This document shows positions 1-64,000 of a stretch of 64,000 nt of DNA, one piece after another. The DNA comes from Halonotius aquaticus (GTDB lineage: Archaea > Halobacteriota > Halobacteria > Halobacteriales > Haloferacaceae): positions 1-64,000 of the forward strand of contig NZ_QKNY01000012.1 in NCBI RefSeq assembly GCF_003605575.1, read 5' to 3'. The translations under genes and the position numbers were made by a program. How positions within the stretch are numbered: the first letter of the stretch is position 1; every line of letters starts with the position of its first letter. The notes below the pieces were generated by a model, which saw only the letters and a program-made list of their open reading frames with translations, was not told where the DNA came from and searched no databases.

Positions 1-189
1 CCAATCCGTCCCGCTTCACTTCCTAGTAGATTTGGCACTTCGTTAGAGCTACTAGCGAAACGATACTAGTTGCACATCTCTCTGACCGACCGGGTTCCCC
101 GTCTAAACAAGGCCGATACTCTGTATCTTGCACGTAATTCTTGACAAAACTTGGAAAGGTAGAGGCACCAATCATACTGAAACACAGAT

Positions 190-233
190 CTTAACCAACA
201 GATCCGGGGATTTCATCGCAACTGTTGGTTAAG
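190..233. repeat. Dispersed inverted repeat TTAACCAACA-N22-TGTTGGTTAA, copy 1
   Basis: Arms at 191-200 and 223-232 are perfect inverted copies, and the palindrome extends one base outward and one inward (CTTAACCAACAG / CTGTTGGTTAAG). The spacer has no similarity to those of the other copies. It lies about 150 bp upstream of the polymerase start. Three further copies occur at 2547-2587, 5296-5336 and 10419-10460, so the arms are conserved and the spacers are not. That pattern suggests a protein-binding or recombination site more than a coding or RNA element. Confidence 0.85.
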
Positions 234-345
234 AATGGATTCCGGAAGACATCTAAGAAACGATTGCAGACAGCCGTATAGCAGAATACATGCCGATAGC
301 GGGCCACCAAGCTCGTTCTCTGAACTACGGAAGCAACACGCCATT

Positions 346-378
346 GCTTAACCACGACTGAGTCGTTCGGTTTGAAGC
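346..378. promoter_or_regulatory. Imperfect inverted repeat just before the polymerase start
   Basis: Left segments GCTT, AACC and ACGACT are mirrored on the right by AGTCGT, GGTT and AAGC, separated by short bulges, ending 6 bp before the ATG at 385. It could be an operator or a 5' hairpin limiting translation. No clear TATA box is visible near it. Confidence 0.4.
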
Positions 379-384
379 AGACAG

Positions 385-2550
385 ATGGCGTTCACTATCG
401 ACTTCCTTGACGACGGTCGAGTCATAGAGTGGAATACAACCGTCGACGGTGCCATCCCAACAGAACGGGACGACTACACCCCACGTTTCTACGTCGCCGC
501 TCGTGACCCAGACGTTGACTCCGGTCTCACCACACTCCAGTCGGTGTACAATCAGCACCCTGGTGTCGTCACGACTGAAATGGTTACGCGACGGCCTAGT
601 TTTCGACGAGACGAGGAGACAGTCCTCGCCGTTGATGTCGCCCACATCGACCGCGTCACCCCACTTGCCCGGCAGATACGGCAGCTATCGGACTATCCAA
701 TCGGCGATCTCGCCTGCTTCAATGTCGATTTCTCGCGAGAATTCCGCTACTGTCTAGAGAACGGTGTTGATCCGACGCCTGCCTGCGAGATATCAACCCT
801 CCGACTCAGCGTACCGGTAAGTGAAACGAACAATGAGATATATAGGAAGCTCTCGGTCGGCGGTGACACTGTCGCTGGCTCACCGGTGGAGATTCTGAAC
901 ATCGTGCAAACAGCACTCGAAGATCAAGATCCAGATATTTTGGTCTGCTCGACGAGCGATATCATCCCAACCCTCCACGAAATGGCCACGGAAGCCGGCG
1001 TGGATGACTTTTCCATGAGCCGGTTGCCAAACGTGGGCTATCAGCAGCTGGCGAGCCGGTCGACGTACTCAAGCTACGGTCGTGTTGGTCACTCACCGGC
1101 ACGGTACAACGTGCCCGGCCGGGTGATCATCGACGAGTCGAATACGTTCTTCTACGGAGAGACGAACCTCGATGGCGTCCTTGACCTTGTGTCGCGCTCG
1201 AAAAAACCGATTCAGGAGCTTGCCTGGGCCTCGATCGGAAACGTGCTCACGGCGATTCAAATCTGCGAGGCCCACGACCGCGGTGTCCTCGTGCCGTGGA
1301 ACTCCTGGCGACACGAGTTCTACAAACCGATGGGAACACTCCACGACGCCGACCGCGGCGGCTTCATCTTCGCGCCCGAGGTTGGCTTACATGAGGATGT
1401 TCACGAACTCGACTTTTCGAGCCTCTATCCGAACATCATCTGTACTCGAAACGTTTCACCCGATGTCATCCGATGTGACTGTCACAGGGAACGTGAGGAC
1501 GTCCCCGAGCTCGGATACTCGATTTGTGACGAACAGGGGTACCTTGTCGATGTGCTACAACCGATCATCGACGCTCGTGACGAGATCAAGGCGGCAATCC
1601 GTCGCGAGAAACAACGGGACAATCCCGACGAAGAACGACTGGCCGAACTCGAAGGCCGCTCAGGGGCTCTCAAATGGATTCTCGTCGCCTGCTTTGGGTA
1701 TCAGGGATTCAGTAACGCGAAGTTCGGACGCATTGAGTGTCACGAAGCCATCAACGCGTTCGCTCGCGAGATTCTGCTAACGGCGAAACAACGGCTGGAA
1801 GCCGGCGGGTGGCGTGTCGTCCATGGCATCGTTGATTCGATCTGGGTGACGCCCGATCCCGACATCGACGACGAGAACCGCGAAGACCTCAACGCACTCG
1901 CAACGGAAATCACTGAGTGTGTCGAGATCCGACTCGAACACGAAGCTCACTATGACTGGGTGGCGTTTGTCCCACAGCGCGAGAGCGATGCCGGCGCGCT
2001 GACGAAGTACTTCGGAAAGGTCGCCGGCGAAGACGACTTCAAAATTAGAGGGATTGAAGCCCGGCAGCGCTCAACCCCGCCGTTCGTCGAGGACGTTCAG
2101 CGTGACTGTCTCGAACAACTCAATGCGACACGATCTCCGGACGCCGTACTCGACTGTCTTCAAGACGCGATTAATCGCCTCCAAGCTGGAACAGTAACGG
2201 TTGAGAAACTTGTCGAACGAAATCGTATCTCCAAGCCGTTAGAACGATACACACAGAATACGCAGAATGTGGCGGCGTTAAAGCGAGCTCGGGAGCAGGA
2301 CTTCGCTGTTCACCCAGGACAAGACATTGAGTACGTGGTCGTTGACGACGAGAAGAACTCCCGAGAGCGGGTCGCGTTAGCGCACGAGGAGGTCGAGTCG
2401 TACGATGTCCCGTACTACGAGACGCAACTCATCAGAGCTGTTGAGAGTGTACTGTCACCGCTTGGCTGGGATCGAACGGAGATTCGTCGAGAACTCGCGG
2501 AGACCCGGGTGCCGGAGTTGACGGCGTTCGCGAGAACGAAGAAAAGTTAA
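385..2550 (+). CDS. polB: Family B DNA polymerase, PolB2-like, with degenerate catalytic motif C
   Basis: A 721-residue family B DNA polymerase-like protein. Polymerase motif A is clear near residue 342 (DFSSLYPNI). Motif B is recognisable as K-x6-FGYQGF near 430. The region that should hold motif C (usually YxDTDS) reads GIVDSIWV near 479, so only one of the two acidic residues remains. The N-terminal exonuclease motifs are also weak; the usual D-I-E is replaced by AVDVAHID. This matches the PolB2/divergent plasmid polymerase group, often thought to have reduced or altered activity. It sits next to the Orc1/Cdc6 origin, which suggests a role in replicon copying or damage tolerance. The stop codon lies inside the second copy of the TTAACCAACA inverted repeat. 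The family call is firm; activity is inference. Confidence 0.9.
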   Translation: MAFTIDFLDDGRVIEWNTTVDGAIPTERDDYTPRFYVAARDPDVDSGLTTLQSVYNQHPGVVTTEMVTRRPSFRRDEETVLAVDVAHIDRVTPLARQIRQLSDYPIGDLACFNVDFSREFRYCLENGVDPTPACEISTLRLSVPVSETNNEIYRKLSVGGDTVAGSPVEILNIVQTALEDQDPDILVCSTSDIIPTLHEMATEAGVDDFSMSRLPNVGYQQLASRSTYSSYGRVGHSPARYNVPGRVIIDESNTFFYGETNLDGVLDLVSRSKKPIQELAWASIGNVLTAIQICEAHDRGVLVPWNSWRHEFYKPMGTLHDADRGGFIFAPEVGLHEDVHELDFSSLYPNIICTRNVSPDVIRCDCHREREDVPELGYSICDEQGYLVDVLQPIIDARDEIKAAIRREKQRDNPDEERLAELEGRSGALKWILVACFGYQGFSNAKFGRIECHEAINAFAREILLTAKQRLEAGGWRVVHGIVDSIWVTPDPDIDDENREDLNALATEITECVEIRLEHEAHYDWVAFVPQRESDAGALTKYFGKVAGEDDFKIRGIEARQRSTPPFVEDVQRDCLEQLNATRSPDAVLDCLQDAINRLQAGTVTVEKLVERNRISKPLERYTQNTQNVAALKRAREQDFAVHPGQDIEYVVVDDEKNSRERVALAHEEVESYDVPYYETQLIRAVESVLSPLGWDRTEIRRELAETRVPELTAFARTKKS

Positions 2551-2588
2551 CCAACATGGGCCCGGTCGGAAAGAGTTTGTTGGTTAAC
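2546..2588. repeat. Dispersed inverted repeat TTAACCAACA-N21-TGTTGGTTAA, copy 2
   Basis: Arms at 2547-2556 and 2578-2587 are perfect, extended outward by one G-C pair. The left arm overlaps the polymerase stop codon. Copies 1 and 2 therefore bracket the polymerase gene. Confidence 0.85.
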
Positions 2589-3323
2589 CATGTCCCCACG
2601 GATTCGAACCCCCACACCCCGTGTGCGATATGAAATCAGGAAGATAGCGGGAGGGGGTAGTAGAGAAGAGAGGCTGCGAAACACCCGAAATCTACGATAT
2701 CACGGGTGAGAGAACCCAGAAACAACAATATCGGAGTGATATACTTAACAGAGAAACCTTTACGTAGCCACTCTGTCAACCAAACCCTTACTAGAACTAG
2801 AGTCGGTCGAAACGAAACGTACCGTTTCGTGATACTTACGCATTAGTTCGTGGCTTTACTCTCTCGTGGGTTGGGTGTTATCGTCTGTTCTACGTCTTAT
2901 CACGGCTTCTCTGGTCGAATACCGTGTTTCATGAATGGTGCGTCCCTGCCCACCCTCTCGGGAAATTCATATCGCACACGGGGTGTGGGGGGTGGTCTCC
3001 CGACGAAATCTCGTCCTACGCGAGGTTGTCTAGAGATATTCCTGATACTGTCCGGATCAAGACACTGTCTGATGTTTCATTTTGCACACGGGGGGCCTCC
3101 GCCGAGGTCTTCTGACTCGCCTTGACGTCGCCGGCTGTTCGATGAGCCTTCCCGCGAATTCATATCGCACACGGGGGGTTATCACGATCAATTGATTTTG
3201 CCCGCGGTCACGAGGTTCAACCGAACACCCGACTTCTAAGCCCTTCTATCGACTGAATTCGAGTGATTTAACCTCGCACACGGTACCCATATTTATTTAT
3301 AGTTTCGTCCTAACCTCGCATAC
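2589..3323. other. Replication origin, left part, with ORB-like repeats
   Basis: A 735 bp non-coding region upstream of the Orc1/Cdc6 gene with repeated boxes of the form TTCATatCGCACACGGGG followed by a G-rich tail. Copies on the plus strand are at about 2965-2993, 3075-3100 and 3157-3180, and a weaker copy at 3266-3287. An inverted copy on the minus strand is at 2611-2638. Boxes of opposite orientation surrounding a tract next to an orc gene are the hallmark of haloarchaeal origins, where Orc1 binds ORB elements. AT-rich stretches at 2700-2800 could be the unwinding element. Short reading frames here are spurious. Confidence 0.85.
3266..3302 (+). promoter_or_regulatory. Orc1/Cdc6 promoter overlapping a degenerate ORB box
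   Basis: A degenerate ORB-like box (CTCGCACACGG) is followed directly by the TATA-like ATTTATTTAT at 3291-3300. The ATG at 3324 lies about 25-30 bp downstream, so the transcript is likely leaderless. Overlap of box and promoter suggests that the initiator represses its own gene. Confidence 0.6.
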
Positions 3324-4670
3324 ATGGCTGACGGCGACGAGCAACAATCCATCTCACAATCTATCAAAGGCCGTCTTCAGGAAGGAGTCCAGAACTCTGT
3401 CTTTCGCGATAAAGGACTTCTCGACCCGGATGCCGTCATCGACGAAGACCGGATCGTTGGTCGTGATGAGCAGCTGGACGACATCATCACCTACCTGCGA
3501 CCGGCACTGCAGGGGAATCGCCCACCCAATATGCTCCTCTACGGCCCGTCGGGGACCGGGAAATCACTTATCATCAATGCGGTCTGCCAGCAGGTTCTTG
3601 AACTCGCGAATTCGCAGGGAGATCGATTCGGTGTCATCAAAATCAACTGCCAGACGATCAAATCTCACGACCGGGCTGTCTATCGGCTCGTGAAGAATGC
3701 GGCCGAAGAAGCCGGCGTTGATGTCGGCGTCCCTGAAAGCGGGATTTCGACTGACCAGAAACTCGACCGGTTCTACGAGATTCTGAGCAACAACTTCGAC
3801 TCGGTCATCATCATACTTGACGAGGTCGACCTTCTGGTGGGTCGGCAACGAGATCCGAACGAGGAGCCGGCATATTCGAAACTGCTCTACCAGCTGTCGC
3901 GAGCGTCCCAGCTTGGACGCATCGTGGGCCATGTGTCCGTCGCCGCGCTCACGAATGATCCCCGATTCATGGAGGATATCGACGGCCGGGCAGAGAGTTC
4001 ATTCAATCCGCAGGATGTCGTCTTCCCTGATTACGACGCGACTCAACTGCAGGCAATCCTTGAACGCCGTCGCGACGCGTACCAGGATGACGTTCTCGAG
4101 GATGGAATTATTCCGATCAGTGCCGCATTCGCTGCCCAGGATCACGGCGATGCGCGGAAGGCAATCGATCTGTTTCGGAAGGCGGGTGAAATCGCCGACC
4201 GAGGTGGAGAAGATACTGTCCGTGAAGAGCACGTCCGCGACGCTCAAAAGGAAGCCGAACGGGATCGGACGCTGACCCAGATGCAGGGCCTCTCGACACA
4301 AAAGAAGCTCTCGCTCTACGCAACCGCGATCGTCCCTGTTTATTCGCAGCGCAACCTGAATGCCGTCCCCAGTACGGTTGCCTACCGAGTGTACCAGTAC
4401 CTCACCGATCTCTTGGATGCCGATGAAAAATCGCGCGACTCCTATCTGCGATACATGAACGAAGCTGAGACTTACAATTTCGTCACGTCCGAGAAACGGG
4501 GGCGCGGCTACGGTAGTGGGGTTCACAAGGAGTACACCTTCATCGACGATCCGGGGGTCGTCGCCGAGACTCTCCAGACTGACTTCCGTCTTGAGGATGC
4601 TGAACACGAAGAGGATCTCGTCAAATCCGTTGTCAACGCGCAGATAGACGATTTCTTCGAAGGGAACTGA
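3324..4670 (+). CDS. orc: Orc1/Cdc6 family replication initiator
   Basis: A 448-residue AAA+ ATPase of the archaeal Orc1/Cdc6 family, which binds ORB repeats and starts replication. Walker A is GPSGTGKS near residue 75 and Walker B is IIILDEVDLL near 160. A sensor-type segment AALTNDPRF follows near 210. The C-terminal third fits the winged-helix DNA-binding domain, and the length is normal for the family. The ATG at 3324 sits one promoter spacing downstream of a TATA box. ORB-like repeats lie on both sides of the gene, so this gene and its repeats most likely form an origin of this replicon. A second gene of the same family begins at 63637. Confidence 0.95.
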   Translation: MADGDEQQSISQSIKGRLQEGVQNSVFRDKGLLDPDAVIDEDRIVGRDEQLDDIITYLRPALQGNRPPNMLLYGPSGTGKSLIINAVCQQVLELANSQGDRFGVIKINCQTIKSHDRAVYRLVKNAAEEAGVDVGVPESGISTDQKLDRFYEILSNNFDSVIIILDEVDLLVGRQRDPNEEPAYSKLLYQLSRASQLGRIVGHVSVAALTNDPRFMEDIDGRAESSFNPQDVVFPDYDATQLQAILERRRDAYQDDVLEDGIIPISAAFAAQDHGDARKAIDLFRKAGEIADRGGEDTVREEHVRDAQKEAERDRTLTQMQGLSTQKKLSLYATAIVPVYSQRNLNAVPSTVAYRVYQYLTDLLDADEKSRDSYLRYMNEAETYNFVTSEKRGRGYGSGVHKEYTFIDDPGVVAETLQTDFRLEDAEHEEDLVKSVVNAQIDDFFEGN

Positions 4671-4929
4671 CGCGAAAAGTCCCCGACGCCGGCTTCAAAT
4701 TCATTTCGCATACAGAGGGTATTTCCGTCGAGTGTGTTGTTAGAATAACTAGGTGTGTCTGACAACAGTACGCAAGATTTCATTTTGCACACGGGGTGTC
4801 CCCCTCCGACTCATCACTCAATTCATCTCTCACACGGGGTCTCCTGCGGAAAGCAACCGAAATCATATCGCACACGGGGTGGTGTCTCGACGCTGTCGGC
4901 GTAAATTCACTTCGCACACGGGGGGTGTT
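4671..4929 (+). other. Replication origin, right part, with ORB-like repeats
   Basis: Five more ORB-like boxes follow the initiator gene, all in plus orientation: about 4700-4720 (degenerate, CGCATACAGAGGG), 4778-4805, 4821-4844, 4861-4886 and 4905-4929. The shared core is CACACGGGG preceded by TTCAT-type sequence. Spacing between the last four is about 40 bp. With the left cluster the initiator gene is enclosed by about ten boxes. Confidence 0.85.
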
Positions 4930-4957
4930 ATCCGGCGAAATAACAGCAGCTGTCGCC

Positions 4958-5281
4958 TTACTCGTCCGGATTGACTGGCCCTTTATATTTAGACGTGACT
5001 TTGTCTCCCTCCCTCCACTGCCAGTAGTAGTAGCGATTATCGTTGATTTCCTTGATGGTGATCGTGGCCTTCGACGGGACATCGTCCGGGAGGTCATCGG
5101 GACGGTTGTCGATCTCGTCATCATCTGATTCCTGTTCAAGCCGGCTCTCGCGAGCTTTGTGCTCTGCTAGCTCTTCGGCGTAGCGTGCGACGTGCTGGAG
5201 CTGGTCTGGGGAGTAGCTGTTGAGTGTGTTGACGATATCTGTCTGGAGTTCCGCCGGTGGAGTTGGGGGTTCGTACGACAT
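4958..5281 (-). CDS. Small haloarchaeal protein of unknown function
   Basis: A 107-residue acidic protein. The first 50 residues form a predicted helix (a PDQLQHVARYAEELAEH segment), the middle is charged, and the C-terminal 40 residues are a basic and aromatic strand-rich block (RYYYWQWREGDKVTSKYKGP). That block resembles small conserved haloarchaeal proteins of the DUF6788 type, often found beside plasmid replication genes; the family name is from memory and not certain. Copy 3 of the TTAACCAACA inverted repeat lies 15 bp upstream of its ATG, so that repeat may control it. It faces the origin, its stop lying about 30 bp from the last ORB box. Confidence 0.75.
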   Translation of the reverse strand: MSYEPPTPPAELQTDIVNTLNSYSPDQLQHVARYAEELAEHKARESRLEQESDDDEIDNRPDDLPDDVPSKATITIKEINDNRYYYWQWREGDKVTSKYKGPVNPDE

Positions 5282-5295
5282 CGATTGCCCTTGTG

Positions 5296-5336
5296 TTAAC
5301 CAACAGAGTCTGCTATATCATAATTTTGTTGGTTAA
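5296..5336. repeat. Dispersed inverted repeat TTAACCAACA-N21-TGTTGGTTAA, copy 3
   Basis: Perfect arms at 5296-5305 and 5327-5336 in the intergenic space between two divergent genes. It starts 15 bp from the start codon of the minus-strand gene, a position compatible with an operator. Confidence 0.85.
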
Positions 5337-5388
5337 GACGACGTGGATCGGCTTCTATTACACGCTAGATGTAACATTACTCGAAACT

Positions 5389-5398
5389 GATTTATATA
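5389..5398 (+). promoter_or_regulatory. TATA box of the HTH/nucleotidyltransferase pair
   Basis: TTTATATA at about 5390-5397. An archaeal transcript would start 25-28 bp downstream, at or next to the in-frame GTG at 5422. An ATG at 5398 touches the box itself and would lie upstream of the transcript, so the leaderless GTG start is preferred. Confidence 0.6.
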
Positions 5399-5421
5399 TG
5401 AGTTTCGTAATATGTTATACC

Positions 5422-6348
5422 GTGCTCCGCCGTATCGAACTCGATGTCCTCGCCACGGTCGACCGCGGCGACACGATCTCCGAACTCGCAGCGAAACTCG
5501 ACCACAGCGAGAGCTATCTATCTCGTGCTATCAACGACCTGACTGAGAAGGGCCTCGTCTACACGGAACGAGATGGCCGCCGAAAACGGGTCGTCCCATC
5601 AGACGCTCGCGCTGTTGAGATCTACCAGGATCTCGTCCGCCAACACTCCCACATTGGGTTCTCTGAGCTGGTGACTGGAAAGTCTCTTGAGGTACTATAT
5701 TATATCGACCAGCCGCGAACCGTCGCCGAGATCGCAGACCTCAGCAACAACTACCGCAACACGGTCAACCGAATCCTCAAGCGATTACGTGACCGGGGTC
5801 TCGTCGGAACAGACGATGGTCACTATGAGTTCAACGCCGACTTCGGCCGGCTCAACGAGTTCGCACGTGAACTCGTACACCATTTACATCGGCAATGCCT
5901 CGAAGCCGTAGCTCCGATGGGCACGATTCTCTGGGAGGATTACGACGAATTCCTCGCCCAGGCCGAGCAGGAAATCGACGCGGCGGGGTTCCACGAAACC
6001 GGCCTCGCTAGATTCGCGGCCTTCGATCTCCAGTTCCTGCTCACTGACCACCGCTACTACGTCTACTCCGAGGAACTTGACGAAGTCTCGCCGGCGGAGC
6101 TCTGCTGTCACACGCTGATAATCGACGACGGCAGTCGCTACCGCTCGTACTGTCTCCTCCTGCTTGGCCACGTCGACATCGACGAGGAGGAGCTCCGCGA
6201 GCAGGCGGCGAAGTATGACCTCGAAGATGAGATCGACGGCTTGCTGAGATACCTCAAGACGCAGGGCGAAGTCGAAGACGACCGTCTCCCGGCGTGGGAC
6301 GAGTTCCGGGATCTGGCGGCTGATTACGAGGTGCCACTCCCTCCATGA
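5422..6348 (+). CDS. Winged-helix regulator, antitoxin-like partner of nucleotidyltransferase
   Basis: About 308 residues from the preferred GTG at 5422; upstream ATGs at 5257 and 5398 fall before or on the TATA box. The N-terminal 75 residues are a MarR/ArsR-like helix-turn-helix (segment ISELAAKLDHSESYLSRAIN). A second HTH follows around residues 95-145 (TVAEIADLSNNYRNTVNRIL). The acidic C-terminal part is unassigned. The stop overlaps the next start (ATGA), so both proteins are probably made at a fixed ratio. An HTH protein in front of a nucleotidyltransferase is the layout of AbiE-like toxin-antitoxin systems; a similar pair lies at 31927-33293. Antitoxin function is inferred from context only. 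Confidence 0.8.
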   Translation: MLRRIELDVLATVDRGDTISELAAKLDHSESYLSRAINDLTEKGLVYTERDGRRKRVVPSDARAVEIYQDLVRQHSHIGFSELVTGKSLEVLYYIDQPRTVAEIADLSNNYRNTVNRILKRLRDRGLVGTDDGHYEFNADFGRLNEFARELVHHLHRQCLEAVAPMGTILWEDYDEFLAQAEQEIDAAGFHETGLARFAAFDLQFLLTDHRYYVYSEELDEVSPAELCCHTLIIDDGSRYRSYCLLLLGHVDIDEEELREQAAKYDLEDEIDGLLRYLKTQGEVEDDRLPAWDEFRDLAADYEVPLPP

Positions 6349-7148
6349 GACCCACATTCGGACGTGAATACATCGAGAACGAATTCAAGCGCATAGACGT
6401 TGGTATATCTGAACCGCTCACAGTCTACTTGATCGGTGGTGGTGCGATGTCGCTGCGTGACCTCAAAGGGGCGACGAAAGATATTGACTTGGTTCTCGCG
6501 GATGGTGACGCATACGGGCAGCTGTGGGCCGTCCTGATGGATCTCGGGTATTCAGAAATCCAGTCGCTTGACCCTGACTATAGAGCACTGGGGGCGACGA
6601 GCTGCGTTGAGAACGACGATGGGTGTCGCCTCGATATCTTTAACCAGCAGGTGGCAAACAAGCTCGTTCTCACTGACGGCATGCAAGAGCGCAGCGAGCC
6701 GTTCCTCGCGACCGAGCGATTGACTGTCCGGCTGGTCAGCAACGTGGATATCTTCCTGTTCAAACTGATCGCTGGCCGTGATGACGACATCGAGGACATG
6801 AATATGCTCGTGCAGGCCGGCCTTGATTACGACGCTGTTCGGGATGAACTCGACATCCAGATCGAACGCCTGTGTGACGACCAGTTCGTCACATTCGCGA
6901 ATGAGGCCTTGATGGAATTAGAGGAGCGGTACGGGGTGACCACTCCGATTGAGGGACGCGTTCGAGAACTCACAAACAGGTACTACCGGGGGCTCGAAGT
7001 CCTCCAGGTACTCGACGAGCCGATGGCCGTCGACGAACTGGCCGCAAAACTTGAACTAGATACCAACGAAGTTCACGACCGGATCGCGTATCTCTCAACG
7101 TTCGACCGGGTCTGTCGAGAAGGCGACACAGTCCGTCCAGTGGAGTAG
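6345..7148 (+). CDS. Nucleotidyltransferase, AbiEii/DUF6036-like putative toxin
   Basis: A 267-residue protein with the nucleotidyltransferase (pol-beta fold) signature: the GGGAMSLR turn near residue 31, two metal-binding aspartates in KDIDLV near 49, and a third candidate aspartate in CRLDIF near 97. The segment DIFLFKLIAGRDDDIEDM matches what is seen in DUF6036/AbiEii-type proteins. The last 55 residues look like an added winged helix (MAVDELAAKLELDTNEVHDR). It overlaps the preceding HTH gene by 4 bp. Known relatives modify tRNA or proteins with nucleotides and arrest growth; that activity is inference here. Catalytic residues look intact. Confidence 0.85.
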   Translation: MRPTFGREYIENEFKRIDVGISEPLTVYLIGGGAMSLRDLKGATKDIDLVLADGDAYGQLWAVLMDLGYSEIQSLDPDYRALGATSCVENDDGCRLDIFNQQVANKLVLTDGMQERSEPFLATERLTVRLVSNVDIFLFKLIAGRDDDIEDMNMLVQAGLDYDAVRDELDIQIERLCDDQFVTFANEALMELEERYGVTTPIEGRVRELTNRYYRGLEVLQVLDEPMAVDELAAKLELDTNEVHDRIAYLSTFDRVCREGDTVRPVE

Positions 7149-7257
7149 ATCAGTCGTTACCTACGGGAAAGGGAAGGCGGCCGTCTGGGAAGAACACCCG
7201 GAAGCGGGTACACGCTTTTTGCGGCGGGACGATCTCCCACCAGTCTTCGCTGGAGCC

Positions 7258-7500
7258 TTACCTATCGAATATTGGCTTATCGCTCCCGTAGACGACGGTC
7301 ACCTCGTCGGTTGGCGTCCAGTCTGCTGGGAGGTGGTTCGCCTCAGCTTCAACCACCCGGAGGGCGGCGTATCAGATATACTCGTGGGCTTCATTGTCTG
7401 TCATTCGAGCGACCTGGTAGTGGTGCTCGGCAACGTGCTCGGCTTCCTCAAAAAACCGTCGTGAGTCCTCTATTGAAAATGGAAGACGGCGTCGGAATGG
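7258..7500 (-). pseudogene. Degraded gene relic between two modules
   Basis: The 480 bp gap before the next gene has no intact gene. On the minus strand an open frame runs from about 7500 to 7258, interrupted by one TGA at 7372-7374. It has haloarchaeal composition (segments RRFFEEAEHVAEHHYQVARM and VVEAEANHLPADWTPTDEVT) and no convincing start. This looks like the remnant of a small acidic protein. Overlapping plus-strand frames are of unnatural composition and are not called. The product family is unknown. Confidence 0.45.
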
Positions 7501-7629
7501 CTGAGAAGTCGATAATGGCAGTCGAATTACTCGGCTTCGTTGAGAATACACTTCGTGTAGCCAAACAAGCGTTGGGAAGCCGCGCGGCTACAGAAAAGGT
7601 TCAAAAAGGTGACTGTCAACCTCTAACTA

Positions 7630-9093
7630 ATGACTGAGATGGATACTCCTCACGAAATGATTCTATCTTTCTTGGAACAGAAGGATCCAGAGATCCGGAA
7701 AAAGTACAACGAGTACAAGAAAGAACAGCTGGATCCTTTTCCTGAAGTCAGCAGAACTTCGCTGGACAAACAACAGAACAACGCCTTGTTCCCCCTCCTT
7801 CTCAAGGCCGAGATTTCGTTACATCATGCTTCAGATAGAAGGCCAAATGCGATATCTTCTGAAGCGTATAATGCGATGGGGTTCTGCTTCTTCCTTCAAA
7901 TCTTAGAAGATGTTGACATCGTCGATCCTACCGGAAAGACGCTTTCTAAGAATATAGTAGATCTTTACGGCGAGGATATCGTGAACGACTTCGCCTCTTT
8001 CTGGGACGTGTATTTTGAGATGGAGGTTGCGCACAAGTTTGTCCTTGAGGAGTTAGATGCTAGTCCCATCGATGAATCTGCGGTTGCTGGCCCCGGTTCT
8101 GACGTGTTCTATAGGGCTGAAGATCGAGACTTCTGGGTGGAATGCAAGAACAAGAGGGAGACCACGAGCTACGGCTGGGAATTGGAGAGATTTGGACGTG
8201 AGGTAGCGGATAGTCTTTGGCTGGACTACGATCTGGAGGATGACGTTGGAGAGGATAGTTTTGCGGTAAGGGTTTCTAGCCGCGATGACATCTCGGAAAA
8301 GGTAACTGAGAACTCCAGTTTCAGAGAACGGGTGATTCAGGAGGTCGCCGGAGAACTGGCTGAGCTGATTAAGCAGAGGAATTCGAAAGCAGAGGTTGAG
8401 ATTGCAGACGCGAATTTCGAGGTTGAGCTGATTAATTACTACAGCGGTCGCCATTCTGTCACTCTCTCCGAAGAACAGATGGACGCCGTGAAGAAACGGG
8501 CTAACCTGGCTAAAGTCATTAATCCGTATGGACATCTAGGAATTAACCCTGACATCTTGGATACGGATGGCCACGGGACTGTTTATGCTGAAAAAGCGGG
8601 TGATAATGAGATCGAGATCTTCAGTACGTACGCTTTCCTTCTCGATATCCCGTGGGAGAACCCGTACGACTCCTGGATCTTCTCGACAATTGACGGGGTT
8701 ACAGATCAGTTCCCAGACTACCCGGATATCATAATCTTCGTCAAGATACCTCCCGGTTTTGTCTACCAGATGATGAGGGAGAAAACCGTCAACCACAGGG
8801 ACGAAAGGGTGAGTAAGTGGGAGCGCTTGAAAGAGAAGATCATCGGGATATACGCTAACCCCGACCGTGAGAACCGGGTTAAGGCCGTTGTCTTGATGAC
8901 TGATGTGGTTATGGATGAGGTGACGGAGGTGGGGCGAAATGTAATGCTGCAGTCCGCTGTGGAAGCGGTCTATAATGAGAATGTGGAGGATCAGATCCCG
9001 GCTGAATTCATCGATCTAATCAATGGACAGAATCAGATACAGGAGGTCTTCAGTAGGCCGGGGCAATTAAACCTGAAGGATCAGCACCTATAG
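7630..9093 (+). CDS. PD-(D/E)XK nuclease-like protein of unknown function
   Basis: A 487-residue protein with no overall family recognised. Residues 130-175 hold a restriction-nuclease-like pattern: acidic helix EVAHKFVLEE (132-140), GSDVF with D158, then FWVECKNK with E171 and K173, i.e. E...D...ExK on consecutive helix and strands. The rest is mixed alpha/beta without membrane segments. Base use differs from the neighbours: lower GC and many AGA, AGG and ATA codons, which suggests transfer. It converges with the HEPN-like gene at 9114-9908, 20 bp apart, which has the same atypical base use, so the two may have arrived together. Nuclease activity is inference from the motif. Confidence 0.75.
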   Translation: MTEMDTPHEMILSFLEQKDPEIRKKYNEYKKEQLDPFPEVSRTSLDKQQNNALFPLLLKAEISLHHASDRRPNAISSEAYNAMGFCFFLQILEDVDIVDPTGKTLSKNIVDLYGEDIVNDFASFWDVYFEMEVAHKFVLEELDASPIDESAVAGPGSDVFYRAEDRDFWVECKNKRETTSYGWELERFGREVADSLWLDYDLEDDVGEDSFAVRVSSRDDISEKVTENSSFRERVIQEVAGELAELIKQRNSKAEVEIADANFEVELINYYSGRHSVTLSEEQMDAVKKRANLAKVINPYGHLGINPDILDTDGHGTVYAEKAGDNEIEIFSTYAFLLDIPWENPYDSWIFSTIDGVTDQFPDYPDIIIFVKIPPGFVYQMMREKTVNHRDERVSKWERLKEKIIGIYANPDRENRVKAVVLMTDVVMDEVTEVGRNVMLQSAVEAVYNENVEDQIPAEFIDLINGQNQIQEVFSRPGQLNLKDQHL

Positions 9094-9113
9094 ACGAGAT
9101 CCGGGATCGGCTT

Positions 9114-9908
9114 TTAAAGATTATCTTTGACTTGGAACAGGATTTGGGAGGCGTGTCGGGCTTGTTCCCGGTAGTCTTCCATCTCGTCTTCGGTAATATT
9201 GGTTTCGATGGAGTGAGCCTCTGCGTTGGCGTTTTGCCGGAAGGCGTTCAGTTCGTCTATGAAGTCACTGCCAAGGCCTCCAGAGAGATGTCGGAAGTCA
9301 TTGAGGTTTTCCTCGAAGTTGTTGAGGAGGGTGCTGAAGTTCTGGTATCGGTGGTTCTCAGGGAGGTAGTACAGATCTATTCCTTGTTTCCCGTACTGTT
9401 TTCGAAGGATGTCGATGAGCAGGTTTTCCAGCAGTTTCCGTGTCAGTACGAGAGTGGCGTCGTTGATTCCGATATTGTAGCACTGGTTGATATCGTCGAC
9501 GAGGTCGGGGTAGAACGCACCGGGAATGTTGTCGAGATCGAGGAATTGTTTAGAGCGGAACGTTGAGTGTAGAACTCCTGTTTCAGGATTTTTGTTTTCC
9601 AAGATTTCTAGGGCAGGATATTTTTCCAGTGTGTCACTATCAGTTTCGGCCAAGGTATAGATTCGCTGCATTACTCCGAGGGCTTTGTCTTCGTCTTCTT
9701 CGGCTACCTCTCTGAGGAACTGGGTTGTGTTGGCTTGCTGGTCATTGTCCCTGTGATCCCAGCTGGCGTGGAAGCGGTCGATATCTTTCAGATTGTCATT
9801 GACGCCGAACTCTGTAGCAGCCATCACCCAGTCATTAGTGTCTAAGTCTGTGCCGACGGTAAACCGGGAGAATTGGCCGATAAGAGTTTCCATAGGATTT
9901 TGAGACAT
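9114..9908 (-). CDS. HEPN/DUF4145-like protein of unknown function
   Basis: 264 residues, soluble and acidic. The N-terminal 115 residues are unassigned. The C-terminal 130 residues are helical with the pattern LTRKLLENLLIDILRKQYG near 160 and FRQNANAEAHS at 223-233, resembling the R...N..AH signature of DUF4145/HEPN-like domains, many of which are RNases in toxin or phage-abortive systems. R224, N228 and H232 are the candidate active residues. Atypical codon use matches the converging gene at 7630. A TATA-like CTATTATA lies at about 9960 on its strand. The HEPN assignment is moderate. Confidence 0.7.
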   Translation of the reverse strand: MSQNPMETLIGQFSRFTVGTDLDTNDWVMAATEFGVNDNLKDIDRFHASWDHRDNDQQANTTQFLREVAEEDEDKALGVMQRIYTLAETDSDTLEKYPALEILENKNPETGVLHSTFRSKQFLDLDNIPGAFYPDLVDDINQCYNIGINDATLVLTRKLLENLLIDILRKQYGKQGIDLYYLPENHRYQNFSTLLNNFEENLNDFRHLSGGLGSDFIDELNAFRQNANAEAHSIETNITEDEMEDYREQARHASQILFQVKDNL

Positions 9909-10063
9909 AGACTGGGGTAGTGAAGTGAGATACGTGTAACTACCGCCGGCCTAGATCCGGTATAATAGGTCATTTGGTAATTGGGCATGATGAATACCAT
10001 TACGCCAGGTGCACCACCTCCGATGGTTCTTCGACGTCGTCGCAGCTTGCATGTCGCCATGTC

Positions 10064-10102
10064 TGGACCTCACGGGGTTCGCACCCGCACCCCTGTCGGG
10101 GG
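10064..10102 (-). other. tRNA 3'-end-like relic (variable arm, T arm, acceptor strand)
   Basis: Read on the minus strand, the segment has a 4 bp hairpin CCCC-CGACA-GGGG like a class II variable arm. A perfect 5 bp stem (one G-U) around the 7-base loop TGCGAAC follows, differing from a T loop only at position 55. It ends in GAGGTCC plus A like an acceptor strand. No matching 5' acceptor strand GGACCTC or anticodon arm is found in the 90 bases preceding it. It may be a decayed tRNA or an attachment-site fragment left by an integrating element, or chance in GC-rich DNA. Confidence 0.25.
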
Positions 10103-10152
10103 CGATAAACCAACGCGAGAGCTGCCTTCCAAGGCGTGGCCGGCGACGCCGG

Positions 10153-10383
10153 TTAGGAGTCTGCGTGGGCGTCCGCCCCGGCTCCGTCGCCCGGCCCCGT
10201 GAGAAGGCTCACCTCTTCTGGGAGGTCTCTCGCGGTCTCGACTCGCTCTCGATCCGCGTCGTCTTTTCCGTCTACGTCGAGTCGATTGAGATTGCTGAGT
10301 ATACGATGCATCCGGTAGCCCTGTTTGAAATTTTGCTCCATCTGAAGCACCTCACCGCTCGTTGGCGCGGAAAGACTCCCCAT
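10153..10383 (-). CDS. Hypothetical small acidic protein
   Basis: A 76-residue frame with haloarchaeal character: MEQNFKQGYRMHRILSNLNR followed by an Asp/Glu-rich tail. The start is ATG at 10383 with alternative Met at residue 15. Copy 4 of the TTAACCAACA repeat lies about 36 bp upstream, as copy 3 does for the gene at 4958-5281, which argues that it is a real gene. Frames on the other strand over the same DNA have unnatural composition. No family is recognised. Confidence 0.45.
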   Translation of the reverse strand: MGSLSAPTSGEVLQMEQNFKQGYRMHRILSNLNRLDVDGKDDADRERVETARDLPEEVSLLTGPGDGAGADAHADS

Positions 10384-10418
10384 CGAGACTGGTGTCGGGC
10401 TTGCAGGAGATCGCGATC

Positions 10419-10460
10419 TTAACCAACAAACCTCGACGCTACTCGCAGCCTGTTGGTTAA
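10419..10460. repeat. Dispersed inverted repeat TTAACCAACA-N22-TGTTGGTTAA, copy 4
   Basis: Perfect arms at 10419-10428 and 10451-10460 with a 22 bp unrelated spacer. It lies between the small minus-strand genes at 10153 and 10480. Confidence 0.85.
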
Positions 10461-10479
10461 TCGATGCCCAGGACGGGTC

Positions 10480-10647
10480 TTACCCGAGATTGGGGCCGTA
10501 GCGAACCGAGGCACACCCCCGGTATTCCCAGATCGGTTGTCCCGTCAACGCCTCGTCCGGGACTGATTCATGGATATTGTATCGATGATCGGTCGCCCGT
10601 CCACATTTTTGACAGTCGAGTTCTTGCGTCGTCGGAACCGATGACAC
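10480..10647 (-). CDS. Small zinc-ribbon-like protein, 55 residues, GTG start
   Basis: A 55-residue frame starting with GTG at 10647. The first half has CQKCG at residues 12-16 and the second half GQPIWEYRGCASVRYGP. This resembles a common class of small haloarchaeal zinc proteins whose second pair is normally CxxC; here the first Cys of that pair is Tyr (EYRGC), so zinc binding may be impaired. Short length and GTG start make it easy to miss. It precedes the relic-rich zone around 10.0-10.4 kb and may itself be decaying. Function unknown. Confidence 0.5.
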   Translation of the reverse strand: MSSVPTTQELDCQKCGRATDHRYNIHESVPDEALTGQPIWEYRGCASVRYGPNLG

Positions 10648-10852
10648 TTGTCGTCCAGCTTCGTGTCCTAGAAGTGGGACGCCTCGCCAGTCGACCGCAG
10701 TTCCTTAAAATCGGGGTAACGACCGTTCATAGAGCAGTCTACAGAGAACATGGCCCGTTTTGGTGTTGAAATCGTAGCGTAGATAGAACGATGTGCAGTA
10801 CAGACGGTGAGACAGTAAAATTCGAAGCCTGTCTCCGAGTCGGACTCCAGAT

Positions 10853-11140
10853 TCAGCTATCTAATACTCCGGAGAGTTTCTTAGCTTCCCACTCTCGCCG
10901 CCCAGCGAGCACTTCTCGGCCGGCATCGGTCAACTCGTAGCGATTCGTGCGGTCGTCGAGCTGGCTTTTCGTCACATATCCCTTTTCGATAAGCGTATCC
11001 AGATTGGGATACAGCCGCCCGTGGTTGACTTCTGTGTCGCCGTAGGCTTCCAGCTCGGCTTTGATACCGAGCCCGTAGGGTTCCTCTGCCCCGGCGATAC
11101 AGTACAACAGATCGCGCTGAAAACCGGTCAACTCGAACAT
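10853..11140 (-). CDS. PadR-like winged-helix transcriptional regulator
   Basis: A 95-residue single-domain regulator. FELTGFQRDLLYCIAGAEEPYG at the N-terminus, GRLYPNLDTLIEKGYV at about 41-56 and the wing RTNRYELTDAGREVL match the PadR fold, in which the GxLYP element forms the recognition region. Such haloarchaeal proteins act as small DNA-binding repressors. It follows the zinc protein at 11221-11388 on the same strand by 80 bp. Its target is unknown. Confidence 0.85.
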   Translation of the reverse strand: MFELTGFQRDLLYCIAGAEEPYGLGIKAELEAYGDTEVNHGRLYPNLDTLIEKGYVTKSQLDDRTNRYELTDAGREVLAGRREWEAKKLSGVLDS

Positions 11141-11220
11141 TGCCTACTCGTATCGTCGAGTAGGCGGCCTAAAGCGATAGCGATTCTGTCAGCAAAGGCG
11201 GATGTCTGGATCTATGACTG

Positions 11221-11388
11221 TCAGTCGCTGGCCATTGGCCAGACAACGCGTTCGACACTGTAGCTCTCGCAGTCCGGACAGGAGTGATGCTGAACCCTGA
11301 ATCGCTGCCCACAGTGGCGACACTCGTAGGGACTGCCCGGCTCTGTGCGAGCGGTTCGAGAAAACGCAGCGGCCAGGAACCCAAACAT
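11221..11388 (-). CDS. Small zinc-ribbon protein, 55 residues
   Basis: A 55-residue frame from ATG at 11388. It has a short hydrophobic start (MFGFLAAAF), then YECRHCGQRF and HSCPDCESY, a canonical CxxC-x10-CxxC zinc ribbon at residues 23-40. Haloarchaeal genomes carry many such stand-alone zinc ribbons of unknown role. It lies upstream of the PadR-like gene, same strand. Confidence 0.65.
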   Translation of the reverse strand: MFGFLAAAFSRTARTEPGSPYECRHCGQRFRVQHHSCPDCESYSVERVVWPMASD

Positions 11389-11481
11389 CAGTATCGTGTG
11401 AGTTCTTGTCGAGCACTCTGAAAAACGTTGGTGACCGTTTAGTCGCCCGCAAGTGTGGGGATAGATGTCTGTCGGGAGCTG

Positions 11482-12543
11482 CTATGGATCGGCGTTTGAC
11501 TGCGTGTGGAACGAGTGGCCGGAGTTGAACTCGGTGAGTTCTTCAATACGGGCTTCGAGTTCTTCGACCTCTTGTTGGAGTGCTTCGGCTTCCTCACCCT
11601 CGGCAGCTGCGAGTTGATCCTTCAGGCCCTGCAAGCGAGTCTCCTTCTGTTCGTCGTGAACCTCGGCCTTTCGGACGTACTCACTTTCCTCGATATCGTA
11701 CACCTCGGATTCGGCCACTTCAACCACGTCCAGTGCTTCGTCGACTTTGCTGCTGTCGACGCTGGTCACTCGCTCGCGGTCGATACCGGCGGCTTCCATT
11801 GTCTCGATGACCTCCTCCTCATCCTTGAGCGAGCGATTCCGCCGGGAGGTGCGCTGGACGGAGCCGTATTGCCCGGCGACGGGCTGATCGTGATGCAAGC
11901 GATCAAGGAGGACTGACCGCACCTCCTGTCGGAGTTCATTGGCGTTGCGCTGCACGTCGGAGAGGAGGGTGTAGATGTTCACGAGCGCGGGCGTTTCCAT
12001 GCCCTCCAGATACTCCACGTCGTGGCGTTCGAGTGCGTCGACCAACAGGAGAGCGTCAGCATACACGGCGAGGTCGGGCTCCGTTCGGTCGGCATCTGCC
12101 ACGTCTTCCTCGGGATCCGTCTTGACGAGCTGTGAAGAGGTTGGTCCGTCGCGTTCGATGATGACTCCCTGTTCTTCGTCAATCTCGAAGCGGGGATGGA
12201 GACTCCAGACGGCTGGGTAGGCGTCGGCGTCTGGCGGCAACCTATCGAGTTCGAAGCCACCGGTGGCGTCGGTAATCCGCTCGTAGAGCGTCTCGAATTG
12301 CTCACGCTGTAGTGGCTGGGTTGGATCGATATCTTTGTCCTGAAACCGGGTGATCACCCGTTGTTCTTGGATATCGGTGATGGTGAACCGGTCGTGAGAC
12401 AGTGGCGTAATTAGTGTCGCACTGTCGGAAAGTTCCTCTAATTCCCCGAGGAGCGTACTCCAGCTTGCAGTGAAGCCCATATTTGGCCGTGGGAACCCCG
12501 AGTCAAAGAGATGCGGGTCATGCCTATTCACCGATGAAGTCAC
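11482..12543 (-). CDS. Hypothetical protein with C-terminal coiled coil
   Basis: 353 residues, strongly acidic and without membrane segments. The middle (about 150-215) is helical; the stretch 260-335 (EQKETRLQGLKDQLAAAEG, then EEAEALQQEVEELEARIEEL) is a clear coiled coil. The remainder has no recognised domain. No TATA box is evident within 40 bp of the ATG at 12543, though an AT-rich CAAATAAG lies about 100 bp upstream, so the start may be wrong or a leader may exist. Function unknown; the coiled coil suggests oligomerisation. Confidence 0.75.
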   Translation of the reverse strand: MTSSVNRHDPHLFDSGFPRPNMGFTASWSTLLGELEELSDSATLITPLSHDRFTITDIQEQRVITRFQDKDIDPTQPLQREQFETLYERITDATGGFELDRLPPDADAYPAVWSLHPRFEIDEEQGVIIERDGPTSSQLVKTDPEEDVADADRTEPDLAVYADALLLVDALERHDVEYLEGMETPALVNIYTLLSDVQRNANELRQEVRSVLLDRLHHDQPVAGQYGSVQRTSRRNRSLKDEEEVIETMEAAGIDRERVTSVDSSKVDEALDVVEVAESEVYDIEESEYVRKAEVHDEQKETRLQGLKDQLAAAEGEEAEALQQEVEELEARIEELTEFNSGHSFHTQSNADP

Positions 12544-12785
12544 TGCTGTGGTTCGATCAGGCTCTGTAGTGGAACGCTCCCTGTTCCGAATCTACCAGTG
12601 ATGTAGTGACGGCAAGCTGCAACATTCGTAGTGTACAGAAGGCACTTATTTGACAGCCCTATTCGCTCAACTGGCCGGAACGCAAACGGCCCACTCCACC
12701 TGCCGTCTCCCCCACCTCCCTGTCTGGTTGCATCACCACTCCCTCTCCGATCCATTCCCCTAATTTCGTACTGACAGCCACCAAC

Positions 12786-14153
12786 TCAAACGCCACCAGT
12801 CATCAGTAGCAGACCGATTACGATGACACCGAGTACAACCAGTAGACTGCTTCCAGCCAACAGTGGATTCTCCATTGCTTTCTGATGGGGTCCCATGGCA
12901 GCGTACTCCTCGCGGAAAGTCCCCAGATTCTCTTCGTCATAGAAGTACTTCGTCTTCAATGCGAACTTTTCAGTCACAGCACAGCCAGTACAGACCGGCT
13001 CCCCAGTCAGTCGCTCCGTCTTGATGTGGTCTCCGCAGGCAATTGCGCCGCAGTTTTCACAATAGGTGTATGTCTCATCACCACCGGCTGTCTCACAGTG
13101 GGCACACTGATGGAAGCCTTCCTCCGTCGTCACTCGTGACGGCCCAGCAGCGTAGTACTCGTATGGATAGGTGTACTCGCCGAGTTCGGTTATCTGCCGT
13201 ATCTTGGGGAGATACACCGGTTCAATCGATTGGACTGAAATATCCGACCGGTTCGGCTCACAGGTCTTGTTGTAGGTGACGTTGTTGTCGCCGGTGTAGG
13301 TCACCGTCGTCGTCTGAGCCCGTTGTAGCTGATCGACGGCCCAGTCTTTGTACTCAGTTTCAGTCTGTCCAAACCGCTGGTCGGTTGTCTCGTCAAACGG
13401 CTCGCGGATCGACTCGTCGTCTAAATCCACAGTCGCATGGATGTTCTCCGAAACCAGTTCGGCCACGTCGCTGTCGGCCACCCGTGGTGAGCCACGGTCT
13501 GCGTGGATGACGAATTCCGTTCGCTCGTTGATTCGATGGATTACCCCGACAGAGGTCTCGAAGACGGCGTTCGTATTGGCTGTCACCTCGACGACTGGCT
13601 GGAACGTGACTGCTGCATGTGGTGTCGGTAAGTCGGTCACATCGATGTTCTGGATATCGCCGATTGCCTCCTCGATAGGCGCGGTCACCGACGATGCTGG
13701 GTCGTAGGGGCGTAGCGTCTCATCACAGAGGATCTCGATCCGGCCGTTGTAGAGATCGAGCCCGACATCGTCAGCGATCTCTCTGAGATCCTCACCGTCG
13801 ATCAACTCGATAGGATGGGGGTCGTTATTTTGTTCGAGGTTTGTGACGTACTCGGTTGCTGGCTGGGTGAACCGCCCCGTCGTGACGACCATCCCTCGCT
13901 TGGGTCCATCGAAGTCGAAGGTGGCAATCGCCGAGTGGAGTTTCTGAACTACAGGCCGACCGACCGTATCAGTATGCTTGCATTCGACGACAATAGCCCG
14001 GCGTGTGCCGTCGACGACCTCTTCCATCAATACGTCGCGGCCCTCATCGGCGCGTCGGTCGGCCTGCCGGACGTTCTCGTAACCGAGGTTACGGAAGACA
14101 TCTTCGACGACATCTTCGAATTCGAACCCGGAGAGATTGTCGAGAACCGCCAT
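12786..14153 (-). CDS. Mrr-like restriction endonuclease with zinc finger and C-terminal membrane anchor
   Basis: 455 residues. Residues 1-125 are an Mrr_cat/PD-(D/E)XK domain: FEDVVEDVFRNLGYENV, EGRD with D40, VVECKH with E57 and K59, and a downstream Gln in PVVQKLHSA near 70. These are the active-site elements of Mrr-type enzymes, which cut modified DNA. The middle (130-330) is a beta-rich domain not recognised. Residues 340-395 hold several Cys/His pairs (CAHC, CENC, CTGC). Residues 428-452 form one hydrophobic helix ending the chain. A nuclease tethered to the membrane would act on DNA at entry, but that is inference. It sits 17 bp downstream of an HTH gene in the same direction, so the two are likely co-transcribed. 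Confidence 0.85.
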   Translation of the reverse strand: MAVLDNLSGFEFEDVVEDVFRNLGYENVRQADRRADEGRDVLMEEVVDGTRRAIVVECKHTDTVGRPVVQKLHSAIATFDFDGPKRGMVVTTGRFTQPATEYVTNLEQNNDPHPIELIDGEDLREIADDVGLDLYNGRIEILCDETLRPYDPASSVTAPIEEAIGDIQNIDVTDLPTPHAAVTFQPVVEVTANTNAVFETSVGVIHRINERTEFVIHADRGSPRVADSDVAELVSENIHATVDLDDESIREPFDETTDQRFGQTETEYKDWAVDQLQRAQTTTVTYTGDNNVTYNKTCEPNRSDISVQSIEPVYLPKIRQITELGEYTYPYEYYAAGPSRVTTEEGFHQCAHCETAGGDETYTYCENCGAIACGDHIKTERLTGEPVCTGCAVTEKFALKTKYFYDEENLGTFREEYAAMGPHQKAMENPLLAGSSLLVVLGVIVIGLLLMTGGV

Positions 14154-14170
14154 CTTGTTTCCAGTCGATA

Positions 14171-14563
14171 TTACGAATAAACGTCGTTAAATTCGCGCTC
14201 ACGCCGCATTAGCTCCTCGACGCCGTGCTCAAGGATTCCTCGACCCATTGCTGTCGGCCGATAGTACGTATAGAACCCCTGGCTGTCAGCGGTTCGTCGC
14301 TGCCGTTTGTCGACGAGACCTACATCGACCAACTCGTCGAGGTGGTAGTGGAAGTTATTGGATTCGACATCGACGGCAGCCTTGAGATCGGCGGCACTTA
14401 GTTCGTCGTTAGCGACGAGTGTGCGAAGAATCCGAAACCGCGTCATATGGCTGATCGCTTGCTGCATCGCCAGATACTCTTCGAGCGTCAGCCCGCTATC
14501 TTCTGGCAACGGTGGTTCAGGCTGCCGAACCTCCGTTGTCGAGTGCCGATTGGTTTCGGACAT
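14171..14563 (-). CDS. ArsR-like winged-helix regulator
   Basis: 130 residues. After a 30-residue tail, MTRFRILRTLVANDELSAAD, SNNFHYHLDELVDVGLV and the wing YTYYRPTAMGRGILEHG give the ArsR/HTH_20-type winged helix common in haloarchaea. It is the first gene of a two-gene unit with the Mrr-like nuclease 17 bp downstream. It diverges from the gene at 14676, so the shared 112 bp spacer may be its control region. Regulation of the nuclease is inference. Confidence 0.85.
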   Translation of the reverse strand: MSETNRHSTTEVRQPEPPLPEDSGLTLEEYLAMQQAISHMTRFRILRTLVANDELSAADLKAAVDVESNNFHYHLDELVDVGLVDKRQRRTADSQGFYTYYRPTAMGRGILEHGVEELMRREREFNDVYS

Positions 14564-14637
14564 CTGTGAGTGCCTCTGTTCACATCTTAGGACGCCACGT
14601 ACTTAGTCATTCTCGACTCGAAGATTCTTGAGTACAC

Positions 14638-14651
14638 CGATATTTATATAC
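14638..14651 (+). promoter_or_regulatory. TATA box for the DUF7509-like gene
   Basis: ATATTTATATAC at about 14639-14650, with ATG 14676 about 30 bp downstream. This sets a leaderless start at 14676 and excludes the upstream ATG at 14628, which lies before the box. Confidence 0.65.
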
Positions 14652-14675
14652 TATCGTTCCGAACTGGTGAGTCGA

Positions 14676-15344
14676 ATGCGGCAACGGATTATCGACTCGC
14701 TCCCTCGTGCCGCCGGTGACTCAGACGCGCTCGATCCAGTGCGACGAGAACAGTTTCTCGTCTACCTGATGGGCCCATATCGTACGTTCGATCTCGACGC
14801 GCTGCTCCCGGAGAACGCCGATGCCGAAACCGATGCCCCGTCGTTTGCAACGTGGGACGAGACCACCGGTGAGTATGCTGAAGACGAGGTCTTACGTCTG
14901 CTCCAGGAGACTAGAGACTGTCTCCGTGAACGTGGGTTCAATGCCTTCCTCGCAATCGATGTCGGTATTTCGCTTGACGAGATGGATGCCGCAACACAGA
15001 GTATCACTTTTGCCCAGGCGAGTAATGCAACGATCTTTATCGCCCCACAGGTTGGCGATAACTTGGGCGTCGGTATCGAGATTGGGAGTGTTCTCGAAGA
15101 TCTCTTGTCGACGGATGGAATGCGGGGGCCAGCTGCCGACGCGACACCACCAACGCGCACACGACGGGTTATGGTTGCAACCGAACCATCGGTTCGGAGT
15201 GCGATGCTTGGATCCGTCAACACACGCTGGGACGCCAGTGTCCGGACATTTACTGATGCAGCGGATTGTTGTCAGCTCTGCGCACAGTTCTGTACCCACA
15301 TTCAGAATGAAGAACTCTACGGCTCGCTTGATCGATTGGACTGA
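14676..15344 (+). CDS. DUF7509-like haloarchaeal protein
   Basis: 222 residues from ATG 14676, chosen because a TATA box lies about 30 bp before it and because similar haloarchaeal proteins begin near MRxRIIxSLP. FLVYLMGPYRTFDL near residue 32 and a segment ATQSITFAQASNATIFIAPQ near 110 suggest an alpha/beta fold of the nucleoside-2-deoxyribosyltransferase/TIR-like class, but no catalytic residue can be assigned. The C-terminal third has CCQLCAQFC. Such genes often sit near replication or defence genes in haloarchaea. Function unknown. Confidence 0.75.
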   Translation: MRQRIIDSLPRAAGDSDALDPVRREQFLVYLMGPYRTFDLDALLPENADAETDAPSFATWDETTGEYAEDEVLRLLQETRDCLRERGFNAFLAIDVGISLDEMDAATQSITFAQASNATIFIAPQVGDNLGVGIEIGSVLEDLLSTDGMRGPAADATPPTRTRRVMVATEPSVRSAMLGSVNTRWDASVRTFTDAADCCQLCAQFCTHIQNEELYGSLDRLD

Positions 15345-15387
15345 GGTGACTCTATATCATTCGATACCTTCGAGTGAACGTTATTTT

Positions 15388-15612
15388 TTATTCAATGAAC
15401 CAAACTATCGTATTCCCAACTTTCTGCGATCCGAGAACATCTTCCTCTTCGAGTTTCTGTAGTCGCTTATATGCTGTATCGTGCGCACACCCGACAGCAT
15501 CAGCTATTTCCCCAGTACCCAACATCTGATCTGCACTCCTAATTGCATCTAAGAAGGCCTCTTCCGGGTATTCATCCGTATACTGCCCTGTTTTATCGTC
15601 CCTTTCACCCAT
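15388..15612 (-). CDS. Small winged-helix regulator
   Basis: A 74-residue protein, almost entirely one HTH: FLDAIRSADQMLGTGEIADA, then HDTAYKRLQKLEEEDVLGS, with a short wing GNTIVWFIE. It diverges from the seven-gene operon that begins at 15711. Three copies of TCATAATGGAT lie between it and that operon. It is the best candidate for the repressor that reads those boxes and controls both directions; this is inference from position. Confidence 0.8.
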   Translation of the reverse strand: MGERDDKTGQYTDEYPEEAFLDAIRSADQMLGTGEIADAVGCAHDTAYKRLQKLEEEDVLGSQKVGNTIVWFIE

Positions 15613-15624
15613 TGTTAGGACTAA

Positions 15625-15716
15625 TCATAATGGATGAGAATAGTCCTATCGGTTGAATTCAAATCCATTATGATAACTCCGAAAGGCTTTTACCGATATG
15701 ACTTCTCATAATGGAT
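15625..15716. promoter_or_regulatory. Operator array: three TCATAATGGAT boxes
   Basis: Exact 11 bp boxes at 15625-15635 (plus), 15663-15673 (inverted) and 15706-15716 (plus). The first sits 13 bp upstream of the small HTH gene's ATG; the last overlaps the start codon of the first operon gene. Centre distances are 38 and 43 bp, close to four helical turns. The layout fits cooperative repression with looping. Confidence 0.75.
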
Positions 15717-15914
15717 AAGGAGGCCCAAGCGTTCGGGGTCATTCGAAAAGTGCCCCGCGGTGTTGCCGCACCGGAGGCTTGGGTCTCTGGACAGAAACCC
15801 ATGAAAAGATCTACTCCAGGATCGGAAGATAGTACCGGATTACAATTAGAACAGACGCTCTCAAGTCTCACACTACGATCACTCGCCGTAACCCGAATCG
15901 GAGGTGGACAATGA
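15711..15914 (+). CDS. Hypothetical small leader protein of the ParB/TFB operon
   Basis: A 67-residue frame whose ATG lies inside the third operator box and whose stop overlaps the next start (ATGA), as do other junctions in this operon. The protein is basic and low in acidic residues, unusual for this organism, and has no recognised domain, so it may be a leader peptide or a chance frame. If it is not translated the operon starts at 15911. Confidence 0.4.
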   Translation: MDKEAQAFGVIRKVPRGVAAPEAWVSGQKPMKRSTPGSEDSTGLQLEQTLSSLTLRSLAVTRIGGGQ

Positions 15915-16726
15915 GCTCCACGTCAGATCCAGCTGGCACAGTCAAACGTACGACTGCGATTCCAGCACTTAAGACGAACTCCGCGCGGGCGATACTGGAT
16001 GCCTTCGGTGATTCGATCATCCAGCTCAAAGCAAGCAGCAGCGTCGTCACAACCAACGAAACCCTCGTCGAAGAACTCCGGGAGTATGGGGTACTTCGAG
16101 CACAAGAGACAAAACAAACCCTCGATATCGATTACACGCAGCTGCAGGACTCTGACAGTTCTAACCCGGATAATCCGTGGGATGAACCCGCTATCGAGAC
16201 GCTCTACGAGCATCTCGACGCTATCCTCGATGCAGAAACTCAGTCGGTCAAACCGGATCTCGCTGTCCAGTCAGTTACCATTCGAGTGACCGATGAGGCA
16301 CTCCAAGAGGTGACACCGGCGCGAACAGCTGAGTTCGATCTCCACTTCGAGGCCTCGAAGGCTGAAGAGGCCCTTCGGGAACAGACACGGCGAGCAAACG
16401 CTGGCCGTGGGCTGTACACTGAACTGGGATTCAACGTCACGAACCTGAATCTCCATTCAGTCATCGAGACGGTCACAAAATACTCCGAAACCTCAGACGG
16501 TGAGTATCTCTCATGGAACGGGCCTGAAGACGATACTCGGCCGAAGGTCAACCCGCAGCTGGCGGTTCGGATTAACGACCGCATCCTGCCGGATCAGTAC
16601 GGCGTGCTCAAACCGTATCACGTCGTCGACGACGAGGTAATCGATGTGGCTGATGAGGCCCTTGAAGACGACACTGGGGACAGTGAAACTGACGGGGAAC
16701 CTGCGGACTCGGAGGCTGAGAACTAA
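15911..16726 (+). CDS. Hypothetical protein of the ParB/TFB operon
   Basis: 271 residues, no recognised family. The N-terminal half is mixed alpha/beta; a helical segment rich in Glu, Ala and Arg runs about 138-162 (LHFEASKAEEALREQTRR); the last 40 residues are an acidic disordered tail. It is the first solid gene of the operon, linked by 1-4 bp overlaps to the genes on both sides. Its position ahead of two ParB-like genes suggests a partition or plasmid-maintenance partner. Confidence 0.75.
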   Translation: MSSTSDPAGTVKRTTAIPALKTNSARAILDAFGDSIIQLKASSSVVTTNETLVEELREYGVLRAQETKQTLDIDYTQLQDSDSSNPDNPWDEPAIETLYEHLDAILDAETQSVKPDLAVQSVTIRVTDEALQEVTPARTAEFDLHFEASKAEEALREQTRRANAGRGLYTELGFNVTNLNLHSVIETVTKYSETSDGEYLSWNGPEDDTRPKVNPQLAVRINDRILPDQYGVLKPYHVVDDEVIDVADEALEDDTGDSETDGEPADSEAEN

Positions 16727-16995
16727 TGCCGCCGGCGCAATTCAGCGTCGATCCCGCAGCTGATGAGGGATTCTACGTGACCGTCGGGACTGAACTCACG
16801 GTGTACGAGTCCTACGACGCCGCGATTGCCGAGGTGCAGGAGAAGATCGCCACCGAGACTGACAGCTTCCTCGCTGAGGTCACTATCGACAACGATGGCA
16901 GTGACGACGTGGCTATTAGTCTCGAACAGGTCGGCTGGCAGCAAATCATCCGCGACATGACGACCGCACAAAATGGAGAGGAACCGACTCCATGA
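16726..16995 (+). CDS. Hypothetical 89-residue operon protein
   Basis: A small acidic protein with alternating strand and helix (FYVTVGTELTVYESYDAAIA, then SDDVAISLEQVGWQQIIRDM). It overlaps the upstream stop by one base (TAATG) and the downstream ParB-like gene by 4 bp. No family is recognised. Tight coupling suggests that it works with its neighbours. Confidence 0.7.
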   Translation: MPPAQFSVDPAADEGFYVTVGTELTVYESYDAAIAEVQEKIATETDSFLAEVTIDNDGSDDVAISLEQVGWQQIIRDMTTAQNGEEPTP

Positions 16996-18209
16996 TAGAA
17001 CGAGCTGAACTGTCAATCGAGTCGCTGGTCGTCGATCCGATGCAGTCTCGTGACCAACCGTGGACGGGTGACGATATCGACCAGCAACTGGTCGCCGCTA
17101 TCGAAGCCGATGGGCTGTACAACGATCTCATCGTCCGGCCACTCGACGCTGTCGAGATGGGGGTAACTACTGAGACCACCGACACCGTCGATGACGGTCG
17201 CGATGCTGTTACTGACGATGACAACGCTGGCTCTGATGGCAATCCATCACCGGTGACTGCAGAAGACCTGTATGCTATCGTCGCCGGGTCACGACGCTAC
17301 TACGCTGCGATGGAGGCCGGCTATGAGTCGCTACCGTGTAAAATCTTGCAGGCAGATGATTTGGATGCTGCGTGGACATCGCTACTCGAAAATACAGACC
17401 GGCGCGAGCTCTCCGAACAGGAGATCGCTCAGCAACTCAATCTGATCTATCAACTGATTCGTCCGGGAACGAACGACGAGGGCATTGAACCAACTGACAC
17501 GCCACTCGATGTAGATCTTGAGATCGAGCAGGGGCACTTCGAGACCGACGAGGAAGCCCTCGCTTACATGGCCGAACGGTACCTTGGTCGCTCCGATCAA
17601 AGTGCGATTGATCATATTCAGGAGCACCTACAGACGGCTGCGCTTCCACCGGTGCTGCAGTCACTGTTCAAAAATCCCGAGGAGCGTACGGCCCCCGAGC
17701 GGACGGCCCTTGAGAACTACGGGATCGATACCCGTGCGACACTCGGAAGTGGTGAGGGCAAATCTGGCACGTCTCGGGCGGTTGTCGCGCTCCACAACAC
17801 TCTGGAGTCCGAACTGGAGGCCGACAGTCTTGATCCAGTCGATGCGGTCTTAGAGACGGTTGGCTCACTCCAGTTCGACGAGATGTCGGAACTCGAACTT
17901 CGGCAGTCGCTACGAGAGTTCCGCAAGGATGTCTCGACGGCCCTCGATTCGGAATCGCCGACCGAGCAACGAGAGGTCTTCAGTGAGACGTTACAGCGGC
18001 ACACCGAGGAACTCCAAGAACTCCACGAAGAGATCGAACCGAACCGGCCGTTCAAACGGGTCGATCTGCAGGGCCCAGAGACCCAACGGCACAGTCGCTG
18101 GCACGTCCAGGCGATGCGCTCGCGGGGTGCTAACACGCATACAGAACTGGCTCGGGAGTTGTATCTGGAGCGGTTGGAGACCCTCGCTGACGAACGGGGG
18201 TGGGAGTAA
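16992..18209 (+). CDS. ParB-like protein 1
   Basis: 405 residues with a ParB/Srx-type N-terminal domain: the target-like segment VVDPMQSRDQPW, a long acidic insert at about 55-90, then YAIVAGSRRYYAAMEAGYES near 93-112, which matches the conserved GxRRxxAA motif. A helical middle follows (SEQEIAQQLNLIYQL, HTH-like) and a coiled-coil C-terminal third (QRHTEELQELHEEIEPNRPF). ParB proteins bind centromere sites to segregate plasmids, and this domain is now known to bind CTP. No ParA is in this operon; the nearest is at 30796. The next gene is a second ParB-like protein, so the pair may form a heteromeric complex. Confidence 0.85.
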   Translation: MIERAELSIESLVVDPMQSRDQPWTGDDIDQQLVAAIEADGLYNDLIVRPLDAVEMGVTTETTDTVDDGRDAVTDDDNAGSDGNPSPVTAEDLYAIVAGSRRYYAAMEAGYESLPCKILQADDLDAAWTSLLENTDRRELSEQEIAQQLNLIYQLIRPGTNDEGIEPTDTPLDVDLEIEQGHFETDEEALAYMAERYLGRSDQSAIDHIQEHLQTAALPPVLQSLFKNPEERTAPERTALENYGIDTRATLGSGEGKSGTSRAVVALHNTLESELEADSLDPVDAVLETVGSLQFDEMSELELRQSLREFRKDVSTALDSESPTEQREVFSETLQRHTEELQELHEEIEPNRPFKRVDLQGPETQRHSRWHVQAMRSRGANTHTELARELYLERLETLADERGWE

Positions 18210-18211
18210 GC

Positions 18212-19174
18212 ATGTCGCAGGCACCATCGAATCCAGCCACCAACCACGATCTACTGCCAGACACCTACGATGAGTTGTTGCCAGTTGGGCAACTCGTCCA
18301 CGGTGAGCACAACCCTCGTCGTGTTCGGCCATCGGAGACACTGAAACAATCCATCGCCGGCTTCGGTATCAACAAGCCACTGATCGTGCGTCCAGATCCG
18401 AATGAAAACGATGTGTATCACATCACCGATGGCTGGCAACGGTACCAGGCAGCCGTCTCCTGTGGCTGGGAGCAACTCCCGGTTCGGATCTATGAGGACA
18501 CATTGGATGCGCTTGAAGCGACCGAAATGGAGAGCATCGTCCGGGAGTGGTCAACCTACCAGTGGGCGCAGTACTGCCGCTCGTTGGCCGACGAAATCGA
18601 AACTGACACGCAATCAAAGGCCGAGCGAGCCCGGCAGGTCGCCGCTCGAACCAGCCGTGAGGCCGACACTGTTCGTCGATATATCGATGTGTTGTCGCTG
18701 CCTGACGAAGTCCACGTCCTACTGTCGGATGGCCCGGAAGGTGATGAACAGCAGTGGTCGGCATTGAAGAATTTCAACGCGGATGTTCGACAGTACGGCG
18801 ATCTGCAATGGCAGGTTGCCGACCGGCTCGCTCGGAATCAATCAGGGCTTTCCGAGCAACGGGTAATCGAGATCGCAGCGACAGCTGTGGAGTTCCAGAC
18901 TGCTGAACAGGGCATCGAGTTCGTCGATCTAGCGGTGACCAACCCTGAAATGAGAGTCGATGTTCTCCACCGGAAGGTGCTATTCGGGAAAGATTACGAA
19001 CAGTATCTGGTGATCCCTCGCGTGTCGGTAAAACTCTCGACGGCGGAGAAGCGAGCGATCATGGATCACTGCCATGAACACTGCAAACCGCTCAGTGAGA
19101 TTGTGTCTGAATCGGTCACATCGTTAGCAAATGAGATCACTGATGATGACACTGAATCGGATGCTAATGAGTGA
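18212..19174 (+). CDS. ParB-like protein 2
   Basis: About 320 residues from ATG 18212. The GTG at 18200 in the same frame lies before the upstream stop and is less likely. ParB motifs: HGEHNPRRVRPSETLKQSI near 33-51, FGINKPLIVRP, then HITDGWQRYQAAVSCGWEQL near 70-89. The HTH region (KAERARQVAARTSREADTV, YIDVLSLPD) follows. It is coupled to ParB-like protein 1 upstream and overlaps the TFB gene downstream. Paired ParB-like genes without ParA are unusual, and may serve transcription or recombination control and not classical segregation. Confidence 0.85.
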   Translation: MSQAPSNPATNHDLLPDTYDELLPVGQLVHGEHNPRRVRPSETLKQSIAGFGINKPLIVRPDPNENDVYHITDGWQRYQAAVSCGWEQLPVRIYEDTLDALEATEMESIVREWSTYQWAQYCRSLADEIETDTQSKAERARQVAARTSREADTVRRYIDVLSLPDEVHVLLSDGPEGDEQQWSALKNFNADVRQYGDLQWQVADRLARNQSGLSEQRVIEIAATAVEFQTAEQGIEFVDLAVTNPEMRVDVLHRKVLFGKDYEQYLVIPRVSVKLSTAEKRAIMDHCHEHCKPLSEIVSESVTSLANEITDDDTESDANE

Positions 19175-20012
19175 TACTATGGCGAGAGAATCGCACGACC
19201 AGCCACGATTGCCTGCCACCGTTATCGATTCGATTGTCACCAACAGGATTGGGGAAATAGATCGATGCCCCCAGTGTGAGAGTCTGCTGAAATTTTCGGC
19301 ACCTGAAGTACCGAATCAGGTTTGTAGATCGTGTGGGTACGTGATCGGAACAGAGGCCCCTGTTGGTTCGATAGAAGAGATCACTGAGGAGGAAGATGTT
19401 GAAACAGACCAATCCTGGAGTGAGTTCTATGCAATAACCAACAGCACTGAAAAACAAGTCGCAGCGGCATTTGAAGAGATTGAATCCGTCGCTGAGGATC
19501 TCTATCTTACTCCTGAGCTTCGAGAACAGGCTGCCGATGTCTACGCAGAAGCCTCACGAGTGAACCTCACAGACGGACGATTAACCACACTCGTTGTTGG
19601 TGCGGCAATCTGTATCGGAACACGAGAAGTAGAGCAACCACGGCCTACCGAACGAGTAGCTTCTGAACTGGATATTGACTCAGATCGACTCAAACAGATG
19701 ATACGACAATTCCAAGCAGAATTGACCCGAGGGTATGTTGAGCTATCACCAACGGCCTACGTTGGGTATCTCTGTCAAGAGGCAGCACTTTCGGATCAGA
19801 TCAAATCAGAGGCTAAACAACTGATAGACACTGTTGTTGAATCAGAGCTATTCAGCAATGCAGCGGTTCATCCAGTTGGCATCGCTGGCGCAGCGATATA
19901 CATGGTGTCGTCTGGAGAGCTAACGCAACGTCGAATTGCGACCCTCACCGGTGTCTCACAAGAGACGATCCGTCAGCGGGTCAGTGATTTCCAGGAGGTG
20001 TTGGATTCATGA
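19167..20012 (+). CDS. tfb: TFB-like transcription factor (TFIIB homologue)
   Basis: About 281 residues from ATG 19167, which overlaps the upstream stop by 8 bp; ATG 19179 is an alternative. An N-terminal zinc ribbon (RCPQCESLLKF and VCRSCGYVIG) is followed by two cyclin-like repeats: about 85-175 (LREQAADVYAEASRVNL, VGAAICIGTRE) and 180-275 (EAKQLIDTVVE, VGIAGAAIYMVSSG). The last helix-turn-helix, RIATLTGVSQETIRQRVSDF, matches TFB proteins. TFB recruits RNA polymerase to TATA/BRE promoters. A copy embedded in a plasmid operon suggests that the element supplies its own promoter specificity. The B-reader/linker segment is divergent. Confidence 0.9.
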   Translation: MSDTMARESHDQPRLPATVIDSIVTNRIGEIDRCPQCESLLKFSAPEVPNQVCRSCGYVIGTEAPVGSIEEITEEEDVETDQSWSEFYAITNSTEKQVAAAFEEIESVAEDLYLTPELREQAADVYAEASRVNLTDGRLTTLVVGAAICIGTREVEQPRPTERVASELDIDSDRLKQMIRQFQAELTRGYVELSPTAYVGYLCQEAALSDQIKSEAKQLIDTVVESELFSNAAVHPVGIAGAAIYMVSSGELTQRRIATLTGVSQETIRQRVSDFQEVLDS

Positions 20013-20962
20013 CTCGGCTTCCGAATAATGACCCTTCCAATCAAATCGCCACAACCGGTGTTCCAATTCAAGCTGCCGACGATCTCACTGCGGTGATCTA
20101 CGCTCGAACGTCATCACCGGGTCAACAGGAAGGGTACTCCATAGATGAGCAAGTGCGACAATGTTGGCAGAGATGTTCGTCGTTAGGCTGGACGGTATCA
20201 CACATCTTTCGTGACGAAGCAGTCAGCGGAAGCGATACTGACCGAGAGATGTTCCAGAAGATGCTTTCCCGAGCTGAGGCTGGTTGGTTCGACGTGATAG
20301 TTGTCTGGAAGTTGGATCGATTCTCCCGAAGCCTCATGCACGCGGTGCAGTTGGAACAGGAGTTGAGAAGTTGGGATGTCGGGCTGCATAGTGTCACCGA
20401 ACATATCGACACGACTACTCCCACTGGGCGGTTCAACTTCCGGAACATCTCTTCAGCCTCAGAACTTGAACGTGATCTCATCAAACAGCGCACACAGATG
20501 GGAATGATTGGGTTAGCTGCCAACCACCAGTGGCCCAATGATAATCCCCCTCTGGGATACAGGAAGTGTGAGGATGCAACGCTGGAAATCATCCCTGCAG
20601 AGGCCGATCTCGTACGGATCATCTTTGATCGGTATCTCCGTCTTCGATCAATGCCAGATGTCGCCACAGAATTAGAAGCAGAGTCTCATCCAGAATGTCG
20701 GCAATTGGAATGGACGCCCCACCGAGTAGGTAAGATACTGAAAAATGAGATCTACATAGGCGAATACACAGTGGCAGACGTGGATGAGTACGTTGAAGAG
20801 TATCAGATAGTGGAGAAGCGTCGGTTTGAAACGGTTACTCAAGTCAGAAATCGATTCCAACGTGCAAGAAAATCAGTGCGTTCAGAGATGCCACGTAATC
20901 GGAAGGAGAGACGAATACAGAACGTCACTAATCAGTACTCAGAGTTTCTGGAAACGCAATAA
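20009..20962 (+). CDS. Serine recombinase with recombinase domain
   Basis: 317 residues. The resolvase domain begins AVIYARTSSPGQQEGYSIDEQ with nucleophile S35 in the Y-x-R-x-S motif. WKLDRFSRSLMHAVQLEQEL near 104-123 and SASELERDLIKQRTQMGM are typical. A recombinase-domain segment follows (NPPLGYRKCEDATLEIIPAE, then WTPHRVGKILKNEIYIGEYT). It is shorter than most large serine integrases and lacks the long coiled-coil and zinc domains. It is the last gene of the operon, overlapping TFB by 4 bp. It could resolve plasmid multimers or integrate the element. A second serine recombinase converges on it from 22800. Confidence 0.9.
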   Translation: MTRLPNNDPSNQIATTGVPIQAADDLTAVIYARTSSPGQQEGYSIDEQVRQCWQRCSSLGWTVSHIFRDEAVSGSDTDREMFQKMLSRAEAGWFDVIVVWKLDRFSRSLMHAVQLEQELRSWDVGLHSVTEHIDTTTPTGRFNFRNISSASELERDLIKQRTQMGMIGLAANHQWPNDNPPLGYRKCEDATLEIIPAEADLVRIIFDRYLRLRSMPDVATELEAESHPECRQLEWTPHRVGKILKNEIYIGEYTVADVDEYVEEYQIVEKRRFETVTQVRNRFQRARKSVRSEMPRNRKERRIQNVTNQYSEFLETQ

Positions 20963-21072
20963 TTGAAAACTCTACGTTGTTTGTGTCTTCCCTCACTATA
21001 AGTGGGTATTTATATGAAATCATCAATAGGGATTGCTCAGTCGGCTTTTAATCGAGAATGTAAATTCAAATA

Positions 21073-22800
21073 TTATTGATTGAATGGTTTTATTCTTAAT
21101 ATAACTACATCAGAATTCTCATTTTCTGCGTGGTTTTTCAGCATTTCCCACTCTTTCTCATGCGGGAATTTCATTTGATCGTGTTCCTTCTCACCTCCAT
21201 CAGTATCGTATTCTGGACAAATCCAGTAGTGACACTTCGAGCCGTCCTTCAAAGTTTCAGAACCATTCTTTTCCATACCTCGACCACAATGATCACAGAT
21301 GGGTTTGATTCTATCAATATCCTCTAGAACTTTCATAATCAATCCCATATCTGCTAACTTTTCAATATCAACACTGTCGGTCGTGGTAGAGTGCTTTTTT
21401 GCGATATCATCAACAGTTTCGTTGACTTCTTCAAAGAGATCTTCAGAGATCAACTGTAACTCAGAGTCTTCTTTTACAGCTTGCTCAGATTCATCTGCAC
21501 TACGTGGATATACTACTCTTCCAACGTAAATTGGGTCTTCGACGATGCGCTTGATTATCGCCCCATCTGTATCGTCAATGTCGATATCTGAATAGTCGAA
21601 CACTGAGACGACATCCTCAACTGGTAACTTAAGAACAGAGTACTTCTGTTCATAACCCTGATCAAGTCCCTCATTATTCACGTGAGATTTGATAAGTTTA
21701 GCAACCTGAGAGTAGTTTTCTGTTTCTATCACATCTTCCATAATCGCAGATACTACTTTTTCGCCACCCGTAACTGGTTCTGGCCAATCTTTGTCATCTG
21801 GTAGTCGATATCCAAGACGTACATTGTCAAACCATGTACTCCAGACCTTTTCTTTCTCAAATTTTCGTTTTATCGTGTCCCATGCCGCTCGGATACGATC
21901 CTCAACTGATTTGCCGGCGGTGATGGCTTCGACTACGAGAGTAATTTGATCAGAGGTAGAATCTAGATTATACAATCCATTCCGGTAGGTAATTATCTCT
22001 ACCTCGTGCTCATAATGAATTACAGCTGCCACGTAGATCGTCTCAAGTGTATTTCGACCGAGACGATTTATCCGATCAAGTACAACGGGACGAGGATCCT
22101 GTTCTAAATGCTCGTCAAGCTTTTTGAAACCTTCTCGGTCGAATGTATACCCACTTTCATCCATATCCACAAATATATTTGCTATTTCATACCCAAGCTC
22201 ATCTGCTATTTCGTGTATATGTTGTTTTTGAACCTCAATACTCATAGTTTCAGAACTACTATCATCAGGAGAACTTTGACTTTGTCTTGTGTATCCGTAT
22301 GCTGCTTTAGCCAGATCATCTATTAATTCAAAAGTATTTGTTGATTTATTATTTGAGTTTGACTGTTCATCAGATGAATCGGCAAACTCCGACAAAGAAG
22401 CGTTTGAATCACTTGATGTTGCAAGCATAATTAGTGGCAGCAGCAGAACCACGCTGAATCGATTGGTGAGGAAATTTGATACCCACTTTGTGAGGTATGA
22501 TTTAGGAGCCGTCGATAGGTATGATTTGAGAGCCGTCGGCAGGTATGATTTAGGAGCTGTTGGCTGACTCAGGTATACTCCCAGATCTACTACGTATATC
22601 GCGTGTGCGAGAGATTTAGAGGTTATATATAAATGCTGTACAGCATTTATGTGGTTAGCTATGATTTTTTGACGGTACCGTTGCAATATCATAGGTCTAT
22701 GATAAAGATTGGCCAGACTACCTGCGATGGCCAATCCAATACTTACATGGATGTGCGCAAGCACCAGGATCTGTTCTTTTGTTGGCTTGTTTTTAGCCAT
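21073..22800 (-). CDS. Large serine recombinase with unusual N-terminal extension
   Basis: Up to 575 residues from ATG 22800, which has an AT-rich TATA-like tract about 45 bp upstream. The frame stays open to ATG 22902, and ATG 22428 would remove the extension and leave a 451-residue normal recombinase. The catalytic domain starts AAYGYTRQSQS (nucleophile S174 in this numbering). DESGYTFDREGFKKL, LDRINRLGRNTLETIY and EAITAGKSVEDRIR follow, then a recombinase domain and a C-terminal zinc pair (CDHCGRG, CHYWICPEY). The extension has two hydrophobic stretches (IGLAIAGSLANLY, VVLLLPLIML) and a three-copy octapeptide repeat coded by a 24 bp tandem repeat. DNA here is markedly AT-rich, indicating recent transfer. 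Confidence 0.8.
   Translation of the reverse strand: MAKNKPTKEQILVLAHIHVSIGLAIAGSLANLYHRPMILQRYRQKIIANHINAVQHLYITSKSLAHAIYVVDLGVYLSQPTAPKSYLPTALKSYLSTAPKSYLTKWVSNFLTNRFSVVLLLPLIMLATSSDSNASLSEFADSSDEQSNSNNKSTNTFELIDDLAKAAYGYTRQSQSSPDDSSSETMSIEVQKQHIHEIADELGYEIANIFVDMDESGYTFDREGFKKLDEHLEQDPRPVVLDRINRLGRNTLETIYVAAVIHYEHEVEIITYRNGLYNLDSTSDQITLVVEAITAGKSVEDRIRAAWDTIKRKFEKEKVWSTWFDNVRLGYRLPDDKDWPEPVTGGEKVVSAIMEDVIETENYSQVAKLIKSHVNNEGLDQGYEQKYSVLKLPVEDVVSVFDYSDIDIDDTDGAIIKRIVEDPIYVGRVVYPRSADESEQAVKEDSELQLISEDLFEEVNETVDDIAKKHSTTTDSVDIEKLADMGLIMKVLEDIDRIKPICDHCGRGMEKNGSETLKDGSKCHYWICPEYDTDGGEKEHDQMKFPHEKEWEMLKNHAENENSDVVILRIKPFNQ
22493..22564 (-). repeat. Tandem repeat, 3 x 24 bp
   Basis: Units at 22493-22516, 22517-22540 and 22541-22564 begin AGGTATGATTT and differ at a few bases. 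On the minus strand they encode PTAPKSYL-like octapeptides in the recombinase N-terminal extension. The period is a multiple of three, so the reading frame is kept. A contiguous tandem without spacers is not a CRISPR. Confidence 0.85.
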
Positions 22801-23036
22801 GAGAGTGATGTGTTTGAGTGGCCGAATAATATCATCATAAATAATATATATGAAATTGAATACTTTAATGAACCCATTTGCAAAAATGCAAACGGGGCAC
22901 ATGAGGCCTATTAAATATAATTAACAGATATATTAATACTAAGATTGTTGAGACTAAAGTATTGAATTGAATTGGCCCTAATTTCCAAAGCCTAATTTTT
23001 ATATTGAATTTACATCAAATGTGCGAGTGAGAATAC

Positions 23037-23552
23037 ATGGGCTCTGAGAATCCCTCTACACAACATATCGAATCAGCCGAGGTAACCTCACAAAATCTAT
23101 TAACTATTCCAACTGAGGTTCAGAATTTGATTTTCGCTGATGATATAAGTGATGAAGATAAAGTTTATTACTGGTACATTCATGAAACTGAAAGTGATGA
23201 ATATATTTACATAGCTAGTCATACTCCTCGTGAAGAAAACTCTAAAACCATAGATAATACCGAAGCTCATTCAGGATCGTCCAATAGAACTTCTATACCT
23301 GATAAAGTTAGAAATATAAAGGACATTAGTGAAGGAGATCTGCTCTATTTTTTTGCGCATGATGGAACAAAAGAATCTAAGAATCCGTCCGTCGGCATCT
23401 TCACTGAAGACCAGATGACGAGTAAAATAGACTCAGGAATCGAAAATGACTCGGATGATGGTGCACTTTTTCGTCCGTATACTTTCACAACACCTGGTAT
23501 GGACGAACAAGATCAACCTGATTTAGCAGATCTTTTAGATAACATAGAATAA
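23037..23552 (+). CDS. Hypothetical AT-rich accessory protein
   Basis: 171 residues, acidic (Asp/Glu/Ser-rich), no recognised domain. The central part has short strands (VYYWYIHETESDEYIYIASH, EGDLLYFFAH). A TATA box (TTTTTATATTG, about 22997) lies 35-40 bp before the ATG. Codon use is as AT-rich as in the recombinase that diverges from it, so both probably came with the same element. It could be an anti-host or regulatory factor, but nothing shows this. Confidence 0.7.
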   Translation: MGSENPSTQHIESAEVTSQNLLTIPTEVQNLIFADDISDEDKVYYWYIHETESDEYIYIASHTPREENSKTIDNTEAHSGSSNRTSIPDKVRNIKDISEGDLLYFFAHDGTKESKNPSVGIFTEDQMTSKIDSGIENDSDDGALFRPYTFTTPGMDEQDQPDLADLLDNIE

Positions 23553-23563
23553 TTAGGAGGGGA

Positions 23564-24820
23564 TCAGTTCCTACTGGATGGGTCTCCGAACACCTCACTC
23601 AGTTCGTCACGCATCGACTCGTGACGGTATCGCCGTTTCTCAGCCTCCGAAAGATAGTTCTGAGAAACGATTTCAGTACTTGATGAGCCTTGATCAGCGG
23701 CGATTCCCTCTAGTCCTTCCATCATCTGCTTGACGGCCTCGTTGTAGGTCGTATACCAGAACCGCCTCCCCATCTTGGCAGTTGGCGTCTCACCCTCAAC
23801 AGTGACACCGGCGAGCTCAGCGAGCTGTTTGAATCGGTTCGTGACCGTCTGCGGCGTGATGTGGCCCGTGGATGACCGATCAGATGGGAAGAGATAGCCC
23901 TCCCAGCCTGGCCCATCCAGATCAACGATTCGTTGTTTGAGTACGTCGATACCGAACAGTACTGTGACCTCGCCAGGGCCGTTCTTCCGATGCTCAAAGA
24001 CGATTCGGTTAGCCTCGCCATCATCAAGGACGAACTGATCCATCGTGAGCGAGGCAACCTCATTCGGCCGCAGTCCCCATGCTCCAAGAGCCAACACTAA
24101 CAGTCGTTCCTCGATGCTTTCGGCAGCCTCGTAGATCGCCCGCATACCGTCGGCGTCAACGGTTTTGTTGTCGGGGTTGTCAATCTCCCAGCGGAACTGA
24201 TCGTTGGCTCCATCGAGCGGATTGTACTTCGCGCCCTGAAACCTGACCTGATAGTCGTAGAACTGCTGTACGTCGCCGAGGTACTTGAGACGCGATTGAT
24301 CGGTCGAGAGCTGGCCTTTGAGTACGTCGAAGACAGCCATACAGCGGTCGTTTTCGGCCGGCCGTTCCTCAATATCATCGAGGTTCCGAGTGAGGCTGAC
24401 CGGCCCATGCAGCTGCTCGTAGATCCGTGTGTACTCCGCGAGCCGGGAGCGACGACTCGTGACAGTGGATTCAGCGAGTTGTCCACGATCTCGCTGCGTC
24501 GAGAGGTACCGCTTGATCGCTTCGAGTGTCTCGTCGTTCCGAATGCCCCAGTCGTACCCAGCATCGGTGTCGTAATCCCTCGAAGTATCGTCGCCGAGAC
24601 CGACTTCCTCCACGAAGAATTCCTTGGCAGTCAAGTCATGATGCTCCTGAAGGGCGTAGGACAACCCCGAGAAGCCGTGGTCGGCCAGCCACTCGTAGCT
24701 TGGCCGCCCGTGATCTGGGTCGTAATTGGCCTCTCGCATCGCCGGTCGAATCTCGCTGTAGTAGAAATCGACCAACTCGTCGAGTGACTTCCGCGACCAC
24801 TGGTACTGCGAATCGCTCAC
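23564..24820 (-). CDS. Tyrosine recombinase/integrase
   Basis: 418 residues. The N-terminal 200 residues fit a SAM-like core-binding domain. The catalytic half shows LVLALGAWGLRPNEVASLTM with the first catalytic Arg, FEHRKNGPGEVTVLF with a candidate catalytic Lys, TAKMGRRFWYTTY at the place of the usual HxxR (here KxxR), and SQNYLSEAEKRRY with the nucleophilic Tyr. The His replaced by Lys is a tolerated variant in some archaeal enzymes but worth checking. It converges on the gene at 23037, 11 bp apart. It may integrate or resolve the plasmid; no attachment site could be identified. Confidence 0.85.
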   Translation of the reverse strand: MSDSQYQWSRKSLDELVDFYYSEIRPAMREANYDPDHGRPSYEWLADHGFSGLSYALQEHHDLTAKEFFVEEVGLGDDTSRDYDTDAGYDWGIRNDETLEAIKRYLSTQRDRGQLAESTVTSRRSRLAEYTRIYEQLHGPVSLTRNLDDIEERPAENDRCMAVFDVLKGQLSTDQSRLKYLGDVQQFYDYQVRFQGAKYNPLDGANDQFRWEIDNPDNKTVDADGMRAIYEAAESIEERLLVLALGAWGLRPNEVASLTMDQFVLDDGEANRIVFEHRKNGPGEVTVLFGIDVLKQRIVDLDGPGWEGYLFPSDRSSTGHITPQTVTNRFKQLAELAGVTVEGETPTAKMGRRFWYTTYNEAVKQMMEGLEGIAADQGSSSTEIVSQNYLSEAEKRRYRHESMRDELSEVFGDPSSRN

Positions 24821-25396
24821 GGGAACCGCCTCGCCGTGGTTTGGGGTGATTTGATATCGGCCATTCTCTGGGAGTAGCGTTTATCTCACAGCTATCTAAT
24901 ACTTTTGGTAAGTCAGGTGTCCCACGTAGACAACATACTAAGTAATGTATATCCTGTGAACTTGCCCAAGCGCGAATAAATCATATGACGCTACATAAAA
25001 TCAATTAAAATTTGACCTTTAGCAAGCCACAGATTGCGATTCACCACGCGAATTCTCGGAGTATTGTTCGTGAGATCGAGTGTTCGATAGCGTTCAAAGA
25101 TTTTGCCCGCGAGCGCGAAGTCGTCAATAAGTCCCGCAGGTAAGAGAGAAGTCAATCGGCGACGTATCTCAGTGTTGGGGTAATTCTGTTTTCACACTTT
25201 TCTCTACACGTTTACAACGACAAACTGACCAAGGTGCATTCACTCGACTTTCGGCTGTTATCCGAATACGGATGCACAGAGAACACAAGGCAATGGTTCT
25301 GAACACATATTCGACCAGACTGTATGTAGAATATATTAACATTCAACATCCGTCCCCGAGGATTAATTGTCACTACACAATATCTATCGAATAACC
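24821..25396. other. AT-rich intergenic region without a convincing gene
   Basis: About 575 bp. An open stretch on the plus strand ending at a TAA near 25130 (segment HHANSRSIVREIECSIAFKD) has no start codon and could be a gene fragment. The minus-strand frame over 25212-25430 has unnatural composition. TATA-like ATATATTAAC lies near 25330, about 65 bp before the HNH gene. The boundary between higher and lower GC also lies here. Confidence 0.5.
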
Positions 25397-25942
25397 ATGC
25401 CCCCCGATTATCCAAGCAACTGGGACTCAATCCGAAAGGACGTGTATAGTCGAGATGATTACCGATGTCAAGAATGTGGAGATCGTGGTGGCCCGTACGG
25501 TTCTACAGAATTACACGCTCATCATATTGTCCCGTTAGGTTCCGGGGGAACCAATGATATGGATAATCTCATAACTCTCTGTGATTCCTGTCATATGAGT
25601 ATCCATGGTAAAAATACATCTCCGACTGCGGTAAGTAGAAATAAGAAAGGTCGTCTTCACAGAGATGCTGAGCAGGGGATCAATGAGGAAGTCAACGGAT
25701 GCCCCAACTGTGGAGAATGGGCTTTGTCTGTTCAATGGTACCGTCACGATTTCCTGAGCAAAGCCAAGCTGATTACATGTGAAAACTGTCGAACACTATT
25801 CAAAGAAACCGTACTGGGAAAAAATGGATCAGCAACATACAAACTCAGAGAAGTAGATGATGTGAATGATGTTCCCACGGTTTCTTCAGCTGTGTTTTAC
25901 GAGATAAGGAAACATAAAAAATTAGGAACTTTCTTCGGGTAA
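25397..25942 (+). CDS. HNH endonuclease with additional zinc pairs
   Basis: About 181 residues from ATG 25397. The in-frame ATG 30 bp earlier is less likely, as the family starts at the tryptophan/arginine-rich NWDSIRKDVYSRDDY segment. The HNH nuclease core is clear: CQECGDRGG, LHAHHIVPLGSGGTNDMDNL, LCDSCHMSIHG. A second domain has CPNCGEW and CENCRTLF at about 88-135, forming another zinc site. HNH proteins of this size act as restriction or homing-type nucleases or repair factors. It precedes the SNF2 helicase gene on the same strand by about 170 bp and may belong to its module. Confidence 0.85.
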   Translation: MPPDYPSNWDSIRKDVYSRDDYRCQECGDRGGPYGSTELHAHHIVPLGSGGTNDMDNLITLCDSCHMSIHGKNTSPTAVSRNKKGRLHRDAEQGINEEVNGCPNCGEWALSVQWYRHDFLSKAKLITCENCRTLFKETVLGKNGSATYKLREVDDVNDVPTVSSAVFYEIRKHKKLGTFFG

Positions 25943-26109
25943 ATAGTTATAGGGAGTAATATAAACTCAAATACTCAACTATTCTCACAGAATAATATAG
26001 ATACTAACGGGTGGCACATGTAGCCGAAAGAATATAATATTCTTTTTTGGTGTTGCAAGGTACTAAATCCCCACACTCCCACAGAAATCTCACGAAACAT
26101 AAACGTAGT

Positions 26110-29100
26110 ATGCTTGTTCTTCATACGGTTACAGATGAGTGCGGTAGAATCTACCTTTGGGCAGAGGATTCTACACTCCCTCGTTCACGACAAAATCAAC
26201 ACCCGACAGCAGACAGAATAGGTGCAAATAAGCACCCGTTTACTGTTGACAATGTAACTCTCAGCGACATTCTTTCGGAAATAGAATATGAGTTATCAAA
26301 TACAGAGTTGAGAACTCTCACAATCTATTTACCAACAAGTCAAACTTCTCCTCAACCATCACCATCGATCCAGCAAGAAGACACTGAAGAAAATAATTCA
26401 ATGTCTCTTGCCCCGTGGCTCATTTCGGCAGTAGAAATTAATTCGATAGATGCTCCATTAATTCTCACGCATCTTTCGAAGGAGACCAATAGTTACTGGG
26501 GAACCAATATCGAACCAGGACAGACTGTCCATTACTGGAAGTCTGTGTGCTCGGTTGCAGAGTCTTTCGTTGACTCCGGACAGGTTGCTCCACACCTTGC
26601 AGAAAAAGGTGGGTCTATCACAGGTACTTGGCGTGCGTTCCCTTCAGAAGCCGATGATATTGATCAAATTGTGGAATTGATAGAGGCAATGCCACCACTA
26701 GCACGGACATCCGTAGAAATTGGATCAGGCCAACATAGACCGCATAAATACCCTATTACCCGTTCCTCGAAAGAGGTCTTGACACGTACACTGGATAGGC
26801 TGGTTAATACGTTGGTGAAAGAGCGCTTATCTACGACAGAGGCCGATTTAGCTTCTCATGAATTAGATCCTGTCAATCAACAGTGGATAGCTACGCTCGT
26901 TGAAAAAGGAACTTCGATTGAGGCTGATTCCGAATCGATTGCTAAACTTCGAGAGCAGCTTGACGAATGGAGTCGCCCTTCGATGACCGAAAACGAGCAG
27001 AGCGTAAGACTTTGCTTCCAACTGAAAGAGCCAGATTTGGACACTGGATCGGTGATGTCGGACCCAGAACAGGAACCGATTGTTCCCGATGGCTGGACAA
27101 TTGAACTGCTACTCCAATCGGAAAACGATCCGAGCCTCGTGGTTGAGACGAGCGACCTGTGGCAATCAGATCGCTCAACATCGAAAATACTCGCACGCCA
27201 CCTCAACCAACCCAGTCAGATTCTACAAAACGAGTTGGAGCGTGCCTCTAAACTATATCCCCGACTAAAAGACGAACTTGATCAATCGAAACCGACCGAG
27301 ATCAAGTTATCGAATAGCGAAGCTACTGAATTTCTGCAAAAATATGCAGATAACTTGCGGCAAGCAGGGTTTGGGCTGATACTCCCTGACTGGTGGGGAG
27401 AGCCCCCGAAACAACTTGGTGCTCGGTTGGTTGTAGGCGACACTGACGACGAGTTTGAGACTACCGGTAGTGGTCTGGGAATCGAACAACTGTGCGGGCT
27501 CGATTGGGAGATCGTCGTGGGAGATGACACTCTCTCCGAAGATGAGTTGCAAGAGCTATCTTCATTCAAGCGTTCGCTCGTACACTTCCAGGGTAAGTGG
27601 GTTCCAGTGCAGGACGACGAGGTAAAATCGGCAATGGATCTTCTTGATCGTGAACAAGAACGCACACTTGAAGAAGCACTTCAGGCAGACACTGAAATCA
27701 ATGAGGACAAGGTTAGCCTCCCCGTCGTCGAAAAAAGATTGGAAGGTTCATTCAAGAAGCTATTTGAGCAGGACTACGAGACATGGGTCGAAAAAATAGA
27801 CACCCCTTCTGAATTTGACGGTGAATTGCGCTCATATCAAAAAACGGGCTTAGGTTGGATCTCTTATCTCGAAAATAACGGATTTGGTGGTTGCTTGGCA
27901 GATGATATGGGACTTGGGAAGACGATTCAGGTTCTCGCACGTCTGGTTCAGGAGCGGTCGGCTGATCCAATGGTTGGTCCAACGTTAGTAGTATGTCCGC
28001 TGTCTGTTGTGTACAACTGGAAAAGTGAGGCGAACAAGTTTACTCCTGACCTGACAGTGCATATCCACCACGGCCAAGGTCGAATGTCGGGAGATGATCT
28101 TACCAGTGCCATAGAACACCACAATATAATCATTACTACGTACGGGACAGCGAGGAGTGATATCGACCAATTGCAAGACGTTCAATTCCATAGGATCGTC
28201 CTTGATGAGGCACAAAAGATCAAAAACACATCAGCCGGTCGTACACGGGCAATTAGGTCGCTGTCCGCCCATCATCGGTTGGCGTTAACCGGAACGCCGA
28301 TTGAGAACCGCTTGAGCGAATTGTGGTCTATAATGGAGTTCTGTAACCCTGGTCTACTCGGATCTGAGAAACAGTTCAGAAACGCTTTTTCAAAACCGAT
28401 TGAGGAACGAGGAGATATCGAGAAAATGAACCAACTCAGGCAACTTATACGACCATTCGTATTGCGGCGTGAGAAAACGGATGAGTCAATAATCGACGAT
28501 CTCCCGGAGAAGTCAGAAAAAAAGGAGTACTGTGGACTCACTGAAGAGCAAGCAACTCTATATAAGGCAGTAGCAGATGAAATTTTCGACCAAATTGAAC
28601 AGGCCCGAGATATCGAACGTAGGGGGAAAATTCTGAAACTGATCGGGAATCTCAAATCGATTTGTAATCATCCACGTCAGTACCTGAATGACGATCAGCG
28701 TATCAGAGATAGATCGGGTAAACTTACGGTGCTTGATGACCTCGTTAAGAAGATATCTGACTATGACGAGAAAGGGCTTATATTCACTCAATATACCCAG
28801 ATGGCAGAGCTATTGTTAGAACACTTACGAGCCCAAGGTTATCGTGTGTTCTATCTCTACGGAGACACGCCGAAAGAGGAACGTGAAGAAATGATTGATG
28901 AATTCGAAGACGCTAACGGATCCTGTTTCTTCCTATTGTCACTGCATGCTGGCGGCACCGGTATCAATCTCACGCCAGCCAACTATGTTATTCACTATGA
29001 CCGGTGGTGGAACCCAGCTGTCGAAAAACAAGCAACTGATCGAGCATATCGGATTGGGCAGAATAACAATGTTCAGGTGTACAAACTAATTTGTCGGGGA

Positions 29101-29247
29101 ACAATCGAAGAATCGATAGACCAGATCATTGAGAGCAAGCGAGACTTAGCAGAACAAGTACTGGCCGATAGTGATGAATGGGTAACCGAACTTTCAGATG
29201 AGGAGTTACGTGAACTGGTATCGTTATCAGCGGACTCTATAGTATGA
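26110..29247 (+). CDS. SNF2-family helicase with SNF2-associated (DUF3670-like) domain
   Basis: About 1045 residues from ATG 26110 (MLVLHTVTDECGRIYLW), chosen because a TATA-like ATATAATAT lies at about 26031-26039 and family members begin this way; ATG 26047 is an alternative. The N-terminal 440 residues are unassigned. CGLDWEIVVGDDTLSEDELQ near 462 marks the SNF2-associated domain. The motor domain follows: YQKTGLGWISYL, DDMGLGKT (Walker A, near 598), LDEAQKIKN (box II), LTGTPIENRLSELW, and the C-terminal lobe GLIFTQYTQMAELL, SLHAGGTGINLTPA and DRAYRIGQ. These enzymes translocate on duplex DNA and remodel bound proteins; relatives sit in defence islands. It overlaps the HhH gene by 4 bp, so they are a functional pair. 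Confidence 0.9.
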   Translation: MLVLHTVTDECGRIYLWAEDSTLPRSRQNQHPTADRIGANKHPFTVDNVTLSDILSEIEYELSNTELRTLTIYLPTSQTSPQPSPSIQQEDTEENNSMSLAPWLISAVEINSIDAPLILTHLSKETNSYWGTNIEPGQTVHYWKSVCSVAESFVDSGQVAPHLAEKGGSITGTWRAFPSEADDIDQIVELIEAMPPLARTSVEIGSGQHRPHKYPITRSSKEVLTRTLDRLVNTLVKERLSTTEADLASHELDPVNQQWIATLVEKGTSIEADSESIAKLREQLDEWSRPSMTENEQSVRLCFQLKEPDLDTGSVMSDPEQEPIVPDGWTIELLLQSENDPSLVVETSDLWQSDRSTSKILARHLNQPSQILQNELERASKLYPRLKDELDQSKPTEIKLSNSEATEFLQKYADNLRQAGFGLILPDWWGEPPKQLGARLVVGDTDDEFETTGSGLGIEQLCGLDWEIVVGDDTLSEDELQELSSFKRSLVHFQGKWVPVQDDEVKSAMDLLDREQERTLEEALQADTEINEDKVSLPVVEKRLEGSFKKLFEQDYETWVEKIDTPSEFDGELRSYQKTGLGWISYLENNGFGGCLADDMGLGKTIQVLARLVQERSADPMVGPTLVVCPLSVVYNWKSEANKFTPDLTVHIHHGQGRMSGDDLTSAIEHHNIIITTYGTARSDIDQLQDVQFHRIVLDEAQKIKNTSAGRTRAIRSLSAHHRLALTGTPIENRLSELWSIMEFCNPGLLGSEKQFRNAFSKPIEERGDIEKMNQLRQLIRPFVLRREKTDESIIDDLPEKSEKKEYCGLTEEQATLYKAVADEIFDQIEQARDIERRGKILKLIGNLKSICNHPRQYLNDDQRIRDRSGKLTVLDDLVKKISDYDEKGLIFTQYTQMAELLLEHLRAQGYRVFYLYGDTPKEEREEMIDEFEDANGSCFFLLSLHAGGTGINLTPANYVIHYDRWWNPAVEKQATDRAYRIGQNNNVQVYKLICRGTIEESIDQIIESKRDLAEQVLADSDEWVTELSDEELRELVSLSADSIV

Positions 29248-30236
29248 CTCAATCTGATGGAAGTAGTGTTGATGACACGGAGAAGGAACCGCAAAACCTG
29301 AGCAGCGCGTGGTGGAAGCATCGCTTTCAGGAGACAAGTTCATCAGTTGAGGTTACCGACGAGTCGTTGAAAGAATCTGTTGGCGAATTTTGGACTGAGA
29401 TACCTGAAGAATATGAGATGCCTTCCGAGGATATTCAAGTAGCTAGTAAGACAGAATTAGCATCGCTTGGTGAACCGCCCGAAGAATTCAGCAGAGTTTT
29501 TGAGATAGTTGATCACCTCCATGGAGAAATACAAACGATACAGAGCCCACAGACGGAATACACGGCGGAAACGCCAATTGCCACCGTAGTAGAACAAATA
29601 CCACGTGCTGGAACGATTATCGTGAAGAATCTGGAATCAGAGGGTTTTGAGACACTAAGTGATCTAGAAGGGACTACTGTCAGTGAATTACTAGAAATAA
29701 ACCGTGTTGGAACGGAAACAGCACAGCGATTGGTTGATTTCACCCAGAATCAAATTACAAAGAGTCGGGAAGAGAAGCCGAAAAATAACCGACGATCTAC
29801 TCGGGACGATACTCAACTCAAAGAGATTGTTGATCAAATTTCAGGCTTTGGAGATGTTAGTCGAAAGAAGATTGAAAAATCAGGATATGAGACTGCAGGA
29901 GATGTCCGTGCTGCAACGTGCGAAGAACTGGCGGATATTGAACAAATAGGGGAAGGAACCATCTCCAAATTAATTGAGTACTTAGAAATTCGCACAGAGA
30001 ACTCAGTTTCAACTCCGGAGGAAGACCAACTAGATGACACCCCAGTGGAAGATTTCGCGGCAGACGTACCGAGAGTAGGTCGAGTATTGGTAACTAAATT
30101 GAACCAAGCAGGATACAAGACGGTAGGAGATCTTCGAACCGCGTCTATTGACGAGTTAACAGACGTTGAGCATATCGGTCAGAGTAAAGCAGAGTTACTT
30201 TTGCAGCACGCCAATCCCGACGGTTCTATCAAATAA
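29244..30236 (+). CDS. Triple helix-hairpin-helix protein paired with SNF2 helicase
   Basis: 330 residues. After about 110 unassigned residues there are three copies of a helix-hairpin-helix unit: IPRAGTIIVKNLESEGFETL to INRVGTETAQRLV (112-165), ISGFGDVSRKKIEKSGYETA to IEQIGEGTISKLI (198-250) and VPRVGRVLVTKLNQAGYKTV to VEHIGQSKAELLL (270-325). Such repeats bind the DNA backbone without sequence preference, as in RadA, ligase and topoisomerase V. The start overlaps the SNF2 stop (ATGA). It is likely the DNA-grip subunit of a SNF2 complex. No catalytic domain is visible. Confidence 0.8.
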   Translation: MTQSDGSSVDDTEKEPQNLSSAWWKHRFQETSSSVEVTDESLKESVGEFWTEIPEEYEMPSEDIQVASKTELASLGEPPEEFSRVFEIVDHLHGEIQTIQSPQTEYTAETPIATVVEQIPRAGTIIVKNLESEGFETLSDLEGTTVSELLEINRVGTETAQRLVDFTQNQITKSREEKPKNNRRSTRDDTQLKEIVDQISGFGDVSRKKIEKSGYETAGDVRAATCEELADIEQIGEGTISKLIEYLEIRTENSVSTPEEDQLDDTPVEDFAADVPRVGRVLVTKLNQAGYKTVGDLRTASIDELTDVEHIGQSKAELLLQHANPDGSIK

Positions 30237-30376
30237 ATTATATCATGTGATCTTTCTCAGCGTGAGGGACAGTATCGGGAGCATCCTCAAGCAAGAGAGT
30301 GCCATCGTCGAACGAGAGACGCATTCAGTTCGGCCTCCAGCGGGGACGTATTTGTCGCTGCTGGGAACAAAGCGGA

Positions 30377-30799
30377 TCAATTATCACTTGTGTTACTGTC
30401 ACCGATATTTGCCAGTCTGGCTTGAATTTCCTCGGCATCCGCCTCAGAAAGTCCCTCAACACCGAACTGGACGAGTAGCGGGTAGAAGTGGCGGTTCTTC
30501 TTGAACTCATCCTGCCCAGCCTTGCGGAGTTTCAGTTGGGACTCAAGGTAGGTATCCTCCATCTCGTCGAGGACATCGTCGGGAATGTAGATCGTCCGCC
30601 CGTTCCACTCCTCCTTGATATTCATTTTCGTTTTACTCGTTACGTTCGTTTCACTCGTTGAAGTCATTTCGGGTGTTTCGGTCGATGAACCGGTTTCCAC
30701 CGTTTCACTCACCTCACTCGTTTCGCCGGAATCGGCCTCATCGTCTTCATCTTCGTAGTTGCCCTCAATGCCGGAAGCATCACCCCAGCCGTCACTCAT
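30377..30799 (-). CDS. ParA partner protein, putative centromere binder
   Basis: 140 residues. Residues 1-60 are acidic and then Ser/Thr/Glu-repetitive (SETSEVSETVETGSSTETPE). The C-terminal 80 residues start RTIYIPDDVLDEMEDTYLES, resembling a ribbon-helix-helix-type start, and are helical. It overlaps parA by 4 bp, the usual place for the ParB/RHH partner. The Ser/Thr-rich segment is encoded by DNA carrying the same GTTTCACTCG-type boxes found upstream of parA, so the gene may contain part of the centromere. Haloarchaeal plasmids often pair ParA with such short proteins. Confidence 0.8.
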   Translation of the reverse strand: MSDGWGDASGIEGNYEDEDDEADSGETSEVSETVETGSSTETPEMTSTSETNVTSKTKMNIKEEWNGRTIYIPDDVLDEMEDTYLESQLKLRKAGQDEFKKNRHFYPLLVQFGVEGLSEADAEEIQARLANIGDSNTSDN

Positions 30800-31614
30800 G
30801 CTTTCACCTCCTCAGGTGCAGTCTTCTCAAACGTTTCGTCGAACAGGTCGGCGATGTCGTTAAACAAATCGCGTGCATCCTCAACGCGCTGATTCTCCTT
30901 CCCGTAGCCGAATATCGATACACCCTCTCCAATCGATTGGGAGAGGTCAGTCCGCTTTGGGATCTCGAAAATCGGCAACGAGTACGCCGATTTGATCTCC
31001 TCAATCGTATCGCGGTGTTCGGAGTTCTGCTCCACACGATTACAGACTATAGCGAGCCGATTGATGTCACCGTAGGCTGGTTCAAGCGAACTCAATTGCT
31101 TTGCGAAAATCTGGAGGCTGTTGGCGTTGAGCTTCTCAGGAATCACGGGGATGACGACATTGCCGGTCGCGACGAGGGCGTTGTCGGTGAGGACGTTCAG
31201 GGATGGTGGCGTGTCGACGATGATGTAGTCATAGTCCTTGTCGAGTTCGTCGAGAGTCATCTCCAAGCGCTCACGGCTTTTAGGTGCCTCAAGCAACGTC
31301 TGGATGTTCTTGTTGTTCGCGAGCTTCTCGCTGGCGGGAAGGATGTCGAATTCCTCGTGCTTGACGATGATATCGTTCACCGACTCCATCTGGTCGAAAT
31401 CGAGTACATCGAAGAGTGTCGTACGGTCGGTATCGTAATACAGTTCGTTGTAGCCAAGCGAGCAGGTGAGCCCCCCGTGGTAGTCGATATCAACCAAGAG
31501 GACATCGTGGCCTCGGGCGGAGAGTGCGCCGCCAGTATGAATGACATCAGTTGTCTTCCCCGCGCCTCCTTTCTGATTCGCCACCGTGATTCGTGCCGTG
31601 TTAGTGTCGGTCAT
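30796..31614 (-). CDS. parA: ParA-family partition ATPase
   Basis: 272 residues. The deviant Walker A KGGAGKTTDVIHTGG is near residue 14, DIDYHGGLTCSLGY follows near 43 (the usual D-x-D-P-Q is DIDYHG), and the Walker B-like YDYIIVDTPPSLN is near 130. C-terminal features (IVCNRVEQNSEHRDTIEEI, LPIFEIPKRTDLSQSIGEG) are typical of plasmid ParA. It uses ATP-driven DNA binding to separate plasmid copies. It forms an operon with the partner gene downstream and has iteron-like repeats upstream. Confidence 0.95.
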   Translation of the reverse strand: MTDTNTARITVANQKGGAGKTTDVIHTGGALSARGHDVLLVDIDYHGGLTCSLGYNELYYDTDRTTLFDVLDFDQMESVNDIIVKHEEFDILPASEKLANNKNIQTLLEAPKSRERLEMTLDELDKDYDYIIVDTPPSLNVLTDNALVATGNVVIPVIPEKLNANSLQIFAKQLSSLEPAYGDINRLAIVCNRVEQNSEHRDTIEEIKSAYSLPIFEIPKRTDLSQSIGEGVSIFGYGKENQRVEDARDLFNDIADLFDETFEKTAPEEVKA

Positions 31615-31800
31615 TTCTTTCGTTTTCCTCGTTGTGTTCGTTTCGTTCGTTTTGGTCGTTTAGTTCGGTGCGTTCGGTGAGGGTGTTTCACTCGGTGAAA
31701 GGATTACTACGGCATTAAAACCAACTGTTCGTTCCGCTCATTGAGATAAACGCACTCGTTGCTATCAATTTATTCGTTCTGTTCGTTTCACTCGTTTAAT
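31615..31800. repeat. Iteron-like repeats upstream of parA (candidate centromere)
   Basis: Repeats of the type CGTTCGTTT and GTTTCACTCG fill 31620-31800. The 16-mer GTTCGTTTCACTCGTT at 31781-31796 recurs exactly inside the partner gene at 30644-30659, and GTTTCACTC cores are also at 31685-31693 and 30702-30710. Repeats around parA usually serve as parS/operator sites. Confidence 0.65.
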
Positions 31801-31889
31801 TCGTTATTGTTATTCCGCGCATTTACAGCGGGAACCAGGGCTACTCTCAGGACGAATAGAGAGATCGTGATTTAACGCCAATCGAGTAA

Positions 31890-31920
31890 GAGTTTTAACT
31901 GTTACCGAATTATTGGTAAT
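31890..31920 (+). promoter_or_regulatory. Promoter and operator of the second HTH/nucleotidyltransferase pair
   Basis: AGTTTTAA (TATA-like) at about 31891-31898, followed by the inverted repeat TTACC (31902-31906) / GGTAA (31915-31919), ending 7 bp before ATG 31927. An operator between TATA and start fits repression by the first gene's HTH product. Confidence 0.5.
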
Positions 31921-31926
31921 CAACAG

Positions 31927-32601
31927 ATGTATGAGGTTCTCGATGACACGGCGGCACAGACTATCCTCGCCATCGAGAGTGGTGACTCCATCCGCCGTGT
32001 CGCCCAACACCTTCAAACACCGTATGAGACGGTACGACAGGCCGTCAATCGGCTGGAAGACGTAGGCTACGTCACCTATGACGACGGCCTCTCAGTCGTC
32101 GACGAGCAGGTGAGGGACGCAGCCCGCGAGCTCGTCGCGGCCAGCGCCGGCGTTAGTCCACCATCCATCGAGGAAGCCTACGTCATCCCCCAGTTCGGAG
32201 ACTGGCCGTTCGCATTCACACGGATCGACGCCGTTTACGTGTGGACCCAGGGCGGCTACCAAGTTGGTCGCGAGCCCGACGACTATCCACTGTTCCTGGC
32301 TGTTCGTGAGCAAGATGTCAATGCCTGGGAGGCGTTTTTCGATTCGTTCGGCCTCCCTACCGCATTCGAGCGGCAGCCCCAAGACGAGCTGGACGGGGCA
32401 CTGCATATTGTCGTCGAGCCACGCTCCTCACTCGACATTGAACACGTCGAGGGGTACCCGGTTATCCCGAGAGCAGAGACGATCGAGTATATGCGTGAGA
32501 ACTACGCCCAGTTCCAGTCGGCACTAGCCATGCTCGACCGGATGTACGAAGACATCGATCTCGGCGTCACGTACCGGGAGATGGAACGAGCGCAGCCATG
32601 A
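31927..32601 (+). CDS. Winged-helix regulator, antitoxin-like partner (second pair)
   Basis: 224 residues. An N-terminal HTH (QTILAIESGDSIRRVAQHLQ, PYETVRQAVNRLEDVGYVTY) is followed by an acidic domain with strand segments (FAFTRIDAVYVWTQGGYQVG, DYPLFLAVREQDVNAWEAFF). The stop overlaps the nucleotidyltransferase start (ATGA). The layout matches the pair at 5422-7148, although the proteins are clearly different. An AbiEi-like antitoxin role is inferred. Confidence 0.8.
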   Translation: MYEVLDDTAAQTILAIESGDSIRRVAQHLQTPYETVRQAVNRLEDVGYVTYDDGLSVVDEQVRDAARELVAASAGVSPPSIEEAYVIPQFGDWPFAFTRIDAVYVWTQGGYQVGREPDDYPLFLAVREQDVNAWEAFFDSFGLPTAFERQPQDELDGALHIVVEPRSSLDIEHVEGYPVIPRAETIEYMRENYAQFQSALAMLDRMYEDIDLGVTYREMERAQP

Positions 32602-33293
32602 GTTTCCACAACCGAAGTGACGCACTCATCGAACTGCTCGAAGACCTCACTCAGGAGGGACACGAGTACGTCCTTGTCGGGGGTTATGCTGTATCGGTGT
32701 TCAACGCTCGCTTTTCTACTGATCTGGATATCGTCGTCGCACCAGACTCCAAGGCCGAATTCATCGAATTTCTCGAAAATCGGGAGTTCGAAGAAACGGA
32801 TAGTCACGCCAAGGAGTGGTTCTACGACACCGAAGTGTTCGAATACGAGAAGCGGCTCACGCCGCAGCAGCCGATCGGCTTCGATCTGCTAGTGAATGGC
32901 CTCGGCTGCCGCCAGACAGAGGCACAGTGGTCGTTCGACTACCTGTACGACCATAGCCACCAGCAAGAGGTGAGCGGGGGCACAGTAACGACGACGGCCA
33001 GAGTGATCGATGGAGCCGTCCTCGTGGCGGCAAAGCTCCACAGCGGCCGCGAAACAGATCTTCGGGACGTCCTTGCTGTCGCAGAAGAGATCGACCTTGA
33101 AGCTGTCACACCCCACCTGCGGCGGGGAGACGACGATGCGCTACGGGAGCAACTTGAGCGTGGTCTGGAGATCTTGGAGAGCGATGAACTCAAGCACGGG
33201 TACCGGAGTGACTTCGGGGCCTCAGCTGTCTCAGAAGAGACTGTATCCGCCCTCCAAGAGTATCTGGCAAAGCAGGTGAATAGGTTGAATTGA
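32598..33293 (+). CDS. Nucleotidyltransferase, AbiEii-like putative toxin (second pair)
   Basis: 231 residues. The signature YVLVGGYAVSVF is followed by FSTDLDIVV at about 38-46 with the two metal-binding aspartates; a third candidate lies in GFDLLVNG near 95. The segment GAVLVAAKLHSGRETDLRDV matches nucleotidyltransferase proteins of toxin-antitoxin type. Coupled to the HTH gene upstream by a 4 bp overlap. Catalytic residues look intact, so a growth-arresting activity is plausible but inferred. Confidence 0.85.
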   Translation: MSFHNRSDALIELLEDLTQEGHEYVLVGGYAVSVFNARFSTDLDIVVAPDSKAEFIEFLENREFEETDSHAKEWFYDTEVFEYEKRLTPQQPIGFDLLVNGLGCRQTEAQWSFDYLYDHSHQQEVSGGTVTTTARVIDGAVLVAAKLHSGRETDLRDVLAVAEEIDLEAVTPHLRRGDDDALREQLERGLEILESDELKHGYRSDFGASAVSEETVSALQEYLAKQVNRLN

Positions 33294-33363
33294 GAATCAG
33301 TCGTGGCTACAAACCAATCTGCGGACAGATGATTGTCGAATAGCCGTGTAACTACGTCAACAA

Positions 33364-33412
33364 CCCCACCCTACTTCGCTCGGTCTACCGACCTCGCTCG
33401 TTGAGGGTGGGG
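33364..33412 (-). repeat. Right-end stem-loop of the tnpB element
   Basis: CCCCACCCT at 33364-33372 pairs with AGGGTGGGG at 33404-33412, with an inner GGTC/GACC stem. Such hairpins mark IS605-type right ends, and the transcribed region between the tnpB stop and this hairpin is where the guide (omega/re) RNA of TnpB proteins usually lies. The guide RNA is inference. Confidence 0.65.
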
Positions 33413-33461
33413 CTTGTCAGTGATCTCGGCCTCGAACCCATGTAGGTGAGGGCTGTATGCC

Positions 33462-34655
33462 CTAAGTCGGCGTCCGCGATCCTGACTTCAGAGCGTATTG
33501 ACTGACGCTCCTCCCACGGGGCGGCTGATGACCCCGAAGGAGATACAGTTCCGCCACGTTCTTTGCTGCATTGTAATCCGCGTGATTCTGTTTCCCGCAG
33601 CGACGACACTCGAAGGCTTCGCTGTGGCGGTTCTCGTCATGGACGAACCCACACTCGTTGCACCGCTTCGACGTGTTCCGGGGGTCGAGTGTATCCACGA
33701 ACAACCCCTCGTACTCGGCCTTGTATTCTACGAAATCCTTGAGCTTTCGGAACGCCCACTCCGAGTGCCATTGCGCGAACGGTAGGTTATCGCGGATGTC
33801 ACTGAGGTCTTCCAAGATTATCCCAGCGCAGTCGTGGTCGAGGGCTTCTTCGACAATCCCGTTCGCTACACTATGCAGAATGTGTTTCACGTATCGCTGC
33901 TCACGTCCTGATAGTTGGTCAATCGTGCGATGGGCTGACTGCGTGCCCGTCTCCTGTAGCTCACCACGGACACGCTTACACTCCCGACGATAGTGATTCA
34001 GCTCACCAGCATCGAAGAATTGTGCCGTACTGGTGACGGCGATCTGGTTGACGCCGAAATCAACACCCAGCACCGCTCCGTGCTGCGTCGTTGACTCATC
34101 GGCGTCATCCCGAGGCGTTCGATACCCGAGGTGAATGAACCACTCGCCGTTCCGATAGTGGAGCGTGGATTCAGTGTATGCCCACTCGTCGTCGGTGAGA
34201 TAGTCGTACTGGTAGCCATCCGGATTCTCCGGTAGTGCGAGATCCGCATGGACTCTCGAGTGGTCGCCCAGCGTCGTGAGGGTGATTTTCTCTTGGTCGG
34301 GAAAGACGGTGAGCGTTCGCCGGTCGAAGGTCATCGACCGGCTGGTGAACTGCGGTTGTGAGGCTTTTTTGTCCTGTTTTCGACGTTCGATACAGGATTT
34401 GATCGCGCCTGCCACTTCGTGACAGGCGAGCGTGGCGTGTTGGTCGCCCAGCCCGGTTTGCTGTTTGATCGTCTCCTTAGCGTGGTTTCTGACATCGGAC
34501 TTGGTATGGCAGGTTTCCCATGCGAGGTCACTGCCGATATTGCAGCTGTCGCGCCACTCATCAATTGTATTGAGTAGGAGTTGTTCATCTTCTGCTGAAC
34601 GAAGCTCAAGCCGAGTGATGAGCGTGCGACGGTGGTACTCGTCGTCCGACGCCAT
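33462..34655 (-). CDS. tnpB: TnpB, RNA-guided nuclease of IS605/IS1341 type
   Basis: 397 residues, normal length. The RuvC-like catalytic residues are all present: GVDFGVNQIAV (D near 199), IILEDLSDI (E near 283) and HADYNAAKN (D near 366). Between the last two is the zinc ribbon CNECGFVHDEN / CRRCGKQ. The N-terminal 150 residues are the helical/OB-like recognition part. TnpB proteins cut DNA next to a target-adjacent motif using a guide RNA from the element's right end and promote its retention. Intact by inspection. Confidence 0.92.
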   Translation of the reverse strand: MASDDEYHRRTLITRLELRSAEDEQLLLNTIDEWRDSCNIGSDLAWETCHTKSDVRNHAKETIKQQTGLGDQHATLACHEVAGAIKSCIERRKQDKKASQPQFTSRSMTFDRRTLTVFPDQEKITLTTLGDHSRVHADLALPENPDGYQYDYLTDDEWAYTESTLHYRNGEWFIHLGYRTPRDDADESTTQHGAVLGVDFGVNQIAVTSTAQFFDAGELNHYRRECKRVRGELQETGTQSAHRTIDQLSGREQRYVKHILHSVANGIVEEALDHDCAGIILEDLSDIRDNLPFAQWHSEWAFRKLKDFVEYKAEYEGLFVDTLDPRNTSKRCNECGFVHDENRHSEAFECRRCGKQNHADYNAAKNVAELYLLRGHQPPRGRSVSQYALKSGSRTPT

Positions 34656-34765
34656 ATCTTCAATAAAGTGCTAACAATATTTTAATCTGTGCTGGTTGTC
34701 GGCTCCTCCCCTCCCTACTCGCTCCCTTTCAGTCGCTCCTTGAGGAAGGGGACTCCGCCTTGTGA

Positions 34766-37700
34766 TTAGTTGACTAGATCCATCATCGGTCGAAGTTCAG
34801 ATTCAATTTCCGCCATCTGATCCGACTCCCAATTGAACTGTTCCTCTACGCCCGCATCAGTAAACCGGAGTGAAGCTCGTACGTCACGATTTCGGTCATG
34901 TTGGAGGAGTGCGAGAGCGTAAGCGAGCATCTGCGGTCGATAGTGTTCGGCGAGTTCCTCCGATGTCGTAGCTGAGAGGTCGTTGGTCTTGTAGTCGATA
35001 ATGTGGAATGCATCCGGCGTGACGAGCAGTCGATCTATATCGCCGACAATCCTCGACTCCCCAATTCGAGCGACAACAGAATACTCATCATAGACTGCTT
35101 GGAGCTGGGCAGCGGTCTCAACCTGATCAACGAATTCAACCGCATCTACAGCGTGATTGACAGCGTCACGGAGGTCTGATTCCGTCGGCTCCTCACCAGC
35201 CATCCCACTCAGACGGCGGATCAGAGCAGGCCATTCGTCTCTCGGTGGCCGAAGTTCGTTGATCCGGTGGACGACCGTCCCGAATGTAGTGGGGCTCAAC
35301 CCCACCGACTCCTCCTGCTGCGAATAGCTATGGCCGTCTGTAGATGCATCCGCTACTGCATTCACGAGCGTCGTGGCTGCGATCCGTTTCGCCGGCGACA
35401 GCGATGGTGGTGACGGAATTGAGATTTCCGGCGTTGAATCAACAGCGTCGTCGCCAGTGTGCCAGTTCACCGGGCGCGGTGGCTTGCGAACGGTATAGCT
35501 GGCCCCATTAATCTCGCCGGAGGCCTGGCCGTCCTGGATCGCCTCAGCAACGAGTTCGCCGTCGAGGAGGGCTGGCTGTAGCCAGTCACGCCACCGGTCG
35601 GCATCATCGAAGGCTGCAGGCTCACCCAGTTCAATTGTACCACCCTCGTCGATGTCGATATCATGCGTGCCGCAGAGGAGGAGGTGATCTCGTGTTCGTG
35701 TACATGCAACGTAGAGAAGCCGTTTCGACTCTGCTCGTTCTTCGGGCCGTGATTGTCTGTCAGCGTACTCGTGGACAGCTGTCTTCTCAATCGAGAACGC
35801 ATCGCCAGGACTCGGCCCACCGACTGCCGGCACCGGTGGCGCGTCTTCAGTACCGTCTACAAGACGTACGTACCCGTGGTCATCAACAGAGCGACCGAAA
35901 TTGAGGTCGCTTCCAAGATCTGGGACTGTGACAATCGGGAACTCCAGACCCTTCGCGGAATGGATCGTCATGATCCGCACGCCTTCAGCGTCACCCGGAA
36001 TATCAGCTTCACCCTCTCGGGGATCGATTTCTGCTTGTCGGTCAATGCGATGCAGCAACCCAGCCGCTGTGTGAACCCCGTTTTCACTCCACGTGCGAAC
36101 CTGATCACGGAATTTCTCGACGTTTGCGACGGCCTGCTGACCGCGTTCATCAGCACTCACACTCGCCAGATATCCGGTGTCGTCAATCACTCGGGACAAC
36201 AAGCGGTTCCACGGGAGAACGCCATTTTCCGCCGGCGTTGCGCAACCACTGAGCGTTCGCCACTTCGACAGGAGGCTAAAGGCATCCTTCAATTGCGGAT
36301 CATCCGTCTCGGCGAGGGCGTCCCACACTGATTCTGCCTCTGCGACCACCGGTGCGAGGCGATCATCAGCGAACCCAAACAGCGGGGAACGAAGTACCCC
36401 ATACAGAGAGACATCATCCTGTGGGTCACCGAGCACCCGAAGCAAGTTCGTCAGTGCCTGAACCTCTGGTGTATCGTAGAACCCGACACCACCGACGACA
36501 GTGTAGGGGATATCGTACTCCTCAAGAGCTCGTTGATACCGATCAAGGTGGGTTCGCCGGCGGAGGAGGATTGCCGTATCATCAGGCGTGGCGTCGCGAT
36601 GTGCACCTGTATCGGGGTCTTGGATTGTAGGCGGATCGTTGAACAGGTGGGTTAGTCGAGCAGCGAGTGCTTGGGCCTCAGCCTCGATGGTGTGATCGAG
36701 CGCGCCTTCGGCGACCGGATGATCATCGCCGAAGAGCTGCGCTGCTGTGTCAGCATCGTCAGGTACAACGAGATACTCGACACTCCCAGTTAATCCCTCG
36801 ATGTCTTCAACTCGGTCGCGTTGTGTGCTCAACTCCTGTGGTGGTGCTTCGTAGGCTTCGTGGGTCTCACCTTCTGGTTGGAACAGATGCTCGAAGAGTT
36901 CGTTCAGAAATGACAACGGCTCCTCTAGCGTCCGGAAGTTTCCGGATAGTTCGAGGGCGGTTGGACTCTTAGCATCGCTCTCGGGCACGTCGTTGACGCC
37001 CCGGAGTTTGTTAACAGTCTGTAGTTCAGCTCTTGCAGCCCCGAACGTCGTCACATCGGCCCCACGGAATCCGTAGATACTCTGTTTCTCGTCGCCGACC
37101 AGGAAGACGTTCGAGGCTGTCTGGTCGTCGACGCCCGTTAGAAGCTTGACCAGCTCCCACTGACGCGGATCCGTGTCCTGAAACTCATCGACCATTACGG
37201 CCGCAAATTGGTCTTGAAGTCGCTCAGTGACAGCATCGTTAGCTTGTAAGAACTCAAGTGTCGTCTCGATCACGTCAGGGAAGTCGAGCGTATCGCGGCT
37301 CTCCTTCTCGACAGTGTAGGCCGTGAGGACATCGTCGAAAACCCGCATCAGGGCAAGCACGTAGTGAGCACTATTTGTTTCCAGTTCACCGGGCGTCGTC
37401 TCGACCGCCTCTGCGTGCGGCTCGACGGCTCCAATGATGGTGTCGATACTGTCTTTCAGGTCGTCGTAGACGTTACCGTACTCTCCCCAATCATCCCGAT
37501 CACCAACGACGTACCCTGAACTACTGTACAGGCCGCCGTTCTTCTTCTCACAGACCTCGTAAAGCTCAAGGATTGCCTGTTGACAGTCGCGAGGATCACT
37601 CTTCGTCGGATCGTCAGGGAGTGTCGTCGCAACCTCTGTAATGGTCTGGTAGGCTCTGAACCCATCATCGTCAGCAATCGTGACTTCTGGGTCGAGGCGG

Positions 37701-38404
37701 TTCGCGACCGTCCGTAGCTGTTCAAGAAGTCCGTCAGCATACAGGGTTTGTCGGGCGTCGTCGACATCGAGGTCACAGACGACTTCCCAGAGGACATCGA
37801 CATAGTCATCGACCTCGGCATCACGCCACTCGTTGAGGATCGCCTCGCTTTGTGGCCGCTCATCAAGGATCCCAGACAGTACTTCGACTAACTGGTCGCG
37901 ACCCCAGAGCTGCGCCAGGAGTGCCACATCCTCATCGTCCTGATTCCGTTCAAGAAACTCGGTCACGACCTCACGTTGCAGTGTTGCAGCACCGTCTTCG
38001 TCGAGCACATCGAACCCAAGCGGCACCGGGGCTTCGACAGCCCGTTCTCGTAAGAGACGGGTACAGAACGCATGGATGGTGTGGACGTAGCCGTCCTCCA
38101 GATCGTCCAGAACCCCTCGCCACCGGTGGTAAGCCTCCGGTGAATCAACGTCTTCCAAACGGTCGTACACCTCTTCACGGACACGCTCGGTTAGTTCCGC
38201 AGCGGCCTTTCGTGTGAAGGTGATCGTTACGATATTCTCGGGCGTGAGTGAAGGGTTGTCAGCCAGAATCGTCACATATCGCTTGGTTAACGTCGTCGTC
38301 TTACCAGTTCCAGCACCGGCGGTGATCGCGACATTCCGACCCTGGACAAGGGCATCTTCCTGTTCCTCTGTGAGCTGAATCTTCTCTGTGTCCTCAGTCA
38401 TCAC
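34766..38404 (-). CDS. UvrD/RecB-like (AddA-type) helicase-nuclease
   Basis: 1212 residues, superfamily 1 helicase. Walker A AGAGTGKTTTLTKRY is near residue 32, TFTRKAAAELTERV follows, and the DEFQDTDPRQWEL box II is near 405. Further motifs are YGFRGADVTTF, MTIHSAKGLEFPIVTVPDLG (motif V region) and LLYVACTRTRDHLLL (motif VI). The C-terminal 150 residues are a RecB-type nuclease: VGDIDRLLVTPDAFHIIDYKTND, then HYRPQMLAYALALL (D, DYK, Q-x3-Y pattern). It overlaps the next nuclease gene by 11 bp; together they equal an AddAB-like complex that unwinds and degrades DNA ends for repair or defence. All main motifs appear intact. Confidence 0.92.
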   Translation of the reverse strand: MMTEDTEKIQLTEEQEDALVQGRNVAITAGAGTGKTTTLTKRYVTILADNPSLTPENIVTITFTRKAAAELTERVREEVYDRLEDVDSPEAYHRWRGVLDDLEDGYVHTIHAFCTRLLRERAVEAPVPLGFDVLDEDGAATLQREVVTEFLERNQDDEDVALLAQLWGRDQLVEVLSGILDERPQSEAILNEWRDAEVDDYVDVLWEVVCDLDVDDARQTLYADGLLEQLRTVANRLDPEVTIADDDGFRAYQTITEVATTLPDDPTKSDPRDCQQAILELYEVCEKKNGGLYSSSGYVVGDRDDWGEYGNVYDDLKDSIDTIIGAVEPHAEAVETTPGELETNSAHYVLALMRVFDDVLTAYTVEKESRDTLDFPDVIETTLEFLQANDAVTERLQDQFAAVMVDEFQDTDPRQWELVKLLTGVDDQTASNVFLVGDEKQSIYGFRGADVTTFGAARAELQTVNKLRGVNDVPESDAKSPTALELSGNFRTLEEPLSFLNELFEHLFQPEGETHEAYEAPPQELSTQRDRVEDIEGLTGSVEYLVVPDDADTAAQLFGDDHPVAEGALDHTIEAEAQALAARLTHLFNDPPTIQDPDTGAHRDATPDDTAILLRRRTHLDRYQRALEEYDIPYTVVGGVGFYDTPEVQALTNLLRVLGDPQDDVSLYGVLRSPLFGFADDRLAPVVAEAESVWDALAETDDPQLKDAFSLLSKWRTLSGCATPAENGVLPWNRLLSRVIDDTGYLASVSADERGQQAVANVEKFRDQVRTWSENGVHTAAGLLHRIDRQAEIDPREGEADIPGDAEGVRIMTIHSAKGLEFPIVTVPDLGSDLNFGRSVDDHGYVRLVDGTEDAPPVPAVGGPSPGDAFSIEKTAVHEYADRQSRPEERAESKRLLYVACTRTRDHLLLCGTHDIDIDEGGTIELGEPAAFDDADRWRDWLQPALLDGELVAEAIQDGQASGEINGASYTVRKPPRPVNWHTGDDAVDSTPEISIPSPPSLSPAKRIAATTLVNAVADASTDGHSYSQQEESVGLSPTTFGTVVHRINELRPPRDEWPALIRRLSGMAGEEPTESDLRDAVNHAVDAVEFVDQVETAAQLQAVYDEYSVVARIGESRIVGDIDRLLVTPDAFHIIDYKTNDLSATTSEELAEHYRPQMLAYALALLQHDRNRDVRASLRFTDAGVEEQFNWESDQMAEIESELRPMMDLVN

Positions 38405-41400
38405 CCATCACCGCCTCGATGTCCTTATCGTCGCGAACACGGAGTGGAACGTAGGCCGCCTCGTCCGTACCAACCTCGTTGACGAACTCTCGCTTGCGAT
38501 GGTGCCGAACGTCACATGCTCGACGGTAGTCACAGTATCGGCAATTCGCACCCCGAGCTGACAGAAGCGTCGTGTGGAACCGTCCGTTAGCAATCGCATC
38601 GTCGATTTGCCCCAGCCATTCTGGAACGATATCATCCAGGAAGCGGCGAAGTTCGACCTCTGAATCAAATTTCGACTCGACGCCGCGTGGAACCTTGAGG
38701 TCGTTTGGCGGCCGCACCTGATAGTACGTCGCCGAGAGCGAACCCTGATCGAATAGATCACCGGTGACAACATCGGCCGCAGCGAGCAGATATATCGGGA
38801 GCTGGAACTTCGTGCCGCCGGTGGTCTTCGTCATATACGGTGCTCGGCCAGTTTTGTAGTCGTACAACGTGAGCGACGGTTGCTCACCTTCGCGGTTTAC
38901 ATCAACGCGGTCGATGTATCCACGAATCGAGACGGTCGAACCATCCGGTCGCTCGACCGTGAATGGGCCAGCATCTGAGTCAGGGAGTCCCTCGCCGAAC
39001 GGAGCCTCGAATAGATGTGGGCGGTCGGTATCGTCTCGTGAGAGTTCGTTGTCGAGGAACCTTGCGAATAAGCCCTGTTCTGGCGCATTGTGGGGGTTGC
39101 TGCCAGCCTCGTAGAGTCTACTCCCCTCGTCGCTGAGGCCCGCGAATAGCTCAGCTTTCCACCGTTCGTAGAACAGCCCGTCGTACTGGAAGTCAGCGTC
39201 GTGGAGTTCCTCGACAGCTATATCGCTGAGGTGTGTCGCTAGCGTATCTCGGTCAAATTTCGGGAGGTCGACACCCTCGTCGATATCGTCCTGCAAATCT
39301 GCGAAAAATCGTTCGAGGACATCGTGAACATATGATCCTGTTTCGAGGGGTGTAGGTGCGACCTCAACGTCGTCCGGATCTTCGATTCCGAGGACATTGT
39401 CAGCGTAGAATTTGAACCCACACTCGACGTATCGCTCGATCCGACTCGCACTGTAGGGTTCTCGTTCCGACGGGGGGTATACTTCATCGACTGTTTCAGG
39501 TTCTAATACACCGTCGTGCTCGGAGAGGCCAGCTGTTCCTCTCTTGTCCGCACAGTGGAGCCCCCGATCCATGCGTTTGGTCTGGTCGGGGGAGATGTCA
39601 CCTCGGTCACCGGCGCGGCTGACTGCCGCACGCTGGTCAGCCGTAGCTGCGATGTGCCGCTGGAGATCTTCACGGGAGCCCACGCGGTCATCGACGCCGG
39701 TTTCGGGTTCAATATCGGTTACGCGCTGAAGCTCGTCGAGGACTGGCGACCGGACGACGGCAGATTCCTCGTCGCCAGCCTCAGGCGTGGTGATCGTGAG
39801 CTGGTCAACGTTCGCGAGGAGCGTCGCGAAGAGATAGCGGCCACGGAGTCGCTCGTCGCCGGTGTCGAACCGTGGGTGGGCGTCGGTCATCTCCTCGAAG
39901 AAGGCCGGGTGTTCCGACGTTACCGGGAAGTGCTCGCTCGTCAGTCCCACAAGGAATACCTTCTCGAAGGAGCGCATCCGAGCGTCGAGCAGCCCCATCA
40001 CTTCGACGTGGCCGCCAGCAGCGCGCTGTGGAACCCGTATTGGCACGCCATCGAAGGCGCGTGTGAAGAGTGCTAACGGCGAAAGATTGCTACTGACTGA
40101 CGCCAGCGACTCGAACGAGGTAAGAACCTCGTCTACGAGGTCGTAAGCCCGCTGTTCAACCGCCTGTTCGGCACCGGTGGCGTAGTCTTCTGTCGTCTCC
40201 TTCAGATTAAACCGGTCATCAAGTAGTCGACGGAGCGTGTCTGTTGCGTCCTCAATGTCGCCTGTTCGGAGCGTCTCTAGCGTGGTCAGCAGCTCCTCGA
40301 TCAGTGTCGCAGCCTGGTCGTCGACATCATCAAGCAGAGGTGCCACAGAAACCGTGTCACGCCGGCGAGCAGCTGCGGTGACGGCGTTGGCTTGGTCGGT
40401 GGGGACGATGTCAACCAGTGGATTCGCTAATAGGGACGTGAGGTTCTTAGCGCGGGGATCAGCTTCGGCGAGGTTCAGGAGATCGTGGACGATGCTCCCG
40501 GTGAACGTCCGGTTCAGCTGTGAAGCGGCGGTCGTAACGTGCGGAATGTCGAACGTATCGAACGTATCCTCGACGTACCCCGAATAGGCCTCCGTTCCCG
40601 GGATGACGACAGCCAGGTCGTCGGGATCACGCCCATTAGCCAACTCAGTCCGGAGTTCGCGAGCGACGAAGCGAATCTCGCGCTCGGGCGTCGGGAGTTC
40701 ACGCCATCGCAGAGTGTCCGGAGCAGGGACACTGTCCGGGTCCGGGCGGTAGAGCGACTCAGTGATCGTTCCAAAGGCCCGCCCTGACTCGTCGACGGGC
40801 TCGAGGTCTACTGTCTCAAAGTCAAGTGCTTCGTAGACATCCAAGGCGTCCTCCGCAACGGCGTCGACTCCGCTCCGGCCATCTTGGTGGAGCGGCAGAA
40901 GTGCAATCATCGGAAGTTCGTCGACGAGGCGTTCGATGAGGCGGCGTTCGACGGGGCGGAACTCGTGATACCCGGAGAGGACGACGACATCCAGTTCCGG
41001 GGAGAGAGCCGATAGTGACTGCTCCGCCGTCGACACGGCGTGGAACATTTCTCCCCGGGTACAGACCCACTCGTCGACGTAGTCAGCGTGGAGATTCCGG
41101 TAGTGTCGGTACGCGTCGACAGTGGCTGTCGTGATACGGTCATCGAGAGCGGAGCCCTCGAACTCCGCTACGAGCGCGTCAGCGGTCCCGACGCCGGCGT
41201 CGTCGAAGAGCGAGAAGCGGCTACTGAACGAATCAGCGAGAGCGGCCGAGGCCGGTTCGCCAGCGAGAGCGCCATCTGTCTCGGCTGTCGATCTATCGAG
41301 CGCGTACTCCGCCAGCCGGCGGTTCAGCTGCCCGACGAGGGGTTGAACCGGACCGTGGAGCTCCTCGTACCACTCCCGAACGACCGCGTCAAGCGTCTCG

Positions 41401-41582
41401 GCACGAAGACGGAGAGGTTCGTGCGAAGCGGCCCAGCGGTTCTCGACCATACTCCGGCGAGCGTCGTTCCGCGTTATGTAGAGAATACTTCCCAGCGAAT
41501 CGGTTGCGATGTCATCAGCCCGCTGAAATGCCCGTCGTTCCAATCGGGCGTGTTTCGAACCGGTGAGAAGCGTTGAATCCAT
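38394..41582 (-). CDS. AddB-like PD-(D/E)XK nuclease with Fe-S cysteine set
   Basis: 1062 residues. The N-terminal half is helicase-like but inactive-looking: a degenerate first loop LLTGSKHARLERR and no proper Walker A, as in AddB/RecC-type subunits. The C-terminal 330 residues are the nuclease: YSASRIERYVECGFKFYA, GSYVHDVLERFF, GYIDRVDVN, then LYDYKTGRAPY and FQLPIYLLA. The Cys in YVECGF plus CRYCDYRRACDVRH near the end form a four-Cys set as in AddB/Cas4 iron-sulphur nucleases. It pairs with the helicase gene downstream (11 bp overlap). The promoter should lie in the 106 bp before 41583. Confidence 0.88.
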   Translation of the reverse strand: MDSTLLTGSKHARLERRAFQRADDIATDSLGSILYITRNDARRSMVENRWAASHEPLRLRAETLDAVVREWYEELHGPVQPLVGQLNRRLAEYALDRSTAETDGALAGEPASAALADSFSSRFSLFDDAGVGTADALVAEFEGSALDDRITTATVDAYRHYRNLHADYVDEWVCTRGEMFHAVSTAEQSLSALSPELDVVVLSGYHEFRPVERRLIERLVDELPMIALLPLHQDGRSGVDAVAEDALDVYEALDFETVDLEPVDESGRAFGTITESLYRPDPDSVPAPDTLRWRELPTPEREIRFVARELRTELANGRDPDDLAVVIPGTEAYSGYVEDTFDTFDIPHVTTAASQLNRTFTGSIVHDLLNLAEADPRAKNLTSLLANPLVDIVPTDQANAVTAAARRRDTVSVAPLLDDVDDQAATLIEELLTTLETLRTGDIEDATDTLRRLLDDRFNLKETTEDYATGAEQAVEQRAYDLVDEVLTSFESLASVSSNLSPLALFTRAFDGVPIRVPQRAAGGHVEVMGLLDARMRSFEKVFLVGLTSEHFPVTSEHPAFFEEMTDAHPRFDTGDERLRGRYLFATLLANVDQLTITTPEAGDEESAVVRSPVLDELQRVTDIEPETGVDDRVGSREDLQRHIAATADQRAAVSRAGDRGDISPDQTKRMDRGLHCADKRGTAGLSEHDGVLEPETVDEVYPPSEREPYSASRIERYVECGFKFYADNVLGIEDPDDVEVAPTPLETGSYVHDVLERFFADLQDDIDEGVDLPKFDRDTLATHLSDIAVEELHDADFQYDGLFYERWKAELFAGLSDEGSRLYEAGSNPHNAPEQGLFARFLDNELSRDDTDRPHLFEAPFGEGLPDSDAGPFTVERPDGSTVSIRGYIDRVDVNREGEQPSLTLYDYKTGRAPYMTKTTGGTKFQLPIYLLAAADVVTGDLFDQGSLSATYYQVRPPNDLKVPRGVESKFDSEVELRRFLDDIVPEWLGQIDDAIANGRFHTTLLSARGANCRYCDYRRACDVRHHRKREFVNEVGTDEAAYVPLRVRDDKDIEAVMGDD

Positions 41583-41688
41583 CGAACACTCCCTACCAAG
41601 ATATCGGTCTCACTTCACTCTTGGCGAGACTGACAGCTTAGGAGCGGCTTACCGGCAGCGGCCAAATAAATGGGAAAGGGCTGAGAAC

Positions 41689-41994
41689 TCAGTCGACGGT
41701 CGCTAGCACCCGGACATCTGTGTCCGAGTGCCGTTCACGCTGAGTTCGAGCACCCCGTTCCTCTAGGAAGGCTTCGATCTCATCGGCGAGCGTATCGGCC
41801 TCCTCTCTATCGACGTGTACGATTAGTGTAGGTCGGTCTGGATCGTTGTTGTTGATGACAAGCGATACGTCTTTGAATTCGTCCGGCTGTCTATAAGCCT
41901 CGAATTCTTCGGCGACCTGGTCGGCCATATCGTCCAGTACGTCAATTGGGTGCTCTGTCATAGATTGAATTTCGGCTTTGGAAGACTGTCCCAT
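41689..41994 (-). CDS. Hypothetical small acidic protein
   Basis: 101 residues; ATG at 41958 (MTEHPIDVLDDMADQ) is an alternative start. Predicted helix-strand-helix-strand (DVSLVINNNDPDRPTLIVHV, EEADTLADEIEAFLEERG), acidic throughout. It lies 106 bp upstream of the AddB-like gene on the same strand. No family recognised. Confidence 0.65.
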   Translation of the reverse strand: MGQSSKAEIQSMTEHPIDVLDDMADQVAEEFEAYRQPDEFKDVSLVINNNDPDRPTLIVHVDREEADTLADEIEAFLEERGARTQRERHSDTDVRVLATVD

Positions 41995-42120
41995 TTTGAA
42001 CGAGTGGAAAAGGCGTTACTTTCAGAACCACCTCCATCAGATTAGCTCGAACGAAGCCTTCTCAGTACCAGTGTTTTACCGAGAACAATGACAAACCCCA
42101 GAGGGTACTAATTAGTGTAC

Positions 42121-42237
42121 TTATGGATCGCTACCGGCGATATTGGGGATAAACACTACATAGCCACGCTCGACTTTCGCAATACTATCACCCGGATTAC
42201 CAGCAGAGGCCGGGTCAAAATTCTCTACCCAGAAGTG
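42121..42237 (-). pseudogene. TRAM-domain gene remnant at module boundary
   Basis: The minus-strand stretch encodes about 38 residues with VENFDPASAGNPGDSIAKVE then GYVVFIP, matching the core of TRAM RNA-binding domains common as small haloarchaeal proteins. The match begins one base from the end of the nuclease gene at 42239 and stops early after IAGSDP, so it is truncated at both ends. It reads as a host gene cut when the neighbouring module was inserted. Confidence 0.5.
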
Positions 42238-42238
42238 G

Positions 42239-43366
42239 TTACGAAGACTCGTCTTCCGATTCCTCCGCTGGAAGGCCCACACCGAATTCGTTGAGCTGCT
42301 TCTGTCTGCCCAACTCAGCAGTAATTCGCTCTTCACATTCTTTACGGAGGTCATCTTTCATATCCTCTATTCGCCAATCAACCCACTTATTGTCAAGAAC
42401 CTGCTCCAGATCGTCTTTAGCCGTATAGTTCGATACCACCTTCAAATCAGCACGTTCTTCGTCCCACTCAGAGAGGAAATTAATGCGTTTACCCGACTCA
42501 ATCAGGTTATCTACAATGTCCGTCACCCGTTCCTCAGGGTAGTTCAGTGAACTGCTCGAGACGTATGATTCGATATCTGCACGATCAACACAAGGATGTC
42601 GTCCTTCGACCCGACGTGCCTGTACTACGACTCGCAGTTGATCGACAATAATTGCGGTTGGTAGAACATCTGCCTGGCCAAAACTCGTGGTAACTCGGTC
42701 TAGCTCTCCGTTCAGCGCTGACACATCGTGCGTATGTCGGCGGTCTAGCTCCTGAAGCATCGCATCCGGATCGTCAGCCTCCAAGTTATCCGGGAAAGAG
42801 GTTGGGCGGGCTTGGCGAATCCACAGCTCGTCGTGGTGGGCGTCCACGACCCAAGTAATGAACTCGGCCCCCTCCTCAATAATGGCCTTCGCGATTTTGT
42901 CGCCGTGATTGACGTACGTAGAAACAACGAACTCCATATGGTCGATCTCACTTCCAAGGTACTCCTCTTCGATGTGCTCTTTGTGGTTTTCTGCAATCTC
43001 TTTGCGCTCCTCAAGTTGATTCACCACAGTATCGGCGCTCGCCGGGACCGAAGACTTGGCCTCACCGAAAATCACCTTCCCATCCAAGTTCCACAATAGG
43101 AAATCGAAGTTTGGAACGCCAAGTTCCTCTAGCGGTTCGGCGGTGAAGAACTTGTAGCCAGCCGGACGCCCCTGTACGAACGGGAAAATAGAGTAACTGA
43201 TGAGCTTTCGATGTTGCCGTTGAACATTAATTTCCTCACGCAGGGTTTCACTCTTGGACTGCTCAGGGAACCCTTCGAGCTTATGCTCGACACACTTGCC
43301 GTAGAGCCCGCGATACTTTGTTTCTTGACCCTCAGGCACCGATTCAGGAGGGTCAACATTCGTCAT
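42239..43366 (-). CDS. PD-(D/E)XK nuclease-like protein of novel module
   Basis: 375 residues, soluble. Around residues 80-108 the restriction-fold core is visible: NFDFLLWNLDGKVIFGEAKSS, with D88 and E102-x-K104. The second half (230-310) is helical with a possible winged helix (CVDRADIESYVSSSSLNYPE). It starts 3 bp after the stop of the gene at 43370, so both form an operon, divergent from the nitrilase-fold/Rad50-like pair. A nuclease effector in a four-gene defence-like cassette is the natural reading, but no overall family was recognised. Confidence 0.75.
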   Translation of the reverse strand: MTNVDPPESVPEGQETKYRGLYGKCVEHKLEGFPEQSKSETLREEINVQRQHRKLISYSIFPFVQGRPAGYKFFTAEPLEELGVPNFDFLLWNLDGKVIFGEAKSSVPASADTVVNQLEERKEIAENHKEHIEEEYLGSEIDHMEFVVSTYVNHGDKIAKAIIEEGAEFITWVVDAHHDELWIRQARPTSFPDNLEADDPDAMLQELDRRHTHDVSALNGELDRVTTSFGQADVLPTAIIVDQLRVVVQARRVEGRHPCVDRADIESYVSSSSLNYPEERVTDIVDNLIESGKRINFLSEWDEERADLKVVSNYTAKDDLEQVLDNKWVDWRIEDMKDDLRKECEERITAELGRQKQLNEFGVGLPAEESEDESS

Positions 43367-43369
43367 GCG

Positions 43370-44467
43370 TTAGGCTGCTGACTGAGACTCGTATAGTCGC
43401 ATTTCGGCGCCACCATCTAACAGCTGTATTACAGCTAGATAGAATTCGACGAGAGACGGGAACGAGCAGTCGTGCTTCGGCACGATACGCATCGACTCTT
43501 CGGTGGCACTCACATTGAATAGGGAGCCTCGGTTCTCGTCAGTAACCTGGGCAGAGAAGTCGAGCGATCCAGCCTGCTTGGTGACATCAGTAAAGCTGAA
43601 ATTCAGGTCATCACTGTTCTTTGTGCCCTTGATAAAATTCTCAGCCTGCATCAACGACACTTGCTGATCAAAATCTATCTCACCAGAACTCACCTCAGGC
43701 ACTTGTACTTTCAAGTTTCCCGGCACCACCTCCCGCTTCTCAAACTTAATCTGATTTGCTACATCCAGCAGCTCAAGCACATTCACCACGACCTCGCTCA
43801 GCAGGTCAAACAGGATATTGAAGCTCTCTTTGTTGACGCTTTCGAGCGTGAATTTACCGGATGTATCGATTCGAATCGAGACATTCTCGTGCTCGTACTG
43901 AATTCGGGTCGGAACAACGCCATACTCGTCACGGAATTCATCCAATCGATCCCGACCATCAGCGCCCTTGTATTCGATTTCCCGGTCAACGTCCGGTCGC
44001 GTCCGAGCGTCAGCAAGGCTTGGCACTCGCTTTGATTTAAATTCAGAAATCCGCATATCATCGTAGGTACTGAGGACGATTTCGTTCATCGTCTGGAAGT
44101 CCTCAGTCATAATCGGCATCGGCGACAAGCTATCGCTGTGCTCCGAAACCGGACGGAGCGCCTGCCTAATCGCTTCCTCAGTTTCAGCAGTCAACACCAT
44201 CTGAAGGTCGTCTTTGTACTGGCCAACGTAGAATTTGGCCGGCTGCTCCGCACCCTTTCGGTTCCTATACTCTCCGACGAACTTTGTGATACCGCCAAGT
44301 TCCTCAGTCTCGTAGTGGTCGTCAAGGTAGTCGCGCCAGCCGTCGTCAGAGAGATAGAGGAAAGATTTGATGCGCTGACCGTGGTACCCATCGAGGACAC
44401 GCTCTGGCGAGTCGAAAATCACTCGGCAGAACTCCTTGAGATTGTATTGTCCTTCTGGGATATGCAT
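43370..44467 (-). CDS. Hypothetical protein of novel module
   Basis: 365 residues, no recognised family. The N-terminal 120 residues include KSFLYLSDDGWRDYLDDHYE and KFYVGQYKDDLQMVLTAETE. The middle has a helical stretch (NILFDLLSEVVVNVLELLDV). The C-terminal 110 residues are strand-rich. A good Shine-Dalgarno (GGAGGT) lies 7 bp before ATG 44467 and a TATA-like CTAATATA at about 44515-44522 on its strand. It is the first gene of the operon with the PD-(D/E)XK gene. It may be the sensor or DNA-binding partner of that nuclease; this is a guess from context. Confidence 0.7.
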   Translation of the reverse strand: MHIPEGQYNLKEFCRVIFDSPERVLDGYHGQRIKSFLYLSDDGWRDYLDDHYETEELGGITKFVGEYRNRKGAEQPAKFYVGQYKDDLQMVLTAETEEAIRQALRPVSEHSDSLSPMPIMTEDFQTMNEIVLSTYDDMRISEFKSKRVPSLADARTRPDVDREIEYKGADGRDRLDEFRDEYGVVPTRIQYEHENVSIRIDTSGKFTLESVNKESFNILFDLLSEVVVNVLELLDVANQIKFEKREVVPGNLKVQVPEVSSGEIDFDQQVSLMQAENFIKGTKNSDDLNFSFTDVTKQAGSLDFSAQVTDENRGSLFNVSATEESMRIVPKHDCSFPSLVEFYLAVIQLLDGGAEMRLYESQSAA

Positions 44468-44792
44468 TAGGTACCTCCGGCAGCGTTGCTTGTTGATTGT
44501 CGTACACCAGACCGTATATTAGTTCCCCATTCGTAGTGAAAGTGGAATTACGGTGTATAGTGGTCGATCATAGAATTCTACTCTGATCTCATTCAAATTC
44601 TTCTTTGTTGGTGGGGTTGATGTTCGATTTCCTGAAACATACGAGACAATTCAGAGTTGCATACCGACATCCGCGGCGATATGAGATTAGCCAACGATTG
44701 GGGGACCGTCGTAAATCGAGGCAGGCCAGAGACGACAGTTTGGGTAATATTGTACAGACAGTTTAAGTGCGCAGATTCTAATTGTTCTTAAG
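44468..44792. promoter_or_regulatory. Divergent promoter region of the novel module
   Basis: A 325 bp spacer between the two operons. On the plus side TTTAAG at 44762-44767 is 26-30 bp before ATG 44793, fitting a leaderless start. On the minus side a TATA-like box near 44518 and an SD precede ATG 44467. The remaining 200 bp hold no gene. A shared control region suggests that both operons act together. Confidence 0.55.
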
Positions 44793-46520
44793 ATGCCGGA
44801 CGGCGATGATATTCATTCGGTCCACAGGATCGCCGGGGAATTTCAGAGGAGTACATATTCTATTTTCGAGGACAGTCGCGAGAAAGACATCGCACTATGG
44901 CAGCCAGGGACCGTCGTCGAAGATATTCAATCACTCCCCAGCCCGAGAGAGGCGAAACAGAGGGCAGAGTCGTTCCTGAGTCTGGCGAATAGCTGCGACC
45001 TCGCGGTTGCTCCCGAGTGGAGTTACAGTGTGGATTGGGTGAGGGATCACAACGAACTGTTCGCCAACGAGAGCCCGTTATTTGTCCTGGGCTGCCGTCC
45101 AGTAGAAATCGAAGAGATCCGGGAGACACTCGAAAACCTAAACGAAGACTTCCGCGTGATTGGAGAGGACCTACCGGACGAACCCGGCAAAGAGTTCGTC
45201 ACCCCGACTATAATCCCGCTGCGTGCCGATGCGCTTGATGGTGTCGACGATCCGATAATCGTAATCCAGTACAAGACATACCCGATGAGCGAAGGGGCCA
45301 ACCCTAACGAGGCCGACAACCTCGCATTAGGCAGCCGGATACATCACTTCGGTCCGTCGAGCGGTCCTGGAATCGTCGTCTGGACTTGTTCAGACCTACT
45401 GAATGAGGACCTTCGGGATCAAGTAATCACTTACGCACAGAGAGGCAACATCGTTGTACATCCACAGTGTAACCCGGAGCCGTTTCACCCCGAGTGGACC
45501 GACTTCCGCTCGCGTATATTCAATAACAGGAATGACGTAACGTACGTTTGTGCCAACTGGGGAAACGTCCCAGGTGTCGACGAGGACGAAGTACAGTGGG
45601 GGTATTCAGGTGTATATCAGAAGGCGCAAAAGTGGTCGTCACTCGTAAACTACGACAGAACATACAACAACGCAGGTTTGCACGGAGCGAGCTTGTCTAA
45701 CCACGCTGAATACGTCTGGACGCTGGTGGACGACGGGGTGAGTAAACTGCGTGTACGACGAGAAGGGAACAGCTCCGCTCCAGCTCAGGCACGCCGACCA
45801 GAACCACAGATACTGAGTACATCCACCTGGGGCGGATCCGCGTATGACGAACCTCCGGGAAGGATAGACGAGTGCGGGTGTGAGGTCTGCGACAACTGCG
45901 ACTGTCAGGAGTGCTCAAACTGCAGTCGATTGGAACGGCAGAGACAACTTCCCGACACGCCACGTGACGCGGAGCTAGTCACTGCGGTCACACTTTGGCG
46001 CCTCGAGGTAGACGAGATGGACGGTCTCGATACGAGGTGGGACGTGCCGCTGGCGGCACTCAAGAATCTCCAAGGGAACGGAGATGAGGAACTGGGGCAC
46101 TCGTTCGCGGTTCACGAACACCGCCGTGGTAACAGTGTGGAAAAGAATTCGAGACGACTCCTAGAGACATTCCAAGCGGCCAGCGAGGGGTATGGTCGTT
46201 CCGTTGACCCAGCGGGCCGATGTGGACCATTAGATATCCCGATTAATGCCACCGACAATGGTGAACGTGGCGTCGATATTTCGCTTTCGCGGCTTGACGA
46301 TCCGACGGCTGGGACACGTCGACAACGCCTCACTGACATCGCCAAGTTGTGGATCCATCAGGAACAGAGGAATTTTAAACCGCTTGTCTTGATGGTATCG
46401 GCTGCTGAGACTCAATTGGAAGGAATAGACGGACTAGAGGACGTGACAAATGGCAAGGTTGAACCAGAAGACATCACCGCGAGTGGTTCGCAAGTCAAAT
46501 TTGTAGAGGTGAACCGATGA
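44793..46520 (+). CDS. Nitrilase-fold (carbon-nitrogen hydrolase) protein with Cys-rich cluster
   Basis: 575 residues. Residues 60-300 show the Glu-Lys-Cys triad of the nitrilase superfamily in order and context: LAVAPEWSYS (E75), IVIQYKTYP (K161) and GIVVWTCSDLL (C199), followed by IVVHPQCNPEPFHP and FRSRIFNNRNDVTYVCANWG, which fits the usual last strand of the fold. Residues 361-377 contain seven Cys in 17 positions, a probable metal-binding knuckle. The last 190 residues (LDTRWDVPLAALKNLQGNGD and on) are unassigned. The stop overlaps the Rad50-like gene start (ATGA). Nitrilase domains occur fused to reverse transcriptases in DRT defence systems, but here there is no RT. The substrate is unknown; NAD- or amide-type chemistry is speculation. 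Confidence 0.8.
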   Translation: MPDGDDIHSVHRIAGEFQRSTYSIFEDSREKDIALWQPGTVVEDIQSLPSPREAKQRAESFLSLANSCDLAVAPEWSYSVDWVRDHNELFANESPLFVLGCRPVEIEEIRETLENLNEDFRVIGEDLPDEPGKEFVTPTIIPLRADALDGVDDPIIVIQYKTYPMSEGANPNEADNLALGSRIHHFGPSSGPGIVVWTCSDLLNEDLRDQVITYAQRGNIVVHPQCNPEPFHPEWTDFRSRIFNNRNDVTYVCANWGNVPGVDEDEVQWGYSGVYQKAQKWSSLVNYDRTYNNAGLHGASLSNHAEYVWTLVDDGVSKLRVRREGNSSAPAQARRPEPQILSTSTWGGSAYDEPPGRIDECGCEVCDNCDCQECSNCSRLERQRQLPDTPRDAELVTAVTLWRLEVDEMDGLDTRWDVPLAALKNLQGNGDEELGHSFAVHEHRRGNSVEKNSRRLLETFQAASEGYGRSVDPAGRCGPLDIPINATDNGERGVDISLSRLDDPTAGTRRQRLTDIAKLWIHQEQRNFKPLVLMVSAAETQLEGIDGLEDVTNGKVEPEDITASGSQVKFVEVNR

Positions 46521-49498
46521 CCGATATCCCCACAGAGCTGGAAGAGGCTGGAGAGGTAACTACAGTCCAACCGAGGGAAGACAGTGCTGACGAGCCGGAA
46601 GGTATAGAGAGCGCGGGTCCGCTGTATCGAATAGAACGGACTCGGGAACAAGGGTTCGATGACGAGGTGTTGTTCGTGCGACTGCTGGGTGATAACGATC
46701 ACGACTGGGAGACGCTACTGGAGATAGACACACGACAGCTTGAATTGGAGTTCTACGACGACGATACGCCGAACCAATGGAACATTCAGCTTTTCTGGGT
46801 CTACGAGGACGAGAGTAAGCCTGACACCGAGTTTCGCCGCGAATTTGAGAGAAAGACGAAATTCGCCATCCGACGGTGTGTCCCCTGCGAGTCGCTAGAG
46901 GAGTTCCTCCGGCCGCTGGAGCACAGCCGTAGGGCACTATCCGAGGTGAACGACGAATTCGGGCGCCATGCACTCATCCAGCGGGTGACCGGCAACAGTC
47001 TGGGGTTCTTGTTCGATCAGAAGACCAGTATTGACCAGAAGTTCGAACGACTGTTAGAAATTGATATCGATGATGTCGGAGACGTTCACGTCCAGTCGGC
47101 GTCACCGACGACCAACGACCGTCCATCGGCAGTCAACACTGTCGAACTGGGAGACTTCCGAAAAGACGCGTCCAGACGGGAGCTTGAGGCGTCGCAATTC
47201 ACACTCCTATACGGCCGTAATGGGAGCGGGAAGACGAGCATACTCGACGGGATCACGATGGGGCTCGTCGGTCAGACCCGACGTGACGACGAGCGTGTCG
47301 ACTCCTACGACGGGCTGAGTGTCACGCTAGAGGGTGATGACGAACCGCTTCCTACGGATTCGAAGTCAATCAATAATAGAATCGCCGACTGGTTCGGGTT
47401 CCGGCCGCAAGGGCCAGCGAGACGGCACGTCGAGTTCTACCGGGTCAACTATCACGAGGCCGGCGAGACGACGCGACTGCTCGAACCGTCGACAGACTTG
47501 GAGATCGAGCGAGTATTTAGGAACTTCCTCTACGGCGAAGATCTCGCGTATGCCACGAAAGAGAAGGACAAGCTTCTGGACCTGCTCGACGGGAAAATCG
47601 AGGATGCGGAAGAGGATATCGAAGAGGTCGAAGCGGAACGAGACAAACTCCAAGACCGGCGAAACGAGGTGAAAAAAGCACTCTCGACGCTCGGAAGCGC
47701 CCGACGCGACCTTTCGTCGGCAGCGTCTGCGCTCGTGGAGAACGAAGGCGAACATGAAGATGAGGTGCCGCCAAGTGATCGGATCTCTCGGTGGCGAGAC
47801 TGGATGCGACGGTTCGAACAGCTTGAGAGAGCACTTGACGCTACGGTGTCAGATCTGGCCTGGGAGACTACCCGCGACCTACGGTCGAGACTGAACGACG
47901 AGGTGGACCTTCTCAATCAGCAAAGGAAGGATCTCAACAATATCCGGGATCTGAAAGACGAGCGTCGACGGGTGGTCAAGGTCGCGAAACAAGCTGAGTC
48001 CGAGAACACCGCAGAACTGCCGTTTTCGACGTTCTTCACTGGACTCCTCTTCGTTGCTAATGGAATCAGCTGCGAGGATATACGGCGACTCGTCCGGGGA
48101 ATCGAAGAGACGGATCTCAAAATTAACCAGGTCGAGTCTATACAGTCCGCCGAGCCGTGGTATGCGATTTTCGAGTCGGCACTACGTGAACAGCACGAAG
48201 ATTTGGAGAAAACCCGCGACCGACTAGTAGAGCTCGGTGATCTTGAGGAACGTCGGAGAGAACTCCGTGAGCAGATCCGTACGGATACGGAGGAGTACCT
48301 CGAGATCACCGACGATGAAGACATTCAACACTGCCCAGCCTGTTACGTCGAACAGTCTGCCGAGGACATCCGGACACGCGAAGAGCCCGAACACACACAC
48401 GACGCGGGCGGTGTTCCGGAGAGCCTTATTGAGTCGCTGGAGAACGTTGAGCAGGCGCTAGAGGTAGTCGAGAGTGGCAATCTGGCGGCCATTGACGACG
48501 ACATCCGTCGGTACAGGAACCAACTGTGTGGCCTCGACGACGTCCCGCGGCTGTTCGGTTTCGTTGCGGACGGTAAAGAGGGGGCTCTGTCTCCCAAGAC
48601 GACTCCTGAGACGGTGGAGGCCATTGCTAGGCTAACACAGGACCAGACGGTCTACAACCGTTCGACTGATGCGGTACTATCAAGCGTAATAGATCAGATC
48701 GAAAGCGGCATCGCAGAGCAAACTTCGGAGATGCGTGACTTCGATCCCGGTACAGAGATACAGCGACAGATCGACGACTGTGAGGATCGACTGTCGGCCG
48801 TTCAGCAGGGACTTGACGTCCTAGAAAATCAATGGCCGGAAGAACTGCTCGATGCCAGCCCCGCGGTCAAGTCTGACCTTCGGACGATTGAGTTTGCAGT
48901 CGAAGAGGCGGCAGAAGCGGCCGAATCAAAGCCAGCCTCGAAGCTATCAGACGAAATTGACACAAAGGCAGAGAAGATTGACCGTTTGAAAGATCGTATT
49001 GAACAATTGGAGGTGGCGCGAAAGCACCTCGGGGAAACGTTCGTGGGAGTTGAAGAGAGTCTCGACAAGGTGCTCGGAGAGTATACCGAGATAGTCACGA
49101 TACTGTTCAAAGTATTCCAGCGCCCCTACGACTTCAAGCGCGTCGAACTCACTAACGACAACGAAGAACTTCAGGTCGTTCGGCGAGACAGTGGGGAGGT
49201 AGTAGGAATAGATGAGATGAGTTCTGGGCAGCGGACGGCACTCGTGTTGGCTATATTTGTCACCAACAACCTCGCACACGACTCTGCGCCGCCTCTGATG
49301 CTGCTAGACGAACCATTCGCTCACTTGGACGAGCTCAATACGCTATCGTTCTTCAATCTCGTGATTGAACTTGCGGTCCGGGGAGATCGACAGATCATAT
49401 TCGCTACCGCGAACGACAACCTCGCCTCGCTACTGGAGCGTAAGGTTGGCGAGACCGAAGCGTTCGAACGGGTCAATCTGGAGAGCCATCCGAGTTAG
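46517..49498 (+). CDS. Rad50/SMC-like ABC ATPase with zinc-hook-like motif
   Basis: 993 residues. A unique 215-residue N-terminal domain precedes the ATPase. Walker A is LLYGRNGSGKTS at 231-242. Long coiled coils run at about 340-420 and 440-700 (DLLDGKIEDAEEDIEEVEAE and on). A CPAC hook-like motif (QHCPACYVEQS) is near 603. The C-terminal ATPase half has the signature MSSGQRTALVLAIF near 900, Walker B PLMLLDEPFAHLDE near 927 and an H-like IIFATAND. These are the parts of Rad50/SbcC/RecN-type machines that sense or hold DNA ends. No Mre11 partner is adjacent; the coupled partner is the nitrilase-fold protein. The 3' end overlaps the converging decayed gene by 26 bp. Confidence 0.88.
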   Translation: MTDIPTELEEAGEVTTVQPREDSADEPEGIESAGPLYRIERTREQGFDDEVLFVRLLGDNDHDWETLLEIDTRQLELEFYDDDTPNQWNIQLFWVYEDESKPDTEFRREFERKTKFAIRRCVPCESLEEFLRPLEHSRRALSEVNDEFGRHALIQRVTGNSLGFLFDQKTSIDQKFERLLEIDIDDVGDVHVQSASPTTNDRPSAVNTVELGDFRKDASRRELEASQFTLLYGRNGSGKTSILDGITMGLVGQTRRDDERVDSYDGLSVTLEGDDEPLPTDSKSINNRIADWFGFRPQGPARRHVEFYRVNYHEAGETTRLLEPSTDLEIERVFRNFLYGEDLAYATKEKDKLLDLLDGKIEDAEEDIEEVEAERDKLQDRRNEVKKALSTLGSARRDLSSAASALVENEGEHEDEVPPSDRISRWRDWMRRFEQLERALDATVSDLAWETTRDLRSRLNDEVDLLNQQRKDLNNIRDLKDERRRVVKVAKQAESENTAELPFSTFFTGLLFVANGISCEDIRRLVRGIEETDLKINQVESIQSAEPWYAIFESALREQHEDLEKTRDRLVELGDLEERRRELREQIRTDTEEYLEITDDEDIQHCPACYVEQSAEDIRTREEPEHTHDAGGVPESLIESLENVEQALEVVESGNLAAIDDDIRRYRNQLCGLDDVPRLFGFVADGKEGALSPKTTPETVEAIARLTQDQTVYNRSTDAVLSSVIDQIESGIAEQTSEMRDFDPGTEIQRQIDDCEDRLSAVQQGLDVLENQWPEELLDASPAVKSDLRTIEFAVEEAAEAAESKPASKLSDEIDTKAEKIDRLKDRIEQLEVARKHLGETFVGVEESLDKVLGEYTEIVTILFKVFQRPYDFKRVELTNDNEELQVVRRDSGEVVGIDEMSSGQRTALVLAIFVTNNLAHDSAPPLMLLDEPFAHLDELNTLSFFNLVIELAVRGDRQIIFATANDNLASLLERKVGETEAFERVNLESHPS

Positions 49499-50035
49499 GA
49501 ATTGAGTCTATCTGATAGCCAGCAGACCGCAGAAATTCACGGAGATGTTCAACCTCCTGCTTCTCCTCAGGTGAACTCGTCCCGAGTAGTTCTTCAATCA
49601 CCTGCTCTCCATCCTCACAGAGAGTAATTGATTCATTGAAAGGAGTGTTCTCAAGTGGATCTCGTCGCTCATCAATCACTATCGGCTGCCACCCGCCCTG
49701 GTACTGGTATCGGTAGAGGGTGATAGTGCGGACGGTGTCTTCGTCGACAAAGATGCTCGTTTGCTGGCGACCGCGATCTTCACGCTGTCGAGATCCGCAG
49801 CAAAGTCCTCGAAATTGTGGAACTCAGCAGGAACCGGCCCATCGACGACGTGAGTGATGATTCCCGGCCAAGTGAACCCATAGATGCGCTCAAAGAAGCT
49901 GACACCATTATCGTCAGGAGAATCAAACACAAGGAGAAGATCGCCCAGCTGGAGTTCTGTACCGTCTACGCTGATATGCGATGAATACGGATAGGCGTCG
50001 CCGTCGTCGAGGACTTCGATATCCGGCTTCGGCAT
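49473..50035 (-). pseudogene. Frameshifted gene, unknown product
   Basis: Two minus-strand frames, 50035-49679 and 49679-49473, are pieces of one protein. The first runs normally to FEDFAADLDSVK and then turns into low-complexity Ser/Thr. The adjacent frame is open before its first ATG with natural sequence (GRQQTSIFVDEDTVRTITLY, then YQYQGGWQPIVIDERRD) and continues to NSDGSPD. A single-base change in about 49770-49805 restores an uninterrupted chain of about 187 residues. Family unknown. It may be a mutation, a sequence error or, less likely, programmed frameshifting. Confidence 0.65.
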
Positions 50036-50045
50036 ATTGTCCGAG

Positions 50046-50251
50046 TCTAATTGGAGCTACAAAGAGATAGCTAATGGAGCACGCCAGATTTTCCCGAGCG
50101 TTCAAAGTGCATCTCTCCCACCATCCGGACCCCTCACGCCGGTTGGATCGACATCGTATCCTTCTCGACCAAGCAAGTCGACAACTAACTGTTCCAGTCT
50201 CGCACCGTCCCCGATAGCGCGGAGATTTGCTTCAAGAGCAGTATTTGGCAT
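50046..50251 (-). pseudogene. Truncated PD-(D/E)XK-like gene relic
   Basis: From ATG 50251, 49 residues read LEQLVVDLLGREGYDV and GVRGPDGGRDAL and then hit TGA at 50102-50104. One frame over the sequence resumes as ERSGKSGVLH and meets a TAG. The pattern GPDGGRDA is the start of a restriction-nuclease-like fold of the Mrr type, whose ExK part is missing. It is a decayed nuclease gene next to another decayed gene. Confidence 0.55.
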
Positions 50252-50294
50252 CTATTGGTTCATCTGGGAGGTCCATACTTACAAAACTATCCAG

Positions 50295-53200
50295 CTACTG
50301 TGGCTGCTTTGTTGACTTCTCTCGGTTATCGAGGAATTGATCACACCACGTCGGAAGGGAATCCATCGATCCATTTTCAGCCACCGTCCCATCGCCTGCA
50401 ATGCGGGTAAACATGCCGTCCCGCCCCCACGCACACACGACTGGTTCTTGGTCTTGATCGGGTCGAGTCACGATTCGCTGTTGGAGTCGCGACGTATCCT
50501 CACTCACATTCTGTAGTACTGTGAGAAGCTGTCCTAGAAGTGGATGACCTGGTGCAAGATGCTGAACCGATGGGAACTCGTCAGCACACACAGCCGAGAA
50601 CGTCACCGCCACTTCATCAGCACCAGTCGCAATAGCCTGTGCAATCGTCTGTTCCCCATCCATAGCTGGAACCTCAATCGGTGCGTCACCTATTGAGAGG
50701 CGATACGTACTATCCGCAAAGTCGAAGTCCCCGTCATCGTACTCGAAGTCAATCTCCTGAACCGAGGTGAATTCGACACCGGCCTCAGCAAGAGCCTCGT
50801 TATCGACCAACACTGACTGGAGGCTTGGTGTCTCGAACGGAGGTTGATACTCGTATTCCTCCTCGCCGACATCGACGAGATCTGGGTGACTGTATGATTG
50901 CCACGCATCAAGTTTTGCTTCGTCGACAACATCCTGAGCGACGAGGTCGTCAACGTCCTCCAGTGACTCTCCGACATCGACGCGATCGCCCTGATCGCGC
51001 TCTTCGAGTTCTTCAGAGAACTCACGATCAGCTGATTCGACTGCAGACTGGTCGTTAGCACTGTCCGCGTTCAAGGTCGCATCCCGGATCTGTTGGCTGA
51101 CGCCGGAGAGTATGGGTTGCATATCACCGACGACGTTTTCGAAGAGGCCAATCCGGTCGTCAAGGCGATCATAGATGTCCGTCTCAACCGTATCCTCGTA
51201 GCTGTAGTTGAGAATGCGAATCTCGTCAAATCGTTGGCCGATGCGGTCGATCCGACCGATACGCTGTTCAACCCTCATCGGGTTCCACGGCAGGTCGTAG
51301 TTGATGAGCGCCCCACACTCCTGGAGGTTTAGCCCCTCACTCGCGGAGTCGGTACAGACGAGGATATCGACCTGCCCATCATCGCGTGAGAATTCACGCT
51401 TCACGCGCTCTTTCCCGACATGCTCCCACGTTTCAGAATCGGGGTCGTAAAGCTCGCCCCCACGACCGGAGTACGTCGCGATTGTCGCTCCAAGAAGGTC
51501 CGCGAGACTGTCCCGGATGAAGTCCATTGTGTCCGCGTACTGCGTGAAGACAATCACCCGGTTGTGGCCAGCCCGATCCAGCTCGTCGAGGTCGTTGTAC
51601 AGCTGCTGAATCTTCGGGTCTGTATCAACCAAGTCTAAGTCGTTGACGAACGCTTCCAGAGCCTCGATTTCTTCCTCGATTAGCTGTTTCCCCTCTTCAG
51701 TCACGCTCGGGATGAGTTCAGAGAGGTCCAGGTCGTCGCTACTAGCGTCGAGTTCATCCAGAACGTCCCCGTCGTCGAGGTCTGCGTTTTGTAGCGTTTC
51801 GAGGACGACCTGCTCCGCATCACCATAGTCCCGGTCACGAGCGCGCTCCCGACCAGCAAGCACGGTCCGTTGCGCGCGGAGGGTCTCAAGCCGGTGTTTC
51901 AGGCTCTGACTGATCGCATAGACACTCGACGTGAGTCGCTGCCGGTACGTGGTCATCACGAACCCGATGGCGCGTGTTTGGGCTTCGTCAGTCTGTTGGG
52001 CTCGCTTGTAGAACTCACGGGTGTACTCGTCGATCTGGTCGTAGACCGCCCGTGCCTCCTCGGTGAGTTTGATTTTCCGTTGTTCGGGATTCCGGTTCGG
52101 AACGGTCGTGTCGAGGAGTCCGACCGCCTCGTACTTTCGGAGTGTATCCCGCGTATTCCGATGGATGAGCGCGTCGACGGGTGTGGACTCTGCTAAAACA
52201 TCGCGGATGACTCGCCAACCGCCCGGAGAGAGTTCGTCAAGTGCGTCCTGTCGGTCGCTGCGGGACGCCATCAACCATTCGTCGGCGTCTTCAGGATAGA
52301 GGAGTCGTTTGAGTTTCGTATCCTCGCTCGCCTCAAAACGGTCGATATCGTACTCTGCCATCGCGTCGTCGACGTGGTCAAGATAGCCGTCGTAGGCGTC
52401 CCCATAGGCGCGTGCGAGCCGGCAGGCGGTCAGCACACGCTCTTTGGCAATGGCACGGTTCTGTCCGTCCTCATTAATCTCAAGCTCATCCGCAATGTGC
52501 TGGAAGACTTTTGAGGAGAATGGTCGATCCGTCGGGAGCCGGTCTTGGTGTTCCAGTCCATCGAGCGTGGCTTGCGTGTCCCAGGAAGCCTCTGCTTCGT
52601 CGGACTCTGAACCAGGATTGTTGAGAACTTCGTTGAGGGCCTGCGAAAGCCCGTCTCTAGTTTCGAAGAACTCCATGAAGGTATCCCGGTTATCCCAACC
52701 ACCCGGAAGATCCAGCAACTGCATCAGGTCATAGAGTTCGCCAGCGTGCAATTGCATCGGGGTAGCCGTCAGCAGGTAGTAGGCGTGCGTATAATCGCGA
52801 AGCTGTTCGAGAAGAGCGTAGAAATTACTGCCACGCCGGGCGTTGTGCGCCTCGTCGACGATGACGGCGTCCCACACGCCCATCCGGTCTTCCGTATCGT
52901 GGTCGCGTCCGCGGCAGCTTGCCGGGATGACGTCCCGAGACCGGTCGGATACCCGGTCTAAGGGAGCGACTTGATCCCACCGGTCGTCGAGACGGGCCGT
53001 GTGCCAGGACATAATGACGACCGTTGGCCCATCCAGCGGCGACGATGTATCGTCGTCAGTCGACTGCTGTTCGTAGAGGAACCGCCAGATAGGGCTGTCC
53101 GCCCATTCGTGCTCCCCGGTGAGGTCGAGATCTGTTACCGATGGTGGATAGTGGTCGCGGCCGCGGACGTCTCGGAATACGTGATCGCCCGCTGTGTCCC

Positions 53201-54245
53201 GGTCAAACCGGACGGCGTTGATGTTGAACTTTTCCCAGAGCTCTTCCTGCCACTGTCGCTGCAGACTCGCCGGAACCAGCAACAGCCCGGTTTCAAGCTC
53301 GCCAGTAAGTCCAAGCCGGGAGAGTGTAAGACCGGCCTCGATTGTCTTCCCGAGTCCCACCTCGTCACACAGCAGGAAGCTTTGCGGATACGTGTTGACG
53401 AGCGTGTCCGAGACGACTCGTTGATGAGGCCACGGAGTGATCGTGCTCGCTTCCTCGGCCAGTGCGAGCCCACCGGGCGAGAGCGGTCCATCCTGAATGA
53501 TATTCGCTTTGTCGCGCTCCGTCGGCGGAGCTGTACCGTTCGCAATCTGAATCGCTTCTTGCAGATCGCTTTCCGTGTCGGGAGCTTTCCAATCGATGAT
53601 ATCCTCTTCAATCGCCTCGGGAAGATCATACACTTTGACGAAGGGGTGCTCATCATTCCACAGCCGCTCGAAGGTCTCCTCGTCGCCGGCGACGTAGTCC
53701 GCCTGTTCAGGAACCCACGACCGATGAACTTTGAACCGCTCATAGTTGCGAGCCCAGCCGCCGACCGTCTCGTTGACGCTGCCCTCAAACGAAATCGTGT
53801 TTCCGTCGCTATCGTGGAAGAGTCCAACTTTCGGATGGAAGATCTCCCAATCGTGAGAGGGAGAGCGTGGATAGGCGACCTTGATGTGGATCCGTCCCTC
53901 GCGGAGGAGACGCGCGAGAATACGGAGATTCGCATCCAGGCGTTCGTCATCGAGGTCCTCGAGGTTTTCCTCGAGGCGGTCGGTGAGCGTCTCTAGAACC
54001 GGACGGTCTGACTCGTAGAGTTCGGTGCCGACGATGAGACGCATTTCACCATCGTTCTCGACGAGGGCGTGAATGCCGTTGGCAGCAGCCGCGAGTGCCG
54101 TACTAGAGAAGTAGCCCGCGATCCGGTCGTATTGTTGACTGCTTTTCAGCGCGGGCTCGTAGAAATCCTTGACTAAGTGGGCTCGCCCCTGTTCGGGTTT
54201 GCTCTCGTAGATCGACTGCCACTCGCGGTCACGTAGATTAGTCAT
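50295..54245 (-). CDS. PLD-domain SNF2/RapA-like helicase of BREX/DISARM-like operon
   Basis: 1316 residues. The N-terminal 190 residues are a phospholipase-D-type nuclease domain: RIAGYFSSTALAAAANGI, then FHPKVGLFHD (H-x-K near 136) and FEGSVNETVGG. One HKD motif is visible, so activity would need a dimer. The helicase begins near residue 270: PWPHQRVVSDTL, CDEVGLGKTIEAGLTL (Walker A near 290), VIVDEAHNARRGSNFY and LLTATPMQL. The second lobe has NRVIVFTQYADTMDFI, CTDSASEGLNLQECGALI and EQRIGRIDRIGQ. It is closest to RapA/HepA-like and DISARM DrmD-like SNF2 proteins. It is the last gene of the five-gene operon, 17 bp after the methyltransferase. Likely a translocase that, with the ATPase and methyltransferase, acts on incoming DNA. 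Confidence 0.9.
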   Translation of the reverse strand: MTNLRDREWQSIYESKPEQGRAHLVKDFYEPALKSSQQYDRIAGYFSSTALAAAANGIHALVENDGEMRLIVGTELYESDRPVLETLTDRLEENLEDLDDERLDANLRILARLLREGRIHIKVAYPRSPSHDWEIFHPKVGLFHDSDGNTISFEGSVNETVGGWARNYERFKVHRSWVPEQADYVAGDEETFERLWNDEHPFVKVYDLPEAIEEDIIDWKAPDTESDLQEAIQIANGTAPPTERDKANIIQDGPLSPGGLALAEEASTITPWPHQRVVSDTLVNTYPQSFLLCDEVGLGKTIEAGLTLSRLGLTGELETGLLLVPASLQRQWQEELWEKFNINAVRFDRDTAGDHVFRDVRGRDHYPPSVTDLDLTGEHEWADSPIWRFLYEQQSTDDDTSSPLDGPTVVIMSWHTARLDDRWDQVAPLDRVSDRSRDVIPASCRGRDHDTEDRMGVWDAVIVDEAHNARRGSNFYALLEQLRDYTHAYYLLTATPMQLHAGELYDLMQLLDLPGGWDNRDTFMEFFETRDGLSQALNEVLNNPGSESDEAEASWDTQATLDGLEHQDRLPTDRPFSSKVFQHIADELEINEDGQNRAIAKERVLTACRLARAYGDAYDGYLDHVDDAMAEYDIDRFEASEDTKLKRLLYPEDADEWLMASRSDRQDALDELSPGGWRVIRDVLAESTPVDALIHRNTRDTLRKYEAVGLLDTTVPNRNPEQRKIKLTEEARAVYDQIDEYTREFYKRAQQTDEAQTRAIGFVMTTYRQRLTSSVYAISQSLKHRLETLRAQRTVLAGRERARDRDYGDAEQVVLETLQNADLDDGDVLDELDASSDDLDLSELIPSVTEEGKQLIEEEIEALEAFVNDLDLVDTDPKIQQLYNDLDELDRAGHNRVIVFTQYADTMDFIRDSLADLLGATIATYSGRGGELYDPDSETWEHVGKERVKREFSRDDGQVDILVCTDSASEGLNLQECGALINYDLPWNPMRVEQRIGRIDRIGQRFDEIRILNYSYEDTVETDIYDRLDDRIGLFENVVGDMQPILSGVSQQIRDATLNADSANDQSAVESADREFSEELEERDQGDRVDVGESLEDVDDLVAQDVVDEAKLDAWQSYSHPDLVDVGEEEYEYQPPFETPSLQSVLVDNEALAEAGVEFTSVQEIDFEYDDGDFDFADSTYRLSIGDAPIEVPAMDGEQTIAQAIATGADEVAVTFSAVCADEFPSVQHLAPGHPLLGQLLTVLQNVSEDTSRLQQRIVTRPDQDQEPVVCAWGRDGMFTRIAGDGTVAENGSMDSLPTWCDQFLDNREKSTKQPQ

Positions 54246-54262
54246 ACTAGAGGTGTTTCGAG

Positions 54263-57169
54263 TTAGGCGTGGTCGCCGAGTTCGCTCTGTTCGAGAGTGT
54301 CGTCTGAGGCGTTAGTGAAATCGGTAGGGGTGAATTCGAGGCCAAGAGCGTCATGGGCTTTCCCTAATGCGAGGTCGCGAGCAGCCTCCCATTCCGAACT
54401 GTTTTTGGGAAGAACTTGTAGGAGGGCTTTGAGAGTTGCTTTGAACCCCGCATCCGTATCGAAGTTGCGTTCTTTGAGCCAATCAATTGCGACATCCTCA
54501 CCCTGTTTATGATAAACGTGCATTGCGGCGTGAACCGCATCCAGAGCGATCGTGTAGGACAGTGCTTCAGGATCGACGGGTGTCCGGTTAGATCTCTCTT
54601 CGGGCGGGAGTGTTATATCCTGGACGCGATCCTCATGGGTCTTCAGCTGAATATCACCACGCTTCTTCCCCCAGAGCTTTGTAGACCGTTTGATATCATC
54701 GATATCAACCCCGAGACCGAGTCCTAACTGATGGCCATCATCGTAATCGAATGTATCCGATTCATGGACTAGCCAAGAAAGGATGTACCACTCTGTAATA
54801 TCGTCTAAATCACCGAGACGTTCTCCGTCCAGATATTCGTCGACAAGAACGCGTGTTACAGCCTCCCGGGCCTCCTCTAAAGCACGGCGAGGGGGGATTT
54901 CTTGATCCTGGTCATCAACAACCGGATAGGCGTCAGCGTAGACCTTGAGTGTCGGTCCGAATGCGGATATGATCACATCAGTCTTGGTGAGAGAGAGACC
55001 TGAGTCGAGGAGATCACGAGCGGCATCCTTTGCGACCGCTCTTGTATCCGCCCGTACATCGCTCCAAAGAGTCGGACTCTGATTGTCTCTATGTTCATCT
55101 TTAGAATGTGGTTTACGACCAGTCAGAAGAAGTGTGCTGTCTGCAGATCCACCCCCCTGTGTGTCTGTTCGATGAGGCATTTCGCTGGTGATTGGATGAG
55201 TGGATGTTATCGTAAACCCAGAACGAATTAGGGAATTTGTGAGCGTATCCCAAGCGCTAGATTCCTTGTGTGTGAACATCACAGTCATAACGCCCCCTGG
55301 TTGAAGGACTCTATAGAGCTCTTGGAATATGTCCTTCATTTTGTTTTCATAATCCTCAGCAGCTAGATCTGACTTTGAATTGGAGGATGAAGCCACATCC
55401 TCGTATTCGGCTACGTTGGCAACCGCTTCACTATCTTTGTCAGTCAGATCATCCCGGAAGATGTCGGGGAAGATGCTGGAGAGATATTCTTTGAGCCAAA
55501 CATAGCACATATCGGCCATCTCGGAGTAGATTATACTATCATAATATGGTGGATCGATGATAACGGCCTGAACAGAATTCGAATCTATTTCCAGATTTGC
55601 TGCGTCACTTTGAGAAACACGGACATCATCGGCGGCTTCATCGTTATAGTACGATACAATTTCTTCATAAGAGTCTCGTACGCGATTGAGATGATCGTTA
55701 TAGTCCTGAAATCCTAATGCAGGATTATTCTCGACGAAGGTCCATTGAAGAGTGAAATGTTTTCCACCAAGAGCATTACCCAAGTTTCCAAGTCTCGTAT
55801 CTAGCGGAGAGAAACGGGAATTTCGGTCTACGATTTTACTTGCTACTAATGACAATGCGGTCAGTACTGCCTCCCCTTCGTTCTCGCCCTCATCTGATAG
55901 AATTTCATCTTCAAATTCCTTGAAGGTCCGAAGATATTCGTACTGGGTGACTAGCTGGCGAGGGGTGAACGCATCCCGCCATTTTGTAACACCGTATGGG
56001 CCCGCTCGATCTTCATCACCAATATATCGCTGAACGTCAAGGAGCGTACTGAGTTCAAAATCAGAATTAATCCGTTCTCGAGCTTTCTCCTGGGCCTCAT
56101 AGTCGTCAGAGTTTGGAGCTCGCCATCCTGTCTTCCCACCTGACTTAACATATTTCACCCCATATGGCTCATAGTCAAAGTCACCATCACGGAGGCGAAT
56201 TCGAATCTCTTCGGATTCCATTACAATCCCACAATTCAGGCATTCAGCACCACTACGTGTGTGAGGCCCTTGTTGAGGATTGAATTCAGACTTTGAAACA
56301 TCATCCGGAAGATTGACAACTTCGTAGTTAATCTCCGAAGCATCCTCTGATACAATCGGGCGGGCCGCTACTCCTTCAGAAGCTGATTTTTTTCTAAGCC
56401 ACCACTTCTTTGCTAACGGGATATCACAGCCACACTCGGGACAATCGACAGTATACGTACTAACGTAATGAGATGGTGTCTGGTGATCTTTCTCTCCAGG
56501 GAAATACGAATCAACACGCTCACCAGCACGTTCGTTAATTTGCTCACCCCACCGATTCAATTCGTTTGAGATGGAACCAACCTCCCGTGCATATTCTAAG
56601 ATGACTTTCAGGATTACAGTTGGAACTGGATTGAGTTCATTTGCTACAGTGGGAAGTCCGTATCTAGCGGACTCTAGAGGGATTACTCCTCCACCAGCTG
56701 TAGGATCCAAAACCGTCGGAAGTTCACCATCCCAATGGTCTCTAAGAAGGGAATGAATTTCACCCATTTCAGAAGAAGTGGGAGTCTGAGAATACGGACG
56801 GGGATAGCCATAATGATCGTCTAGAGTTCCAGTACGCTCTCCCTCAGTCCTCTTTCGCTCGGCCACGTACTCTTCAATATCGACATCAATATCGTCACGG
56901 GGGCCGATTTGCATCCAATCAAGGATAGTATTGGCGTCAATATCTGGAGGTAAAACTGACGAGAGTGTTGCCAATCTAGATACAGGGGTAGGACGACGAG
57001 CAAACCATGGATGGAGATAACGATGAGGAGGCATCCGGTTCGGGTTTGCTTCCTTGAGATTCTCAATACCTACCGCTTTCAGGGGAAGTGTCCCCTCAAT
57101 TGCGACACGCTTCAGCTCCGAATCACTATCCTGACTTTCGGGATTTTGGCTCATCGTTAAATCACTCAA
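54263..57169 (-). CDS. DUF1156-like adenine-specific DNA methyltransferase
   Basis: 968 residues. ANPNRMPPHRYLHPWFARRP near the N-terminus is characteristic of the DUF1156 group (COG1743). The AdoMet-binding motif I is LDPTAGGGVIPLESARYG near 155, and the catalytic motif IV is VIIDPPYYDSIIYSEMADMC near 540. Two Cys pairs (CPECGCD and CLNCGIV) near 240-320 form a zinc site. It would methylate adenine N6 in DNA to mark self. It overlaps the upstream gene by 8 bp. PglX-like enzymes of some BREX types are in the same group. Base composition is lower in GC than the rest of the operon, so this gene may have been swapped in. Confidence 0.9.
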   Translation of the reverse strand: MSDLTMSQNPESQDSDSELKRVAIEGTLPLKAVGIENLKEANPNRMPPHRYLHPWFARRPTPVSRLATLSSVLPPDIDANTILDWMQIGPRDDIDVDIEEYVAERKRTEGERTGTLDDHYGYPRPYSQTPTSSEMGEIHSLLRDHWDGELPTVLDPTAGGGVIPLESARYGLPTVANELNPVPTVILKVILEYAREVGSISNELNRWGEQINERAGERVDSYFPGEKDHQTPSHYVSTYTVDCPECGCDIPLAKKWWLRKKSASEGVAARPIVSEDASEINYEVVNLPDDVSKSEFNPQQGPHTRSGAECLNCGIVMESEEIRIRLRDGDFDYEPYGVKYVKSGGKTGWRAPNSDDYEAQEKARERINSDFELSTLLDVQRYIGDEDRAGPYGVTKWRDAFTPRQLVTQYEYLRTFKEFEDEILSDEGENEGEAVLTALSLVASKIVDRNSRFSPLDTRLGNLGNALGGKHFTLQWTFVENNPALGFQDYNDHLNRVRDSYEEIVSYYNDEAADDVRVSQSDAANLEIDSNSVQAVIIDPPYYDSIIYSEMADMCYVWLKEYLSSIFPDIFRDDLTDKDSEAVANVAEYEDVASSSNSKSDLAAEDYENKMKDIFQELYRVLQPGGVMTVMFTHKESSAWDTLTNSLIRSGFTITSTHPITSEMPHRTDTQGGGSADSTLLLTGRKPHSKDEHRDNQSPTLWSDVRADTRAVAKDAARDLLDSGLSLTKTDVIISAFGPTLKVYADAYPVVDDQDQEIPPRRALEEAREAVTRVLVDEYLDGERLGDLDDITEWYILSWLVHESDTFDYDDGHQLGLGLGVDIDDIKRSTKLWGKKRGDIQLKTHEDRVQDITLPPEERSNRTPVDPEALSYTIALDAVHAAMHVYHKQGEDVAIDWLKERNFDTDAGFKATLKALLQVLPKNSSEWEAARDLALGKAHDALGLEFTPTDFTNASDDTLEQSELGDHA

Positions 57170-57803
57170 TATGGTCCGTCAGCAACACTCGAAGGGCCTT
57201 TTCGCCGTTCGGACTCGACGGAGACCGACACTTTGCGTACCAGTAGTAACACTCCTCATCGCTCATCCGTGCAACGCCTCGAGCCAGCGACCGCATCCGG
57301 TCGATACGCTGGATCGGCTTCACGCCACGGAAGGCAACAGCAAGCCGGACGCCTGCCGTTTCGGGTAGGAACACGAATCCAGCCCCACCAGTAAGAACTT
57401 CTGAGGAATCTCCTGGCGTGCCCTCAATCGCCTCCCCGACGACGGCCTGGAGCGCACGGACACGGGTCGGATCAAGCCGTGCGACCTTTGCGCCGGCCCA
57501 CTCATCCCACGTCCAACCATCGAGCTTGGAAAGGAGGTCGTCCCCGGCGACGTCCGAGACGAGATCCTCGACTGGTGTAATACTCAGCGAACGACCATCC
57601 CGCTCCAGGCGATCACGGCGGGCTTCAGCCTGTTCACGAGGGAGTAGTTCGTGGAGCGTCCACTCGCCGCCACCGTCTGTCTCTCGGCGGACGAGCGTGA
57701 ACGTTGGGCGTCCACCGAACATACTCGTCCCGTAGCGAACCAGGCGATCCTCCTCTGTTCCCTCGGCGGGTGAGGTCTCAAATTCCGAACCTCGACTCGC
57801 CAT
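57162..57803 (-). CDS. Hypothetical protein between DUF499 and DUF1156 genes
   Basis: 213 residues. Features seen: RYGTSMFGGRPTFTLVRRET near 24, a mixed middle, and a C-terminal helical end (GVARMSDEECYYWYAKCRSP then LRVLLTDHI). A gene of this size occupies this position in related operons (annotated as DUF3780 or DUF7680 in some genomes, from memory), suggesting a structural adaptor between the ATPase and the methyltransferase. Start and stop overlap or touch the genes on both sides. No catalytic residues are visible. Confidence 0.8.
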   Translation of the reverse strand: MASRGSEFETSPAEGTEEDRLVRYGTSMFGGRPTFTLVRRETDGGGEWTLHELLPREQAEARRDRLERDGRSLSITPVEDLVSDVAGDDLLSKLDGWTWDEWAGAKVARLDPTRVRALQAVVGEAIEGTPGDSSEVLTGGAGFVFLPETAGVRLAVAFRGVKPIQRIDRMRSLARGVARMSDEECYYWYAKCRSPSSPNGEKALRVLLTDHIE

Positions 57804-60800
57804 CAGACCGTCACCTCCGAGCTCGCCTGAATCGGGCCACGCCCTTCGACTCGGACATCGATGTTGCCCGCATCAAGGTCATTATCGAGGGCATCGAGGA
57901 GGTCGTCACCCTCATCAGTAATGGGTTCGGGCTCGTCAAACTGGAAGCGGAACTGGATGGTCTCTCGATCATCGCCGAACGAGCCGGGCTGGTCGATCAC
58001 GTCCCGGAATCGGCTCGGTGAGCCTGTGAATTCTGCGCTGTACGTCCCGTCGTCAGTCCGGGTTTCGTACTCCATTCGAACTGTCACCGCGTGTTCACGG
58101 GCTTTGAATCCGGGGCGTTGGCTAACGAACTTGGCCGCCTGGAAGGGATCATCCCCACCGACTTGGATTGTCACTTCTTCTAGCAGCGGCGTCCGGTCAG
58201 TTCCAGCCTTCGATTCCGCATCTCGACGGACTTCCGAGAACGCCCGCGAAGCGGACATCATTTTCTTGCTCGCCTCCCAGGATTCCTCGGGCTGGCACTC
58301 CTGGCATCGACCTCGTTCGTCCAGCAGCTGCTCGCTAGCGACTTCTTTGCCGCAGGAACTACAGGTCGTATCGGACTGGTGTTCCTCACAGTAGTAGGGT
58401 TCGCTGCCTTCTGGGTTTTCAACCTCCGTTCCACACTCGGGACAGGTAGCAACCGTCTGTTCTGGCCGATCGATTTCGTCGAGGTGGTCGTCAACGAGCG
58501 CGTCGACATCTCGGTAGACGACGAAAGGCCCATCATCCTTCTTACTAGGAATTTGGACATCGCTGTCCCGAATTGAGGTCTCAACATCGGGGGATTCCGC
58601 GAACGGTTCCGGATCCGGCCACGTCGACGGCTCTGTCGTCCCGGCCCAGTACGCTGTCCCAGACTCGCCATCCCAGTATGCGTACCCGTGGTCGCTAACG
58701 AGAGAGGAGACAGTCTCTCGAATCGGTTTCGTACTGAAGAGGTAGTCCAGCCCCGGCTTCTTCGCGTATTGGTTGACCAACGCTTCGGTGGACATAGCGT
58801 CTTGGGTCTGCTGCCAGAGTTTCTGTTGGACGTGAGCGGATCCACGAGCACCGGCGTCCCGCTTCACAATCTTATCCTCTAGCGTTGTCTGGACAGCATC
58901 AACCAGTGTCGTCCCGCCGTTGGATTCTGTCGCACCGATGGTGATATGGGTGAGTCCGTCCCGATCAGGGTAGTAGAGGTGCCGGTAGACGTTCCGAACG
59001 AGTTCACCGAGCATCAGCTGTGCCTCGTCGCTCCGTTCTCGGAGCTCCTCGATTTGTTCTGAGGAGAGGTCGGCTTTCTGCTCAGGGCTATCAAGCAGGG
59101 CCTCTATGGCTTCGAGACGCCGAGCTTCGTCAATGGCCGCATTCATTCGATCAGCGTCAGGAGCGAGGAACAGAGCGTAGTTCTTGTAGATTCGCGTCTC
59201 GGTCTCTCCCTCGTGTTTTGCGGCTTGCTGCTCGTAGAGCTGAGTCACCCGGTTTGGTGGCGTATCGCCGCCGTCTTCGACAGCAGCGGTGTCTGGGTGC
59301 ATCACCGCGAGCTTCGGCGTATCCGGGGTATCTGGTAAGTCTGCCGGCGATTCAGGGAACTCCACCGGCTTGAAGCCACCATCACCAATTTCCTTCGAAG
59401 TGAGACGGTTCTCGAAACGCGAATGAGCACTCGCTTCTGGAGTAGACTCAATCCGCTGGTCGATTATCCGGATCAGGTTTGGTTCTTGCTTGAACCGGAG
59501 CCGCTCTTCCTCGTAGAGGAAGTAACACGCGACGTCCATATCGTCGCCCCGAAGTGCGGATAGTGCGGCATCGTAGTCGTCAAAGTTCAGATCGGGATGG
59601 CCGATAGCGAGGTTCAGATCGGCGTGAGTTAGACCAGCGGCCTGTTCACCGTATGCGAGGCTGTGCCAGAGAACTGTCGTTGTTAGATGGCTCCCAAGGG
59701 GCGGAAGACCGTTTTCAGTCCATTTTCGATCCTCAAGTTGTGCGTGCGCAGTACCATCGTCGTCGTAGATGTCGGCGGTCACTGCAGGACCGAGATCGAC
59801 GAAGTCGAACAGCCGCTCACGAAGGATTGTCTGAATCCCACCACCAGGATCGTCGTCGGCAACTGTGAGGTCATAAATCCGAATCCAGTGGCGGTCGTAA
59901 CTGTCGGGCTGGTGATTCCAGAGATAGTAGACGGCACGAGCAAGTAAGCGGAGGGCATCGCGCGTGCGCTGGAATCGGGGGATTGTATCGATCTTGTCCG
60001 TGAGGGCGTCGATTAGGGAGGGATGGAAGGGATATTCGCGTGCTAGGACATCCACGTAGCCAGCGTCGGTGGCTTCCTGTGGGTACTGCCGGTCTTCCTG
60101 GTCATAAAATTGGAAGTATGAGTCTGCGGCTTCTCGCGCGGTGTTTTCTGGGACTTCCGAAAAGAGGCGGTGCTGGAGAACCTGCCCAATCTCGTTTTCG
60201 TCGGTCGGCGTGACTGTCTTGTGCTGCCGCCGGCCGATCTCGTTGACCTCCTCAATGTGATCACGGACGCCATCACGAACCCGGTCAGCCTGCTCACCAA
60301 ACGCCGTATCCGCGATGGAGTAGACGACCGTAACGTGCTCCGATTCGGCAGCCGCTTCGAGGAGTGCCATCACGAACGAAAGCGTCTGATCAGCGAGTGT
60401 CTTGTCGCCGACAGGCGTGCCCGCGGCCTTGTTCATGTAGTCAGCGATTTCGTCAATCAGAATGAGGGCCGGCTGGTCGTACTGAGCGAAGAGTTTCGAG
60501 AGCGTTCCCTCACCGGGTGCGTCCCGGTCTTGGTCGTAGTCCTTGAGGTACTCGTAGCCATCGAGGCCGTAGAGCTGGTACGCGAGCTCCCCCCACATCG
60601 TCCGAGTGTTCGGCGCATTCGGATCATCGTCGGTATGGCGGGCATCCTTGCTATCAGCCTTCGTTCCGATGAAGACTCCCGTCGCAATATCGAGGCCCTC
60701 TGCCACCGCATCTTGATAGTCGGCCGCAAGCTCCTCGTCGCCGTCCAGCAGGTAGTGCGAGAGGTCGTCAATATCTACGGGGTTCTCAGCAAGATGGTAA

Positions 60801-61117
60801 GAGGCGATGAGGTCGTGCGTTTTCCCACCACCGAACCGTGTGTCGAGACAAAGAATGCTCGAAGTATATGAGCCGGGGTCGTACTCTGTCGTTGCCAAGA
60901 AACGTCCCGTGAGATTGGAGAGTAGCGTACGGAGCCCCTCCGTGGGATAGGTCATATCGTAGAATGAGTCGGGATCTCGGTAGACTGGTGCGGCCTTCTC
61001 AGGGTTGTGGACGACAGTCGAGAGTTTCGCAGCGAACTGTTCTTCTTGGAGCGAGCCGTCTAAGACGTCGTCTCGTGGCTGACAGCTTTCGAAGAGATTC
61101 GGATACTCACTACTCAT
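57803..61117 (-). CDS. DUF499-like (PglY/BrxC-type) large ATPase
   Basis: 1104 residues. Walker A LDTRFGGGKTHDLIASYH is near residue 94 and Walker B LILIDEIADYMNKAAG near 216, the signature of the DUF499 (COG1483) P-loop family to which PglY/BrxC-like BREX ATPases belong. The middle is helical with SEVPENTAREAADSYFQFYD and long charged segments. Residues 900-975 hold zinc pairs (CPECGTE, YYCEEH, CSSCGKE, CQECQPE). The C-terminal 130 residues are strand-rich. It touches the 57162 gene (1 bp overlap) and overlaps the AbrB-like gene by 8 bp. It probably forms the energy-driven core of the restriction complex. Confidence 0.9.
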   Translation of the reverse strand: MSSEYPNLFESCQPRDDVLDGSLQEEQFAAKLSTVVHNPEKAAPVYRDPDSFYDMTYPTEGLRTLLSNLTGRFLATTEYDPGSYTSSILCLDTRFGGGKTHDLIASYHLAENPVDIDDLSHYLLDGDEELAADYQDAVAEGLDIATGVFIGTKADSKDARHTDDDPNAPNTRTMWGELAYQLYGLDGYEYLKDYDQDRDAPGEGTLSKLFAQYDQPALILIDEIADYMNKAAGTPVGDKTLADQTLSFVMALLEAAAESEHVTVVYSIADTAFGEQADRVRDGVRDHIEEVNEIGRRQHKTVTPTDENEIGQVLQHRLFSEVPENTAREAADSYFQFYDQEDRQYPQEATDAGYVDVLAREYPFHPSLIDALTDKIDTIPRFQRTRDALRLLARAVYYLWNHQPDSYDRHWIRIYDLTVADDDPGGGIQTILRERLFDFVDLGPAVTADIYDDDGTAHAQLEDRKWTENGLPPLGSHLTTTVLWHSLAYGEQAAGLTHADLNLAIGHPDLNFDDYDAALSALRGDDMDVACYFLYEEERLRFKQEPNLIRIIDQRIESTPEASAHSRFENRLTSKEIGDGGFKPVEFPESPADLPDTPDTPKLAVMHPDTAAVEDGGDTPPNRVTQLYEQQAAKHEGETETRIYKNYALFLAPDADRMNAAIDEARRLEAIEALLDSPEQKADLSSEQIEELRERSDEAQLMLGELVRNVYRHLYYPDRDGLTHITIGATESNGGTTLVDAVQTTLEDKIVKRDAGARGSAHVQQKLWQQTQDAMSTEALVNQYAKKPGLDYLFSTKPIRETVSSLVSDHGYAYWDGESGTAYWAGTTEPSTWPDPEPFAESPDVETSIRDSDVQIPSKKDDGPFVVYRDVDALVDDHLDEIDRPEQTVATCPECGTEVENPEGSEPYYCEEHQSDTTCSSCGKEVASEQLLDERGRCQECQPEESWEASKKMMSASRAFSEVRRDAESKAGTDRTPLLEEVTIQVGGDDPFQAAKFVSQRPGFKAREHAVTVRMEYETRTDDGTYSAEFTGSPSRFRDVIDQPGSFGDDRETIQFRFQFDEPEPITDEGDDLLDALDNDLDAGNIDVRVEGRGPIQASSEVTV

Positions 61118-61337
61118 CGATTTCCTCCGTAGATGATGAATCAGCCGCTGGTTTGGACACGATCACAAACTCACTCTCCGTACTGTTCTCGATGATCGCC
61201 TTGGCGATTCCTTTCGATTCGGCGATATCGACCTTGATGGCGTCCCCAACCTCTGCATCGAATTGGTCGAGTTCAGGTCCCGAAAGATTCACCCGGCCCG
61301 ATTGACCGGTGTTCTGTCCAATTGTCTTCTGAGTCAT
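61110..61337 (-). CDS. AbrB-like small regulator of the BREX/DISARM-like operon
   Basis: 75 residues from ATG 61337; GTG 61349 in the same frame is the alternative. A TATA-like GTTATAAC at about 61367-61374 puts the transcript start near 61344, favouring the ATG. GRVNLSGPELDQFDAEVGDA and IKVDIAESKGIAKAIIEN form the beta-hairpin and helix of an AbrB/SpoVT-type DNA-binding domain; the tail is acidic. As first gene of the five-gene operon, with ACTTAG-type repeats just upstream of its promoter, it probably controls the operon. A MazE-like antitoxin role is possible but no toxin is beside it. Confidence 0.75.
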   Translation of the reverse strand: MTQKTIGQNTGQSGRVNLSGPELDQFDAEVGDAIKVDIAESKGIAKAIIENSTESEFVIVSKPAADSSSTEEIDE

Positions 61338-61365
61338 CTGGATACTCACATCACCTGACGGGAAT

Positions 61366-61461
61366 GTTATAACCTTTACTTAGTCTAAGTTCCTGATTTG
61401 TGGTGTGTTATTTCTTCTTTAGTCCCTCCCCCTACCACCCCCTAAATACTAAGTGACTAAG
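61366..61461. promoter_or_regulatory. Divergent promoter with ACTTAG/CTAAGT operator half-sites
   Basis: A perfect 13 bp palindrome ACTTAGTCTAAGT at 61378-61390 lies directly upstream of the minus-strand TATA (61367-61374). Two more ACTAAG half-sites, 8 bp apart, are at 61448-61453 and 61456-61461, just before the plus-strand gene at 61481. Likely binding sites for the AbrB-like protein or another regulator. Confidence 0.6.
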
Positions 61462-61480
61462 GCTAATCGGTCCACCTACA

Positions 61481-62455
61481 ATGCAAACAAATCGCGATCC
61501 TCGCGACCACCGATATGGAACGTATTGGAATCATATCCCGGATTGTATGCCGCGGCATGTCCCGTTAGCAGACCTGAGAGATTTCTCCATACCCCGTAAA
61601 GAGAGGGAAGTACCCTCTAGAGAAGAGTTCCCCTATCCAGTAGTCTCGATCACCGACCAATACCAGTTACATCTGCTTCCGGCACCGAACCATATCCGGC
61701 CGATGCTGGTTCGGCTCACCGATGGCGAAGTGCTCACCGATGGTCACGAATCGTACGGATTCTGGTTGACCGTCGATGGGATTGCCGAAGCTCGAGAGAC
61801 ACTCATCGCACAGGCAGAAGACTATACGAACCAGACGGCACCTCACGAGCTCGGAACCGCCCTCCAAGACGCACTTGCCACGGATGAGCTGCTACACGAC
61901 ATCTTCTCAGAGCAACTCACTAAGAAGCTCCGTCCACCGACCGTTCGTTGGCTTCGTGACCGTACCAAGTCCGTAAGCGCAGACACTGTCGAATACACCG
62001 GTGGAGCGTACGTCAAAACGGAGTGGACCATCGAGTTGGAACCTGAATCAAACAGAGGAAAGCGATCCCCACGGACACTCGAGTTCCACACCGAGGACCT
62101 CATCCAGCAAGATTCGCAACGGTTCACGGTTGATTACCGGCAGCTCTTCCGCCAGCAAATTCGATGCTCAAACACCTGGTGGACGGATCTCAGCAGATAC
62201 TGGATTACCTCGGCAGCGATCGAAGATATTGTAGACGATGATTATCCCACAGAAGACGAATCTGCATTTTCGCTCCGCCAATCTGGAAAGGCGAAGTACC
62301 ATCTCGTACAGGATGAAACTGGGACAACTGTCTGTGGTCACGAAGCCCGTTCAGACGACACCCGGCAATTCTCCCCAGATACGCTCCCAATGCCAGCGGC
62401 ACTCTGCAATCATTGTTCCAGAGAAGTCAAACGACACCTGATTCCCAGAGAATAG
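61481..62455 (+). CDS. Hypothetical protein with C-terminal zinc motif
   Basis: 324 residues, no recognised family. The N-terminal 60 residues are rich in Arg/Pro, the middle is alpha/beta (WLTVDGIAEARETLIAQAED), and the C-terminus has TVCGHEARS then ALCNHCSREVKRHLIP, a likely zinc finger of the type seen in small haloarchaeal proteins. It diverges from the BREX/DISARM-like operon and shares its control region, so it could belong functionally to that system. Confidence 0.7.
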   Translation: MQTNRDPRDHRYGTYWNHIPDCMPRHVPLADLRDFSIPRKEREVPSREEFPYPVVSITDQYQLHLLPAPNHIRPMLVRLTDGEVLTDGHESYGFWLTVDGIAEARETLIAQAEDYTNQTAPHELGTALQDALATDELLHDIFSEQLTKKLRPPTVRWLRDRTKSVSADTVEYTGGAYVKTEWTIELEPESNRGKRSPRTLEFHTEDLIQQDSQRFTVDYRQLFRQQIRCSNTWWTDLSRYWITSAAIEDIVDDDYPTEDESAFSLRQSGKAKYHLVQDETGTTVCGHEARSDDTRQFSPDTLPMPAALCNHCSREVKRHLIPRE

Positions 62456-62589
62456 TGTCAATTCGGGCTGAATCGCTGATCGTGAATAGCTGAACACAAT
62501 AGAATCAGGCGGCAGCTGATCTTTTTCTTGTTCTCGGCCTCCGTAACATCTGTTTAAACCAGCCAGAAGCGGTACAGCACCAGAATATT

Positions 62590-63072
62590 ATGACGCTCCA
62601 GTCGTGGTATCTTCATATGAGTGCCCCTAATCTCGCCCCGATACGAGAGTCCCTCGATGCCAGAATCAAGGAACTGAAAGAGGAGCAAGAACGACAGGAA
62701 GAGCGGCACGAAGGAGATGGAAGTACGCCCGCAGTCTGGGATAAGGTGGAACCGAAAATTCGGCGAGAGGTCGTGGAGGACTGCCAGGAAGATCTTGACG
62801 GCGTGGACGAACAAGACGAACTTCTCCGTATATTGGCTGAATGGCAACGTAACGAAAATCGAGAGTGGGAATTTAATAGAAACAGTTCCACGGTAGAGAA
62901 CGAACGAAACAACATCAAGAGGGCTGAAATCCGGATCTGGAAGGAGGAGCTTATAGAACTAATTCCCGAGTCCGAATTCAAGACCTGCGGCCTCTGTAAG
63001 TCCCTTCAAATGCCAAAAAGCGACCGGCGCAGGAGTCGAGGGTATGTATGGGAATGTCCTGACTGCTTCTAG
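62590..63072 (+). CDS. Hypothetical helical protein with zinc ribbon
   Basis: 160 residues from ATG 62590, chosen because TGTTTAAAC (about 62550-62558) lies 32-38 bp before it; ATG 62617 is an alternative. Residues 20-125 are highly charged helix (ESLDARIKELKEEQERQEER), and the end has CGLCKSLQM and WECPDCF, a CxxC pair of zinc type. No family recognised. Confidence 0.65.
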   Translation: MTLQSWYLHMSAPNLAPIRESLDARIKELKEEQERQEERHEGDGSTPAVWDKVEPKIRREVVEDCQEDLDGVDEQDELLRILAEWQRNENREWEFNRNSSTVENERNNIKRAEIRIWKEELIELIPESEFKTCGLCKSLQMPKSDRRRSRGYVWECPDCF

Positions 63073-63118
63073 TCTAAGGCCACGAACATCTATTATACTG
63101 ACAACAAGAGGGCACAGT

Positions 63119-63565
63119 ATGGGTGCATCCGATTGGGCTGGCAGGATGTGTATGCGGCTGGAAGAGAAGTTTGCAATAAACGAAGATCGAGTCCTCCGTA
63201 TCACAACACTCGTTCGACTACTCCGTGGAGAAGGATATGAGGATATCTTTGTCGAGTACGGAAGCAATCGGCACCAAAAACTCCAAGAGCAGCTGATCGA
63301 CGAACTTGATAAGTCACTCCTCAAGCAGTCCGGCAATACGATCGAAGAACGTTGGAACAACCTGATGGACGAGTTGAACTGCCAAAGCCGTGCTGATAAG
63401 GGTGTATACCTCATCCCTGGGAGGAACACGATGCTGATGACTGGCAGGATCCCAGCGTCAAACGATCCCGGCCGTGAGCCGATTACGGAAGTTCCCGGAA
63501 ATACAGAGTTTCCACAAAACGAATCAGGGTGCAGCGTGGGGATATTAATAGACAGAATAGGATGA
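63119..63565 (+). CDS. Hypothetical small protein
   Basis: About 148 residues from ATG 63119, since a TATATA-like TATTATAC lies near 63091-63098, one promoter spacing before it; the upstream ATG at 63044 lies in the preceding gene's end. Features: WAGRMCMRLEEKFAINEDRV, then LRGEGYEDIFVEYGSNRH and a helix QEQLIDELDKSLLKQ. No domain recognised. Same direction as the Orc1/Cdc6-type gene 71 bp downstream. Confidence 0.65.
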   Translation: MGASDWAGRMCMRLEEKFAINEDRVLRITTLVRLLRGEGYEDIFVEYGSNRHQKLQEQLIDELDKSLLKQSGNTIEERWNNLMDELNCQSRADKGVYLIPGRNTMLMTGRIPASNDPGREPITEVPGNTEFPQNESGCSVGILIDRIG

Positions 63566-63636
63566 ATTGGGCCGTTTCCGGAAACAACCCGATCAGACTT
63601 TTGTAACCTGACCCGGAATAAATCTCTCAGAGACAG

Positions 63637-64000
63637 ATGATTCGCGATGCTCGTGTTCTCCGCGCCGGATTCGTTCCTCGGGAAGTCGAGCATCGCGACG
63701 CCGAAGTCAACCACCTCTCTAGCGTCCTCGAACCAATCACGAACGGGGAACCCGCCGACACCGCCATCGTCACAGGACCCAGCGGCACCGGGAAAACCTG
63801 CATCTCACAGTTCGTCACCGAACGACTCCGCGAAGAGGTTCTCGATGTCGAGACCACCTACGTGAACTGCTGGCGCAACTACACTCGATTCCGGACGCTC
63901 TACCAGATTCTCGACGACATCGGCGCGACGATTGACATCCACAGGCAGTCGACACCACATGACGAACTCGTCGACCGTCTCCAGCAGCATGATGGGCTAC
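63637..64000 (+). CDS. Second Orc1/Cdc6-type AAA+ protein, cut by window end
   Basis: The frame from ATG 63637 runs open to the edge (121 codons visible). It begins MIRDARVLRAGFVPREVEHR and has DTAIVTGPSGTGKTCISQFV with a full Walker A near residue 46-53. A segment RDAEVNHLSSVLEPITNGEP precedes it as in Orc1/Cdc6 proteins, which open with a similar helix before the P-loop. No ORB-like CACACGGGG boxes occur in the 70 bp before the start. The family call is good, though only the first third is seen. Confidence 0.8.
   Translation, partial: MIRDARVLRAGFVPREVEHRDAEVNHLSSVLEPITNGEPADTAIVTGPSGTGKTCISQFVTERLREEVLDVETTYVNCWRNYTRFRTLYQILDDIGATIDIHRQSTPHDELVDRLQQHDGL

Follow-up and report, generated by a model that had tools for sequence, protein, structure and literature searches.

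A DUF499-centred operon of Halonotius aquaticus with DUF7680 as its fourth gene: a predicted restriction-modification-like system related to BREX

An operon of Halonotius aquaticus that combines DUF499, DUF1156 and PLD-SNF2 helicase proteins raises the question of whether it is a BREX or DISARM variant, as the original prediction suggested, or belongs to another kind of system. We analyzed it within a 64,000-nt stretch of contig NZ_QKNY01000012.1 (hereafter, the window). The ORF listing contains the operon intact at positions 50295-61349, as five minus-strand ORFs in the predicted order and at the predicted positions, with junctions of -8, -1, -8 and +17 bp in the direction of transcription. 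The catalytic motifs of the encoded proteins are intact and conserved. Just downstream (49473..50260, minus strand), tblastn with homologues from loci L045 and L063 detected decayed accessory genes, namely the 53 opening codons of a REase-like gene and, after it, a copy of a recurrent accessory gene of ~200 aa that carries a frameshift (ORFs 49679-50035 and 49473-49679, in two frames).

Pfam, PADLOC and NCBIfam profiles confirmed the predicted DUF499, DUF1156 and PLD-SNF2 components. The DUF499 AAA+ ATPase (HmaC-like, 1104 aa; 57803..61117, minus strand) matches PF04465 with 111 bits at a cut-off of 23, PADLOC HmaC with 278 bits and NF042962 with 199 bits; its Walker A (GGGKTH) and Walker B (LIDE) motifs are conserved across 68 sequences, and its C-terminus contains a Cys-rich segment. 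The DUF1156-type protein (HmaB-like, 968 aa; 54263..57169, minus strand) qualifies by profile and motifs as an N6-adenine DNA methyltransferase (MTase) of predicted activity: it matches PADLOC HmaB (184 bits), NF042963 (128 bits) and, slightly below the Pfam cut-off, DUF1156 (E 1.9e-4), and has conserved motifs I (LDPTAGGG) and IV (DPPY). The region between these motifs, at about 200-520, is the variable target-recognition part.

The last gene (50295..54245, minus strand) encodes an HKD(PLD)-SNF2 helicase fusion of 1316 aa. In PADLOC, PLD_Helicase scores 236 bits and the PbeA match covers residues 4-346; SNF2-rel_dom and Helicase_C match above the Pfam cut-off, and PLDc_2 slightly below it (5.9e-6). 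The HKD part occupies residues ~30-200 (HPKxG...D, GSxNET) and SNF2/Helicase_C residues ~270-1010; no C-terminal REase was seen by Pfam. HPKxG and GSxNET are conserved across 56 helicase sequences, and the HKD Asp lies one residue further on than in the textbook HxKx4D. As a single HKD copy is seen, that is, one half-site per chain, this presumed effector would probably act as a dimer. At the other end of the operon, a small leader protein of 79 aa (61110..61349, minus strand) is encoded by a gene that shares 8 bp with that of the ATPase. It has no match in the Pfam, PADLOC or NCBIfam profile searches, which leaves its earlier AbrB-like label unsupported; its homologues were found 5' of the ATPase in 19 DUF7680 loci, all from the broader haloarchaeal sub-clade of the window, and it is possibly a regulator.

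All kind-level traits of the BREX-related (BR) systems are thus present: a DUF499 AAA+ ATPase, a DUF1156-type N6-adenine MTase and a Swi2/Snf2 helicase. Judged by its protein families, the operon belongs to the DUF499-centred BR/Hma systems and is neither BREX nor DISARM. The proposed BREX kinship of its DUF499 and DUF1156 proteins held up, as did the guess that such operons had already been described, as Hma (PMC8565338) and as DUF499-centred BR systems (PMC12839542). Among the PADLOC models, HmaB, HmaC and PLD_Helicase match best. No published subtype is matched completely, since the slot of the Type-2 DUF3780 gene is occupied by DUF7680.

These best matches also bear on the reading of the operon as a variant of DISARM or BREX in which DrmB or PglZ was lost and the respective mechanism retained. 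The helicase does match DrmD (207 bits) and BrxHI/II (206 bits), and the MTase weakly matches PglXI in the PADLOC search, but PLD_Helicase, HmaB and HmaC match better. As predicted, the locus has neither PglZ nor a DUF1998 protein: the sole PglZ match of the genome is sub-threshold and lies on a different contig, and a lone DUF1998/MZB match (809-aa frame) lies on contig C9, leaving the operon's own contig without a DrmB-type DUF1998. Pfam and PADLOC found no DrmA, DrmB (DUF1998) or separate DrmC among the operon proteins, so the predicted link to DISARM reduces to shared SNF2 and PLD folds. Moreover, loss of PglZ fails to explain a lineage that is conserved across phyla and has its own fourth gene. 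As the defining genes are missing, we rejected the filing under DISARM or BREX; a variant of this sort is highly improbable and largely refuted.

The fourth core gene encodes the 213-aa protein (57162..57803, minus strand) that the original prediction had listed as unknown; the protein is present, but it belongs to a defined family, DUF7680 (PF24728, 1.6e-35), the only one that it matched in Pfam. Profile searches of 292 haloarchaeal genomes found DUF7680 in 46 and DUF3780 (PF12635) in none. The order ATPase-DUF7680-MTase-helicase is kept in all 46, with partial loci at contig ends only, and this constancy argues against a chance arrangement. Among 49 strong haloarchaeal DUF499 loci, 47 are DUF7680 loci; the other two are second copies in genomes G262 and G161, one cut by a contig end and the other a remnant whose ATPase is truncated. 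By gene content, DUF7680 is an obligate fourth gene of these systems. The same four-gene order is found on plasmids of Pseudanabaena, Aminobacter, Rhodococcus, Sinorhizobium and Nostoc, and its first three genes (ATPase, DUF7680, MTase) in Allocoleopsis. A restriction of DUF7680 to haloarchaea was rejected, as these bacterial members, annotated as 'hypothetical', were found; none was found in viral contigs.

Profile comparison and predicted fold indicate that DUF7680 is a remote homologue of DUF3780. Comparison of the two by hhalign gave 73% in local and 84.5% in global mode, with scores of 38.2 and 36.5 versus 27.0 and 11.2 for the best genuine shuffles (one spurious one-column match, score 128, was excluded); bacterial DUF7680 sequences alone gave 10-15%, versus 73-85% with the fuller alignment. 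AlphaFold2 models of the two families have the same order of strands and helices, the DUF7680 model having four strands, five core helices and an additional haloarchaeal insert. Fold searches returned nothing meaningful for DUF7680 in PDB and BFVD or for DUF3780 in PDB.

The operon could simply fall, as a diverged example, within the Type-2 BR systems already published; DUF7680 would then be DUF3780 under another Pfam name, with no separate subtype and an unchanged mechanism. Besides this remote homology and matching fold order, the shared gene order and slot and the HKD at the helicase N-terminus speak for such an assignment, as does the ATPase tree, which sets DUF7680 and DUF3780 systems together against Type-1 (SH-aLRT 98). 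However, the DUF3780 model matches none of the haloarchaeal genomes, and the main text of the paper that defines Type-2 (PMC12839542) does not mention DUF7680. The core-protein trees, built from quick searches and without Type-3 rows, differ: the DUF7680 clade has an SH-aLRT of 99 in both the helicase and the MTase tree, and Type-2 is not joined to it in either. The latter two trees put the DUF7680 systems in a lineage of their own, apart from Type-1 and Type-2, and we regard the Type-2 assignment as a tentative reading that is rather less probable than not.

A comparison of related operons suggests what the MTase contributes. In mosaic operons, identity is about 94-98% for the ATPase, DUF7680 and helicase, and the MTase alone is exchanged, its recognition region often being 40-60% identical. 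For pairs with ATPases 97-100% identical, the median identity is 99 for DUF7680, 98 for the helicase and 47 for the recognition region. The nucleotide breakpoints are sharp and lie at the MTase borders, and such MTase-only exchange is seen repeatedly, in independent clades. Plasmids of Halobellus and Haloterrigena carry 97% identical ATPases; by these sequence comparisons, the system is mobile and often plasmid-borne. We infer that target choice lies with the MTase alone and that a constant chassis of ATPase, DUF7680 and HKD-helicase destroys unmodified DNA, though the exchange could alternatively reflect replacement under pressure on methylation alone. On balance, we lean slightly towards a separate DUF499-centred lineage of which DUF7680 is the defining part and which has members in haloarchaea, cyanobacteria, rhizobia, actinobacteria and a Firmicute. 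In this lineage, the MTase would be the only specificity module, exchanged by recombination on the constant ATPase-DUF7680-HKD-helicase chassis like HsdS in Type I restriction.

The sequences show the gene content, its constant order, intact motifs, the relatedness of DUF7680 to DUF3780, a separate lineage and MTase-only exchange. Taken together, these point with fairly good confidence to an antiviral system of the DUF499-centred BREX-related kind that resembles restriction-modification, is mobile and often sits on plasmids; its defence role, methylation, DNA cutting, the sequence of events and what DUF7680 does are predictions. The displaced HKD Asp, the single HKD copy, the DUF1156 match below the Pfam cut-off and the absence of any similar solved structure for DUF7680 weigh against it. 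The proposed mechanism is based on the model for BR systems (PMC12839542). The DUF1156 MTase would N6-methylate adenines at one target, set by its variable recognition region, and so mark self DNA. The DUF499 AAA+ ATPase and DUF7680 would then join the MTase in a complex on DNA that probes the same sites. At unmethylated sites, ATP hydrolysis would license translocation by the SNF2 motor, and the HKD nuclease would cut the foreign DNA. DUF7680, like DUF3780, may be a sequence-independent adaptor or reader that couples the modification state to the chassis.

SNF2-nuclease fusions of other systems sense DNA intermediates, and auxiliary genes lie within the MTase-helicase gap in 14 of the loci; both would fit a system of abortive or surveillance type, whose methylation serves only to shield the host from the HKD-helicase and which is triggered not by unmethylated sites but by some other feature of the invader (e.g. 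replication intermediates or anti-restriction proteins). Nevertheless, target-specific restriction is the simplest fit to MTase-only exchange on a constant chassis, and we consider a trigger of this other sort unlikely.

For the DUF499-centred systems, whose definition is largely computational and whose division of labour is inferred, the natural mosaics are ready-made swap experiments, with one chassis and differing MTases, and they make directly testable the old question of BREX-like systems, whether the MTase is the sole setter of the restriction target. In addition, the fourth subunit, a 'hypothetical protein' in annotation pipelines, gains a name and a predicted fold. No PADLOC model matched the DUF7680 protein, so typing can wrongly return Hma or a partial system for such loci.

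Among the named systems, DISARM has SNF2 helicase (DrmD) and PLD (DrmC) folds in common with the operon, which differs in its lack of DrmA and DrmB, in the fusion of PLD to the helicase and in its DUF499 ATPase. The ATPase, MTase and helicase are distantly homologous to those of BREX Type-3 (BrxC/BrxXI/BrxHII and PglZ), whereas the window operon lacks PglZ, gives no best match of the BrxC type and has an HKD nuclease instead. PglZ and iSTAND define BR Type-3, the helicase of which carries no fused nuclease (PMC12839542); this type likewise has a DUF499 ATPase, MTase and SNF2 helicase, whereas the window operon has the HKD fusion and no PglZ. Hma (PMC8565338), which is BR Type-1, has homologous helicase, methylase and ATPase, and its HmaA/B/C profiles match here. 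However, Type-1 has the order helicase-MTase-ATPase, no fourth gene, an ATPase that is often HEPN-fused and, as nuclease, a C-terminal PD-(D/E)XK on the helicase (PMC12839542), whereas in the window operon the order is reversed and DUF7680 and HKD are present. Closest are BR Type-2 (PMC12839542) and the NCBIfam anti-phage-associated DUF499/DUF3780/DUF1156/PLD set (e.g. Mesorhizobium L092, Pseudomonas L099). Type-2 differs in its fourth gene, a standalone DUF3780 gene in 98% of taxa (PMC12839542), in its separate branch in the helicase and MTase trees, and in helicase length (about 900-936 aa versus 1050-1316 aa in DUF7680 systems), and is alike in gene order, in the four-gene logic with a small alpha+beta protein between ATPase and MTase, and in the HKD at the N-terminus of the SNF2 helicase.

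All five minus-strand ORFs of the original prediction (50295-61349) are present exactly as described, on a contig of 81.9 kb of which the window covers bases 1-64000, and they are separated by junctions of -8, -1, -8 and +17 bp in operon order. Profile searches assigned no family to the 79-aa product of the first gene. The second gene encodes a DUF499 AAA+ ATPase (PF04465, 111 bits; PADLOC HmaC, 278 bits), the third a DUF7680 protein (PF24728, 1.6e-35), the fourth a DUF1156-type adenine methyltransferase (MTase; HmaB, 184 bits; DUF1156 E-value 1.9e-4, just below cut-off), and the fifth a PLD-SNF2 helicase (PLD_Helicase, 236 bits). Intact and conserved motifs were found in the ATPase (Walker A GGGKTH and Walker B), the MTase (motif I and DPPY), the helicase (DEVGLGKT/DEAH/QRIGRIDRIGQ) and its HKD part (HPKxG...D plus GSxNET). 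The predicted absence of PglZ and DUF1998 at the operon was also borne out: a PglZ profile search of the genome gave one sub-threshold match on a different contig, so no PglZ gene lies just outside the window, and the sole MZB/DUF1998 match is likewise on a different contig. The operon carries no gene that marks BREX or DISARM.

DUF7680 is present in 46 of 292 haloarchaeal genomes, all 46 of which keep the ATPase-DUF7680-MTase-helicase order, with partial units only at contig ends. Of the 49 strong DUF499 loci found in these genomes, 47 belong to the DUF7680 set; one exception lies at the end of a contig and the other is a truncated remnant. The remnant (G161:C2, locus L226) derives from a near-identical operon and retains the 79-aa gene and 907 ATPase residues, 97% identical. 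The Halonotius aquaticus genome itself carries a second complete, diverged operon on its contig C1. The four-gene unit also occurs on bacterial plasmids (Pseudanabaena, Aminobacter, Rhodococcus, Sinorhizobium, Nostoc), where the DUF7680 gene is annotated "hypothetical"; an Allocoleopsis record stops ahead of any helicase. Scanning a genome collection yielded 179 confirmed DUF7680 relatives, and the best 80 of these are nearly all cyanobacterial, with one from Desulforamulus. In a non-haloarchaeal archaeon (L086, G407:C183), DUF499, DUF7680-like, MTase and SNF2 helicase genes follow the order of the window's operon; the DUF7680-like gene is a weak match below cut-off, and the helicase seems to be devoid of the HKD part.

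The MTase is exchanged independently of its neighbours, with the remaining three genes of the same operon serving as an internal control. In eight of eleven relatives, the ATPase, DUF7680 and helicase are ~93-99% identical to those of the window and the MTase, where readable, just 64-81%; L066, L077 and L082, which complete the set, have diverged further in all genes. The divergence is concentrated at MTase residues 100-600, identity beyond residue 700 being mostly above 80-90%. At the DNA level, identity in five relatives is about 87-98% across ATPase, DUF7680 and helicase, drops to 52-75% from the first few hundred bases of the MTase gene, and recovers at the gene end. Across the complete set of 13 haloarchaeal pairs with ATPases at least 97% identical, median identity is 99 for DUF7680, 98 for the helicase and 47 for the MTase recognition region. 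The same exchange is seen in other clades (L047/L056 versus L051/L053, L050 versus L052, L045 versus L060), and a weaker form of it in cyanobacteria. The simplest reading of these alignments is that target specificity would be carried by the MTase alone, the ATPase, DUF7680 and helicase not reading the target sequence.

The operon also moves between families, since plasmids from the Haloferacaceae (Halobellus limi) and the Natrialbaceae (Haloterrigena salifodinae) encode ATPases that are 97% identical. The MTase-helicase gap holds extra sequence or genes in 14 haloarchaeal loci, including a minus-strand fusion of MCM N-terminal/OB and HsdR_N-like PD-(D/E)XK nuclease (L043:5512-6807) and an SF1 helicase (L044). 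A ~316-aa family recurs there (L045:13180-14151; homologues in L054, L055, L060) and has no match in Pfam or PADLOC. Downstream of the window's helicase, 49473-50260 holds a REase-like gene truncated to a 53-codon stub, followed by an accessory gene frameshifted into two ORFs. The latter family (about 190-213 aa), which has no Pfam or PADLOC match, is present in 8 other DUF7680 loci, to one side or the other of the operon; an Argonaute-like (pAgo) gene adjoins it at L085:591-2009, L051 and L056. Also flanking the operon is a gene pair (44793-49498) encoding a 575-aa protein without family and a 993-aa SMC/LmuB-like ATPase, which may be a defence module of its own because the same pair lies on the opposite side of a different DUF7680 operon (L047:14498-19203). 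Elsewhere in the window are adjoining AddAB-like genes (34766-41582) for a UvrD-helicase/PD-(D/E)XK protein (1212 aa) and a second PD-(D/E)XK protein (1062 aa), and a Cas12f/TnpB-like gene (33462-34655).

Anatomy, conservation, relatedness and MTase exchange are the observed steps of the mechanism we propose, in which the MTase would methylate adenine, the HKD domain would cleave DNA, the ATPase would act in licensing, and DUF7680 would be a sequence-independent adaptor or reader. A near-constant DUF7680 beside exchanged MTases is consistent with a sequence-independent role; DUF3780 has been proposed as a methylation reader (PMC12839542).

This kind of system is already known: PMC12839542 describes three types of DUF499-centred BREX-related (BR) systems, of which Type-2 has an N-terminal HKD-helicase and a DUF3780 gene in 98% of taxa. 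Searches of the main text of that paper gave no occurrence of DUF7680 and turned up neither the DUF7680-defined version nor the MTase-only mosaicism; no mention of DUF7680 was found in the literature searched. Since the search covered the main text, DUF7680 loci may sit unremarked in the Type-1 or Type-2 lists of the supplement. DUF3780 was detected by profile search in 0 of 292 haloarchaeal genomes, with a model that recovered one relative elsewhere in the phylum; the window's protein is not recognized as DUF3780, and the operon was therefore not filed as Type-2. Profile-profile comparison of DUF7680 and DUF3780 gave 73% in local and 84.5% in global mode; the scores were 38.2 and 36.5, and the best genuine ones among ~200 shuffles reached 27.0 and 11.2, respectively. 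AlphaFold2 models (pLDDT 73 and 84, respectively) agree in the order of their elements: three strands, a helix, a fourth strand and then four helices. In DUF7680, a haloarchaeal insert comes after strand 2. From these profiles and models, we infer that DUF7680 is a remote homologue of DUF3780. The trees of helicase and MTase gather the DUF7680 systems into a single group (SH-aLRT 99) apart from Type-1 and Type-2; the ATPase tree places DUF7680 and DUF3780 systems together opposite Type-1 (98), with a long Type-2 branch. All three trees come from quick searches and include no Type-3 sequences, so their exact branching is provisional. Type-1 (Hma) loci, unlike the window's operon, have the order helicase-MTase-ATPase without the fourth gene. 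Seven DUF3780 reference loci share the gene order of the window's operon, an eighth (Deinococcus) lacking the last two genes.
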